Assembly (NCBI GenBank): GCA_963920765.1
Contig: OY987243.1
Span: 27,585,419-27,649,418 of the forward strand
Direction: 5' to 3'
Length of the DNA: 64,000 nt
DNA from: Ulota crispa
Taxonomy: Eukaryota; Streptophyta; Bryopsida; Orthotrichales; Orthotrichaceae
The first letter of the stretch is position 1. Each line of letters opens with the position of its first letter. The position numbers and the translations under genes were made by a program. This document shows positions 1 to 64,000 of the stretch, one piece after another. The notes beneath the pieces are model-generated. The model had not been told where the DNA came from. It saw nothing but the letters and a program-made list of their open reading frames with translations, and searched no databases.

Positions 1-30
1 AAAAAGAAGGCAACAATTTTGAATCAACTA

Positions 31-343
31 AGGTAGGAGCACCCATAAGCGACGCTATCCCCATAACCGTCAGCTCTGAAATCTTGGAAATTTTTTGGAA
101 GTAAATAGATGTAATGACAAGGATGTACAATGTGTGAACATGAAATCTTATAAGTGGTTATGGGTACAATGGCAGTTTGCTTTTTAAAATTCACAACTTA
201 TTCTCACGGTATCCAAATAATACATTCAAGATTGCAAACTCATTATTTTTCTGTTCCTAATAGGATCCTATAATTTGCTAGCTGATTACTAATGCACTGC
301 ACGTTTAAAACCCTTAGATTGACGCTTATGGGTGCTCCTACCT
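31..343. repeat. MITE, AGGTAG family (copy A1)
   Basis: The two ends form a perfect 22-base terminal inverted repeat: 31-51 reads AGGTAGGAGCACCCATAAGCG and its complement closes the element at 343. TA flanks both sides (29-30 and 344-345), as a TA target duplication would leave. The ends match the A elements at 50.5, 57.3 and 62.5 kb, but the interior differs, so this is a separate subfamily. It encodes no protein. Confidence 0.8.
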
Positions 344-410
344 TATTTGTCTCCAATCAGTTGCCTCAAAAAAATTGCAAGCTTTTATTGGAAGTTCAGT
401 TTTTAACCCT

Positions 411-1064
411 TTAATCCCTAAATGCCTAAGGCCTTTTTTGAGCTTTTAGGAATTTTCTCTAAACTAAACAAAAAGCCAATATTTTGATAAGTTGTATCAA
501 TTTTTTCAAATTGTAATCATACAAATTCAAACTAGATATGTTAGACCTCACAGAGGAAAAGAAACCGCAACAATATCATATATGGGTTGGAGGATTATAA
601 TATTTGATCAAGAGGGTGTTAAAATTGCAAAAATGGCTTCAAATCTTTCAATCCTCTTTCCAAATGTCAAATCTAAAATGTTGGTCACCAAAAAAAATGA
701 GGTTAAAGGGCATAACATACATAACTCCATTCCATTTATGGTTTTTCAAAATCTCTTTCATAAATTTTTTAAAATGAATTTTTAGTGTAACTTTTTCTCC
801 AAGATCTAGTGCATTTGAGGCTCATTTTCATTAGCTCTCAACACTAAAAAAAGTCAAGATTACAATGGACACCCGTGCACAAAATCTAGAAGAGAAAATT
901 CATAATCAATAATTTTCAAAATCAGGTTTTTGATGCTAAAACAAGACTTCAAAAAGAATAATTCTAAAATCAAAAATACTAAAAATAGCAGCTTAGTTAG
1001 GTTTTATTGAATCTCAAAATATTGTTGGCACCAAAATGTGGTGCCTTGGGCATTTAGGAGTTAA
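411..1064 (+). repeat. TTAA-type non-autonomous element, 0.65 kb subfamily (copy 1)
   Basis: Bounded by TTAA at 411-414 and 1061-1064. The left end TCCCTAAATGCCTAAGGCC is matched in inverted form at the right end. The interior (about 490-1040) is colinear in the same orientation with 49.1-49.6 kb, which defines a 0.65 kb subfamily. The short ORF at 492-785 lies inside and resembles no known protein. Confidence 0.75.
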
Positions 1065-1541
1065 AAACCACACACATTGTCCCAAAATCCCTTAGAAACC
1101 AAGGCAGAAAAATTAGATGTGCATTTGAATCAAACATGGATCCAATTTGAATAATCCAACCGTACAAATGTGAAGGACACCTTGTTTGTTGTAATGTATC
1201 AAAATTTCAGCTAGATCTATTGTTGGAGGTGAAATTTTATAATGATTGAGTGAGCCATATATGGGAAATCTCTAGTTTTTCATGCTTGTGTGGATTTGAA
1301 TGTTAACCCTTCATGCAAGCTTTGGTTGAGAAGAGCCTTTCATTTCTAGAAAGTAGGGTTTCCCACCTTTCTAACAAGACTAGTTTCACACAAAATAGAC
1401 AAAAATAGCAGTCACAAGGTGTAGCTAAGTGGACAAAAAGGGTCAAAAATCCCATTTTTATTGCTACCCTAAAACACTTCTACAAGAAATTTGATAGTTG
1501 TTATGGAAAATCATATCAGTGAAAGCAATCAAGAATTGGCC
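1065..1541 (+). repeat. Dispersed repeat C, copy 1, first half
   Basis: This stretch matches, in reverse orientation, about 39.79-40.26 kb; shared blocks lie around the CCACACACA stretch and the sequence before TGTAGCTAAGTGGACAAAAA. The repeat resumes at 2468 after a TTAA-type insertion. No coding capacity was recognised. Confidence 0.7.
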
Positions 1542-2467
1542 TTAACCCCTAAAGGATCGTTGTCACTTTGGGGACCGTTTGGGTTTCAGTCATGTACCTA
1601 TGAGTAAACTATTTTATGTAATTTTCTGAAACTTTAATGGGAGATGGGGAATTCAAAGATCTACATGGGCATCAAAAAAATCTTCATTTTGACATTTATT
1701 GAAGAAATTATGCATGTTTTTCTGAAATTTTGGGGAGAGCTGCCCGTCTGGGCAGCTCAAAAACTTCTTTAAAAACTACATATTTTTAAAATATGTTTTT
1801 GAAACTGGTTCTTTAGATTTTTTCATACATTAGAAGCTTTGAATCATTCAATTTTAATAAATGACATAAAAGTTATAAGGAGTTTTTGCTTGCGGGCAAT
1901 TATGGATTCTCTACTCTAAAGTAAACTTTGAAGTCCTTTATTTTACTCAATTTTCAATATTTTGGAAAAAAAACTAAACCATAGGAAGTAGATTTTTTAT
2001 TACAGCATTATAACCGTTGGGATTTGCATTTTTCATTTCAATAATTAAACTCTTAACAATTTTGTGTTTTGATCCATTCTCTACTTCTTTTTACTTACTA
2101 ATTTTTCCCATGTGTTGTATAGTTCCAATTGATTTGAAAATTCTCCCACACATACCTAACTTGGTCTTCTACATGGGAGAAAAAAACCTCAACTTTGCCT
2201 AGAGCAGTTTTTTTGATATAGGAGTGGTCAACGGCATCTAAAAATTTTGGGTAGTATGAAAAAAAACTTTTTTCTTCACTTCATTTGTAAAAATCTCACT
2301 CCTTGTCATTTGGAATAAGCTCAAATTTTTTGCCCAAGTACCTCATGCTATCTAGAGCAAGATCCTACGGCTAGATTTCTATATATATACCATTCCTCTC
2401 ATTCCCCCAAAAGTGGCAATTTTTAGTCTTTTTCACTAAAGAAATGACTCGGTTGTTTAGGGGTTAA
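1542..2467 (+). repeat. TTAA-type element, 0.93 kb subfamily (B1-1)
   Basis: TTAA at 1542-1545 and 2464-2467 encloses a 918 bp body with ends CCCCTAAAGGA and its complement. The body has the hallmark blocks of this subfamily: a GTACCTATG stretch near one end, GAATCATTCAATTTT in the middle and AGTGGCAATTTTTAG near the other end. It interrupts repeat C. The second copy of C near 39.77 kb reads TTGA (complement TCAA) where this copy has TTAA plus insert, consistent with TTAA duplication. Confidence 0.85.
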
Positions 2468-2886
2468 TGTAGGATGATTTTTTTCTAAAATAAATGATAG
2501 TGTCATTTCAATGGATTCTCAAATACAACAATTGTACTATTACCGTATAGAGGAACAAGACAAGCATATTCCTTAAGCAATTTGAAATTTTGTAAGGTTG
2601 CACAATTGAAATGTGGCACTCTTCTTGGATGTTTGATGTATTGTGTTGTTGCTTTTATCCATCTTTGACCAAATATGGATACGTACTTTGAGGCCATAAT
2701 GTATAAACACCATTATTTATCAACCCACATATATGATTCCATTGTCGTTTCTTGGGTTGGATGCAAAATTCTTATTACCACAAACATTCTTCAAGATCAT
2801 TTTCCAAATTATTGAGCAATTTAATTGTATAGGCCAAAAACTACTCTCCCGAACCAAAATATGGTTTCGTAGTCTCTAAAGGGTTA
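2468..2886 (+). repeat. Dispersed repeat C, copy 1, second half
   Basis: Continues repeat C beyond the TTAA-type insert and matches the reverse complement of about 39.36-39.78 kb, including the block around CCTTAAGCAATTTGAAATTT. Its outer end reads CTCTAAAGGGTTAA, itself like a TTAA-type terminus. The 64-residue minus-strand ORF here is repeat sequence and not a gene. Confidence 0.65.
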
Positions 2887-4596
2887 ATATCGGCAGAATG
2901 TCACTTTCCAACCACCCAAATGGCCAAATCTCGAAAACCTAACGAAAGTTTGTAGCTGTAGCGGCCTATGATGCAATGCCACATAGCCTTTGACTTGAGC
3001 TGAGAACATTTAGCTGGCTAATGCAAGCCCAATATAGCAAGGTTCTTTTTCTGCGCAAATTTTCGCTTTAATCTTACCTCAATTTGTCACTGTCTATCAT
3101 AATATTAAAAAAAAAAAAAAAAAAATGGGTGAAAACTGGATGAAACCACTAAAAGCCCTCCCTTGCAAACACCACGGTCACCAAAATTTAGAAGCAAGTT
3201 GCTAATATTACATAGATGAACCTAATATTAATATATTACATAGATGAACATGTCCACATTATTGATTCTATCCATTTTTTTTCCTGCTTGCATTGTTATG
3301 TGTGTGTTGCTCGAGGGGTCCTAATTCCCAAATTAAGTACCTCAAGTGACTGAAATAACTCTTTATGGGCTAAAAATTCAAGTTGAATTCTTAAACCTTG
3401 AGCGTGCAGTTGTAGTCAACACAATACAAGATACTTTTTTTGTATTTGGATGGAGTCACAACTTTACAACACTTGAGATCAACAGAAATATTGGAATATA
3501 GACAATATTGTTTTAGTGAGCTATTTGAGATCTCAAATTAAAATTTCTTGATGTCAATAAATGCCGATTATACAACAACATATCTATTAAGCCCTGTAGA
3601 CGTGTAAGGATTAACGTAGTGTTATTTGCATTTGTGCAGCTATAAAAGCATTTGGAAAAATCTTTGGCTAATTATATGGCCATATTTGTGAACATTGGTG
3701 CTCACTAGTTCATAATTCAACCAGTGATCTCAAATGTGATTCTCATGATTAGTGCAAGTTGCTAAAGACACTCTAAAATATGCTGAAAGCTTCAATACTA
3801 ATCCCGAAGCCATATTTAATTCTTTATGAATCATCCAAAGTCCATTTGTAATAATTTAGAAAATATATAAGTTTGCAAAACATCTAGAGATACTCGTAAA
3901 GTATTGAGAGATATATTCAAATGAAATTGCACAAGCAAACATTGCAAGATATGTGCAAAACATTGGGAGATTTTTTCATGTACAAAGGCATCAAAAAAAT
4001 TCGTAATTACATTAACAGTCCATAATTAGTAAGATATCATTAGTAAAGTTTACATGGTCTCTACTATTAAGAAGATGTCTTTATATATAAAACGCACTTA
4101 GAAGAAATGCCTTTTGATGCAAGTCGTAGGTTTTGGATTTTAGATTATATATAAACATTTGTGTGTATTATTGCTGTCACTAGCATGATCATATAAAATC
4201 CAAGCCTTCAATCCATGATTCTTTCCAGGTAATTTGGCTACAAACAAGAAGTGTTAATGATTTTGGAATGAGATTTTCTTTCATAAATTTTAAAATGTGA
4301 TGATCTCATTGTAGTAATTTTTAAGTTTTCAGTATTATTTCTTTAATCTACAAGGTCATTTCCCCAACACTCTTTAAACTAATTAATCATTTTAGTACCG
4401 TACTTCTACTAAAGAGCACCCTAGCAACATTGGATTTGATTTTTTCACATGGCAAATTTCTTGCCAAGTTACTCACAAAAAAAAGTACACAAAAATACAT
4501 TTTCAATTTTTGAATGATGACATTTTAAGTTATTTGGGCATTCTTGGGTTTGTGGTTAATTCTCACATTTTGTGGCAAGAAAAAGATTTGATTGAT
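2887..4596. other. No gene recognised; a dispersed repeat and AT-rich filler
   Basis: About 3030-3300 resembles 49.69-49.94 kb in the same orientation (the stretches leading to GATTCTAT and CCTGCTTGCATT). A 19-base adenine run lies at 3107-3125. From 3300 to 4596 I see only AT-rich sequence without coding potential or clear repeat structure. Confidence 0.5.
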
Positions 4597-5522
4597 TTAA
4601 AGGACTATGGCCATTATTTTGTCAAAAGACACTCAAAATTGCCACTTCTATGGCAAAGAGTAAAAAAGTTTGAAGATTGGTCTTTTTGCATATCTAACTG
4701 TAGGATCTTGTACTAGACTTGTATAAGAATGTGCTATTCAAAAATTAAAAAACTTTGACCGCACAGATTGCAAGATATTTGCATTTAAAGTGTAAAAAAC
4801 AAGCTTTTTTGCACCTTGCACTACTAGATAATGTGACTTTGAACTTTTTTAACTTAAAATTTTTGCACCATGGATTTTTGAGGTTTCTTTTTTTATGGTG
4901 GGGAATTGAGTTGAGAATCTTTGGAAAAAAACCAAAACAAAAATTACTTAATTTTCATTCCTAAAAAAAACATTAAATAGACGAAGGTTTGAGATTGAAC
5001 AAAATCTTCCAGTGTTAATAATCTTGAAGTGGAATTGAATCACAATAATCCCAATGGCAAGATTGTTCTAGCAAGCAATCTTCACCCTTTCCAATAGTTT
5101 CTTTTGCAAAAATATTAAATTTGCATTCAAAAATGAAGTTTATAAGTTATTTTTTTAAAGTAAAACCACACTTGCCCGCAAACTAAAACCTCTCATAACT
5201 TTCATCTCATCTATCAAAATTGAATGATTCAAAGCTCCCCATGTCTATATAAGTATAAAATAACCTATTTCAAATTTTTATTTGAAAAAAATGAAATTTT
5301 TAAAAAAGTTTTTGACTGCCCCCTGAACAGCTTTTTTCAAAAAATCATATATAACTTCTTCAATAATTGTCGGAATGAAGAAAAAATTACCTTCCCACAT
5401 AGATCTTTGAATTCCTCACCTTCAATAAAAGCTTTAGAAAATTACACAAAGTAGTTTAGCCATAGGTACATGCCCAAAATCCCATTTGTCCCCTGGAGGG
5501 ACAATAGTCCTTTAGGGGTTAA
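4597..5522 (-). repeat. TTAA-type element, 0.93 kb subfamily (B1-3), left tip damaged
   Basis: The right end has CCTTTAGGGG then TTAA at 5519-5522. The left end keeps TTAA at 4597-4600 followed directly by AGGACTATGG, so the CCCCT tip has been deleted. The interior runs antiparallel to the copy at 9483-10407. The small ORFs at 4510-4964 and 5224-5454 are incidental. Confidence 0.75.
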
Positions 5523-7097
5523 GGTTTTATTTTGGAAAAGTTGCAGTTAAAGTTAGTTTCAATGTTCAATTTTAGTGTCCTTCTTATCATATTCCAAATG
5601 ATTTTGGTGGAAGCTAAACTGCTAGGATACATCTTGCACACCAAAAAGTGTGATGAATAGCATCACTAAAGAGCTCATCAACCTATGACAAGTTGCCACA
5701 TTGAAAAGACGTTGAAAAGACAAGCATCAAGTTGAGAATAAAGTGAAGATTTCCCTTGGGCACTCTCTTGGATAATGAGGGCCTTTATTTTGTTAACAAA
5801 ATCTAAACGTGTGTTTGTGCTAATTTGACTTGGAATGTTTTTGTTATACAAATTAGAATTCACTCATTGTTGAATTTTATTTCATTCATAAAGATTTTGG
5901 TCAATAAATGGAGCTTAAAAAAAATTTGTATTAGGTGGTAACTCTTTGAAAATTGCATTGCATGCTCATTTATGAAATTGTGATCATGGATTTGGAAGGG
6001 GGGGGTCATTGATTTTGAAATAATAATAACAAATACTAAATTTTCATAAGTGCTTTTTTTCCATCTTAGTGCACAAAAATTGTCATTTTTGCATTAGAAG
6101 TTTTGGACGGCTAAAAAAAACCAAGAAAATCCATACTCATCCACATTTATTCACGAATATCTAAAAATCTACATGGCCTATTTGGAGGGTTTTTTGGTAG
6201 CACCATCTAAAACCCTTGAAGTTCAATATCCTAAAATGACAATTTTGTTTTGATGTTTAATGCTTGGTTGCCCCAAAGGAAAGTTTCCTTACAAGATTTC
6301 ACATGCCTCTATGAGGTATTGAATTTGATTTTTTAGTCTTGCTATAAACTAAAAAATATTGAGGCATTTAAGTGGTCCATGTAAGTGTCGTAATGGCAAA
6401 ATAAGAAAAATGTCAAATGAGTGTCTCAAGAGTCTTGATTGGATGGAATACCATACAAGGCAAGGTAGTAAACAATATTTTATAGGTTGTTACCAATTGA
6501 TACCCCTTATAAACTTTTTTACATGTGCTTTGTGGCAGTAGGAAATTTGCTAGCAAGGGTTCAAGCATGTTTTAAACCCATATCATGGCTACATTCATTG
6601 ATTGTGGTGGTCATTTTTTTCAGTGCAATAGCAATTTGAAGCCCTAAAACTCAACATACAAAGAAGAGCAATCTTCTATAATTTTTAGGTCTATGCATTC
6701 ACATCTATTCTTGCTTCTCACAAATATTGAGATGAATCAAGGGCTTATAGAATTTTGTGAAAATTAATAAATAGCAACTAACTACCAAAAAGTGAGCCTT
6801 TGCCATCACAAGTTGTTTGATCAAATGTTATAATCTCCCATCTCCCACGGTCAATTGTTCCCAAAATTTGCAAGCCATTTTCTAGGTAGGTGTTCCACTA
6901 TTTTCAATGGTTTCTTTTTGTGGATCATCCAAGTGACTAAGATACAATGCATCAAAATTGTAAATCTTCCAAAACCCTAATTTTGGTGAAAATGGCTTGA
7001 ATGCTCAACGGTTAATAATGATCATACAAGGACAATTCAAAAACTTCAAAACCGCCTTCCAAAAATGAGGAAAACACCCTTGGGCATTTAGGGTTAA
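5523..7097. repeat. AT-rich region with dispersed repeat L (copy 1)
   Basis: No gene is recognised. About 6760-6960 matches the reverse complement of about 47.90-48.10 kb, in blocks such as TTTGATCAAATGTTATAATC and GTGGATCATCCAAGTG. The stretch ends with GGGCATTTAGGG and TTAA at 7094-7097, a terminus like those of the 0.65 kb TTAA subfamily, but I could not find its partner end. 5523-6700 is otherwise unassigned. Confidence 0.5.
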
Positions 7098-7518
7098 ATT
7101 CTTAATAATTCAATGTTTTGAATTATTCTCTACTTTTTTTTATGTACTATTTTTTCCCATGTGTTGTACAACTCCAAATGATTTGAGATTTTCTGAGTAT
7201 GTACCCACCTTGCCTTGAAGAATGAGTCCAAAAAGCCATAACCATTTTGGAAATTTCATTTATGCAAATGTGAAATTGTGAAGTGAAGCTGCCCAGGTTT
7301 TTGAGAAGGGCTTTTCCTCAATTCAAATTCAAATATCTCACAATCTTCATGGCGGAATATTTGAATTTTTTTTCACGTTTCTTGAAACTAGTGTATTATA
7401 AGATCACATAGTTACAGGTGTCCAAAAATGTTTTTTTTCTAAAATTTGGTACTTGTACTAGAGATGGCAATATTGGAACTATTTTAGTGAAAACTTACCT
7501 TGGTCCTTTAGGAGTTAA
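7098..7518 (+). repeat. Truncated TTAA-type element (0.93 kb subfamily)
   Basis: Only the distal half of a 0.93 kb element is present, starting in the middle of the consensus (TTGTTAAGAATTT-like block) and ending at CCTTTAGGAG with TTAA at 7515-7518. The proximal half is missing at the junction with the preceding TTAA terminus. Confidence 0.65.
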
Positions 7519-7667
7519 ACATCAACAAATTTCCTAATATTTTGCCTAAAATTCAAAGAACCAATGTTATTTTGCATTAGATTATTTATTTATTTGGAGA
7601 AATCCCATTGTTTTGCATAATACAACTCTGGGCAGAGTTCATAAATACGTGAATAATCCATACTTGA

Positions 7668-8887
7668 TTTACCCCCTAAAGGACCAAGCCCTTTTTTTTG
7701 TAAAAGTCACTAAAACTGCCACTTTTGGGGGAATGAGTAGAAAGGTAAGAAAAAAAGTTTTTTTGAAAATCCAATCGTAGGATCTTGCTCTAGTCTACTA
7801 GATGTAATTGTGGGAAAAAAATCAGCTCATTTGGAATGGAGAGGAGTGAGATATTGCATCTAAAGTGAAGAGAAAACATTTTTTTCTCTCCTACCCGGAA
7901 TTTTCAAAAGCCTTTGACCACTCTTATAGCAAAACAATTGTTCTACACAAAAGTGAGGTTTATTTTCTCCATATAAAAGACCAAGTTAGGTATGTGTGGG
8001 AGAATTTTTAGATCAATCGAAGGTGCAAAACAAATTCAAAAAATCTTTGAATGCTAGAAGGTCTTGCAATTTGCAATTACACTAAGTAAAATTGAAAATT
8101 TTATATAAAATTCAGAAATTCAAATTACATTGATCCAAACGGTACAAAACAAGAGATCTTAACTTCAAACCAATTGGGAAAAAAAACACTAAATCAAATG
8201 AGCACATTGCTCAAAAACAATTAAATTATGAATTTAGCAAGGGGGCAGGATTTCAAGGGCCATGAGGATGGGCCCCATTTGCCCCCATTCCTCACCCCTA
8301 GAAGCAGCCCCACCATCCAACTTGGGGGCCACGTGGTGGACATTGTGAGCATGCCTCCTTGTGTTACTGCCAAGGGAGGGGAGCTTTCTGAGTTTCGAAA
8401 CAGGTTCAGCACTCTCACTCCCCTCACGTCCCCATCGTGAAGTTCCTGCTCCCCTCACGTTCCCACCTCGAGCTTTGTTCCCCTGCTGCTGTTCACCATC
8501 GATGTCTGCCACATGGCACCTAAACATTGGCAACTCTCCCTCCAAAGCAAGATCTGTCAGGCCGGTGTCAGGAATGGGTGTGACACCAAACGCTGCCCAA
8601 ACAACTGCTAAACCCTGCCCTTGGTGAGCTGCCCTTGTAGGAGTCAACATCCATATACAAAGGGGAGGAGTTGCCCAAGCTGCTCCATCTTCCCCTTTTT
8701 TGAAAAAAACTTGTGTAACTTCTTCGTCAAATGTCGGAATGAAGAAAAAATTTGATGCCCACGTAGGTTTTTGAATTCCCCACCTTCAATAAAAGTTTCA
8801 AAAAATCACATTAATTAGAAAATTTGTAGGTACATGTCCAAAGTACGGCTTGTCCCCCAAGGGGACAATTGGTCCTTTAGGGGTTAA
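7668..8887 (-). repeat. TTAA-type element carrying a GC-rich passenger (B1-2)
   Basis: Left end TTTA-CCCCCTAAAGGACCAAG, right end CCTTTAGGGG with TTAA at 8884-8887. The outer about 350 bp and the last about 200 bp match other 0.93 kb copies. The middle (about 8010-8690) does not and includes a GC-rich block. The total of 1.2 kb exceeds the usual 0.93 kb. Confidence 0.75.
8233..8690. other. GC-rich passenger segment inside a TTAA-type element
   Basis: Base composition changes sharply from AT-rich flanks to GC-rich sequence with many C runs. Overlapping open frames occur on both strands (8228-8440, 8361-8627, 8234-8650 minus), the usual effect of GC-rich DNA, and none resembles a known protein. 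A comparable GC-rich block occupies the same internal position in the copy at 36702-37785. Captured host sequence is one explanation; an unrelated nested insertion is another. Confidence 0.55.
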
Positions 8888-9006
8888 ACATGACATTTAA
8901 GACCTTGTAATTACAATGCTTCTGAAAAATCTAGCCTTGGGCAATATTACTAGCAAAGAAAGATTCATTTGAGCATTAAGCTCATCCAAATATTATTATA
9001 TGGTAC

Positions 9007-9362
9007 TTTACCCCTAAACATCCAAGAGGACCAAAAATTGTCCTTTGGCTTTGAAAAAAGATTATGTAGCCTAGAGAAAAATTGTTTATCATCTAATTTT
9101 TTTCTAGAACTGATCATAAACACTTAGTGCATCATGGAAAGCAAAAATAAATCCATCAAATACCCTCATTTTTTTAAATACTTGAAGTTGTGAGAAAATT
9201 CAAAATCACAATGTTAAGTCCCAAGCTACCCTTGTTGCAATTTTCATGGGATCAACTTGCATTGTTGGCTTTTTCAACTTTTTGAAGCAGTACTAATGGT
9301 GCCCATGTGCAAAAACAATGTAGATTGCTAAGGCAAGCCACGCTGACCCATTTGTCCTTTAA
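9007..9362 (-). repeat. TTAA-type element, 0.35 kb subfamily (copy 1)
   Basis: Begins TTTA-CCCCTAAACATCC and ends TTGTCC-TTTAA. Its interior is the reverse complement of 50195-50548, including the block around AACTTTTTGAAGCA and GCCCATGTGCAAAA. It abuts the next TTAA-type element and shares the TTAA at 9359-9362. Confidence 0.7.
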
Positions 9363-9482
9363 TCCCTCAAGGCCTAAGCAGCCTTCTTTTAGCTTTCTAG
9401 CAATTTGGGCAAGTCACTGCAAATGGATTTTTCATTTGTTTTTTTTTTAAATTTTCACATATTAAGTACCCAAGGAGTAGCT

Positions 9483-10407
9483 TTAATCCCTAAAGGACCA
9501 TTGTCCCTATGGGGGACAAATGGGATTTTGGGCAAGTACCTATGGCCTCAATTTTTGTCCTGATTTTTTGAAACTATTTTGGAAGATAGAAAAATACACT
9601 AGCTTTTGGGGAATATGATTTTTATTCCAAATGATGCTAGGGAGCAAAAGTTATGCCCAAATAAGCACAAATTTGGGGAGTCTAGGCAATAAAAAAAATT
9701 ACAAAAAATTGAAGTATTTTTAATGTTTTTTTCCTCATAGATTATATCTTTGTCTACATCTGAAGCTTTGATTCATTCCATTTTGACTAATTATGAGAAA
9801 GTTATGGACAATCTTGTTTTTTGGGCAATTCAAGCATCTTCTTAAAAATAACTTATAAAATTATTTTTTGAATGCAAGTTTAACATTTTTTCAAAAAAAA
9901 ATTGTTGGAAAAGGTGAAGTTTGCTTTCTAGAACAATCTCACATTTGGGATTATTGAGTTTCAATACCATTGCATGGTTATTAACAATTTAAGTTCTTGT
10001 TCAATTTCATACCTACTTCTACCTAATGTTTTTTTTAAGAAAGAAAATCAAGTATTTTTTGTTTTGATTTTTTCCCCAAGATTCCCAACTCAAATTTCCA
10101 CCACAAAAAATAAAGCTCCAAACTTTGTGGTGCAAAAATTTTAAGTTAAAAAAGTTCATAGTTAAATAATCTAATCATGCAAGGTGCAAAAAAACTTGTT
10201 TTTTACACTTTGAATGCAAATATCTTCCAATATGTACGGTCAAAGTTCTTGAGTTTTGTATGACACATTCTCATACTAGTGTAGTACAAGATCCTATAGT
10301 CAAATATGCAAAAAGACCAATTTTCAAACTTTTTTACTCTTTGCCATAGAAGTGGCAATTTTGAGTGTCTTTTGACCAAATAAAGGCCATGGTCCTTCAG
10401 GGGTTAA
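9483..10407 (+). repeat. TTAA-type element, 0.93 kb subfamily (B1-4), nested in B2-1
   Basis: TTAA at 9483-9486 and 10404-10407 flank a 917 bp body with ends TCCCTAAAGGACC and GGTCCTTCAGGGG. The uninterrupted sister element reads GTAGCTTTAAGGCCC at 50.89-50.91 kb. Here the same sequence is split exactly at TTAA, with TTAA on both sides of the insert, which demonstrates a 4 bp TTAA duplication. Confidence 0.9.
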
Positions 10408-10863
10408 GGCCCAACAATTTTCATGACTTTAACTTCGTGGCTCAAAAGTTATTGCATGATCTATTGCTTTCTTTGCTCATCAAGGCAACCTGGGCAGCAC
10501 AAAAATTCTTTAAAATTTATATTTCAAGTTAGCTTTTTTTTAAATTGGTTCTTTAGATCTATATATATATATATATATATGTATGTGTAGGAAGCTTTGA
10601 ATCATTCAATTTTTGCTAATGAGATGAAAGTTATAAGAAGTTTTGTTTCCGGTTAGGTGTGGAGTCTCTCAAAACCACACCTACTTGCAAACTAAAACTT
10701 TTCATAACTTTCATCTCATTAGCAAAAATTGAATGATTCAAAGCTTCGCACCTATATATGCGTCTAAAGAACCAATTAAAAAAAAATTGAAATGTAATTT
10801 TTAAAGAAATTTTTTAACTGCCCAAGCTGCCCTGACAAGCAAAGAAAACAACAAGTCATGTAT

Positions 10864-11324
10864 AGTGCGTGCCACCATAAACCAACAAAAATGCAACAAT
10901 CATATTAACTATTTATAGCAACTCTCAAAGAATTATATTATCTCTTTGTAACTACAAGCAATGGGATGTTAGAAAAAAATTTACAAAGAGAAATGGAAGC
11001 TATCATTTGCCAAAAAAAAGTTATCATCATTAAAAAATGGTAATAATTGGACATTTTACACTAAGAGGGCAAAGAATTGGCCATCCTAGCACTTGCTGCC
11101 TCAAATACTAATAATTAATTTGCTTGAAATTGACCAATTGACTAACTAAATTGATAAAAATCCAAAGTGGAATCATGCTACTTGGTCAATTCATTTATGT
11201 CCCGTGACAAGTACAAGAAGTGTCATCTCAGTGGTGGAGCATGTCATAGCTAAAAGCTAATAATCAAACAACCCAAAAATTGGTCACTTTCCATGGTTTG
11301 TTGGTTTATGGTGGCACACACCAT
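10864..11324. repeat. Inverted-repeat element D nested in B2-1
   Basis: The ends are inverted copies built on GTGCCACCATAAACCAACAA, about 25-28 bp imperfect. The uninterrupted sister element near 51.32 kb lacks this segment, so it is a genuine insertion of about 460 bp. The target duplication is not clear and no coding capacity is seen. Confidence 0.7.
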
Positions 11325-12162
11325 AGTAACTTTTGAACCATGAAGTCAAAAGTTATGAAAATTGTTGGACCTTAAAGCCACTCCTTTGGTTCTTCATGTG
11401 TAAAAATTTAAAAATAAATAAATAAAAAACCCATTGGTAGTGACCTGCCCAAAATTGCTAGCTTGGGCCTTGAGGGGTTAAGGGTTAAACCTTCTTGGAA
11501 TCCAACTTTTAGCAAACTAACTAATACCAATTATGTAAAATGAATAAATAACCTTTCAAATTGCCAATTTCCCTTCTTGTTTAAATGATTGAATGATATA
11601 ATCAAGGGTTCTTCAACAAGCCAAATGACTCCCTTATGTTATTGTAAAAAAATGCAAAATATTCTATTATTGTCAAAGTTTACTGTATTGGAGTAGGTGT
11701 ATAGTTGGGTACAGGGTGCTTACCAATTATTGATTTCAATTTTTGAGTTTTTTTGGTGAAACAAGATGTATGTTTGGTATATTTTTGTCAAAAAAAAAAA
11801 TCATTGCATTCTTATGGAATGCCAAGCAAGTACATCAAATTTCAGCTCTTAAAAATCAAAACTTCATTTTTGGTGAATGATTTTGTAAGGAACTCATGGT
11901 TTTACATGATAAATTGTTGAAAAATATTGGTGATGAATTTTTTTAGATTTGATTGCAAGGATATGTAGGAAACGTCCATACGCACATCTTCCATGTTAAA
12001 AAAAATCCCCTAAAGTAACAAAACTTTGAACTACAAAAGATTCAATGAAATTTGTGATAAGCCAAAATTTTGTAAAATATATATTTTTCTATGAAAATCA
12101 AAATTTGTTATTTGACTCAAATATTATAATTGTCATGGACATGAACGGATTGACCTAGGAGG

Positions 12163-12410
12163 TTCTAGAAAGTTCTAGAAGATTAGAAGGATCTAGAGGA
12201 TTAGAAGGATCTAAAGGATTAGAAGGTTCTAGAAAGTTTTAGAAAGATAAAAGGTCTTGAAAGCTTCTAGAAGGTTGAAAGCCTCTAGAAGGTTGGAAGC
12301 TTCTAAAAGACTGAAAGCTTTTAGAAGCTTAAAAGCTTCTAGATGACTAAGAGCTTTTAGCTTGAAAGCTTCTAGAAGCTTGGAAGCTTGGAAGCCTCTA
12401 GAAGGGTTGA
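12163..12410 (+). promoter_or_regulatory. Heat-shock element cluster
   Basis: Heat-shock factors bind alternating nGAAn/nTTCn pentamers. 12163-12180 reads TTCTAGAAAGTTCTAGAA, four contiguous perfect pentamers; 12222-12234 gives three (GAAggTTCtaGAA). Further TTCTAGAA cores occur at 12265-12272 and 12369-12376, with degenerate copies between. The downstream edge lies about 20-60 bp from a TATA box. Heat inducibility itself is inference. Confidence 0.6.
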
Positions 12411-12426
12411 AGCCTCAACCCTTGAG

Positions 12427-12434
12427 TATATATA
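12427..12434 (+). promoter_or_regulatory. TATA box of the LTR-like segment
   Basis: TATATATA in the context GAGTATATATAGGAG, directly downstream of the heat-shock-element array. Transcription would begin about 25-35 bp further on, near 12460. Confidence 0.55.
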
Positions 12435-13162
12435 GGAGTCAAGGTTGAGAGGTTCCTCAGTCTCAACAACTCATCTTGCGTCCTTAGTCTTTAGCCTCTA
12501 AACCTTAGCCTTTTGTCTTGCTCTTGTCTTATATTGCTATCGTCTAACATACTTCTCTAGTCTTAGTTCCAAATACACTTCTGAATTCTTATCTTGATTT
12601 TACATTTTCATTACTTTATTCTTGTCTCTAAGTTTGTCCCTAACAGTAGCTAAGTTTATATTTCTAAACATGATATTTTGTTTACTTGATGAAAAGCTAG
12701 TTTAAAAACAAAAATATACATTCTACAAAATTTGGGCCTATCACAAGTTTCATTGAATCTTTTGTAGTTCAAAGTTTTGTTACTTTAGGGGATTTTTTTT
12801 TAGCATGGAAGATGTGCGTATGGATGTTTCCTACATATCCTTGCAATCAAATCTCAAAAATTCATTACCAATATTTTTCAACAATTTATCATGTAAAACC
12901 ATGAGTTCCTTACAAAATCATTCACCAAAAATGGAGTTTTGATTTTTAAGAGCTGAAATTTGATGTACTTGCTTAGCATTCCATAAAATGCAATGATAAT
13001 TTTTTTTGACAAAAATATACCAAACATACACCATGTTACACCAAAAAAACTCAAAAACTAAAATCAACAATTAGTAAGCACCCTATACCCAACTGTATGC
13101 AAAAACAATAAATATGAACCAGTGCAAATGGGCCTTTATCCAATAACTCCTAACTAATGGTA

Positions 13163-13455
13163 CAACATAACATTTAGTAGCCTAAAGAGAGGTTGTTTTT
13201 CCCTCTCTTTAGGTATTATCCACAAACTTCATCCTGATAAAAGAAAAGAAATAATAATAATAACAATAATATTATATATATAATTTTGACATGGCTGGCC
13301 CCACATCGACATATGTGCACTAAATTGAGCCTCTCTTTCATAAACTCTCTAACAAATTCCGCCAAGTGTCCTCATAGCTACTGATGGGTGTGTGAAATAT
13401 TCCACAATCTTCAATTGGATGGAGAGCAGGCCTAAGCGCTACTGAATGTTATGAA
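13163..13455. repeat. Inverted-repeat MITE, family R (copy 1)
   Basis: Ends are CATAACATTTAGTAGC and the inverted GCTACTGAATGTTATG. It matches 41597-41869 in the same orientation over its whole length, including ATGTGCACTAAATT and CTCTCTTTCATAAACTCT. It lies just beyond the 3' end of the ISWI gene. A target duplication is not evident. Confidence 0.75.
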
Positions 13456-13599
13456 GTATTATTGCATTAGAAACGGAATAAAAAATCCTACAAATTAATA
13501 TATCAAACGAGAGTTCGAAACGGGTTCCAGCTCATTCCGTGATGAGTTAACGTTATGTAATTTAATGAAAGTAAGCAACAAAACCAAAGCTCAAAATAA

Positions 13600-14065
13600 T
13601 GCCTCTCATCTCTGAGAAGTTTTACAATACAGTAGACGGTATTAGGTTAGAAGTGGGAAGGGGCTGATGAGTCTCAAATAGCGAAACAGCCGGTTTAAGT
13701 GGACAGTCGCAGTATCAATAATGCCGGTTCCGAGGACTACACTAACAAACTGCGAGATATGAAGATAAGAATGGTGACAATCAAGATCAAAATGCATAAT
13801 CCTCATACAATAGGCCAATATTTGTACACTACTTTCTTCTAGCAAAGGACAGATTATTCAAATCTTTAAATGGAACTGAACTTCGTCAAAATAAAGAATC
13901 AAGGAAACCAATTCGAGTATTGTGTGCAAGAATTTGTTTGCGGAACTAATTCAAAATGCATTGTAGGGTCCCCAAGTCTAAGTTAACAAGCCCCAACCTG
14001 TCAGACCTGCTTCTAACCTAATTGCTGGTCCAAGTCCTCGAATCTGCTTTTGTGGATATACTATC
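13600..14065 (-). other. Probable terminal 3' UTR exon of the ISWI gene
   Basis: On the minus strand a strong splice acceptor (branch-like TTACTAA, pyrimidine tract, TTTGCAG) ends at 14066, and low-repeat sequence follows until repeat R. The polyadenylation site is not resolved, so 13600 is a rough limit. The call rests on splice signals and position downstream of the stop codon only. Confidence 0.4.
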
Positions 14066-14276
14066 CTGCAAACAGAAGGCAGCCAATATTTTTAGTAATC
14101 TAGAAAAGACCATGCAGAATATAATTGAGATAGGCTTGAAAGTTAACTTGCTAGGGTGATCTGTCAAACGAAAGTCTAGGAATAGCTGAATACTGTCACC
14201 AGGCGCAAGCGATTGAGATAAACAATCTATCTACGTGAACAGCATAAACTGCAAATTTAAAGTTTTTGAATCTTAC

Positions 14277-14470
14277 ATTCAAATTGTAAACGGCGGCCAA
14301 CTGCACATCCACAAACAGTGAAAGAAGGTCCTTTCTAGCTCCATTCATACATTTAAGGTCCCGTCCAAAGCTGTTGGTATTCAGAATTCCTGCTGTACAG
14401 ACGAAAGGTGAAAGAAAAAAAAGATTAAAGAAGAACTGGCTAGCCCACGTGCAAAGCACCAATGGATGAC
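14277..14470 (-). other. Possible internal 3' UTR exon of the ISWI gene
   Basis: A candidate acceptor (GGATTGCAG) ends at 14471 and a candidate donor (GTAAGA) begins at 14276, giving a 194 bp exon between the post-stop donor at 14872 and the acceptor at 14066. The acceptor has a weak pyrimidine tract, so direct splicing from 14872 to 14065 is an alternative. Confidence 0.3.
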
Positions 14471-14866
14471 CTGCAATCCAATGCCTGGATCAGCATGAAG
14501 GGAGGTGCTCGTTCAGCCCTGCAGCTGCACATGCGAACAAATCAATAGGTGTGAGTGATTCGAGGACTATCACAATGTTCTAAAAGAATCAATGAAATCA
14601 ATATCTTCAATATACCATCTTGTCAGAAAGAAAACACTTCTAAGAAAATCATGTCAAATACCAATAAAACATCCAAGAAATAGAGAAGCGACACAAGTCA
14701 CCTGCAGCTGGTATATGACAACAAAAGGACTCTACACATACGACAAACACATAAACAAAAGCAGCATTCACTCCGGCAAAAATGTGAATGAATCCAATGC
14801 AAAGCGAATCACACGAAGGAATGAAACACATGGCCCCAGAGTAGCTGCTGTCAAGAGGAGTTCAGA

Positions 14867-14872
14867 ACTTAC
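14867..14872 (-). other. Splice donor abutting the ISWI stop codon
   Basis: On the minus strand the stop codon TAG (14875-14873) is followed immediately by GTAAGT. Together they read AATAG-GTAAGT, a full-consensus plant 5' splice site whose exon ends on the stop codon. This implies an intron at the very start of the 3' UTR. Confidence 0.6.
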
Positions 14873-17800
14873 CTATTTGCGTTTCTTGCTGTTACCCTGC
14901 ACATCCTCTAACCCTGGTGAGGTACCCCAACCCCTCCTACCAGGAGAAGGACTACCCTTGTTCATTTTCTTCTGATCTTTACGTGCCTGCCGCTCTCGCT
15001 GATCGAGCTCCTGGTTTTCTCTCTCCACAAGGCGAATAAGAGTATCACACCTCCTGGCCAATTCCGAGGGTGTCCGAGACTTCACAAACCAATCGAAGCG
15101 GAACACAGGAGAGGCATGCACTGCAGCCTTGAGTTCCTCCCAGTTTCCATAACCCAATCTGTGTACGGAGCATAGCAGAAACCGGTCACACTCCTCACTA
15201 TAGAGTTTACCCTTGTTCTGGCCATACTGAATCTTGAGTTCCAACCAAGGATTCCGGTACCTGTCCAATTTCTTGCTCACTGACTTCATAATCTCATCCT
15301 TCCGAGAAATACGCGCCTCCCCCCTTTCTATGTTCTTTATGATTCTTTCATGGTCGTTGAGGGTGCTGTACCGGCTCCAGAAAACTTTGGAATAGCTATC
15401 CACTTCCTCCTCTGTTTTTCCGTCAACTTCACTAGATATGCTTTTTAAGTCATCGCGTCCGTACTTCTCACACGCTCGTACGAACGCAACAAAATCGCGT
15501 CGGGACCAGCTCTGGAAACCCTCTGAAAGCAGCTGCTCTTTCTCCTCTTGTTCCTTCTCTGTAAGACCTTCCTCTACGTCCTCAATGATCCTCACATCTT
15601 CACCAGTTCCCGCTGCTTTGGCCTGTAAGAGCCCCTTCACTTCTTTTTCGAAAATCTCTGTGAGTCGTTGCGTGTTAAAGAACTGGAAATCGTGCAGTTG
15701 GGGCATTCGAGGGATGCGGGGCTCTCTGGGTTTTGGAACAGGTCCGGCTCGCATTGCCTGCTTAAAATAATCAGATTCTGAGTAATTCCGCTTACGTTCG
15801 CGCTTCGGCGGTTCAATCCAATTATCTGCTACGATCTTCTTGAACTCATTCTTACCATCCTCCTTATCATCCTGATCGTCGAAATCATAAAGCCCGGCAG
15901 TATCGTCCATCTTAAACTTAATAGCATCATCTGTAAACTTCTTCATTTTTTGATCAAGTTCCGCTGTTGCTTCTTCTCCTTTAGCAATTATACGGTCAAT
16001 ATCTTCATCAGTAATCGTGCTATCCCCTGAACTGAACACCTTCTCAGCTCCGTAACGAACCATCTGCAGCAGCTCATCTTTGTTGACTGCTTTCTGCTCA
16101 GCCAAACGCCCCTGCTGAATGACGAGGGCATCCAGAGCCAATTTCTTGTATGCCCGCTCTATCACCTTCTCCTCGATGGTAAACTCCGTACAAAACCTAA
16201 AAACCTGCACTTCTTTCTTCTGACCGATCCGATGAGCACGATCCTGAGCCTGCAGGTCAACTTGAGGATTCCAATCGCTGTCATACAAGATGACTATATC
16301 CGCGGTTGCCAAGTTGATTCCCAAACCTCCAGCCCGAGTAGAAAGCAGGAAACAAAACTTCTCACTGTTGGGAGCATTGAACTGATCAATTGCACTCTCA
16401 CGATCATCACCACTAGTGTTACCATCAATCCGGCAGTATTGATAGGTTCGATACTGACAATAGTCCTCGAGAATATCCAAAAGCCTCGTCATTTGAGAGA
16501 AAATCAGAACACGCGACTGTCGCTGCTTCAGTTTAGGCAGCAGTTTGTCCAAGAGCACCATCTTCCCCGCAGTTTCAACCAAGTGATCCCCAGTGGTGTA
16601 GGGTGGACCAGGCTCAGCTCCCTCAAACAGATACGGATGATTACAGCACTTCCGCAGCTGCATGGCAATGTTGAGTAGCCTCTTTCTTTCACCTCCCGTA
16701 TTAATAGCATCCATGTCTTTCTGTAAGAGCGCCCGATAGTATGTTTTCTGGAGAGTCGACATACCGACCTTCAGGATAGTCTCCTTCTTAGGGGGCAAAC
16801 CCCTCTCGACATCGGACTTGAGACGTCGTAGCAAGAATGGCCTCAACACCTTATGCAGCTGCTGGACGACTTCATGCTGGTCATTATCGCCTGAAATCTG
16901 AAACCACTCATCAAATGTCTCCGCTGAGCTGAAAATCTCAGGAAGAAGAAAATTCAGGAGTGCCCAAAGCTCATGGAGATTATTCTGCAGCGGAGTTCCA
17001 GTAATCAGCAGCCTGTAATTCGTACTGAACAGACGCATGGTCTTGGCAAGAATCGAAGACTCGTTCTTAATACGATGCGCTTCATCGATGATAATGTAAC
17101 GCCAACTGAACTTCCGCAACGCCGTCCTCTCTTTTATAGCCATCTCAAAACTCGTCACACAAACGTCGAATTTCCCTGCAACGAGCATGTTATCCCGCTG
17201 AAATGTCCTCTCATCCTGGTTGCCATGAAACTTAAATGCGCGCAGCACGGGACAAAACCTCCGGATCTCGTTCATCCAGTTCCCCAAGGTCGACTTCGGA
17301 GCAACCACCATGTGTGGCCCAGAAATGCCACAATACTCATGCAAATACGCGAGCAGCGAAATCGTCTGCAATGTCTTCCCGAGTCCCATTTCATCAGCCA
17401 GGATGCCATTCACGCCGTTTTCATACAAGCGAATCAGCCAATTCAACCCCGCAAGCTGATACTCTCGCATCTTTCCATTAATGCAGGACGGCTGCACCAG
17501 CAACCTAGTCCCGCGAGCAGCGCCGGCATCTTCATCCTCCTTCAAATACTCCTTATCTTCTTCCTCCTCCGTCACCTTACTCCCGTGCCGTCCTTTACTC
17601 CCTTTCTTCGCATCCTTCGCCGCCTGCGGCCCATTCGCAAAATGCGCGAAGATCTCCGTCTGCTGCAGCAGAAACTTCAACCTCCCCTTGGCCTTCGTAT
17701 TCATGTCGCTATCGACCAGCTTGTTCTGCTCTGTGAGAAACGCGTCCACCTCCGCCTTCTTCCGCTTCTTCAAGTCGTGCAACCGCTGTCGCTCCCGCTT

Positions 17801-18019
17801 CGCAATATCCTTCTTCGTCCCGCCTTCCACCTCTTCCTCTTCCTCATCACTATCGTCCGCAGAGCCTCCCTCCGCCATAGCCACATCTTCATCGCCTACT
17901 TCCGCGGCCGCTTCCTCTATCGCCGCTATCTCCTCAGGATCCTCTTCCTCAGCCTCGGGCTCCATTTTAACATCCTCCTCCTCCTGCTTGGCAGCAGCTC
18001 CTCTCCGTCCACTCGCCAT
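14873..18019 (-). CDS. ISWI: ISWI-family chromatin-remodelling ATPase, intronless reading frame
   Basis: Encodes a 1048-residue SNF2-family ATPase that slides and spaces nucleosomes in the nucleus; plant orthologues are CHR11 and CHR17. Residues 1-170 are acidic and lysine-rich. The ATPase has the nucleotide-binding motif DEMGLGKT (about 209-216), DEAH (312-315), the ITGTPLQNN block (about 339-347) and the C-terminal helicase lobe with STRAGGLGINL and QAQDRAHRIGQ. A HAND region (about 690-795), SANT (about 835-885) and SLIDE (about 920-1005) follow, then a basic tail ending KKRK. Length and domain order match full-length plant ISWI. The start is the ATG at 18019 (MASGRR); an in-frame TTG upstream is not a start. 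The coding region has no intron, although Arabidopsis ISWI genes have many, which suggests a retrocopy or intron loss. No frame damage is visible, so it is probably functional. Coding GC exceeds that of the flanks. Confidence 0.96.
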   Translation of the reverse strand: MASGRRGAAAKQEEEDVKMEPEAEEEDPEEIAAIEEAAAEVGDEDVAMAEGGSADDSDEEEEEVEGGTKKDIAKRERQRLHDLKKRKKAEVDAFLTEQNKLVDSDMNTKAKGRLKFLLQQTEIFAHFANGPQAAKDAKKGSKGRHGSKVTEEEEDKEYLKEDEDAGAARGTRLLVQPSCINGKMREYQLAGLNWLIRLYENGVNGILADEMGLGKTLQTISLLAYLHEYCGISGPHMVVAPKSTLGNWMNEIRRFCPVLRAFKFHGNQDERTFQRDNMLVAGKFDVCVTSFEMAIKERTALRKFSWRYIIIDEAHRIKNESSILAKTMRLFSTNYRLLITGTPLQNNLHELWALLNFLLPEIFSSAETFDEWFQISGDNDQHEVVQQLHKVLRPFLLRRLKSDVERGLPPKKETILKVGMSTLQKTYYRALLQKDMDAINTGGERKRLLNIAMQLRKCCNHPYLFEGAEPGPPYTTGDHLVETAGKMVLLDKLLPKLKQRQSRVLIFSQMTRLLDILEDYCQYRTYQYCRIDGNTSGDDRESAIDQFNAPNSEKFCFLLSTRAGGLGINLATADIVILYDSDWNPQVDLQAQDRAHRIGQKKEVQVFRFCTEFTIEEKVIERAYKKLALDALVIQQGRLAEQKAVNKDELLQMVRYGAEKVFSSGDSTITDEDIDRIIAKGEEATAELDQKMKKFTDDAIKFKMDDTAGLYDFDDQDDKEDGKNEFKKIVADNWIEPPKRERKRNYSESDYFKQAMRAGPVPKPREPRIPRMPQLHDFQFFNTQRLTEIFEKEVKGLLQAKAAGTGEDVRIIEDVEEGLTEKEQEEKEQLLSEGFQSWSRRDFVAFVRACEKYGRDDLKSISSEVDGKTEEEVDSYSKVFWSRYSTLNDHERIIKNIERGEARISRKDEIMKSVSKKLDRYRNPWLELKIQYGQNKGKLYSEECDRFLLCSVHRLGYGNWEELKAAVHASPVFRFDWFVKSRTPSELARRCDTLIRLVERENQELDQRERQARKDQKKMNKGSPSPGRRGWGTSPGLEDVQGNSKKRK

Positions 18020-18560
18020 CGCTAGCCCTAACAAAACTGCACAATATCAACAAAAACCTACCAAATTTCTCCACCAAATCGTGCCCCGGCAAATAGCTTC
18101 GGCGCCGATCCGCGAGCTCATACGAAATTCTTCGCGCGAGATGCTCCCGAACGCATCACCGGGCGCGCAACCGATCGGGGGAGGGAATGCATTTGATCGA
18201 AGGTAGCCTTGTGACACCATGGAAAGGGTTTGGGGGAGCTTGGAGCCCTAACGATTCTCGTCCTCTGTAGGTTCTCGTCGGTGGGGAAAGGGACGAGAGT
18301 CCACGTATGCTGACGAAACGCGGGTTGCATGACCAGCGGGCGCTGGAGGTCGTGCATTTTATCAACGGAACTTAGCGTCCACTGAGAAAGCGGACGGGAG
18401 CGCTCGTTGGGTAGTCGTTTGACGAAAAAGCGAGTTTGCTTGGCTCCCGCGTTTGGAAACTGGCGGGAGTTACGAGGGGTGCGGAGGAGGGATTCAGGTT
18501 TCGGGCGGGGGCGGGCCCCGCTTTTTTTAATTTGGAGTTTGAAATGGGGATTTGTGACTG
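18020..18560 (-). promoter_or_regulatory. 5' UTR and promoter region of ISWI (not resolved)
   Basis: A GC-rich, repeat-free stretch precedes the ISWI ATG. No clear TATA box is seen, as is common for housekeeping genes. TGTGCAG at about 18036-18042 on the minus strand could be a 5' UTR splice acceptor. The transcription start cannot be fixed, and ORFs on either strand here are GC-driven shadows. Confidence 0.4.
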
Positions 18561-18601
18561 GTACGCGAGCCGCTTGTCCGTTGTGGATTCTGGTTGACGT
18601 G

Positions 18602-18938
18602 AGAGCATCTCCAGCGTTGCCCTCCATGGATCTCACACACTTCAAACATGGATAACATGGATGGATGATAAGTGTTCTCGGTCCCTCAAATTCTCTCATG
18701 ATACTCCATTGTAGTGTGTCAAAAGCAATCATGGTCTTTCAAAATATTATTCATCTTAAGTTTTGTGAGCTCCTACATTTTTCTTGGTGAGTGGTCAAAT
18801 GATTATTTGTGAGGCACGATTGAAGAGCAAGGGCCACTTTTGAAATCTAAGGCCGGAGAACAAGAATTTTGAAGCCCTTCAAAAATAGATGTAACCTCTT
18901 GAAGTGTCAAGTTTGAAGTGCAACGCTAGAGATGCTTT
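18602..18938. repeat. Small inverted-repeat MITE in the ISWI upstream region
   Basis: Ends are GAGCATCTCCAGCGTTGC at 18603-18620 and the inverted GCAACGCTAGAGATGCTT at 18920-18937. GAGCATCTCC-type termini are common in plant non-autonomous DNA elements. It lies about 580 bp upstream of the ISWI start codon. No target duplication was recognised. Confidence 0.6.
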
Positions 18939-20310
18939 AAAGAATTAGTTGGGAGTTCACAACTTCACATACATTCCCAAGGCAATTCATTTTCCAAATT
19001 TATACCAAACATATACCTTACAAAGGATTTTTGTATAAAGGCGTGAAATCCTTGCCACCGCGCTTAAGGAATCCTTGCACAAGATTCCTTACCCTACACT
19101 TTTTGCATTTTGTGGAGGGAATAGTTGTCTATTATGTCATGTTTGTGTGACATGTACCACGGACAAAATATGTGTCATTGACAATAATAGGTTTAAAATC
19201 TAATGCTTTTCAAGTGTTGCAAGACGTACTTCAAGTGAAACAAGAAACATGTGGTCAAGTTTGTCAATCTACATGTTTTAGAATCTTTTGTGATCATGAT
19301 ATCTTCCTTTGAAGAAGATGCATAATTCAACCACAAAAAAAACCATCATCCCTTGTCCTTGTTCTTTGTGAATATTGTTGTTAACAATCAATGCTATTAC
19401 TTTCAAAATTCAAACCTATTCAAACAAAGACATGCAAATTTTGGTCAACAAGAATTCAAACGTTACTAGCATTTCTCTCCTTGTTTCCCAAAAAAATCTA
19501 ATTAGCACTCTTTTAATTTATAATTTGTTTATATTAATCAATAAAATGGAAGGAGCAAATGTGCACTGCATAATTTAATTTTAATTTCTTAGACACACCT
19601 AGGATGCGTGGTTGTACAAAGTCAAGAGTAGCCTATGTCAAATATATATATATACTTGCTTGTTGTTTTTACTTTTCAGGACTAATTGATTAACTTTCAA
19701 ATAACATTAGACATTTATTTAGTTTTATAGTATAACAACAAAACTTATTTCTTTTGTACAAATAACATGCATCCATTGCATTTTAAAATAAGGACTGCAT
19801 ACACCTTTCCACCCAAACAATACTTCTTTCCAAATTCCAATAAAAATTTTAATAGCTTCTTTAGAATTTTTGTTTTTTGTTTTATTGTTGAACTTAGAGA
19901 AAAAGGGTGTCTCAATTTTGTAGACTAAAGTATTCATGTAGATGTTTGTGGGCATTTGCTAGCGATTGCACTCAATGTATAAATTTGGATTGTAAACAAA
20001 ATTAAATTATAGTTTAGCACTTGCTTTTGCAAGAAGCTTTTATGTGGATAAATTTTGATAGGCTTGTTGTATGGTCAATAAAAGTCTTCTAGGTTAACCA
20101 AAAAAATTAATCAATGTAAAGGATGATTTTTATTGGGAGTTGACACTATTTTGGAGCCCATATCTTAATCCTCTATTCTTGTAAGCTTTATTTTCAAAAC
20201 CCATTCTAATTTCTTTTCTCTTGGAATCAACTTCAAAAATTGATGAATACCTTATTGTTCAAGAGACAATGTTTGACAAGGCTAAGCTATGAATTGTGTT
20301 CACAAAAAAT
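18939..20310. other. AT-rich intergenic DNA, no feature recognised
   Basis: I see no gene, splice-consistent coding run or clear inverted repeat in this 1.4 kb. The ORFs at 19375-19578 and 19725-19955 (minus) are short, low-complexity and unlike known proteins. Confidence 0.5.
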
Positions 20311-20845
20311 GATTTGTGACCTTGGGGACGACTCTATTTTGTGAGCGTAAAATGGTGAGCCTATGAGCGGTGAGCCATGATTTAGTTAGCAGGAATCTTG
20401 GTAGGAATCATTTTTGATCTCAAAACCAATGAAAATTTTGAAATAAAAGCAACTTTTCCAAAAGATAAAAGTTTAAAACGCACAATTGTAGGACCCTATG
20501 TACATGGTTAACCCCTTAGTGCCCTACTCAAACTCTGGTTTGGGCAAACCTACTCACACTCACAAGCCTGTGGTTTTTACAAAACTAAGATAATTCATGT
20601 GAAACCAATCATAATCACTAGGAACCCAAGTACCCCACTCCATGTCATCCTTGTACCACCCTACCCTAATTCTAGTACATCGTACTAGCATGCCTTAGGT
20701 ACCTATTTTCAAATTTTCCAAAGGAAGTATACTTCCTCTAGGACATTCAAAAATTAATAAGTTATAAGTGAAATTGAGTATTTTGACAAAAAATCTAGGC
20801 TCACGACTCACCCCTCACGAAATAACATTCCCCTCCCATCAACCA
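20311..20845. repeat. Possible inverted-repeat element with GTGAG-rich ends
   Basis: The left end (GTGAGCG...GGTGAGCC near 20340-20365) is matched in inverted, imperfect form near 20795-20830 (GGCTCACGACTCACCCCTCACG). The motif resembles the GTGAGCGGTGAGC runs at the ends of the large palindrome at 31782-36042. Boundaries are uncertain. Confidence 0.4.
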
Positions 20846-21959
20846 TAGCCTTGTGAAGTCCAAATTCATCTTCATAGTCCATAGTTTATTAAACATGACA
20901 TCAGTGTCAATAGTTTCCATCTACTTCAGATGATCAATTAGCATCACAATTACACGTCACCTTGTGTGCATACTCTTTGTTGTTGTCAAGTGTGGTATTA
21001 AATCGGGTGCTGAATTTGAGCCCTAAATTTAAAGCTCTAAGAGCATCATCACCCTTGAGACCGGGTTCAGGATTAGAAACTGGCCGCTTTTGCGTTGTTA
21101 TTTGTCTAGTAATTTGCAATTCTATTTACCAACTAGATTCTCCCACTTCCGTTGTAGATTTAGGCATCAGAGAAAGTTACGTGCAAGCTCTTGCGAGTTT
21201 TTTTTTTGTAGAAAAGCTGCAAGCTTTTGCAAGCAGCATGTTGTTCAAGCACAAATTATAGGCAAAAATTGAGGGCATTGGGAAATGATGAAATTTATAA
21301 TGGGCAAATGTTGTTTTGACAAGGCCATATCCAAAAATGAGTAAGTGTTTAGTGTTACTTAATATAATTTGTCATATCACGTGCATTAATAAATATTTTC
21401 AAGTGTTATAAAGAGTAGATTAAAGGTATCCAAGTACCTACTAATATAAGGAAACTTCAATGAAAAATTTGCAAGGGTGATTGAGATATTTCATTTCAAA
21501 AGAGAGTCAATGGTCTATCTCCAACTCCTCCTTATATTAATAATATATCATAGAACTTAAATTTAGTTGTGAGTATTATAAGTAGGAAAGAGTGTTTCTA
21601 CTCCTCTAATAGTATATTGCACTTTTAATTGTTCCATACATGATAAGGTGATTATTTAAAATAAATAAAAAATAGTGTAATATCATTGCTACACAACGGG
21701 AAAATCACAAAAATGTTACGAAATAGTTGTTGTTAGTCAATCTTATGTTGAGAGAATCCAAAAGAAACATTTTTTTTATACTCAACTATTTATAGAAGGA
21801 TAATCAACTAAAGTTTTAAACCACTTAGGGAGGGTATGTGTGAGAGTAACAATATGTAGAAGATTTATTATTGCTCCAAAACCATTCAAATTCATTAGGC
21901 AACAATATAACAATGAAATGAGTGTCCAAACAATGCAATGTGCATTGAATTTGCAAGTT

Positions 21960-22884
21960 TAAAGGCTTTATGTGAAGAACAAAAAACCATTTTTTTCAAA
22001 AAACAATATTTAAGTTTGTTTAAAATTTCCCAAATCTCTTGAAAATTAGACTATTGCAACTTGGAAGCAATTGGTTTTTTGAGATGAGACTCTAATCAAC
22101 CATTTCTGCTCAAATGGTCGTTACTAATGTTGGGATTGAGACAAAAAGGGTCTTGTAGATTGAACAATGAAGAAAAGTGTAAAACATGGAAAAGGTTTTA
22201 CAACAGTTTGGGATTGCATAAGTGCAATTAGACTTGGTTTGGTTTGCAAGATAGAAGGTACAATAAATCAATATGTTTGTTGTGAGGTATTAGAGACTAA
22301 TCTCCCAATGATGTTTTCAAAATATGGCATAGATGCATCTAGAGTCATTTATCAACATGACAACAATCCAAAACATACAACAAAAACAATGAAAGAGTAT
22401 TATTTAAACAACTTTTCAATGTTTTAAAGTGACATACTCAATCACCCAACCTAAACCCTAGAAAACACCTATGGGCAACACTAAAATGGAAGCTCAATTG
22501 TTAATCAACACGTCCAAAGGGTTTTTTAGAATTGTGAGAGCGTGGGTTTGAGATTTTCCACTCTATCACTTCCATTGAGTGTGAGAACCTTTATGAGAGC
22601 ATGCCACAAAAAGTGCAAGCAATTGGTTATGCATAGGGTAAGTAAATTGATTTTTGAGTGTGTATAGACACACAAGTCCAAAACTAAGTCAGTGAGGGGT
22701 TTGATTTCAGAATTTAGTGCTTCCGTATAGTATATGTATTCTGTTTTTAATTTCCATGTAAATAATCAATAAAGCTTCTACTTTTTGAAACAATTTTTTA
22801 CTTGTTGGATTGTTCACTCCATGTGATAATATTGCTTATTTAATGAAAAATATCCAAATACTGACTCAGTTTTGTGAGTCACTG
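21960..22884 (+). pseudogene. Decayed Tc1-like (DD34E) transposase and right terminus
   Basis: Conceptual translation across broken frames gives the Tc1 transposase core. W-K-Q-L-V-F then D-E-T (first catalytic Asp near 22082, with a stop replacing the usual Ser) is followed by VWDCIS-x-RLG-x-CKIEG (22200-22260). HDNNPKHTTK follows (second Asp at 22359-22361), then P-N-L-N-P-x-E-N with the catalytic Glu at 22461, and a C-terminal ENLYESMPQKVQA (about 22583-22621). Stops and an indel interrupt it. The right end TTGTGAGTCACTG at 22884 is followed by TA, as expected for Tc1/mariner; a left inverted repeat was not found. The sequence style recalls fungal Tc1 transposases more than plant mariner (DD39D) elements. 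That resemblance is a judgement from memory. Confidence 0.8.
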
Positions 22885-22886
22885 TA

Positions 22887-23523
22887 TGTGTTGATGTGAT
22901 GCGTGGGAGCTCTAATAGTACCTCATTTTCCTACACAATTGACCCCACCAACAAAAATGAAATTACAATTCCATTCCGTGTTTTTGGTTGATGATGCTCT
23001 AAACCTTGCATCCTAAATCCAAAGTTCTAAATCTTGAATCCCAAATCCTAAATCCCAAACCAACACATGAATAAATGTAATTACCCATCTTTGAAATATG
23101 CCTGCACCTTGATATATACCAAGTAGTAGTAGAGTGACATCTAAGGCCCAGTTCAAACTAGCCATTAGACAAAATTATCTCAAACCTCATTGGTTGAAAT
23201 ATCAAATTTGTCCACTTAAGTGTTCACATTTAGAGTTTCTCCAATACTTCAACTTGCCATGTCACCAACCAATATAGCCACATCCGTGGATAAGATAGTG
23301 AAATTTTAGGGCTTGCTACAAGGGTGGCTCTAAACTTGTCCGGTAGATGAACACTCCTATTTTGTAGCAATTTTCTCCTCCAACACTCTTGGATGACGTG
23401 GTAATGCTTTGAAGGATAAAAGATTGAATAAGGTGCCAGTTTTTTATGTTTTGTCCAGCTTCTAGTTTGAACCGGGTCTCAAACTCTAGTTTAAAAAAAA
23501 ATTGGGTAACTTTTGTGAGAATC
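22887..23523. other. Intergenic DNA with a degenerate CCTAAAT tract
   Basis: About 23005-23065 is a decayed array of CCTAAAT/CCCAAA-like heptamers, similar to plant telomere repeat but too degenerate to call interstitial telomere. Near 22985 GATGATGCTCTA is the inverse of TAAGAGCATCATC at 21038, so the Tc1 fossil may lie inside an older inverted-repeat element. No gene is seen. Confidence 0.4.
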
Positions 23524-24578
23524 ATGATATGTTCACACTTGGTGTTAGGAGGGGTATTAGCAATATGAATGCAATTTAAAAATGTGTCCAAATGCATTTA
23601 AATTTCCTTTGCTAATACTCCTCTTAACCCCTAAAGGCCCAAGCCCTTTTTTCTATGAAAGTCACTAAAAACGTCCACTTTGGGGGAATGATTAGAAAAG
23701 TAGGAAATAAAGTTTGTTTTGCAAATCCAACCGTAAGATCTTGCCTTAGACTAGAAGAGGTACTTGTGGGAAAATAATAATGTCATTCTAGATGCTGAGG
23801 AGGGAGATATTTACATCTAAAGTGGAAAAAAGGTTTTTTTTTGTGCTGTCCAAAAAATCCAAAAGCCTTTGACCACTCTTACATGAAAAAAATTGCTCTA
23901 CACAAAGTTGAGGTTTATTTTTTCCATGTAGAAGATCAAGTTAGGTATGTGTGGGAGAATTTTCAAATCAATTGGAACTATACAACACACGGGGAGAAAT
24001 AGTAAGTAAAAAGAAGTAGAGAATGAGTCAAATCACTAAATTGTTAAGAATTTAATTATTGAAATGAAAAATGCAAATCCCAACAGTTACAATCTTGTAA
24101 TAAACAATCTACTTCCTTAGGTTTAGTTTTTTTCCCCAAAATATTGAAAATTGTGGAAAATAAAGGACTTCAAAGCTTATTTTAGAGTGGATCCATAATT
24201 GGCCACAAACTAAAACATCTCATAACTTTCATCTCGTTGATTGAAATGGAATGATTCAAAGGTTCCCACGTATAAAAAAATCTAAAGAACCAATTTCAGA
24301 TTTTTTATTTTTAAAATACACAATTTTTAAAGAAGTTTTTTTGGGCTGCCCAAATTGCCCTCACTCCCCTAGCAGAAATTATTGCATAACTTCTTTGTCA
24401 ATTGTTAGAATGAAAAAAAAATTAGATGCCCACATAGGTCTTGGAACTCCTCACCTTCAATAAAATTTTCAAAAAATTACACAAACTAGTTTAGCCATAG
24501 ATACATGCCCAAAATCCATTTGTCCCTGACGGGACAGTTGAACCTTTACGGGTTAAAGCCAAGTGTGAACATACCCTT
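23524..24578. repeat. Small palindromic MITE (F) interrupted by a TTAA-type element
   Basis: Joining 23524-23627 to 24557-24578 gives a palindrome of about 125 bp with arms TTCACACTTGGTGTTAGGAG and the inverted equivalent. The arms are colinear only if a single TTAA is counted, so the insert at 23628-24552 duplicated TTAA. Confidence 0.75.
23624..24556 (-). repeat. TTAA-type element, 0.93 kb subfamily (B1-5)
   Basis: TTAA at 23624-23627 and 24553-24556 flank a 925 bp body with ends CCCCTAAAGGCCCAAGCCC and CCTTTACGGG. It is antiparallel to the copies at 1542 and 32121. The ORF at 24251-24463 is incidental. Confidence 0.88.
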
Positions 24579-24930
24579 AGTCGCTTTGTGACTTTATTGT
24601 ACAGAGGAGGGGTTTACCGTAGTAGAAGCCTTCAATGTGCTGTTGAGTGGTCGAGGTACAATACACAACAATGAAGCAGAAGGGTCTTCAAATCCTGTAC
24701 AAAACTGTCACAATGTATATATTTCTCAAACAAGTGCATGCAACAACCACATCAGATTCTAGAAGTTTCAGAATTCCAGTATGACTTCTGCACTCAAGCA
24801 AGGGCCTGCTACAATAATGATCCATCTGGGCTCATACCATTGCTGTTGTACTGGTATTGTTGTATTATTCAGCACCAAACAGGTAAAGGGCATCAAAGCT
24901 TCCCCCAAATTAGGAGCCTATGTCATTTAT
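24579..24930. other. Short unassigned interval
   Basis: No gene or repeat structure is recognised. Overlapping ORFs at 24738-24977 and 24781-25155 run into the adjacent E-type repeat and are not coding in my judgement. Confidence 0.4.
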
Positions 24931-25440
24931 GTACTGTACAGTACCAGAAAGAAAGAGTACATAAGTCCGTCTCATGACATTCATAAAAGTTGGTATAACA
25001 AAGAATATAATTGGCATTTTATCCTCAGATTTTTTGCATGTGATTATTGTGCAATCATGATTAAGCATTCCAAATTTCTGTTATTAAAAACCAAAATCTT
25101 ATTTTTGGTAAATTGTCTTGTGTCAAAATCACGGTTTTACAAGAAAGTAGATTAAAAAACATTGGTGATGAATTTTTGAGATTTGATTGCATGAATATGT
25201 AAGAGACATCCATATGCACATCTTTATTTCAAACAAACATTTTCAAAAAGTTTCAAAATTCCTTCTATAGAGATTTTAATGTTAGGGTGATCATGACCAA
25301 ATTTAGTAAAATATATATTTCTTTATGAAAATTAGTTTTTGTTATTTGACTAATACATTGTGATTAAGTTTGTACCTTTAAACACAATGCTATGTTTATT
25401 TTGCCAAAAACTTATTTATTTATAGTACAAACTTCTTTGA
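24931..25440. repeat. E-type element, single arm (E4)
   Basis: Starts at GTACTGTACAGTACC and follows one arm of the E family through the GCACATCTT block to the loop region (TTTGACTAATACATTG, then AAGTTTGTACC). The second arm is missing, so this is a half element. Confidence 0.65.
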
Positions 25441-25779
25441 ATCCCGTAAGAGGGACTTCAGGTAGGGTCCTCTAAAAGCGACCCAGTTCTAAAAGCAACC
25501 TCTAAAACAAAGGTACATTTTGTTTTTTCCAATGTACCTAGGATGTACATTCCAATAGGGGGTTGCTTTCAGTGACCACTAGGTTTCAACTTGAAAAATT
25601 CATAACTAATTCCACAAAGGTTCAAAAAATATGAAACGACATGGGTTAGATGCCAATTCCATTGTTCTTCTTACCAAATTTTACTAAAAATTGTTTCAAG
25701 GGGCTAACTTCTTCCCAAATGCAATCAGCTCTTATAGTGATGCTTTTTAAGCCTCCTACCTTATGTACTCTTTCTTTAG
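25441..25779. other. Unassigned, with an AGGTAGGAGG-type terminus
   Basis: AAGCCTCCTACCTTA at 25750-25764 matches the right terminus of the AGGTAGGAGG elements at 46.2-47.2 kb, but no convincing left partner was found. No gene is seen. Confidence 0.35.
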
Positions 25780-26676
25780 GGTACAACATAGTACAGTCGG
25801 GCCCATAAATCTTACAAACTGCCCTTTTGAGGCATTTTGAATTTTTCATGAAACATGAAGTATAATTGGTATATTCTTGTCAAAAGAATTACGCTTGCAT
25901 CCTTACATAATTGCAATCAAGCATACCAAACATCAATTTCAGAAAAGCAAAACTTCATTAGTGGTGAAATTGTTAAGCTAAATTCCATGGTTTTACATGG
26001 TATTTTATTAAAATCTATTGGTGGTGAATTTTGAGCTTTGATTTCATGGGTATGAAGGAAATATCCATATGCACATCTTCCAAGCTAAAAAACACCCCCT
26101 TAAGTAACATAAATTTGATCAATAAGAGATTCAATGAAACTTGTGATAGGCCCAAATCTTGTAATATACATATCTTTATTTTTTAACAAGCTTTTCATCA
26201 AGTAAAATAAGATATCAGGTTCAAAGATACAAACTTAGTCACAACATTTGAGTCAAACAACAAAATTTGATTTTCATAAAATAAAATAAAAATTCAAGAT
26301 TTGGGCCTATCACAAGTTTCATTGAATCTTTTATTGATCAAATTTATGTTACTTAAGGGGGTGATTTTTAGCTTGGAAGATGTGCATATGGATATTTCCT
26401 TCATACCCATGAAATTGAATCTCAAAAATTCATCACCAATAGTTTTTAATAAAATACCATGTAAAACCATGGAATTTTGCTTAACAATTTCACCACAAAT
26501 GAAGTTTTGCTTTTTTGAAATTGATATTTGGTGTGCTTGATTGGGATTATGTAAGGATGCAGTCAAAAATTTTCTGACAAGAATGTACTAATTATACTTC
26601 ATGTTTCATGAAAAATTCAGAATGCCTCAAAAGGGCAGGTTGTAAGATTAATGGACCCGATTGTACAGTGGGGTAC
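25780..26676. repeat. E-type foldback element (E2), complete
   Basis: Two arms of about 430 bp are inverted copies around a centre near 26228. The outer blocks GTACAACATAGTACAGTCGG and the complement near 26670 mark the ends. Mirror ORFs at 25646-25849, 26294-26566 (minus) and 26301-26540 result from the palindrome. Confidence 0.85.
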
Positions 26677-27530
26677 AGCAAGTGTACAACACCATGTTTT
26701 TTAGTTCAAAGAACTTTGCACATAACATAGAATGTAATTGGCATTTTTTTCTCTTGCATCATTGATAGTGAATTCTCATGTAATCCTAGTCAAGCATATC
26801 AAATTTTAATTTCTAAAAACTAAAACACCATTTTTGGTGAATTATCTCATGTAAAATTCATAGTTTCACATAACAATTGATTGAAAAGTATTATTGATGA
26901 AGTTTTGAGATTTGATGGATATGTAGGAAACATCCATACGCACATCTTCCACAAAATAAAAATACCCCCTTAAGTAACAAAAATGTGATCTACAACGGAT
27001 TCAATGTGTCATGTGATATGCCATAATTTTGTAAAATGGATATTCCTATATGAGAATCAAATTTGCTCTTTGACTCATACATTGCAACAAAGTTTATACA
27101 TGTAAATATGATGTAACTTTGCTTGGTGATAAGTTTGCCAAATAGTAGAAATATCTATTTTACAAAATTTGGACATATCACATGACACACTAAATCCGTT
27201 GTAGATCACATTTTGTTACTTATGGGGGTATTTTTTTATGTGGAAGATGTGTGTATGGATGTTTCCTATATATCCATACAATCCAATGTCAAAACTTCAT
27301 CAATAATAATTTTCAATCAATTGTTATGTGAAACTATGAATTTTACATGAAATGGTTCACCAAAAATGGAGTTTTGGTTTAAATTAGAAACTAAAATTTG
27401 ATATGCTTGATTAGGATTACATAAGAATCCAATATCAATGACGCAAGAAAAAAACAATGCCAATTACATTGTATGTTATGTGCAAAGTTCTTTGAACTAC
27501 AAAACATGGTGTTGTATACTTGTTGTACCC
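26674..27530. repeat. E-type foldback element (E3), complete
   Basis: A second complete palindrome directly follows E2, with arms meeting near 27102. Outer blocks GTACAACACCATG and CATGGTGTTGTATAC mark the ends. It is diverged from E2 but keeps the GCACATCTTCCA block in both arms. Confidence 0.85.
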
Positions 27531-28119
27531 AAGTGTACACTATAGTGCATGACACTTATAGCAACTCAATTGTTGTTACATGCAAAAAATACAAAATCTC
27601 AACACATACACCCATTAACTTAAAAGTAATTTCACCAGTAAAAAAACAACACCTAAGATTTGTCATAATGATCTTGATTTTTTGATAGTTTTTTTTTGAC
27701 AAAACAGTGCATGGCCCCTCAAATTCAAGAGTTGCTGGTTATAAGCGTTATGCAATATGCATTACATAAATGCTACAATTCTTCGTGGATACAACAAGGA
27801 TGCTACCACCTAATATTGAACCCGTATTTGCAGTGCATCCATGCAAATACAAAACCACAGAATTAAGATTGCTTTACACTAGGAGATACGGCCATGAAAA
27901 CTTGAAACCATTTCAACCAAAAGTTTGTTACAGTTTGCCTCAAGGACAACCTCAAGCATCCATAATAATAAAAGTATAATTGGGACCCTTTCCCCCTGTG
28001 TGTGAAGTCCTTGAGGTCAAAAAGTTTAAGCCAATAGTGCAAAATTTGAAAATTCTAGGGACAAAAAAAGAGAACATGTAAGATTGTTGATTCATTTTGT
28101 CATGTGGTGTTGATTATCT
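27531..28119. other. Unassigned AT-rich interval
   Basis: No gene or repeat structure recognised. The ORF at 27770-27979 shows no recognisable domain. Confidence 0.4.
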
Positions 28120-28265
28120 CACTAGTAGAAAAACAGGTCTTAAATGATTAGGTGACAACAACTAAATCATAACTGCACAAGTCATTTTGTAGTTGTTGCT
28201 TAGTCAATGCAGTTGTGGTTTAATTGTTGTCACCTAGTTGTTTAGGACCTGTTTTTCTACTAGTA
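28120..28265. mobile_element. CACTA-type MITE, 146 bp
   Basis: The left end CACTAGTAGAAAAACAGG and the inverted CCTGTTTTTCTACTAGT at the right are typical plant CACTA (En/Spm) termini. TCT flanks both sides (28117-28119 and 28266-28268), the 3 bp duplication expected for CACTA elements. The last base of the right end has drifted. The interior is also largely palindromic. Confidence 0.85.
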
Positions 28266-28268
28266 TCT

Positions 28269-29056
28269 AAAAATACTTTTCATATGCAAAGAATAATCTA
28301 ACAATGACCATAGGGCCAAAAACTAATATCCCATATTTGAAGAACCCAAATTTTGGAATTGGGGTTGTGCTAGATCTTGTTTTTTTAATACAAAAATACA
28401 CATTGAGAAAACTTAGCCTTGCTCCTAACATTAATGTCTTGGATTTTTTTTAGAAAATCATCCAATGAGAAGTTAGTATTTGAAGTGGCAAAGGCTCCAG
28501 ACCAACATGGACTCTTGGTGTAAAGCCGCTCTTAGATTTCTTGGAGAAATTCTTGTTGCAAATCCTTGGAAGTTGTTAAATTATTTCATCAAGCCTTGTT
28601 GGATCCGCTTTTGCAATGCAAGTAACCAATTACTTCCCAAAAAAAATCATCGTGAAGTTGTTGTTGTTTCTTGATTTACCAATAAATACGGGATTTCTTT
28701 GGTGATTAACACAATTGAGCAAAACATAAATAGGTTGTCTCTTCTTTTTTTTTTTTGTTAAAATTCATAACCTTACAACTGTCAAATATTTTGTATTTAG
28801 TTATTTATGCAAGAGAGCATTTTGACTTGCTTCATAAGCATTACAATGGTTACTATTGAGGATGTGAACTATTGATTCTTTAGGTGATGTGCAACCTCAA
28901 TGTGACATTTTAATAAATTGAAGACTACTAGTTTCTAGAATCTAAAAGATTCAAAAAATTAGTTTTGGAAGAAAAGATATTGCTAGAGAACAAGATCCAA
29001 AACTACTATAAAATTATACTAAACATTTGTCCAAGCTCATCTATAGAAAAGGAAAT
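28269..29056. other. Unassigned interval
   Basis: No supported feature. The ORF at 28480-28674 contains no recognisable motif and ends within AT-rich sequence. Confidence 0.4.
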
Positions 29057-29952
29057 TTAACTCCTAATAACCTGTTGTCCCTATAAGGGAAAAAAAAAAA
29101 AATTTGGGCAAGCTTGTTCTATTGGGATTTTTGATCATTTTCTTTGAATTTCTATTGTGAACTAGAGGTTTGCAAGGGCTTTGCATGAGTAGCTTCCTTT
29201 TATTGAAATCAAAATTAGGATTCAAAGTTATTGGCATTTTAAGGGTTGACTATGTTCAAGGGATAGTTTGGCAAACCATTTTCCATTAACTTCTCCCAAA
29301 AGCAGCCAATGAAGGTATAACCTTTGATTGGAGTAAATCCAAAGCAATAGTGCAATAGATAAATACATTATTATTTATGATAAGTGTAATAGCATTTGAA
29401 ATGCAATAGCTACTAGAGATTTGTTTTTTTATTCAAAGTTTTTTTGGGGGTTGTTAATGAAGGTAAATTCTTTCAATCTACCAATTGGATTTTTATAACT
29501 CAAAATCACCCTCAAAAAATTTGTTTGAAAAAATCCCAATGTAGTGTGAATTTCAAGCACATATTTGCAATGCAAGGCCACGTAGGGTGTGTTGCATGTC
29601 TTTGTTAGTTTTGGAGATTTGTGAAAATGTGCCTAATATAATTTAGAGCATGTTAGACAACTCTCTACAACATTCATATTGCAAATAATGTTTATAACAT
29701 GTGATCAAAGGAGTCTGAGAATTTTGGGTAAAGGTCAAAAACTTTATTTATTTTAACTTTAAATGATCATATTTCTCAATGTCTTTGGTCAAATCTCATG
29801 AGATTTTCATTGTGGCTTCTTGCATAAGTCTTGTGTAAGATCTTATGGTTTTATTTTTTTTAAAGAAAAAGAATTCTCTTGGGATCTTATATCTGAAAAT
29901 AGCAGTTTTGAAGTTTTTTGAGAAATAATGGCCTTGGGCGTTTAAAAGTTAA
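29057..29952. repeat. Diverged TTAA-type element
   Basis: TTAA at 29057-29060 and 29949-29952 enclose an 888 bp body whose ends (CTCCTAATAACC and GGGCGTTTAAAAG) are degraded forms of the CCCCTAA...AGGGG termini. Assignment rests on ends and length; the interior is strongly diverged. Confidence 0.5.
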
Positions 29953-31062
29953 GAACCATATTTCAAGACTTTGTGAAGAATGCATCACAAAAGTTTCTAC
30001 TTCCTAATCGTTGACCGCTTTAATTGATGGGTATGACGGTAAATATTTTTGGTAACGGGTTTGATAGGTATGTATGATCGTACTGGTTTTGAATTGAATG
30101 TTGAAATTAATATTGGAATTGGGTCAATAAAATAAAGAAGTTCAAACTCAACCAATTTTAGTACTAAACTGTTACAATGCCAAACTTACAAAAGTAATCC
30201 TGATGTAAAATTCTTTGATTTTTAATTTATCCAATGACCACCGTCAGCATGAAGAGGCTTTTCGGATTTTTGTAGTTTTTGTAACTTATTGTGGTAAGTT
30301 ACTCTTGTGCTGTGGAGCAGCAATGGTAAGGGATCTGGCACCCCCCTGTCACCTGAATTCATGTACCAGGAACATCCACCAAATAGAATGAAAGCCCCTG
30401 GCAGGGGCAGTACATGCATTATTCGGCCATGCATACAAAGCCTTACATATCATCCTTGATAACTTATCTTTGGTCAGTGGAACAAGACAATATTGTTCCC
30501 CTTTTTGGTAGGTTTAGCACACCAGCTTTTTAACATTTTCCTGCTCTTCTCGCCCAAAGGCATCCTCATTCCGGCCGGGAATAGGTTACAACAAGTGAAT
30601 GGTCCGACTGTAACTGGAGAAGATCATCCCCAATGTAGTTGCAGAGGCAAACATGAAGTTTATGGTATGAGCATAGGAGCAATTTTGGTTGGCATTCAAT
30701 CTAGTTGGCAAGTGCAATTGACTCTTTGAGAGTTTTTTCGCAACTCTTCCTTCCTTCTTGCAATCAACCTCCCCAACCAAGCGCTCTCACATCTTTAACT
30801 ACTTTAGAGCTTGTTGCGCTTTGAAGCCCCAATTTCCTTATAAAGAAGGTTGTTTCAAGAATTGCACATGTAATAAGGCCTTCCTTTTGCTATTTTCAAA
30901 GCTTTTACCTATGCCTTGACGAACCCTTAAGTGCTCGGGGGTCACCGTGGAAACACAGCCCCGTGTATGAGAGGGGATGAAAATAGTCCTTGTTGTTTTT
31001 TAAGGGCTACAGACTCCCTCAAGGCAACATTTCTATTGGCGCATGCTGCACTAAAGTTCCAA

Positions 31063-31064
<2 letters not shown>
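29953..31064. other. Lower-repeat interval, no confident gene
   Basis: This 1.1 kb is less repetitive and somewhat richer in GC. Short ORFs at 30222-30434 (minus), 30493-30729 and 30586-30780 (minus) lack known motifs, and I cannot join them by credible splice sites. A decayed gene or non-coding transcript is possible but unsupported. Confidence 0.35.

Positions 31065-31098
<34 letters not shown>
31065..31098. repeat. (TA)17 microsatellite
   Basis: An uninterrupted run of TA dinucleotides. A shorter TA run occurs at about 10562-10580 inside element B2-1. Confidence 0.95.
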
Positions 31099-31102
<4 letters not shown>

Positions 31103-31771
31103 TAATAAGCTTAGTTCTATTACTTGGGTAGTTGGGTAGTTGGGTTTCAAAATAATAGAATGTAATGCGGTTGAGAAACTAATTAATAACCAAATTTGTT
31201 ACAACCAAATTTTCTACCTTAATAACCGGCATTGGATGGGGGGCCATGGGCATGTGATGGGTCATGGGCATGGGATGGGATGTGATTCTTTGGTGGAACC
31301 CATTGAATCTTTTTCCAACTTGAATTTGGAATTCATATATAAAGGGGTGTGGAGGGAGATGAAGAGTAAAATTGATTTGAATCTAAAATTGAATTTGAAT
31401 TTTTATTATCCCATGGAATATTTTTTATGAGCATAGGGGTGGCTCAATAGCCTTCTATTGGAATGGCGGGTGCACGAGTCCACTAGTAGACTTCATATTA
31501 CATAAGATATTTCAATCATTGCAATTTGCATTAACAATCTTAACTTACATTAATTCACAAAATTTGTGAATTTGTTGGGAGCACGATTAAGTCATTTTAC
31601 AAAAATTTAGGTGAATTATGTGGGTTCCAATTTTCAAGTACTATCTCAAGCACTTTGATTGATTCTCACAATGACTTTGATAAGGGTTTTGTATAGCCAT
31701 TTAATTATCAATAAGCAGCAAATATCTGAAATAGATCAAGTGAGCATGCATTTCATTCGGGGAATGAGCAA
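31099..31771. other. Unassigned, with short CATGGG repeats
   Basis: About 31241-31283 holds several imperfect copies of GGGCATG/ATGGG. The open frame at 31140-31430 spans this low-complexity stretch and shows no known domain. Confidence 0.4.
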
Positions 31772-32120
31772 ACTAGGCAGGCAAGGTTGCTAAATTGTGA
31801 GCGGTGAGCAGTGAGTAATGAGCGGTGAGTAGTGAGCAATGAGCGGTGAGCAATAAAAGAGACTTTTTAGAGTGTAGGAGGAGAAATAAAATTTTCCGTA
31901 ATTTGAGATTGGATGTTTTGAAACAACAAAAAATTCCCTAAAACAACACAATTTGTCTCTAAAGTGCAGTAATCATTTGAAAGAGGGGAGGATGTGGATG
32001 AAATATATCAATGATATTCATTGGAGCCAATGAATGAAAATTAATATGGATGAAAAGTGGCGGTGTAAGGTGGATGAAAAAATCCGTGATGGTTGTTTAG
32101 CATATAAAAATCAATGAACA

Positions 32121-33062
32121 TTAACCCCTAAAGGACCATTGTCCCTTTGTGGGACAAGTGGGATTTTGGGCATGTACCTATGGCTAAACTACTTTGTGTG
32201 AATTTTTGAAACTTTTATTGAAGATCGGGAATTCATATATGTGTGTGGGCATCTAAATTTTCCTTTATTCCAACATTTATTGATGAAGTTAAAAATGAAT
32301 TTATGAAAATCAAGGGAGGCCGGGCAACCAAAAACTTTTTTGAAAATAACGTTTTTTTGAAATAAAAATCCAAAATTCTTTCTTTAGATTTATACATATG
32401 TGAGGAGCTTTGAATCATTCAATTTTGATTTATGAGTGAAAAGTTTTAGTTTACGCGCATGCACAGGATTTTGATACCTCCATTCCATTTGCCTTTGGTG
32501 CATTACTTTTTTGAGCTCTTTGTGAATTTGATTTTTGACTTCTTTTTCTTCTAAGTTTTAGTAGACTAAAATTCCTTGGTTTTCACCATTTGGATCAAAA
32601 TAATTCATATGTTTCAATTTTACATAAATCCTCCAATTTGACATAGTGTATATGCAAATTTCATGTCCTTACGGCATTGCAAGATTTTACAAAGTATGAT
32701 CCACACCTCCAATTCATTTGGAAAATCTCCCACATTTACCTAACTTGGTCTTCTACATGGAAAAAATAAACCTCAACTTTGTGTAGAGCAATTTTTTTAT
32801 ATTTAGGGACAATTAAAGGCTTCTAAAAATTTTGGGCAGCAAGGAAAAAAACTTTTTTTTCACTTTAAATGTCAATATCTCACTCCTCTACATCCTGAAT
32901 GAGATGATTTTTTTTCCACAAGTACCTTCCATAGTCTAAGACAAGATCTTACAATTGTATTTCCAAAAATAATTGTTTTTCCTACCTTTCTATTCATTCC
33001 CCCAAAAGTGGCAGTTTTCAGTAACTTTTGCTGAAAAAAGGGCTTGGTCCTTTAGGGATTAA
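32121..33062 (+). repeat. TTAA-type element (B1-6), nested in the left arm of H
   Basis: TTAA at 32121-32124 and 33059-33062 surround a 934 bp body. The opposite arm of H has the uninterrupted site with a single TTAA at 35715-35718, a direct filled/empty comparison. Confidence 0.9.
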
Positions 33063-34045
33063 GTGAATTATATCCATAAAAGACCTACATTTTTATTGCC
33101 ATGGGCAATAATTGGTGCAATGATTTTGTAGATCATGTACAGTACATTCAAGCATCTTTCCTCAATTTTACAGAAGTCTATCAATTTCTTCTTAATGCTT
33201 CAACATGACTTTAGTTGCCATAGTAAGAAATGCACTTTGTTTTAGAAGAACCATTTTGTAGATCATGTACAGTACATTCAAACATCTTACTTGATTATGT
33301 AAGTTAATAAATTAATTAATTTATAAAGATTCAAAAGCCTAGTCTTGCCTAAATACCACATCCATGTTCCTTTGAAAGCAGAAAAATTTATTGAGATAAA
33401 TTCTAATATTCCAAGTAGCCATATTATTTAGCATACGTAATACTTGCTCCCATATTGGAGATTTGAAATGACTATTAGAAAGTTAAATTTAAATGTTCTC
33501 AATAGCGCATTTTTTGGAGAAAATTGAGGGTATGCTTAAAGGTGCAAAGGATTGGCCAAATCAAGTTCTTGCTTTGCACATTTGGAACTTGAGTTCTTGA
33601 GGTCAAGTACAATGTTCAAATGTTAATAGAAGAAAAAGATCAACACCTATTAGGGGTTAAGAAAGTGAGGGATACAGCTCCCAAACGCCATGGAAAAGGG
33701 CAATTTGGATTCTAATTGCCCCTCAGTGGATGCACACTAAGGAAGTGAAATAGTTCAAGAACTATCCGTAAAACTACTAACTCAAATAGTATTTGAGTTA
33801 GTAGTTCCAAAGATAGTTCTTAAACTATTTCACTTCCTTAGTGTGCATCCACTGAGGGGCAATTAGAATCCAAATTGCCCTTTCCATGGCGTTTGGGAGC
33901 TGTATCCCTCACTTTCTTAACCCCTAATAGGTGTTGATCTTTTTCTTCTATTAACATTTGAACATTGTACTTGACCTCAAGAACTCAAGTTCCAAATGTG
34001 CAAAGCAAGAACTTGATCTAACTAGTCCTTCACACCTATAAGCAT

Positions 34046-34320
34046 TAGGAAAAATAGGAGCCCTCAATAAGGCCTTTATAAAAAAAATCCCAATGTGAGA
34101 ACCAGCCCCAAACCACCCTTGCTAGTCGCTTGAAAAAATTAATTAAAAAAAAAATCTTAGAAAATAATTAGAAACTTTTATGAATTTTTTTAATTAATAA
34201 ATTGACGTGGCACCATTGGTGCCACGTCAGACTACGCATGTGCAGAGTTTGGTGAAATGTGCCCAAGGTTCCCATGCTTGGTAACTCAAGGCCTTATTGA
34301 GGGCCCAAATTTTTTCTAAT
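34046..34320. repeat. Inverted-repeat MITE (G) nested in the right arm of H
   Basis: Ends carry CCCTCAATAAGGCC and GGCCTTATTGAGGG in inverted orientation within about 30 bp termini. GCAT flanks both sides (34042-34045 and 34321-34324). The left arm of H lacks this segment near 33.54 kb. It carries a strong ACGT hairpin at 34203-34229. Confidence 0.75.
34203..34229. promoter_or_regulatory. Perfect ACGT-core hairpin inside MITE G
   Basis: TGACGTGGCACC, three loop bases ATT, then the exact complement. TGACGTGG combines the TGACG and ACGTGG cores bound by plant bZIP factors. Binding is inference; the palindrome is directly visible. Confidence 0.45.
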
Positions 34321-34660
34321 GCATACCCTCAATTTTCCCCAAAAACTACATTGTTGAGAACATTTAAATTTGACTTTCTAATAGTTGTTTCAAATGTCCA
34401 ATATGGAGCAAGTATTATGTATGCTGAATAATATGCTATTTGGAATATTAAAATTTCTCTCAATAAACTTTACTACTTCCAGAGGAACATGGATGTGGTA
34501 TTTAGGCAAGACTAGGCTATTGAATCTTTATAAATAAATTAATAAATAAATTTATGTATAATCAAGTCAAATGCTTGAATGTACTGTACATGATTTTAAA
34601 AATGATTCTTCCAAAGCAAAGTGCATTTGATACTATGGCACCATGAGTCATGTTGAGTCA

Positions 34661-35588
34661 TTAACCCCTAAAGGACCAAGCAAAGTTTCCACCAAAAACT
34701 CTCCAAAATTGCCATTTTTAGAGCATTAACCAAATTTGACAACAAAAACATTTTTATGCATATGTAACCGTAGGATCTTGCAGAAGAATAGTTCTAGAAG
34801 ATGTTGAAAAAACTTTAGAATTTCCCACCACGTGGATTAGAAGATAGAGTGGTTTGAATATTCAAAAACGTCTTGTGAAAAACCGAGCAGCTACCCTTCA
34901 AAAGATGAAATTCCTAAGGAAAAAAGGATGTGTGGGTGGTGCTTCTCTAAATTTCTTATTCCACTTAAGTAAAGTACATGTCAATAAAGTTTCTATCATT
35001 TGGAATTGTATAACATATGGAAAAAAATTAGTTAGTAATAAGAAGTAGAGAATGATTCAAAACACAAAATTGTTAAGAATTTAATTATGGAAATGAAAAA
35101 TGCCAATCCCAATGGTCATAATGTTGAAATAAACAATCTACATCCTTTAGTTTTGTTTTTTTTCCAAAATGTTGAAAATTGAGTAAAATAAAGGACTTCA
35201 AAGTTTATTTTAGAGTGGAGAATCCATAATGCAAACAAAAAATCCTCATAACTTTCATCTCGTTGATCAAAATGGAATGATTCAAAGCTTCCTACATTCA
35301 AATAAATCTCCTAAACCAATACAAAAAAATGCTTTTCAAAAAAGTGATTTTTAATAACTTGCCCAGGTTACCTGACAAAAGTAAAAAACAACATATTAGG
35401 CCATAACTTTTTACTCAAAATTCCTCATGTCATGAATTTTAGTGCATTTGAAAGATAGACCTTCTTCCCACATTATATTAAAATTTTAGCCTAAAATACA
35501 AAAAGCTTCAATCATAGGTACCTACCCAAAATTGCTATGTTGCTAAAAAAAGAGGTTTATAAAAGGGGGTCTGGTCCTTTAGGGGTAA
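34661..35588 (-). repeat. TTAA-type element (B1-7), nested in the right arm of H
   Basis: TTAA at 34661-34664 and TAA at 35586-35588 (one T lost) flank a 921 bp body with intact CCCCTAAAGGACC termini. The left arm of H keeps the empty site with one TTAA at 33194-33197. The insertion point differs from that in the other arm, so both inserts postdate the palindrome. Confidence 0.88.
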
Positions 35589-36052
35589 GAAGAAATTGAT
35601 AGACTTATGTATAATTGAGGAAAGTTGCTTCAATGCAGTGTACATGATCTACAAAATGATTGCACCCATTGCCCATGGCAATAAAAATGTAGGTCTTTTA
35701 TGAATATAATTTGCTTAATGTTCATTGATTTCAATATGCTAAACAACCATCACGGATTTTTTCATCCACCTTACACCGCCACTTTTCATATGTGTTAATT
35801 TCATTCATTGGCTCCAATGAATATTGTTGATGTATTTCATCCACATCCTCCCCTCTTTCAAATGATTACTGCACTTTAGAGACAAATTGTGTTGTTTTAG
35901 GGAATTTTTTGTTGTTTCAAAACATCCAATCTCAAATTACGGAAAATTTTATTTCTCCTCCTAAACTCTAAAAAATCTCTTTTATTGCTCACCGCTCATT
36001 GCTCACTACTCACCACTCATCACTCACAATCTAGCGTCGTTGACTAGGCAGG

Positions 36053-36701
36053 AAGCCGCATTACAAAGGTTGGGTCATCAAATAGCTAATTTAGAGGTGG
36101 CCATGTACTGCTGCCAAATACCTGCTAAACAAGGGCAAGAGGCATGTCTTGCCTTTACACTTCACAGCAACTAGACATAATTAATTTGGAATCCATCCAA
36201 AATTTAATGAATAGGTATTGCACTATTCAAGCTCCCACACTAATTGAAATAAATTACGTAATACAAAAACCCCTGCTGATGTCGTTCTCTTTTATGCTAT
36301 TCGAACCAACATGATCAAAAGATACTTGGGGTGACATTGTTTCAACTGATATATGCGTGTCAAGAAATCCCAAACTAGTCCAACAGATCAACTTTAATTC
36401 TTGAAATCAACCCATTTAATAAACTTCAGTTTCATACCAATTTAAGTATAGATTTCAATTTCAAATTCAATCGCTCCTCCTAGATTTAATTTATCAAAAT
36501 TAGCTTTGGATGCAGATTTCAGTTCTAGACTTTAACCTAGGATGCAGGTTTCAGCTCAGCCCATTTCATAGCTTTTCAAAGTCCTTGAATCCGGAAATCC
36601 CACGTAGATAAGACTTTCACAATTTCCTGCACCCTAAGCTTGTACTTATGAAATGATCATGAACGTTTTTTGAAGTCTGACCTTGTTGCCCACTTACACT
36701 G
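36053..36701. other. Unassigned interval
   Basis: No gene or structured repeat recognised. The base composition is slightly more balanced than in the neighbouring repeats. Confidence 0.4.
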
Positions 36702-37785
36702 TTAAACCCTAAAGGACCATTGTCCTTTGCGGACAAATGGGATTTTGGGCATGTATCTATAACTAAATTACTTTATGTAATTTTCTAAAACTTTTGTTGA
36801 AGGTGAGGAATTCAAAAACCTGCATGGGAATGTAATTTTTTTTTTCTTTCATTTGGGTGTCAAACAAAAAAATTATACATGTTTTTTTGAAAAATGTTGT
36901 TCAAGGGGCAGCTTGGGCAGTACCCTCCCTTTGTAAGTGATAATTGACTGCGGAAGTGGACAACTAAGAAGGGCAAGACAAGCAACAAGGGTGATCACAT
37001 GAGAGATTGGGTTCTTTTACTGTTGCGGGCTTCCACAACTAGAGCACCCCAGCCGTGGAGCAACACCTGGAGTAGGGGAGCGGGAGAAGCAGCTGAGAAT
37101 TGGCATGAGGCCAAACTCGGGAGCTGCGGGCCCAGTTTCCAAGATGGGGGGGGGTGCAATGGGGGAATGGGCCCATCTTATGAGACCCAAGTCCATCTAT
37201 TGCATCTGCCCCATATAAAAAACCATATTTTTTATATTTTGAGTGGGTTTTATATGCTTTTTTAATGTTTTGTTCCCTAGTTTTAGTAGACTAAAATTCC
37301 TTGGTTTTATTCGTTTTGATCAAACTATTTCTAAATTTTGAGTCTCTCATAAATCCTTCAACTTTGCATAGTGTATATGCAAATTTCATGACCTCACGAC
37401 ATTGCAAGGTTTTACAATGTATGATGCACAACTCCAATTCATTTGAAAATTCTCCCACACATACCTAACTTGGTCTCCTACATGAGAAAAATAAACCTCA
37501 ACTTTGTGTAAAGTATTTTTTTTGCTCTAAGAGCAGTCAAAGGCTTCTAAAATTTCTGGGCAGCAGCAAAAATTTTTTTTTTGCACTTCAAATGTAAATA
37601 TCTTGCTCACATTTTTCTAGATTGAGTTGATTTTTTTCCTACAAGTACCTCTTGTACTCTACTATAAGATCTTACGGCTAGATTCTTGTTAAAAACTACT
37701 TTTCCTATCATTGTACTTGCTCCCCCAAAAGTGATAATTTTTTGTGTTTTTCACAGAAAAAAGGACTTGGTCCTTTAGGGGTTAA
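36702..37785 (+). repeat. TTAA-type element (B1-8) with a GC-rich passenger
   Basis: TTAA at 36702-36705 and 37782-37785. The outer parts match the 0.93 kb subfamily. About 36945-37205 is GC-rich with no match in ordinary copies and includes the open frame at 36999-37265, which has no recognised domain. This is the second TTAA element with a GC-rich block in the middle (the other is at 7668-8887). Confidence 0.78.
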
Positions 37786-37983
37786 TATGTCCACCCAATT
37801 GAAAATTACTATGGATAAGAATGGAAGGTCATTCTTTAAAAAGCTACCAAGCGTGTAGATTGAAGGTTGGTATGCCAAAGACACTAGTTTGTGGTCCAGG
37901 GGTGGAAAAGCTTAGAGAAAGCCGATGCATTTATACTAGAATTACAAGACAATACTTTGCTCGTACAATCAAGACGTAAGATA

Positions 37984-38110
37984 AGGTGAGTATACCCATT
38001 CCCGACCATCTATTTGATTCCATCACTATATATCCAAAGTGATCATTTTAGAACTAAAATTAACAAAAATGGATAGATGGTCAAGAATAAGTATACCACT
38101 ATACCTACCT
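37984..38110. repeat. Small foldback MITE with AGGT ends (Q)
   Basis: A 127 bp inverted repeat: the left arm begins AGGTGAGTATACCCATTC and the right ends with GGTATA...CTACCT in inverted form. TA flanks both sides (37982-37983, 38111-38112), which links it to the AGGTAG elements. Confidence 0.7.
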
Positions 38111-38248
38111 TATTTTGCATAAATCAGTCACTCATCATTAGAGCTAGGTCTGCTAGAAAGCATTGCAGTGAAAGCCTTGAGGTGCTCAAGATATCAACTA
38201 CGGTACTTCATCTAACTTCGTTTTAAACTAATTCCGCCTCATTACATA

Positions 38249-38895
38249 AGATAAGGGGCTCAAATTTTGATCATGTTCTAATTGTGTTCCCTATTTAAGA
38301 ATGAGTGATATGTTCCTTCAAATATCTATTATTGTTGTTGATGAGTTGTATAGCCTTATCAACCATTCAAGTCTACCCAACTTGTTGATAATAATAATAG
38401 ATATTTGAAGGAACATGTTGCTCATTCCTAAATAAGGAACACAATTAGAACATGGGCATTGATATGTGTACCACACTCTTTGAACTATTGTATCACAACC
38501 CGCGGTAAATTTTAGACTCCTACCATCAAAAAGTTGAATTTGAGACTTTTGAATTCAGATTTGGACTCAGAGACCATGATTTAATTTAGAACCATAAAAA
38601 AGTTGCAATTCAACAACACCCAATGAAAAAACTTATCTTCTTTTACAAATAAAAGTAAGAGTAACACTTTTCTCTAGAGCTAAACTTTTTCATTGGATGT
38701 TATTAAATTGTAACTTTTCTTTGTGATTCTAAACTAAAACATGGTCTCTAAATCTAAATTTGAATTCCAAATTCTCAAATTCAGCTTTTTGATGATAGAA
38801 ATCTAAAATTTACCCTAAGATGTGGTACAGTAGTTCAAAGGGTGTGGTACATATCAATTCCCTTAGAACATGGTCAGAATTCAAGCCTCCTACCT
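38249..38895. repeat. Foldback element with AGGTAG-type ends (I), interrupted by J
   Basis: Left arm 38249-38330 (AGATAAGGGGCTCAAA...) is inverted at the right, ending GCCTCCTACCT at 38895, with TA on both sides. Element J (38456-38862) splits the right arm; removing J restores a continuous palindrome. Confidence 0.75.
38456..38862. mobile_element. Foldback MITE J with 11 bp target duplication
   Basis: A 407 bp palindrome with ends GGCATTGATATGTGTACC and the inverted GGTACATATCAATTCCC. TTAGAACATGG is repeated directly outside both ends (38445-38455 and 38863-38873). A duplication of 9-11 bp is typical of Mutator-like elements. It lies inside foldback I. Confidence 0.85.
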
Positions 38896-38897
38896 TA

Positions 38898-39360
38898 CTA
38901 ATTATTCCAAGCACAATACGTAACTCACTACTAGATGCTTGTCACTTGGGATCAAGTACTTCCTGTGTCAACTTGTATTCAGCTCTATTCATGAGAGTCC
39001 TTGTAAACCCTATGCATTCCACTGAATGATGGCTGGCCAACTGAGTTGACTTGCATTTACAATCAGTCATTCCATCATGTACAAGTGCAATTGAGTTTTT
39101 GTACATAAATGCCCAAAACTTGCGCTTTAAAGTTCAAAGTTTTCACCCAAGAAAATCTAGGAATTTATAAGTTTCCAGTTAGAGGATCAAGCATGGAAAT
39201 CCAAACACATATCTAGATGCAAATACCCTATTTCTGTAAACGGCGGCTGCTTAGGAAGAAAATAAACCTAATCAACTACTAATTTTAACTTTTGTCTTTA
39301 TTTGTAAATAAGTGGGAGCTTTCCCACCTTTGGGTCCACATTCATGTGTTTAGTATACCC
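38898..39360. other. Unassigned interval
   Basis: No gene or repeat recognised. ORF 38820-39029 overlaps the end of foldback J and is not coding in my judgement. Confidence 0.4.
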
Positions 39361-40262
39361 CTTTAAAGACCACCAAACCATATTTTGGTTTAGTAGAGTG
39401 GTTTTTGGCTTATAGAGTAAAATCACTTAACAATTTGGAATTTGTCTTGAAGAATGCTTGTGATCACAAGAATTTTGCATTCAACCAAAAAAATAACAAT
39501 GGAATCGGGTTTGTGAGTTGATAAATATGGTGTTTACACAACATGACCTCAAAATAAGTATCCATATTTTGTCAAAGATGGATCAAAGCAATAACACAAT
39601 ACATCAAACATCCAAGAAGAATGTCAAATTTCAATTGTGCAATCCTAAAAATTTCAAATTGCTTAAGAAATACGCTTTTGTTGTTTTTCTATATGGTAGT
39701 AGTATAATTGTAGTGTTTGAGGATCTATTGAAATTGTGCTATCATTTTATTTTAAAAATTTGTTATCCTACACTCAAGGCATATTTATGATTGTTTTCAC
39801 CAATTAGATTTTCCATAGCATTTATCAAATTTCTTATAAACCGTTTTTGGGTAGCAATTAAAGTGGGGGTTTTTACCCTTTTTGTCCACTTAGCTACACC
39901 TTGTGATTGCCATTTTTATCCATTTTGTGTGAAACTAGTCTCATTGGTCCCTAATAAAAGGTGGGAAACCTAGCTTTTAAGAATATAAGGCTCTTCTCAA
40001 GCAAAGTTTGTATGAAGCAATAAGATCCAAATCACACAAGCATGAAAAACTAGAGATTTTCTATCTACATCTCATTTAGTCATTATAATATTTCATCTCC
40101 AATGGTAGATCTGGTTGAAATTTTGACAATTTATAGTAAATAAGGTGTCCTTCCCATTTGTAGGTTTAGATTATACAAACTAGATACACATTTGATTCAA
40201 CTACACATTTCAGTTTACTACCTCACTTTCTTGAGAATCTTGTAAAAATGTGTGTGGTTAAA
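39361..40262 (-). repeat. Dispersed repeat C, copy 2 (uninterrupted)
   Basis: The reverse complement is colinear with 1065-1541 plus 2468-2886. Here the repeat runs without the TTAA element, and the corresponding site near 39771-39774 reads TCAA (TTGA on the other strand). ORFs at 39518-39790 and 39791-39973 lie inside the repeat. Confidence 0.7.
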
Positions 40263-41596
40263 GGGACACTTAGCACATTATCAAGAGGATGTTAATTCAA
40301 TAGGGGGTTTTGTATTATCAAACAATGTTGCATTTTGAAGGGTAAGTCCAACCTTCATCATGGCTGTCACATTGGGTTGTTTGTATGCCTGCCCGTTCAC
40401 TTGCTTGCCCATACGCCTACCCGCCCATACACTTGAAGTGCCCAATTTAGATCGTGGTTTGTCTGATGAAGTCAACTCATAGTTGACTTTAAAAAATGGT
40501 ACATGATAAAAAAAACTTACTTTGTACATGCTAGTGACACTCATTGTTGCCAAGATGAAGTCAAAACATGGATTTGAAGCCATGTCAGTGGAATCACATA
40601 ATAAAAATGAAAAATGGAAATTTTATTCTTCCATTTTTGGGTCAAAAATCCTAAAAATGCCCTAGAAATACAAGCAAGTATACACTTCTGTCCACTATGT
40701 CATTTTGGGTGGTCCACTTGTGTTGTTTGACAACCTAAAGTTACCTGAAATAACAACCTTCTTTGACCTTCATATGAAATTTTGAATATTTTATTGTCCT
40801 TTGCATTTGCAAGGCTTTAAAAATATAACCCTTCAAAAACAAATTGGTTATGCAATGAGCAAAAAAGATTGGGAAAATTTTAAAATATTGAAATCAAAAC
40901 CTTGTTAAAAATCACACATAGAATAACACTTCATTGAAGTCTAATAGACAAAGAAAATATGTTTAAAACTTCAAACAAACCAATTCACTAGTAAAGCCTA
41001 TGTAATCTATAAAAATGTAGGTATTACCAATCTATCTTGATCAATTTGAGCCTATCTCCAACTCAACTACTTTGCAATGCTTTATACCACTTCAAATATG
41101 AATTATATCAAACCAATCCAAATTTTCCATTTACTTTTCACACCAATATATCTTCACAAGTGTATGTATATAATGCTCTAACTATTAAAAATAAAAGTAG
41201 AAATATAAAAGCAAGGTGCTTTGGAACTTAGGTGGTCTTGCTTTTGTGCATGTGGTTATGTTGCTTGTACACTTGTGTGGAGCCAACCCTAAAACCCTCC
41301 CTATTGCTATCATCCATGTAATGGATAGATGTAGTGTTATATACCACTTTGATCCATACTCATCTTAATTGCCCACCTAAATACCATATTTCCAACACTC
41401 TCAAGATCAAGGTTTAAAATTGATATCCTTATGAGGTCTTCATTTGACTTTCAAAATATAAACTAGCCTTTGAAGTTCAAGATTGCTTTTTTTTCCCACC
41501 CTTTGCTATTACAATATTGATTTATATTTTGCCCTTCACTTGAAGGGCACTTAGTTTTACCCCTTTATGCAAAGAGCATTGCAACCTTCAAAATAC
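40263..41596. other. Unassigned AT-rich interval
   Basis: No supported gene. A short run of GCCTGCCCGTTC-like repeats lies near 40387-40430. The 100-residue minus ORF at 40281-40583 spans it and has no recognisable domain. Confidence 0.4.
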
Positions 41597-41869
41597 AACA
41601 CATAACATTTAGTAGCCTGAAGAGAGGCTACCTTTCCCTCTCTTCAAGGACCATTCACGAACTTCATCCTGACAATTTATTTATTTATAATTTTTCTAAT
41701 GTGGCTGGCTCCCACATCGACGTATGTGCACTAAATTAAACCTCTCTTTCATAAACTCTTTGACAAATTTAGCCAAGTGTCCTCTTAACTACTAATGAAT
41801 GTGGATAAATTGACACTCTTCAGTTGGAGGAAGGGCAAGCCTGCTGAGTGCTACTGAATGTTATGCACT
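41597..41869. repeat. Inverted-repeat MITE, family R (copy 2)
   Basis: Same termini (CATAACATTTAGTAGCCT and inverted) and interior as 13163-13455, in the same orientation. It lies about 1.5 kb upstream of the lipid-transfer-protein gene. Confidence 0.75.
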
Positions 41870-42696
41870 GCTAAGCTTACTGTCAGAGTGTCAATCCTTC
41901 AACAAAACATGATGCAACAAAACATGATGCAGTTCATGCTTATCAGGGATAGCTGGCACTGCAAGACTGCAAGTCGTTCTTCATTGCCGATCTGACGTTC
42001 ACTCTATCACATTGAATGCCTCCACGTCAGGCGCAGTCACATTGTTTGCTCCGCATCAAATTCCTGCTACGTTTCGTAATCTCCAAGGCTCCTCAATAAA
42101 TTTGGCAGCTTTCCAATGGTAAAAAACGAGAAACCACAATAGTTTTCCTTTCAATAACTAACTTAGGACTACAGTAGTGTATTGATGGTGAAAGTTTCAT
42201 ACAACTGTACAAAAAGTTGTATTTTCACCTGAAATTATTAATTTTGGTACCTTGGCATTGTGCGTGATATTGCTTTCAAAAGTCATAGCCATGCACATTT
42301 GCTCTCTCTAACCATAGCACTCTGTAATCATAACGTGCGGATGATATGTTTCAATGTGTTGTCTTGATATTGTTGCAATTTGTTAAATAAGTGTTTTGGA
42401 TGAATTGTCCTCAAACTTGTCATCCGTTTTGTTTGGGTGATGATTTGGCTGCATAATGATGAGAGACACTCATCTCATTGATCTTCATTGATGGATCAAT
42501 CTTCAAAGTGTCATGCGTCCACATGAGATCACCTTAAATTCCTTCCTGTCAATTGAAATTTTTGTTTATAGAAAACATAGTATCATGTAAGGAGTCTAAG
42601 AAGCGAGGACAATCCTTGTGAAATATACATTTTAGAGATATGGTATCATCCAAATTTGAGATGCAGCACTCTTTCAAAACTCGCACCTAAAGCATA
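41870..42696. other. Intergenic, no feature recognised
   Basis: Moderately complex sequence upstream of the lipid-transfer-protein gene and MITE M1. No coding run or repeat family was identified. Confidence 0.4.
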
Positions 42697-42705
42697 TTAA
42701 TTTTA

Positions 42706-43014
42706 GGGAAAATTTCATGGATACCCCTGAAGTTTGCAATAGTTTCATCGATACCTCTATTTTTTTCAGAAATTTCACAGATACCCTTGGACCAAAATTT
42801 TCAAGCATTTTTTTGTTGTGCATGTCACTTTCCTTTTTCTTTGTGCGCATGCGTAACAAGAAAGAAATAGTGTGTGCACAAAAGGAAAAAGGAAGTAGCA
42901 TGCACAATAAAAAAACGCTTGAAAATTTTGGTCCAATGACATCCTGAAATTTCTGAAAAAGCAAGTATATCTGTGAAATTATTGCAAACTTCAGGGTATC
43001 CATGAAATTTTCCC
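42706..43014. mobile_element. Foldback MITE M1 with 9 bp target duplication
   Basis: A 309 bp palindrome beginning GGGAAAATTTCATGGATACC and ending with the inverse. TTAATTTTA is repeated directly outside both ends (42697-42705 and 43015-43023), a Mutator-like 9 bp duplication. The overlapping ORFs on both strands (42674-43031) are mirror frames of the palindrome. It lies about 200 bp upstream of the TATA box of the lipid-transfer-protein gene. Confidence 0.9.
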
Positions 43015-43217
43015 TTAATTTTATTCTTCAATTACATTTAAAAAATGTATAATAAACCACACACTCATCTGGCCAGCCACCAAGAGTGTGACACGGTTGT
43101 CTCAAAACTCAGACCAGGCAGGGTGTGCAAGCAAGAGCACAGCTCCTGCCCATGGGAGCCTGACCGACCTCAGATGGTGAGACCTACGACCACGGACCAC
43201 AGTTCCGGCCAGGCGCT

Positions 43218-43225
43218 TATAAATA
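43218..43225 (+). promoter_or_regulatory. TATA box of the lipid-transfer-protein gene
   Basis: TATAAATA in a GC-rich context (CGCT-TATAAATA-CTCTG), 152 bp upstream of the ATG. Transcription should start near 43250, leaving a leader of about 120 nt with many pyrimidines. Confidence 0.75.
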
Positions 43226-43369
43226 CTCTGTTTCGCACTGCCTTACCTTCACCTTCACCCTCACAGTCACCTGCAGCGCTTCATCACCTTCACACTAAGC
43301 TTAGAGTTTACACCCGGCTCGACCAGCTCCGACTAAGTTAGTGAGCTACTCATCCAACTCCCAGTCGCA

Positions 43370-44115
43370 ATGGCGACCGTCAAGTCTGTTGCGTTCGCAG
43401 CGATGGCGCTGCTGGTGGTGCTGGCGATGACGTGGGAGGCGCAGGCGCAGTGCCCCTCGCCGTTGGCCTTGCAGTCATGCCAGTCCGCCGTGACGGCTGC
43501 GAACCAGAACCCCTCCCTCGATTGTTGCCAGAAGGTGCAGACGGCCCTTGCAGCTGCTGATGGCGCCAAGTGTCTGTGCGACGCCATGACCAGCCCCTCC
43601 GCCAAGGCCTTCAAGGTCATCCAGCAAGAGGCCGTCCTGCTCCCCAGCAAGTGCAAGAAGCTCATGGGACTCCAATATGCCGCTGGATACAACTGCGCTG
43701 GTTCGACCTCTTCTCTCTCACCTGTTTCTTCTCTTCTATACCTTGCTTCTGGTCTCCAGTTTTACTTGCTCCACATATTGCTGATACAGTTTTTTCGTTG
43801 CTGCACAAAAAACCTTCGCAGATCTGGTCCTGGAGTCCCATTATTCTTGTACTATCCCATCCCATCCAAGTGTCAGAAAGTCTTAATACTTAATATCCAG
43901 ACCCAGCAGCGTCTGCAGTGTCTGTATCAGTAATGTAGGACATCGTTTTCCACATCAGCCATTGTGCAAAGATCTAAGTTTTCGAAGGCTGTGGAATATT
44001 CCTGTCATTTTATCGTAGAAACTGGTGTTCAATAGGAGTTGTACGTGTGGTGGCATTATGTATGAGGAACTAAGAGACTCGGGGATGGCGTTTTGCAGGT
44101 TCAACTGTTCCTTAA
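43370..44115 (+). CDS. Secreted non-specific lipid-transfer protein, two exons
   Basis: Predicted as exon 1 43370-43700 and exon 2 44099-44115, giving 115 residues. Residues 1-26 form a signal peptide (hydrophobic AAMALLVVLAM core, cleavage after AQA). The mature part has the eight-cysteine pattern of plant lipid-transfer proteins: C-x8-C-x14-CC-x14-CLC-x24-C-x13-C, which forms four disulphides around a lipid-binding cavity. Such proteins act outside the plasma membrane in cuticle or wall lipid traffic and defence. The intron (phase 1) falls two codons after the eighth cysteine, near the usual place for this family. Splicing GTTCGA to TTTTGCAG yields the ending YNCAGSTVP and a stop. The donor is weak; if retained, translation would run to 43933 with an unrelated tail. 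GC content is well above the flanks. Confidence is high for the family and moderate for exon 2. Confidence 0.88.
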
Positions 44116-45665
44116 GTGTCTTCTTTGTACGTGATTCCTTCCGATGGAGATCGATTTGCGGAGGGCAGGAAGGTGGATCAAACTAACTCTGCATCGACCT
44201 GTAGAGTTTCATGACTGTTGGAAGTCCTTTTTCTAATAACTGCAGCTACACTTAGTTGCTCTCTGTTTTTAGATGTAGGCTGTAAAGAGGGCCCGACGAA
44301 ATTAAGACACGTTCACTGCTGTACGTAGGTTGTTTATATATGCTTCCATGAATGGTAGCTTCGATCTCCTGCTGGAACAGTTCTACGTGTTAGCAGTTTG
44401 TCGTTGAGCTCTACGAACTTTGAAGGTTACGTTCTTTGTAACCGTTTGTAGACATTATCAATGTTGAGTAATACTTCTGGATATGTGTAAGCTAGCTCTT
44501 GCATGCATGTCTATTGCTTTTCAAATATTTTCCTTCCGCAACATCGAGCTATAAGTAAATATCGACTGTTCTCTGAAACCTTGATGTGAACATGGTTGTT
44601 GGAATTTGGAGCTGGTACAACAATACAGATGCTGGATCACTCTGTAAATGTTTTTCCCTTGTAACGTACGTCATTAATGTCGACATTAGAGTATGAGATG
44701 CGGCAGCTTGCTGTCATTTATTACATGAAGCTGCGCGAGTTGCTCTAGTCGGACGATGTTTTGCCTACCATTGTCTTTCCTATCCTGAGCCTAGAGTTAG
44801 CTATAAATTTGCATCTCCAAATGCACTAGTCTCAGGACAAGACTTGATTCACGAGCGAATCTGCCCATTCCTCTGTTTCCATATGTTGCATCTTTATAAT
44901 AACTTTATTGTGCTCCAGTGAATGTGGCAAATCGTCCATAGCCCCCGGGGCATAGCCATTTACATTCGCTGGAATGATACCTCTTCTAGCGTGAACTGGA
45001 GTTCTTCCACAGCTGATATTGAGCCCGCTGCAGATTGAACTCGTATGCATGTAAGTTACATAGAAAAATATACCTTTTTTTTAAAGCAACCGTATTGCTA
45101 GGAAACTTTGAAGTCGCTGAGTATCCCAAAGCCTTCTAGACCACCTGTGGAGAACGACCGGGGATGAGTATGTGTCCACCCAAAATCCACTAAAACGTGA
45201 ACGATGATTTTGTTGAACTTAAATCAAAAGCAAAAGAAACTCTTAACTTCGCGAAAATCCACAGCTTATGTTCGAAGCTACTTACTGTCCTTCCGTTGAG
45301 GCACAAATGAAAACCAATTGCACTGCAGTAAAGGGAGACGTACGAACTTACTACTCATACATGGTTAAGAGTGCCAGACAAATCTGGCGGCAGCAAAAAC
45401 CAGGGTCTATCCACAACTTTCAACTGCCCTGTTCCAACTTCCTAGTAAGGTATTCCTTTTGTCCCAATTTAAAGCTCCAAATTAGGCATAGTTCTTGTCC
45501 CACTAAAAAGCTCCCTTTTGCTAATTTTGATTGTTGAGAAAGCATTTGTCATGTCCAATGATCTCATGGGGGCAAGTTAAGCAATTAAAGAGCATTTCTC
45601 TCCTAACAAGCTTGGCCTTGCCCATATGAGGTATCATTGTTGCTACTAATCTTTAAATCATTAAT
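44116..45665. other. 3' region of the lipid-transfer gene, then unassigned DNA
   Basis: From 44116 to about 44700 the sequence is low in repeats and probably holds the 3' UTR; no polyadenylation signal could be fixed. ORFs at 44832-45050 (minus) and 45268-45537 show no known motif. Confidence 0.4.
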
Positions 45666-45955
45666 AATGAGGAGCTAGCAACATGTACAAATATGGTACT
45701 TTTTGCATGGAATTTGGGTGCCCAAATGGCAACATCAAATTTGGAGATTTTGCACACATTTGGTAGATGGTATGTTGATTCTAGAACGCTTGTGTCATTA
45801 ATATTAAGGCTAAAATAATGAGGAGTTGGCATCCTTCACAAACTATGCACAAATATGGTACTTTTCACATGGAATTTGGGCGTCTAAACGGCAACATAAA
45901 AACTTGAGATTTTGCAAATATTTGGTAGGTGGTAAATTGATTCTAGAATGCATTT
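45666..45955 (+). repeat. Tandem duplication, two units of about 140-150 bp
   Basis: 45666-45800 and 45818-45955 are direct copies sharing AATGAGGAG, ACAAATATGGTACTTTT, CATGGAATTTGGG and TTGATTCTAGAA. They differ by scattered substitutions, so the duplication is old. Confidence 0.75.
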
Positions 45956-46203
45956 GTTGCTATCATAATGACTAAGAATACAATTAATCCCTCACGGAGA
46001 ACTTTTTTGGAACTTTATAATGGGATAGAGTGGTATGTTTGAATTGCAACCCTCTAATGTAAAGCATCCCATAGATAGCTCAAGAATGGATATGAAGTGG
46101 TCCTTGAATGGACCTCTATAAGACAAGACAGAGACAAAAGGATTACCTTTATAAGACATAGACAAAAGGATTACCTCTACAAGATAGACACAAAATGAGT
46201 ATA

Positions 46204-46529
46204 AGGTAGGAGGCTCATAAACCAACCATCTAAGGGCTGAAATTGAATTTTGGGGAGGTGGAACTTCTTCAAATAATTTTCAGTAGATTTTCCTTGAAAG
46301 ACAAAAAGAATTGGCATCTAACCCAAGTTGTTTCATATTTTTTGGAGCTTTGTGGAACTAGTTATGAAATTTTGAAGCTCAAGTGGCATAGGACTCTAAA
46401 ACTGCCCACCTCCTCAAATGTATACCATTTGTACATTTTGGAAGTCTATGAAAAAATGCATGTATAGAAGGAGTAAATTTCAAAGGGTGGGCGTTTTTAG
46501 AGCTTGGATTGTTAATGAGCCTCCTACCT
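46204..46529. repeat. MITE with AGGTAGGAGGCTCAT ends (K1)
   Basis: Left AGGTAGGAGGCTCAT at 46204, right inverted ATGAGCCTCCTACCT ending 46529; TA on both sides (46202-46203, 46530-46531). ORF 46243-46467 lies inside without a recognised domain. Confidence 0.75.
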
Positions 46530-46628
46530 TAGTGCAAGAGCCAATCATATTCCTCTGTTTCATCTCACCTCTTTACAAATTGTAGGGGAACAGTTCATGG
46601 GAGGCCTTGAGTCTCAAATAGGTGCCTA

Positions 46629-47237
46629 AGGTAGGAGGCTCATGAATGGACCATCTAAGGGGAAGAGGACATCCGTGGAAAAATTGGGTCAGCTTAGCAA
46701 TTTGGAAACATTTTTGATAGAAAGTCAAAGAAGAAACAATTCTATGGCCATTTGGTTTGAATTTTTTTGAGTTGTTATGAATTAGCTACAATTTATCAAA
46801 GCAGAAGGTGTATAAGTAGCTATTCTTGATCATAGGTTGTAGCATTCACGATTCAAAAGCGGCTTATAAATGGAGCACATGAGTCCAAAAAGTAACCACT
46901 ACAAAACCGAGGATGCTCAACTAAGTACTTTAAAGCGTGCAAGCACACGTTTTGTATTCTAATACTCAAATTTTGATCAAAGATAAGTTTTTATTTATTT
47001 TAGTATGACATATATCTATATTTTAATGAAATCAAAACTCAACACAATTATGACCAATAGGCTCATTGAATAGTAGCTCATGTCACTCTCTTAAGTTCTT
47101 TAGATTGTTCACTTACAAGCATGTACCTCTCACTTAGAAAAGTTGGTTCATGTATCAACCGTTATGCACATTTTCTTCTAGCTCTACATCAACATGAGCA
47201 CTTCAAAATGCATGAACCAAATTAGAGCTTCCTACCT
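46629..47237. repeat. MITE with AGGTAGGAGGCTCAT ends (K2)
   Basis: Left AGGTAGGAGGCTCATGAATG at 46629, right AGAGCTTCCTACCT ending 47237; TA on both sides. It is longer than K1, with a different interior, and follows it by 100 bp in tandem. Confidence 0.65.
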
Positions 47238-47239
47238 TA

Positions 47240-48614
47240 CTAAGTTACTATAGAAAAGTTTGAAATTCATCAATAATTAAGTAATGCTTCAAAAAATGAA
47301 AAAAATTGTGTTGCATTTGATATTTATTTCTCTTTGGTTAAAAATTACAACAACAAATTCTTGTCTTAAAAAGCTCATGAAAAGGCAGACCTAACCAACC
47401 CTTAAAGTGTCTCTTTTAGAGCATAATCCCTTGTACATTTTTATGAAGTTGGATAGAGAGTAAGGTAGTCAGTTCTAAAACTGTTTGGTCATTTTGAATA
47501 GCTCATGTAGATAGTGGAGAAATGGACATGAGGTGGTTTTTAAATTGTCCTCTTACAGTCATTGAATGCATGAAAGAAAAGTTGTTTTTAATTGCAAGAG
47601 CCAATCATCCTCCTTGCTTTTCCAAATCTCTTCACAACTTACAAGTGAACGGTTCTTGGAAGGTTTAGGTTCATAAATAGGGACCTATGGCACATGCACT
47701 TTGAAAATTCATGAGTAATTCAAAAATGCTGCAAAAGATATGAAACAACTTGTGTTACATTTTGCATCTATTTCTCTTTGTCTAAAAAGTGAACTAAAAG
47801 TCCTCTCATCCACAGAAAACCATGAAAAAAGGAATGAGCCCTTAGATGGTCGGTTTTCAAGCCAACTGAGTGGCTAGCCCATTTTCACCAAAATCAGGCT
47901 TTTCAGAGACCTACAACTTTGATGCATCATATCTTAGTCAATTGGTTGATCCACAAAAAGTGACCATTAAAAATAGTGGAACACCTACTTGGAAAACGGC
48001 TTGCAAGTTTTAGCAACAATTGACCGTGGGAGATGGAAGATTATGACATTTGATCAAACAACACGTGATGGCAAAATCTCAAATTTTGGCAAATGGTTGC
48101 TATTTATTGATTTAAAAAAAAAATGTAAGCCCTTGATTCATCTCAAATTTGTAGGTAGCAAGATTGGATGTGAATGCACACATGCAAATTATTGAAAATT
48201 GTACTTCTTTGAATGCTAAGCTTTAGGGCTTCAAATTGCAATTGCACAAAAAACGATGACCAGCAAAATCAATGAGGATTACCTTGAAAAAGGTTTAGAA
48301 CATGTTTGAATGCTTGCTAATGAATTCCTTGCTACCACAAAATACATTGCAAAGAAGCTTGCAAGAGATATTAACCAATTGTAACTTCTAAGTGCTACTT
48401 GCCACCTAGTTTTGTATTGTGTTCTATGCAATCAAGGATGAGGAGGTACTTGTACAACATTAACTTGCCTTGTCATTACTCCACTTGCATGGACCACTTG
48501 AGTACCTTGATAATTGTAATTTATAGCAAAATCATAACTTTGATACGATCCTTCAAATAGGCTTGTAAAATCTTGAGAAGCCACATTTGGGCCTCTGAGG
48601 CGCTCAGGGGTTAA
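47240..48614. repeat. Repeat region with dispersed repeat L (copy 2)
   Basis: About 47870-48140 is the reverse complement of about 6760-6990. The region ends at CTCAGGGG with TTAA at 48611-48614, a right terminus of TTAA type whose left partner I could not place. The remainder has no gene. Confidence 0.5.
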
Positions 48615-49007
48615 GGGGCGGTTCACACTATGTCTTCAGTCATAATGAACTCAAATATCAGTTCAAAAAATAAGTTTGGTTGCAAGGGTGGACCTTTGAA
48701 GATACAACGTAACACACTTACATAAGTCTCGATTCATTTATAAATGCATACACGGCAGCTACAGATACTTTGAATACTTTCGACTTTGAGAATTGAATCT
48801 TCACTCAAAAAATTGGGTCTAACAAAATTAGAAACTCAATCAGGAAATTAGTTCCCAACAGGAAAGAATTGCAAAGTACTTTTCAGCTTCTATTTACATT
48901 TTAATAATTCTCTTACCTTTGCAATTTAGTAAAGTGGGGGTCTAGAAAAGCTGGGATCTGATATTGAATTGTAAAGTTCGGACTTGGGACATTGTGTGAA
49001 CTGCACC
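48615..49007. other. Unassigned interval between TTAA termini
   Basis: Nothing is recognised here beyond two flanking TTAA-type ends (48611 and 49008). Confidence 0.4.
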
Positions 49008-49660
49008 TTAACCCCTCACCGCCCTTGGAATTTTGGAGTATCTCAAAATTTGCTTGAAATTGAACAAAATGCTGGCATTTTGACCAATCTTATCAATTTT
49101 TTTTGAAATGTAATTGTACAAATTCAAACTAGACATGTTATAGATTGCATACAAAAAGAAATCACAACTATTTCACTTATGGATTGAAAGAATATAATGT
49201 TTGATCATGACGGTGTTAAAACTGTGAAAGTGATTTGAAGTCTTTCAACCCTCTTTTTGCATCTCAAACCTAAAATTGAGGGTACCAAAAAAATATGAGT
49301 ATGTAAAGTACAACATGCATAATCCCAATCAATTTACGGCTTCTCAGAATCTATTCTACAATTTTTTTAAATGGATTTTTAATGCAAATTTTTCTCCAAG
49401 TTCTAGTGTTCTTGAGGCTCATTTCCAAGAGCCTTCAACACTAGAAAGTGAAGATTTGCAATGGAAACCCTTGCACAAAATCTTGAATAGACAAATCATG
49501 TTAATTCATTTTCAAGATTAGACTCTTGGCGTTGAAACTAGACTTCAACAACGATTTAGATATAGTAATAACCACAAAAAAAATCTTCAAAAAACTTTCA
49601 GTACCCCTGAACAAAATTCAGAGTGGCGAAATAAACACCCCTCGGACGTTGAGGGGTTAA
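49008..49660 (+). repeat. TTAA-type element, 0.65 kb subfamily (copy 2)
   Basis: TTAA at 49008-49011 and 49657-49660; ends CCCCTCACCGCCC and GGACGTTGAGGGG. The interior is colinear with 411-1064 (shared block ACAAATTCAAACTAGA). ORF 49276-49521 is in the repeat. Confidence 0.82.
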
Positions 49661-49940
49661 AACAAAGCTTCTAAAAATTGGACAGTGACGCTAGAACGGT
49701 TCTTTTTCTTGGCAAATTTTGACCTGAGTCTTATCTTGAACTGGCATTGGCTCCCAATACTTAAAAACAAATAGGTGAAAAAATGAATGAAATTGCCAAA
49801 TCCCTCCCTAAGAAAACATTATATTTACCCAAATATGAATGAAAATAACTAATATTAATAAATTTTATGAATGAACATATACACATCGTTGATTCTATAT
49901 TCAATTTTATCCAAATTTTCCTTACCTGCTTGCATTCTTG
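49661..49940 (+). repeat. Dispersed repeat matching about 3.03-3.30 kb
   Basis: Shares GATTCTAT, CCTGCTTGCATT and the sequence around AATATTAATAAATT with about 3030-3300 in the same orientation. It continues into 49941-50194, where small ORFs on both strands (49952-50152, 49761-50177 minus) are without known motifs. Confidence 0.5.
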
Positions 49941-50194
49941 AGTGAGGGTAGTTGTACCCTGACCAAAACTATAAAAAAAAACCAGGGCGTTGGTGTCTGG
50001 TGCAGAAAGTTGCAGTAATTTCTGTGATCCAGATGCATTGGATGCTGATGCAATCGGAAGGTACATTGAAACTTTGCAGACGCAAGAAGGCACCGCCTGA
50101 AGTAACTCCGGTAGTAAATTACCACTTGATTCTGTCTGAAAGGCTGCCATGAGTAATGAGTAATGACTATTCTCCAATCCAGCCCAGTTGCATG

Positions 50195-50548
50195 TTAACC
50201 CTTAAAGGATAGATGGATCACCGTGGCTTGCCCTGCCTGTAGCATTTTATAGTGTTTTGCACATGGGCATCAATAGTATTGCTTCAAAAAGTTGGAAAAG
50301 TTAACAATGCATAATGCCCTCCTGAAAATTACAAGCAGGCAGCTCAGGAGCTAACACCAAGTATCCCAATTTGGATTACAAAATAAAATGAACATATCTC
50401 AAGAGGTAAATTTTTGCCTTCCATGATGCACTACGCTTTTATGATCACTTCTAAAAAAAATCAAATCAAAACTGGTCTTTTTCTGGGATATAGGGTTTTT
50501 TTCGGAGGCAACGGACGTTTTTTGTCCGTGCCGACGTTTAGGGGTTAA
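50195..50548 (+). repeat. TTAA-type element, 0.35 kb subfamily (copy 2)
   Basis: TTAA at 50195-50198 and 50545-50548; ends CCCTTAAAGGAT and ACGTTTAGGGG. The body of 346 bp is the reverse complement of 9007-9362. Its right TTAA contains the TA bordering the next element. Confidence 0.8.
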
Positions 50549-51696
50549 GGTAGGCGCACCCATAAGCATGGAAATAAGGGTTTTGGAGTAGGTAAAACAA
50601 TTGACTAACTTTGAATAAAATACTGTAAATTAGGAAGTGGAAACCAAAACTATTGGCATCAATTTCAAGGTTCCAACTACAAGCATTTGTTCACAAAGAT
50701 TTTTCAAAGTCCAAAATCACTAAAATTGTAAGAACCATGTGTAAGAGATGCTAAAAACAAGGTTTGTTGGTTCTTAACCCCTCAAGGCCCAGACAGCGTT
50801 TTTTGAGCTATGTAGTGACTTTGGGCAGGTCATTACAAATAAATTTTGCATTTGTTTATTATTTTATTTTCACACATGAAGTATCCAAGGAGTAGCTTTA
50901 AGGCCCATCAATTTTCATAACTTTGGACTACATGGTTCAAAAGCTATTGCATGAATTGTTGTTTTCTTTACCCGTCAGGGCAACTTGGATAGCTCAAAAA
51001 CTTCTTTAAAAATTACATTTCAAGTTTGGTTTTTTTAAAATTGGTTCTTTAGATCTATATACAGGTGGGAAGCTTTGAATCATTCAATTTCCATCAATAA
51101 GATGAAAGTTATGAGAAGTTTTAGTTTGCGGGTAGATAGACTGCATACCTACCCGCAAACTAAAACTTCTCATAACTTTCGTCTCATTAATGAAATTGAA
51201 TGATTCAAAGCTTCCCACCTATATATAGATCTAAAGAACCAATTTTAAAAAAACCAAACTTGAAATGTAATTTTTAAAGAAGTTTTTGAGCTGCCCGGGC
51301 TGCCCTGACGAGTAAAGAAAACAACAATTCTTGCAATAGCTTTTGAACCATGTAATCCAAAGTTATGAAAACTGATGGGCCTTAAAGCTACTCCTTGCGT
51401 ACTTCATGTGTGAAAATAAAATAATAAACAAATGCAAAATTTATTTGTAATGACCTGCCCAAAGTCACTACACAGCTCAAAAAACGATGCTTGGGCCTTG
51501 AGGGGTTAAATAGTGAGATGGGTACTCAAAACCTCATGCTAGTCACCCACAATCATCATTTCATAACCCATAACCATCACCCAATCACCCACAACCATCA
51601 CCCAATCACCCACAACCATCTGTTTTTTTATTCATTAGCCCCTGCCACTGTCACGTGACGGCTATAAGGACACAACGCTTATGGATGCTGCTACCT
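50548..51696 (+). repeat. MITE, AGGTAG family (A2), interrupted by a TTAA-type foldback
   Basis: Left AGGTAGGCGCACCCATAAGC, right GCTTATGGATGCTGCTACCT, with TA at 50546-50547 and 51697-51698. After removing 50778-51509 the remaining about 417 bp match A3 (57345), A4 (62459) and A5 along their length, including the ACCATCACCCAATCACCCAC run. Confidence 0.88.
50774..51509. repeat. TTAA-type foldback element (B2-2), complete near-palindrome
   Basis: TTAA at 50774-50777 and 51506-51509, ends CCCCTCAAGGCCCA and TGGGCCTTGAGGGG. The whole 728 bp body is a near-perfect inverted repeat centred near 51141, with about 360 bp arms and almost no loop. The host MITE in three other copies reads TTCTTAA(A/C)TAGT at this point, so the insertion duplicated TTAA. 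Confidence 0.92.
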
Positions 51697-51928
51697 TAAC
51701 TTACATCCACACTATAACTATAAATGCAACTGCACATCTGAATTTTACATTATTGTAAGAACTATTCAAATATCTCTTCTTATTTTGTTGTCGGTATAAG
51801 TTGAGTTAATGTAATAGTTTAAAGTTAGAATCAACAAGGTGCAATTGAAAGCCTTTGACTTAGCTTTGAATAAAAATAAAAATTTAATATTTGTTACGCT
51901 TGGAGAACCGTGTAGATAAGACATTTGT

Positions 51929-52855
51929 TTAACCCCTGAAGGACCAAGGAACGTTTTCACCTAAAACTCTCCAAAACTGCCATTTTTAGAGTATCAATCG
52001 AATTTGAAAACAAAAACATTTTTATGCATATGTGATCGTAGGATCTTGTAGTTGAATAGTTTCATGAGAAGTGGCAAAAATTTCAGAATTTAATATAATA
52101 TGAATTGGAAGATAGAATAGTTTGAATATTCAAAAACATCTTGTGAAAAATCAGGCAGCTACCCTTCAAAAGGTAAATTCCTAAGGAAAAAAGACTCCAT
52201 GGGTGGTGCTTCTCTAGATCCCTTACTTTGCCCTCAATTCCGTCTAAATGGGGTACATGTCAAAAAAGTTTCAAATCATTTGGGACATAATATATGGAAT
52301 GTAAATAATAAGTAAATGAAATAGAGAATGATTCAAAATACAAAATTATTAGGAATTTAATTCTGGAAATGAAAATTTCCAATCCCAATAGTTGTAATGT
52401 TGCAATAAACAATCTAAATCCCTTGGTTTTGTTTTTTTTCCAAAATTTTCCAAATTGAGTAAAATAAAGGACTTCAAAGTTCATTTTAGAGTAGAGAATC
52501 CTTAATTGCCCGCAAAGAAAAGCTCCTCATAACTTTCGTCTCACTAATAGAATGGAATAATTCAAAGCTTTCCACATTCACAAAAATCTCTTGAACCGAT
52601 TTTGAATTTTGAATTTTGAAAAAAATGATTTTTAAAAATTTGCCTGCGTTGCTTGTTGAGTGAAAAAATAACACATCAGGTTGTATCTTCTTATTCATAA
52701 TTCCAAATGTCATGAAATTTAGTGCATATGAAAGACAAACCTTGTCCCTACATTCTATTAAAATTTGAGCCTAAAATATGAAAATCTCCATTCACAGGTA
52801 TTTGCCCAAAATTACTATGTTGCTAAAAAAGGAAGCTTGGTCCTTTAGGGGTTAA
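51929..52855 (-). repeat. TTAA-type element, 0.93 kb subfamily (B1-9)
   Basis: TTAA at 51929-51932 and 52852-52855; body of 919 bp with ends CCCCTGAAGGACC and GGTCCTTTAGGGG. It is closest to the copy at 34661-35588, and both share the CTCCAAAACTGCCATTTTTA-type variant end. Confidence 0.85.
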
Positions 52856-52892
52856 AGAACAAAATGATTGTATCATAGATTAAAGTAACTTA

Positions 52893-53943
52893 GAGCATCT
52901 TCAATATAGCCGGAACACTACCACGGAAAATTTTGTCAAACCATCTTTGACAACGGCTCACTTAGGATATCTTTCTTGGGCGCTAGAGGGGTCCGGCCTA
53001 GACATCTGGCCTTTGATTCTGTAAAAGTCAAACTACAATCCTGGAACCATTGGACCTCCTAGACCCAAAATCGGAGGTTGCTTTCTAATCTCTTTGCACT
53101 CTTAACATTTCAAGATTTTTTCTGCGTTTTGCTTGGTTAAGCTTGGATGGGCCTCTAGCTCCCCAAGGAAAGGTAACCTTATAGGGCAAGGCCATTTCCC
53201 AACCTCCCAGCCCCCAATGCAAACAAGTTATGACACTCACTAAACATAGTTTATTAATTGTTTATGCCTTTTTAAGTGTTTATGTGAAGAGATTCATGTC
53301 TGAAACATTTGAAATTGCATTAGGATCAGAAAATCAGAGACTCTAGAGTGGTATACAGGACTCTCTAAATAGTACAAATATGCAAGGAAGGGGCTCTTGC
53401 ATGGGGAGCCCTGAAAAATATAGTTGTAAGTACCTACTACATTGGAGTTGTAATTTTCACTCAATCATGATTTAATACTCTAGACAGACTTTCCTGTGCC
53501 TTGCTACGGCTACATTAGGATTCTTTTAGAACATCCCTAGTGTAGCCGTAACATTGACCCGGAAAACCTTGTAAGATTGTCTCTGACTGGCAACTGCGAC
53601 TCACTTACAGGGCAAGGCCATATCCCAACCTACCAATACCCAATGCAAACAAGTTATGACACTCACTAACCACAGATTTTTAATTGTTTATGCATTTTTT
53701 AAGTGTTTACATGAAGAAATTCATGTTAGAAACATTTAAAGTTGCGTCAAGGTTAGAGAATCAGACATTTTGGAATGGTATTCAAGACTTTCCAAAATGT
53801 GCAAATATATGCAAGGAAGAGATTTATGTAGGGAGGCCTAAAAAATTTAGTTGCAAGTAACTTCTGCATTGGAATCCTAATTTTCACTTGTATAACACTT
53901 TGTACAAACTTTTCCGTGCCTTGTTACAGTTAAGGCTTGAACT
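52893..53943 (+). repeat. Tandem direct duplication, units of about 640 and 410 bp
   Basis: Unit 1 starts GAGCATCTTCAATATAGCCGG near 52894; unit 2 starts GAACATCCCTAGTGTAGCCG near 53534. They share ACAAGTTATGACACTCACTA and the following about 330 bp (53162-53533 against 53596-53943). Unit 2 lacks part of the beginning of unit 1. No coding potential. Confidence 0.7.
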
Positions 53944-54323
53944 CTGTTATGGCACTAATACCGCTCACCTCTCCAAATAAACTCCGCTGGTACATGTCCT
54001 TACTTGTAGCCTTTCAAAAATGTATAGCGGGCGTACATTTGAAGAAGTGATCTATTTTAGAGTCCTGTGACTTTTTCACTTTACAATTTCATAACTAATT
54101 TCACATTGCTTTAAAAATACAACACAACTTGAGTTAGATGCCAGTTCTTCTTGTCTTTCAAAGAAAATTTACTTAAAAATATTTCAAAAATTTTTACTTC
54201 TCCAAAGTTCAGTTTCAACTTTTAGATGGTCGGTTCATGAGCATCTTACCTGACATTGGGGATGCTCTATATGTATATGCCATACAACAAAATATTTTGC
54301 ACTTTAGCTATAAAGTTTAAAAT
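53944..54323. other. Unassigned interval
   Basis: No gene recognised. GATGGTCGGTTCATGAGCATCTTACC near 54225-54250 resembles a degraded AGGTAGGAGGCTCAT terminus. Confidence 0.35.
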
Positions 54324-54325
54324 TA

Positions 54326-57300
54326 AAGTAAATGCACCTACAAGAGTGGAAATAAAAGTTTTAGAATAGGTAAAACAATTGACTAACTTTGAAAAAAATA
54401 CTGTAAATTAGGAAGTGGATTTAGACAACTTTTTGTATAAGATATGGCCACTTTGAGTATAATGTCATGGCTTTTGGTCTAAAAAATGCCCCGGCAGTCT
54501 TTTAGCATATAACAAATGATATTTTTTGAAAGCATCTTGATAACTTTGTTGTCATCTACTTAGATGATATTTTGGTATTTTCCAAAAATAAATAAGATCA
54601 TGCAAAGCGCGTTCGTTTAGTCCTTGAAAAATTATGCAAACGAGGGCTTTATGCCAAACTAGAGAAGTGTCTATTTCACCAAACTGAGTTGAAGTTTTTG
54701 AGATTCATTTGCAACTACGGAGGAATTAAAGATGGATCCTAAGAAGGTAGAAATTATATTGTTTTGGAAAGTTCCAAAGATTATTAGAGACGTACAATGT
54801 TTTCTTGGTTTTGCTAATTTTTTTTGAGTATTTTTCAAGAGCTATTCTCAAGTTGTTGCTCTGCTCACTTGGTTGACAAGCAAAGACAAATTTGATTGGG
54901 GACCATTAGCGGAGAAAACTTTTCAGAATCTAAAGACCGCATTCATTAAGGCTCCAAGTTTAGTATATTCAAATTTTTCAAATGCTAATTATTTAGAAAT
55001 CGATGCTACAGATTTTGCTTTGGGAGCTATACTTATACAATTGGGAGAAAATAAGAAGCTTCATTTAATTGCTTTTTACTTTCAGAATTTTTTTGCTGCT
55101 GAGATCAATTATGAGATCTACGATAATGAACTTCTTGCTATTGTAGATTTTTTTTTAAGAGTGGTGCCATTTCTTTGAAGGAGTTACGCACTCGATAATT
55201 GTTTATACAGATCACAAGAATTTGGAGTACTTTATGTAATCTTGTGTTTTAAATTGGCGTCAAGCTCAATAGAATATGTCTCTATCTTGATTTGACTTTA
55301 TTATCACATGTCAACCGAAGAAGCAATAAAGACTATTTGATGTTTTATAAAAAAAATCATATTTTGAGTCCAATACTGGAGAAATAATATTTGATCAACA
55401 ATGTAGAACTTTGTTGAAGCCATAACTATTTTTCTTTTGCGCTACGATTATACCATCACTTATAAATGAAGACTTCCTCAACCAAGTTCGCGTTGCAATC
55501 ATTGGAAATTGTGTAGCTCTCGACATCAAACGTTGCCTTGGTGAAGAAGACAATTTTAAGGTGGATAGAGATTTGTTATAATTTGAAGAATGTTTATTCA
55601 TTCCAAAAGGTCCAATATAACTTTGCGTTCTTCAATCTCGTTATGACTTCCCAGCCGCAAGTCATTTTGAATACAATAAGACTTTGGAACTCGTTTCTAG
55701 AGACTTTGGTGGCCTCAAATGTGGAAGGATGTGAAAGATTTTGTTACTTCTTGTGACATTTCTTCAAGATCCAAGAATCCTAGACATCACCCTTATGGAC
55801 TTTTGCAATCATTGTCTGTTTTTCGTCGACCATGGTCTTCAATTTCTATGAATTTTATTACGGAATTGTCGCCATCAGATTTATTTGACAGCATCTCTGT
55901 TGTAGTGGATCGGTTTAGAAAAAATGACACACTTTGCCCCTTGCAAGAAGACTTTGTCAAGTGAAGATACGGCAAGAGTAATCTTGATAATGTATATCAA
56001 TATTACGATTTATCAGACGATATTGTATTAAACAATATTGTATCAGACTAAAGTTTCTAATTTGTATAAAAATTTTGGAGATATCTTTTTAAGATATTGA
56101 AGGTATCAATCTCTCTTCAGCTTTTCATCTTCAAACTGACGGTCAAATATAATGGGTTAATCAAATATTTGAGCAATATTTTTGATGTAATATCAATTTT
56201 CAGCAAAACAACTGGACAAAATATTTGACGTTAACGGAGTTTGCATGCAACATTATTCTTCATGCTTCAACTCCACAAATACAATTTTATTTTAATTATG
56301 ACTATCATTCGAAGCTTGATCTGTTGAGTTCACCAACAAATAGTAATTCAACAATTGACAATTTTGTAAGGCAATTATTGCAAATTTAAGATTTTTTGAA
56401 GCTTCAACTACAATCCGCTCAAGAGTCTTATAAGACAACTATTGACAAATCTTGCAATCAAGTATTTGGTTTTCAAATTAGAGATAAAATATGGCTTCTT
56501 CAATGAAGTATTAAAACAAAGCGGTCATGTGACAAGTTAGACTACCGGAGATTGGGACCATTTATAAATTTAAAGCAGATCAATCCAATAGTATACTATT
56601 TGGAGCTACCAGTTTCTATAAAAATACATCTAGTCTTTTATGTATTTCTTTTAGAACCTTATTGGCAGTCGCATTGTCCAGGAAGAATACAACTGCGACC
56701 GCCGAGAGTTGAAATTGAAAATCACGATGAATATGAGATGGAACAAGTGTTAGACTTGACGAACTTTCACAAACATAGAAGTACGAAAATAATTGATAAG
56801 AATTAGAAATAAATTTGGATTCTAAGAAGAGAAATAAATAACAAAAGAGGTGAGCGATGGCCTCAAAAGATGTGTTGTTAAGTCTGAATAACACTTCAGC
56901 CTCAACTTCTATATATACTCTAATCTAAAGTGAAAGAAATCTAAAGTAAAAGATATTCTAAAGTTGAAAGTAAAAGAAAACAAGACGTTCTGAAGTAACG
57001 TTCCTAACAGTGGAAACAAAAAATATTGGCATCAATTTCAAGGTTCTTAACACAAATATTTGTTCATAAAGATTTTTCAAGTCTAAAATCATTGAAATTG
57101 TAAGAACCATGTGTAAGAGATACTAAAAACAATGCTTGTTGGTTCTTAAATAGTAAGATGGGTACTCAAAACCTCATGCTAATCATCCACAACCATCACT
57201 TTATCACCCATAAACATCACTCACTCACCCATAACCATCACACAGTCACCTACAACCATTTTGTTTTTTTATTAATTAGCCCTGCTACTGTGAGGTGATG

Positions 57301-57335
57301 GCCATGGGGACATAATGCTTATTGATGCTGCTACC
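54326..57335 (+). repeat. MITE, AGGTAG family (A5), split by a Ty3 remnant
   Basis: The left part 54326-54419 matches the beginning of the A elements with a decayed terminus. The right part 57010-57335 continues the same element to TGCTGCTACC. The break lies at GTGGA, which is present on both sides of the retroelement. Confidence 0.8.
54420..57009 (+). mobile_element. Ty3-type (chromovirus) LTR retrotransposon remnant, 5'-truncated
   Basis: Broken frames encode, in pol order, reverse transcriptase with the YLDD catalytic motif (near 54560), RNase H (about 54873-55180, an open stretch with the EIDATDFALGA block) and integrase (about 55700-56500, with the RHHPYGLLQ and SISMNFI blocks). A stub resembling a chromodomain (about 56730-56805) and a 3' LTR of about 159 bp (56851-57009, preceded by the polypurine tract AAAAGAGG, ending AACA) follow. 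Stops and frameshifts make it non-functional. The 5' LTR, gag, protease and start of reverse transcriptase are absent. GTGGA flanks both ends (54415-54419 and 57010-57014), so the truncated form seems to have been what inserted. Confidence 0.88.
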
Positions 57336-57344
57336 GGTACCTTA

Positions 57345-57739
57345 AGATAGGCGCACCCATAAGCGTGGAAATAAGGGTTTTGGAGTAGGTAAAACAGTTG
57401 ACTAACTTTGAATAAAATATTGTATGTTAGGAAATGAAAACCAAAAATATTGGCATCAATTTCAAGGTTCCAATTGCAAGCATTTGTTCACAAAGATTTT
57501 TCAAAGTCCAAAATCACTGAAATTGTAGGAACCATGTGTAAGAGATGCTAAAAACAAGGCTTATTGGTTCTTAACTAGTGAGATGTGTACTCAAAACCTC
57601 ATGCTAGTCACCTACAACCATCACTTCATCACCCATAACCATCACTCAATCACCCACAATCATTTGTTTTTTTATTGATTAGCCCTACCATTGTCAGGTG
57701 ACGGGCATAGGGACGCAACGCTTATGGATGCTGCTACCT
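57345..57739 (+). repeat. MITE, AGGTAG family (A3), uninterrupted
   Basis: Left AGATAGGCGCACCCATAAGCG, right CGCTTATGGATGCTGCTACCT, TA on both sides (57343-57344, 57740-57741). It lies about 190 bp upstream of the helicase telo-box. Confidence 0.85.
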
Positions 57740-57930
57740 TATATTAGATTTGTGGCTTGTAGGCTTCTGCGTTTCTGACAATTAAATTGAAACAAATAAT
57801 AAAGTCCAATGAACTATAAACAATTCATCTGCAGATTCCATCCATCCGTACAGCTCAACTATCCGCAGAGCCCATCTAGCCAAAACTCTTCCATACACTG
57901 ACAAACATTCATCCGATATAGAAGTCATAT

Positions 57931-57955
57931 TTTAGGGTTTAGGGTTTAGGGTTTA
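57931..57955 (+). promoter_or_regulatory. Telo-box array in the helicase promoter
   Basis: Three and a half copies of TTTAGGG. In plants a short telomere-like telo-box (AAACCCTAA) is typical of promoters of ribosomal-protein and ribosome-biogenesis genes. It sits about 90-110 bp upstream of the ATG of a HAS1-type helicase, itself a ribosome-biogenesis factor. Confidence 0.75.
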
Positions 57956-57991
57956 AGGCACGGCAGCAACGAGGGGAGAACAAGGTGGGGA

Positions 57992-57997
57992 GGCCCA
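57992..57997 (+). promoter_or_regulatory. Site II element (GGCCCA)
   Basis: GGCCCA is the complement of TGGGCC, the site II core bound by TCP factors that commonly accompanies telo-boxes. It lies 37 bp after the telo-box and 46 bp before the ATG, so it may be in the 5' leader. Confidence 0.5.
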
Positions 57998-58042
57998 GAC
58001 CAAGTTTCTGAGCCTTCCTTTCACGGCCTCCAATCCATTGCA

Positions 58043-60907
58043 ATGGCAATTCTCGTGTCGAATCCTGGTCCTGCAGAGATGGAGACATTAGGTGGAGGAA
58101 TTGCAGAGGTGGAGGGGATTATGAGCACCACTGCTTTTGAGTCGTTGCCAGTTTCAGAGCCCACCAAAAACGCCCTCAAGGACACCGGCTTCACTCACAT
58201 GACTGAGGTCTGCAACCCTAAACCTCTCTTCACCTTCAATTTTTGCTGAAAAAAAACTGAAACCTGTTTTTTTTTGTATCAAAACGTTGTTAGGCTTGTT
58301 TTTTCTTTTCTTTTTGCAATTTCAGACTTAATTAGCATGGTTGTTTTTTTATGCTGCAGATTCAAGCGAGGTCAATTCCGCAGCTTTTGTCCGGTCGTGA
58401 TGTTCTCGGCGCTGCGAGAACTGGATCTGGCAAAACGTTATCATTCGTAGTGCCTGCTGTTGAGTTGCTGTTTCACGCGCGCTTCATGCCACGGAACGGC
58501 ACTGGTGTGATTTTAATCTCTCCTACGAGAGAGCTTGCTATGCAGGTTAGTTAGACTTTCCATGATTTTGTAATTTTGTCAATAGAAAACCTCCCCCTCC
58601 CTCCACAAAGCATTCCAAATATTATTTAGATTTGCCAAAACCTTACCAATCTTAACCCTTAAAGACCGAGCTACTATAATACATAGTATGTACGCTGCTG
58701 TATAAGTGGCATTTGCTACCAACAAAAAGTTTTAATTTAGGATCTTGACAACCTCACTAGAACAGCAATGCTCTATATTCTGACTTCTTTGTTGATCTCA
58801 AATGTAATAAAGGTGTGGATGCACTCCAAATACAAGAAAAATACCCCGTATTGTACTGGTCGCAAAGGGCTGCGTGGTCCTTTAGGGGTTAATGCTGCTA
58901 GTTTTTTCTAAAATTATACCAACTGTGGATAGGACTGTGATTCGTGACTGAGCAGAGTTGCTGTTGAAGCATTTTATTCCTTTGTATTTTCCTCCTTCAC
59001 TTTGTTTGCGTGTGTACTCCTTCCTCATATTTATTTATGAAGTCTTAGACAGTGCTGTTAAAGTTTTTGCTGTTTTTTTTTTTGTTATCTTGAGACTGAA
59101 TTTGAAGCCTGTCCTGCAGATTTATGGAGTTGCACGGGACATCCTGACATACCACAAGCAAACACACGGTATTGTCATGGGGGGAGCCAATCGAAGAACG
59201 GAGGCTGAGAAGTTGACGAAAGGAGTGAACTTTTTGGTTGCAACCCCTGGTCGCCTTCTGGATCATCTTCAGAACACCAAAGGCTTTTTGTTCAAAAACC
59301 TCAAGGTTTGTCACAAATCTCATTTTTTAAGTCACATTTCTATCATGTAGACGTTATGTACTTGCCGATATTACTAAGCCAAAACACGTTGGAGATTTGT
59401 GGTCATATCACGTGTATGTCAGAGCTTCACGAAGTACTGAAAGTAAAACAATGGAAAACCGCATGTGTATGGATTGTTTATGAGCGAGGACAGAAACGAA
59501 TTGCTACACGTCTTTAATGGCCGTTGCAGTGCTTGGTCATAGATGAAGCAGATCGAATCCTGGAAATTGGGTTTGAGGAGGAAATGAAGCAAATTATCAA
59601 GTTGTTACCCAAGGATCGACAAACAGTGCTTTTCTCGGCAACCCAAACTACGAAGGTTTGTACATTACACTTTGGTATGCAAGTTTTGAGGTTCTCATTT
59701 TCTTGACTATTGATTCTAATCACTTAATATCTTCAGTCTTTAGCTATGAATCACATCACTCAGCTTGTTGCAAAATTTCTTAATGCTATTGCAGGTTGAG
59801 GATTTGGCTCGGGTGTCGTTTAAAAGGGCTCCTCTATACATTGGCGTAGACGACGGTCGATCCAAGGCCACAGTGGAAGGACTGGAGCAAGGATACTGTG
59901 TAGTTTCAAGTGCAAAACGTTTCTTACTCCTCTTCACCTTTTTGAAGAAAAACTTGAAAAAGAAGGTAAGGTATGTTTGCTTTTATGCATAGACTCGGTT
60001 TTTGAATGCACCAGCTCAAGGATGTTGTCAGGTGACGTAATAAGTCTGTAAACTGCAGATTATGGTATTCTTTTCGTCTTGCAACGCGGTGAAATTCCAT
60101 AGCGAACTTTTGAACTACATCGACATTCCCTGCCTTGATATTCACGGAAAACAGAAGCAACAGAAGAGAACATCAACGTACTTTGAGTTCTGTAATGCAG
60201 AAAAAGGTATCCTGCTTTGTACAGACGTTGCGGCGCGTGGGTTGGACATCCCAGCAGTGGATTGGATCATTCAGTATGACCCTCCAGATGACCCCAGGGA
60301 GTACATTCACAGAGTGGGACGCACTGCAAGAGGCGAAGGCTCTCAAGGGCATGCTCTCTTGTTTCTCATTCCTGAAGAGCTCGGCTTTCTTCGGTACCTC
60401 AAAGGTGCCAAAGTTCCATTGAGCGAGTATGAATTCCCCTCCAGCAAAATAGCCAACGTGCAGTCTCAACTGGAAAAGCTCGTGGAGAAGAATTTCTACC
60501 TTCATCAGTCAGCTCGTGACGCGTACCGGTCTTACTTGTTGGCTTACAACTCTCATGCTATGAAAGATATTTTTAATGTCCATCGGTTGGATTTACAGGT
60601 TAAGCCCCTTCTTAATAAATACCCCTTAATAAATTGATTTAAAAAACTCTCGATCTTTGTAGTTTCGAAAACCTTAAGTAGAGAAAACTAAGTTTAAGAT
60701 TTGTTGGGATTGTTGCAGGCTGTGGCTTCCTCATTTGGGTTCAGCTGTCCTCCAAAGGTGAACCTCAACCTTGACAGCAACGCATCGAAGTTCAGGAAAA
60801 AAGGCTCAAAAGCACCGGAGGAGCGTAGTGGGAAACATGGCTTTAACCCAAGCAATCCTTATGGTAAGAAAGCAGGTGGAGATAAAACCAAATTCGCTCG
60901 CTTTTAG
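58043..60907 (+). CDS. HAS1: DEAD-box ATP-dependent RNA helicase, HAS1/DDX18 type, seven exons
   Basis: A nucleolar helicase for pre-60S and pre-40S maturation; plant relatives are RH27 and RH51. Exons: 58043-58207, 58360-58545, 59120-59305, 59530-59655, 59795-59965, 60059-60598, 60719-60907 (520 residues). All six introns are GT-AG and phase 0. Motifs in order are F32/Q57 of the Q motif, ARTGSGKT (74-81), PTRELA (110-115), TPGR (159-162), DEAD (184-187), SAT (215-217), [10 protein letters not shown] (334-343) and HRVGRTAR (362-369). HAS1-specific blocks include [25 protein letters not shown] and DPPDDP. A DUF4217-like region follows, then a lysine-rich tail ending KFARF. The N-terminal extension is shorter than in Arabidopsis and closer to yeast HAS1. 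Expression is probably growth-linked through the telo-box and site II. Intron 2 holds a TTAA-type insert. No damage to the reading frame is seen. Confidence 0.97.
58652..58892 (+). repeat. Small TTAA-type element in helicase intron 2
   Basis: TTAA at 58652-58655 and 58889-58892; ends CCCTTAAAGACC and GGTCCTTTAGGGG; body 233 bp. It accounts for much of the 574 bp intron, by far the longest of the six, and leaves the splice sites untouched. Confidence 0.85.
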
Positions 60908-61360
60908 ATATTTACTAGGCTTTTCTTCAGCTTTTTATCCATTGATTTGGAGACTCAATGCAATGGAAATCTCTATTTTCTTGACTGGAGTTTTTTTTTT
61001 TTTCAATACTAGTTTAAGCTTTTTAAAGCATCAGTTTAAAATGACTGTAGATATGATGAGTTTAGCTTTTAGAATTAGAATGCACGTTAGGGATCTGCTG
61101 GGTTTACCTTTCTACTACGGCATGTTTTTTTTTTTCTTAATTTGCCGTGAGAATGGTATCTGTGGAAATCCTAAGTTTTTGTAGAAAAGTTGTAGCACAG
61201 TAGCTGGTTTTTATTACCTCCCGTATCTAGAGAACAGTAGGTCACTAGTTGGAGAGAAGGCAGAGATATGTCGCTCCTCTGAAATTCAAGTATTTATTTC
61301 TTATAGAGAACAAGTTTAGGTACCCGTTGGGCAACAACTTGATGCAAAGGAAACTCTCAG
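60908..61360. other. 3' UTR and downstream region of the helicase gene
   Basis: AT-rich sequence after the stop codon, probably holding the 3' UTR; a polyadenylation site was not fixed. The ORF at 60771-61184 is a frame-shifted shadow of exon 7 running into the UTR. Confidence 0.45.
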
Positions 61361-61545
61361 TGCAAACCATTTTATGCATGTACCCCTCTCCCTTGTTGGT
61401 CATTTGTTAAAAGACTTAACTGTAAACCACTTTACGCATGTATTTCTCTCTCCTTTTTTGATCTTTTGCCAAAAAGATTAAATGTAAACCACTTTATGCA
61501 TGTACTCTCTCATGTGTTGGTTAACAACAGTGTGACGGTTCACTA
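61361..61545 (+). repeat. Minisatellite, three units of about 61 bp
   Basis: Units begin at about 61361, 61421 and 61483 with TG(C/T)AAACCA(C/T)TTTA(T/C)GCATGTA followed by CTCTC and a TTG/TTTTG stretch. A second short duplication (CACCACAACACT...CTCAACCAATTAGA) follows at about 61552-61650. Confidence 0.7.
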
Positions 61546-61753
61546 GAAATTACACCACAACACTCTCTTTTAACCAATTAGATTGAGCCGCTTCATCAAA
61601 CATTAACATGTCATTGACAATTGCACCACAACACTATCTCAACCAATTAGAATGTGGATGTATTCTTTTATATATATTAGATATCTCATCAATGCGGTCT
61701 AGTTTGGAGGTCCTTTTTGAAGGTTTTCTATGAGATTTTTGTATTTATTTGTA

Positions 61754-62058
61754 AGGAAAATTTCATGGATACTCTTGAAGTTTGCAATAATTTCATAGAT
61801 ACCCCTGCTTTTTTCTGAAATTTCATAGATACCCTTGGATTAAAATTTTCAAGCTTTTTTTGTTTTGTTGTGCATGCCACTTCCTTTCTCCATTTGTGTG
61901 CACATTACTTCTTTCTTGTTACTTATGCGTACAAGGAAGAAGAAAAATGGCATGCACAACAAAAAAAACACTTCAAAATTTGGTCCAAGGGTATCTGTGA
62001 AATTTCTGAAATAGCAGAGGTATCTATGAAATTATTGCAAACTTCAGGGGTATCCATG
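61754..62058. repeat. Foldback MITE M2, right tip lost
   Basis: Begins AGGAAAATTTCATGGATAC and follows the M1 palindrome (42706-43014) to GGTATCCATGG, where the last about 10 bases are missing and unrelated sequence begins. ORF 61870-62217 is derived from it. Confidence 0.8.
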
Positions 62059-62456
62059 GTTTGCTGTTTGCTGCTTTTATTTTCATCTAGAAAACGTTAC
62101 TTTATTTTCTTTATGTTACATGCATGTTTCAAAGCAATTTTTCTAGTTCCAAAAATTACCTTAAATACTCAACTTCGATATACAACCAAGATAGACTTTG
62201 AAAACAGCCGTAATTAAAATTTTAGGCTTTGGACTCGAAACGAACAAATATTTACTTATGTGACTACAGTATTATGCTTACTCTTCTAATTAATTGGAAG
62301 GATGAATACTGAACTCTATGTTGCAAAACAACTGATAAATATTTGTAAGTGCAATGGCAGACTAGAGTAGAGGGTATGGGTATGATTTATGGATCATTGC
62401 GTACAATCTTTGTTAAAAATCAGCTCTAAATTGTTTTTGTAAGTTGTACTTTGTTA
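62059..62456. other. Unassigned interval
   Basis: No gene or repeat family was recognised between MITEs M2 and A4. Confidence 0.4.
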
Positions 62457-62458
62457 TA

Positions 62459-62829
62459 AGGTAGGCGCACCCATAAGCGTGGAAATAAGGGTTTTGGAGT
62501 AGGTAAAATAATTGAGTTATGAAATGGAAACCAAAATTATTGGCATCAATTTCAAGGTTCTAGCTACAAGCATTTGTTCACAAAGATTTTTCAAAGTCCA
62601 AAATCACTGAAATTGTAGGAACCATGTGTAAGAGATGCTAAAAACAAGGCTTGTTGGTTCTTAAATAGTGAGATGGGTACTCCAAACCTCATGCTTATCA
62701 CCCACAACCATCACTTCATTACTCATAACCATCACTCAGTCACCCACAACCATTTGTGTTTTTATTGATTAGTCCTGCCACTGTGAGGTGACGAGCATGG
62801 GGACGCAATGCTTATGGATGCTGCTACCT
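62459..62829 (+). repeat. MITE, AGGTAG family (A4), uninterrupted
   Basis: Left AGGTAGGCGCACCCATAAGCG, right GCTTATGGATGCTGCTACCT, TA on both sides (62457-62458, 62830-62831). It contains the empty TTAA site (TTCTTAAATAGTGAG near 62660) used as reference for the insertion in A2. Its left part has a small internal deletion relative to A3. Confidence 0.88.
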
Positions 62830-62831
62830 TA

Positions 62832-63340
62832 TATCTTTGTATTGTACAGTATGCTAGATGTTCCATTTAGGTTGCTCCACACCAATATCTCAACATTTTA
62901 TGCTACATAAATACTTAGTGTACTAATACCACAATCAATTTCATCTGTAATAAAGGGCTTGGCAACAACACCAAAGCGGCATCTGAGTTGTAAGTCATGT
63001 GAAATCTTTGAGTATAAAGTGTTGCATACGCCTCCAATTGATCATGTGATGAGTCATGAGGTAACTTTCCATGTTAAGGCAACCTAAATGCAATATTTTA
63101 TGTAAAGTATTTGGAATATCTTGGTTGTTAAAAGGTTGATCATAATTGCACTTTGTAAAAGTATGTACATATACACAATAATCTATAAGCATAGTAAATG
63201 TTTTTTTTCTGAAGTTTCAAAACCGCAAACAGAATTAGAAAATAACATTTTGGTCGAAATAAAAACAAAGGAATCTAAAAAGTAATTGAGGGCGTAGGAA
63301 TCACAAAGGTGGTTTAGATATAAGAGCCAATGTATATGAC
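62832..63340. other. Unassigned interval
   Basis: No supported gene. The minus ORFs at 62995-63192 and 63183-63485 have no recognisable motifs, and the latter runs into the E-type repeat. Confidence 0.4.
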
Positions 63341-64000
63341 TATACTGTATAGTACCAGGCAAGTATGAATTGTCTGGTGTATTGTTGCAATTCAAAGAAT
63401 TTTGCATAATACATAACAAAATTGGGATTTTGTTGTTTTGAATCATAGAGATTGATTCTTGTGCAATCCCTACCAAGCATATCAAATTTTGATTTCAAAA
63501 TACCAAAACCTTATTTTTGGTGAATTATTTGTATTAAATTCATGATTTTACATGAAAATTGATTGAAGAAAATTGCTGATGAATTTTTTAGATTTGATTG
63601 CATAGATGTGTAGGCATCAATATGCACATCCTTCCTTCTAACAAGTATTTCCAAAAAATGCTCCTACATTCCTTTTATGATGATGTCAATATTGAGATGA
63701 ACATGTTCACATTTTGTAAAATATATGTTTCTTTGTGATAATCAGATTTTGTTACTTGACTCATACACTATGACTAAATTTGTACCTTTGAACATGAAAA
63801 TATGTTTACTTAGCCAAAAGCTAGTTTGAAAATAAAAATATTTTTTTTTCAAATTTTGGTCTTACCACAACCCACATTGAACTCTTTGTCAATCATAATT
63901 TTGTTACTAAAATGTGTTTGTTTTAACATGAAAAATGTGCATATAGATGTTCCCTACACATCCATGCAATTGAATCTCAAAAGGTCATCACCAATTTTCT
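63341..64000. repeat. E-type element (E5), cut by the window end
   Basis: Starts TATACTGTATAGTACC and follows an E arm through the TATGCACATC block and the loop (TTTGTACCTTTGAACATG), then enters the inverted second arm (GTGCATATAGATGTTCCC near 63940). The remainder lies outside the window. Confidence 0.75.

Follow-up and report, generated by a model that had tools for sequence, protein, structure and literature searches.

The stretch analyzed here, which we call the window, comprises 64,000 bases (G000:C2:27585419-27649418) of a moss genome of 274,817,297 bases in 157 contigs (~275 Mb). It contains a gene for an ISWI chromatin remodeller, whose frame has 93% identity to Physcomitrium patens, which identifies the host as a moss, and 97% to a Logan protein, a lipid-transfer-protein gene, and many MITEs and related repeats (Table 1). 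The families delimited here cover 15,255 of the 64,000 bases (23.8%), the initial annotation having estimated roughly a fifth of the window; B1 and B2 together make up 16.1%. The window is enriched in CCCCTAAAGGACC, the commonest terminal 13-mer, with 8 exact copies observed vs ~2.2 expected from the genome mean. The element B2-2 is a near-palindrome with 94% identity to its own reverse complement. Its borders read TTAA-CCCCTCAAGG...CCTTGAGGGG-TTAA, and the flanks in MITE A2 read ...GGTTC TTAA on one side of the element and TTAA ATAGTGAG... on the other.

Table 1. Positions of genes, MITEs and transposase-element fragments in the 64,000-base window.
Feature	Position	Strand	Remarks
Family C MITE	411..1064	.	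end at 1064: 1/16 mismatch to L028 transposase element
Family D MITE	1061..2887	.	parts 1061-1545 and 2466-2887, interrupted by B1-1
B1-1	1542..2467	+	within element D
B1 copy	4596..5522	-	one end degraded, flank TAAA
P3 transposase-element fragment	5794..6261	+	aligns with L012 and L028 close to the 3' end of both
3' terminus of the same P3 element	7012..7098	+	1/16 from L028; flank TTTA
B1-type termini	7669..8887	-	surround inserted material; parts 7669-8193 and 8641-8887, with GTAA flank at 7669
Family E MITE	9006..9362	.	
B2-1	9359..11477	.	interrupted by B1-4 at 9483-10407
B1-4	9483..10407	+	palindrome at nt 15-33 of 5' end
ISWI chromatin remodeller	14873..18046	-	single uninterrupted 1057-codon frame
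B1-5	23624..24557	-	interrupts palindrome F; 5' flank TTTA
Family G repeat, likely MITE	29259..29955	.	relatives in L026 and L011 with one TTAA-flanked end
B1-6	32121..33062	+	interrupts left arm of palindrome H
B1-7	34661..35589	+	interrupts right arm of palindrome H; its TTAA is damaged on the right
B1 copy	36702..37785	+	
Family D MITE	39356..40265	.	relatives in L014, L019, L020 and L025 with TTAACCCTT ends on both sides
Lipid-transfer-protein gene	43337..43933		
Diverged family C relative	49007..49551	.	end at 49012: 4/16 from nearest transposase element
Family E MITE	50202..50549	.	adjoins A2 at TTAA
MITE A2	50545..51698	.	halves 50545-50773 and 51510-51698, interrupted by B2-2; apparently TA-flanked
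B2-2	50774..51509	.	736-bp palindromic MITE, both TTAA copies counted; sits in MITE A2
B1 copy	51929..52855	+	
MITE A copy	57009..57335		
MITE A copy	57342..57749		
MITE A copy	62457..62834		reads TATAAGG...CCTTATA

It was suggested in the initial annotation that the duplication of TTAA can be read from pairs of filled and empty sites inside the window, and the B2-2, B1-4 and B1-6 sites bear this out. B2-2 splits A2 at TTAA, and a single TTAA is found at this point in five uninterrupted A copies (window 57342, 62457 and 57009, and loci L016 and L020). In the same way, B1-4 interrupts B2-1 at a TTAA that is single in B2-2, and B1-6 interrupts one arm of palindrome H at a TTAA that is single in the other arm. 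Of two further pairs that had been claimed, that of B1-7, in the other H arm, has a partner with the single TTAA but the right TTAA of the element is one base short (GGGGTAAG), and that of B1-5, in palindrome F, gives partial support, the uninterrupted stretch reading CTAA. The B1-1 insertion in a D element can be added, with an empty TTAA seen in L025 and TTGA instead of TTAA at the same site in L020 and in the copy at window 39356.

The termini of MITE A, the host of B2-2, are AAGGTAGGCGC... and AAGGTAGCAGC.... Since MITE A appears to be TA-flanked rather than TTAA-flanked, we tentatively regard it as probably a different kind of element from the TTAA group, possibly a mariner-type family.

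Inverted arrangements such as palindrome H (window 31811-36027) were observed elsewhere in the genome (C1:1607758-1611883, C7:18203169-18224137 and C2:36765124-36780554), and on C1 four terminus sites at 904-908 kb recur as an exact mirror image at 914-917 kb (G000:C1:904386-917247). Fourteen of the 40 best B1 hits fall into seven pairs of inverted copies that lie 2.4-5.3 kb from each other and score the same or almost the same; score and stop content also agree within each of two inverted transposase pairs. Equal coordinate sums are trivial for a single pair of equal length, and the argument from them is limited to the C1 case with four sites. The large inverted duplications are either recent events or fold-back artefacts of the assembly, and palindrome H may be an older inverted duplication.

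One of the questions raised by these sites is whether TTAA is the duplicated unit. Genome-wide, CCCCTAAAGGACC has 9,597 exact copies on both strands (the reversed control has 3), and the expectation that most genomic copies would be flanked by TTAA holds, as 8,154 of them are directly preceded by it. TTAA is palindromic, so that at any one site a duplicated TA next to ends that begin with A looks the same. One possible option is therefore a Tc1/mariner-type (Stowaway-like) family with a TA duplication and termini starting with A, for which TTAA is a mere target preference; with ACCCC...GGGGT termini it would give the same filled and empty sites, and mariner elements are known in P. patens. Such a duplication predicts an outer T that is more variable than the inner A. 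Instead, the outermost T alone is substituted in 325 copies and the innermost A alone in 286 (of 9,597), in a test confined to these two positions. This about equal conservation disfavours TA duplication, although an absolute preference for TTAA would mimic it. In the window and 20 loci, T, T, A and A occupy the four flank positions in 67, 65, 67 and 63 of 87 matches, which include chance matches since up to two mismatches were allowed, and beyond TTAA the flanking bases are close to random. Moreover, the transposase elements that have such ends encode piggyBac transposases, and we consider the TA reading extremely improbable. The target duplication is thus the TTAA of piggyBac and neither the TA alone of Tc1/mariner (Stowaway) nor the 3-bp TWA of PIF/Harbinger (Tourist), since four bases stand on each side, the outer and the inner one being about equally conserved. 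The terminal inverted repeats are short and start with CCC/CCY.

The assignment to piggyBac had been made by inference, the group itself containing no transposase, and it is supported by 120 matches of the profile PF13843 (piggyBac, DDE_Tnp_1_7) in the genome, on contigs C1-C11, with a best E of 1.3e-73; no match was found in 14 control genomes. In this profile search 116 places were scored of 528 first-look candidates, and 28 loci were read. Judged by sequence, the moss transposases are homologous to the solved piggyBac enzymes, the frame of L020 matching the moth piggyBac transposase 6x67 (E 4.1e-20) and piggyBat 9c0f (E 5.8e-17). Ten of the 120 matches are stop-free, some of them partial, and most carry stops. 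Based on the profile alignment, an aspartate is present in 19 of the 28 loci at all three of the positions that we take, from the moth piggyBac enzyme, to be the catalytic ones, so that the genome does encode PF13843 transposases with the three catalytic aspartates. By the same alignment at least one is missing in the other nine (L010, L015, L016, L020, L026, L031, L032, L035 and L036), the third being N in L020. A cysteine-rich C-terminus, as in Trichoplusia ni piggyBac, is legible in L027 (in another frame of this broken copy) and in the relatives P0121 and P0123. A protein search returned 16 relatives for L020 and 27 for alignment A1, none of them named in NCBI or UniRef, in a search that finds only sharers of exact words and says little on absence elsewhere. 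Contamination as a source was ruled out because PF13843 matches and B1 copies are both found on each of the contigs C1-C11.

Two of the loci read differ in aspect. L024 (G000:C1:1180709-1181995) has the three aspartates and two matches 270 bases apart, each stop-free, as if split by an intron, and L017 (G000:C2:34594948-34595949) has an open frame of 389 residues that includes the transposase domain and the complete aspartate triad; element ends were found at neither. Based on these features, L024 is a candidate for a domesticated transposase gene, and L017 for a domesticated gene or a copy with degraded ends.

It had been proposed to search the assembly for a transposase between matching TTAA termini, and such elements are present: both ends could be assigned in 15 of the 28 loci read, with lengths of 5,026-6,996 bp (5.0-7.0 kb), the 5' end of the longest element, L026, being uncertain. 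The ends of these elements are, like those of the MITEs, of the TTAA-CCCY kind; TTAA stands on both sides in 12 of the 15 and has one base altered on one side in the other three. The terminus search used TTAACCC[CT][TA] with one mismatch tolerated and candidates picked by hand, and TTAA at the assigned ends is thus partly built in; similarly, the agreement of the two ends at 11-15 of the first 16 positions concerns ends sought with the CCC pattern. The case of L022 and L027 (5,308 and 5,230 bp) is independent of TTAA. Their alignment, 89-93% identical over 5.3 kb and blind to TTAA, runs exactly from TTAAC(T/C)CCTTGAGGAC to the opposite TTAACCCCTTGAGG(A/G)C, and places a transposase gene between matching TTAA-flanked termini. 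The 5.03-kb alignment of L009 and L018 ends at TT(A/C)ACCCCTCATYGCC and, to within a base, TTAACCCTTCATTGCC.

Similarity of the transposase DNA defines seven groups, within which the ends are shared: P1 (L013, L019, L020, L023, L033 and L034), P2 (L010, L021, L026, L031 and L035), P3 (L012 and L028, with L030 more distant), P4 (L009 and L018), P5 (L022 and L027), P6 (L014 and L036) and P7 (L025, L029 and L015). The 3' end was assigned in 21 of the 28 loci, in P6 for L014 alone; L015 has no assigned end, and none was assigned by terminus search and hand choice at L011, L016, L017, L024 and L032. A B1-like 3' end considered for L011 was dropped, since that stretch matches an independent repeat also found in the window and in L026. 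Close variants of CCCTTTAANGACCGTGG are found at the 3' end in all six P1 loci, and CCC(C/T)TRAGCRCC is common to all five P2 loci. Transposase identity and 3'-end identity are correlated (Spearman 0.25 over 21 loci and 210 pairs, with 13 of 5,000 permutations as high), a value that is partly circular because group membership helped the choice of ends. When the first eight transposase loci, 4 kb each, were searched for exact motifs, no TTAACCCC[TA] ends were obtained; finding the ends took longer stretches and a less strict pattern, and the ends vary among groups.

Several moss 5' ends have a palindrome at about nt 15-35, and the 19-bp internal repeat of moth piggyBac lies at a similar position. 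At about nt 12-38 it is found in L033, L034, L022, L027, L025 and L029 (p <= 0.03) and, more weakly but in this same position, in L013 and L023. It is also present in the B1 copies 4598r, 9483, 32121 and 8887r (p <= 0.05; weaker in 23624r); p is uncorrected for the 50 ends tested with 100 shuffles each. It is absent from this position in P2, P3, P4 and P6 and in B1 1542, 34661, 51929 and 36702. The 3' ends of the 15 transposase elements show no palindrome at p 0.05, and the B1 3' ends of 32121 and 36702 have their own inverted repeat at nt 20-44. The 5' palindrome is a candidate binding site for the enzyme.

The MITEs can be connected with these elements through their ends. Family C of the window (411-1064) is 89% identical to L009:8802-9454, both ends of which are TTAA followed by CCCCTAAATGCCCAAGG, with 0/16 mismatches to the 3' terminus of the transposase element L028. 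In family C, the termini of a MITE are thus identical to those of a transposase element, and we infer that the family belongs to P3. The 3' end of one P3 transposase element also lies in the window; its two parts (Table 1) are separated by ~750 bases absent from L012 and L028. The nearest transposase-element end to the 3' ends of B1 and B2 is that of L028 (2/16 mismatches), the B2 5' end is nearest to L021 (3/16), and the B1 5' end has 4/16 mismatches to its nearest; among the 28 loci read, none has a transposase element whose ends match B1 or B2 exactly. B1 and B2 probably belong to P3 or a close relative. The D relative in L019 has an end, CCCTTTAAGGACC, that is identical over 13 bases to the P1 3' end of L023, further D relatives showing one or more changes, and family D probably belongs to P1, as the CCCCTGAGCGCC ends probably do to P2. 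The ends of family E are 3 and 5 mismatches from the nearest transposase-element ends, and the end at window 48610 is 2 mismatches from the L026 5' end. Exact ends of TTAA plus 13 bases number 3,363 (P3-type), 1,342 (P2-type) and 1,585 (P1/D-type) genome-wide, and the four types including that of B1 give 14,444 exact TTAA-bounded ends, which are counts of ends and not of elements, as each type may mix MITEs and transposase elements. At L009:1521-1599 a 79-bp stretch has P3-type TTAA ends face to face, one flank being ATAA. Like stretches are found at G000:C1:241512-241590, C1:531562-531640 and C1:3362792-3362870, and these are possibly a recurrent minimal piggyBac MITE.

TTAA duplication alone is not sufficient to identify piggyBac. 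Another hypothesis is that Kolobok or Sola3, which also duplicate TTAA, moves the B group and that its piggyBac-like ends are a convergence. It would fit the lack of a transposase element with exact B1 ends, in a transposase search that used the PF13843 profile only, but the B1 and B2 ends resemble those of moss piggyBac elements and the family C ends are identical to those of one, which makes this hypothesis very unlikely. A further possibility, which refines the piggyBac explanation and does not exclude it, is that the amplification of B1 was due to a piggyBac lineage that is extinct or was not sampled, and not to P1-P7. The 28 loci read are a part of the 116 scored places and 528 first-look candidates, and B1 copies appear old: B1-6 has 93% identity to its best other copy (among 40 scored of 8,563 candidates), and with 92% for B2-2 (among 40 scored of 4,382 candidates) both families look old by sequence identity. 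We consider such a lineage plausible, at somewhat less than an even chance.

The explanation that fits these data best, and one that we hold with high confidence, is that the moss has non-autonomous transposons of the piggyBac superfamily, namely B2-2 and the groups B, C, D and E, which are served by the piggyBac transposases of separate elements. The enzymes would come from the 5-7-kb elements and would bind the CCCY... termini of the MITEs; the bound element would be cut out seamlessly through TTAA hairpins, as the moth enzyme does it, and then be joined into a TTAA, which would thereby be duplicated. The moth enzyme closes the cut ends into TTAA hairpins and binds its target TTAA in unpaired form, features that tie seamless excision to TTAA targeting (PMC7351741). 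By homology and by the TTAA duplication, similar chemistry is probable for the moss enzymes, which by this analogy may mobilise these MITEs. The moss elements share with T. ni piggyBac (PDB 6x67) a homologous transposase, the TTAA duplication, CCC-type ends and the positions of the catalytic aspartates, but are 5.0-7.0 kb long vs 2,472 bp. The coral CMITEs are also TTAA-duplicating MITEs linked by common termini to resident piggyBac elements, and the TIRs of coral family I are identical to those of one piggyBac element, much as in moss family C, but their host is an animal (PMC2872659).

One of the main genome-engineering tools, piggyBac is known chiefly from animals (insects and others). The initial annotation called such transposons rarely, if ever, described in land plants, which is too strong. 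The C-Fern repeat table (PMC6890710) gives 1,230 PiggyBac elements, a survey has PiggyBac among the superfamilies in all groups studied, land plants included (PMC4438587), and a review counts it as one of seven angiosperm MITE superfamilies (PMC10004981); two animal papers mention its occurrence in plants in passing. Like the moss elements, these entries are piggyBac assignments in land plants, but in the text at hand they are counts or superfamily lists and do not connect a transposase with termini and empty sites. For native piggyBac in moss, no description was found among the papers examined from an open-access library that lacks most subscription papers. In the searchable text, a Niphotrichum paper contains only the word 'piggybacking' (PMC10619864), PMC5253467 has piggyBac in its reference list only, and PMC5505980 names it only as a tool not yet tried in P. 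patens, noting that the moth system works as a tool in rice. A P. patens transposon paper relates the mariner elements of that moss to fungal ones and suggests horizontal transfer, a precedent for a possible horizontal transfer of moss piggyBac.

The moss elements are a new member of the piggyBac superfamily in an unexpected host. The 120 transposase matches and 14,444 exact ends provide a land-plant branch of piggyBac in which enzymes and ends can be paired group by group. They make it testable when and how piggyBac entered plants (by vertical descent or by horizontal transfer), whether diverged MITEs are moved by a single enzyme, and whether there are piggyBac systems adapted to plants. More broadly, we see about equal chances for and against mosses hosting an old and diverse piggyBac radiation, with at least seven transposase groups in one genome, ends that diversify with the enzymes, many thousand MITEs and maybe domesticated genes (L017 and L024). 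If this is true, the genome of this moss would perhaps be one of those on which piggyBac has left its strongest mark among land plants.
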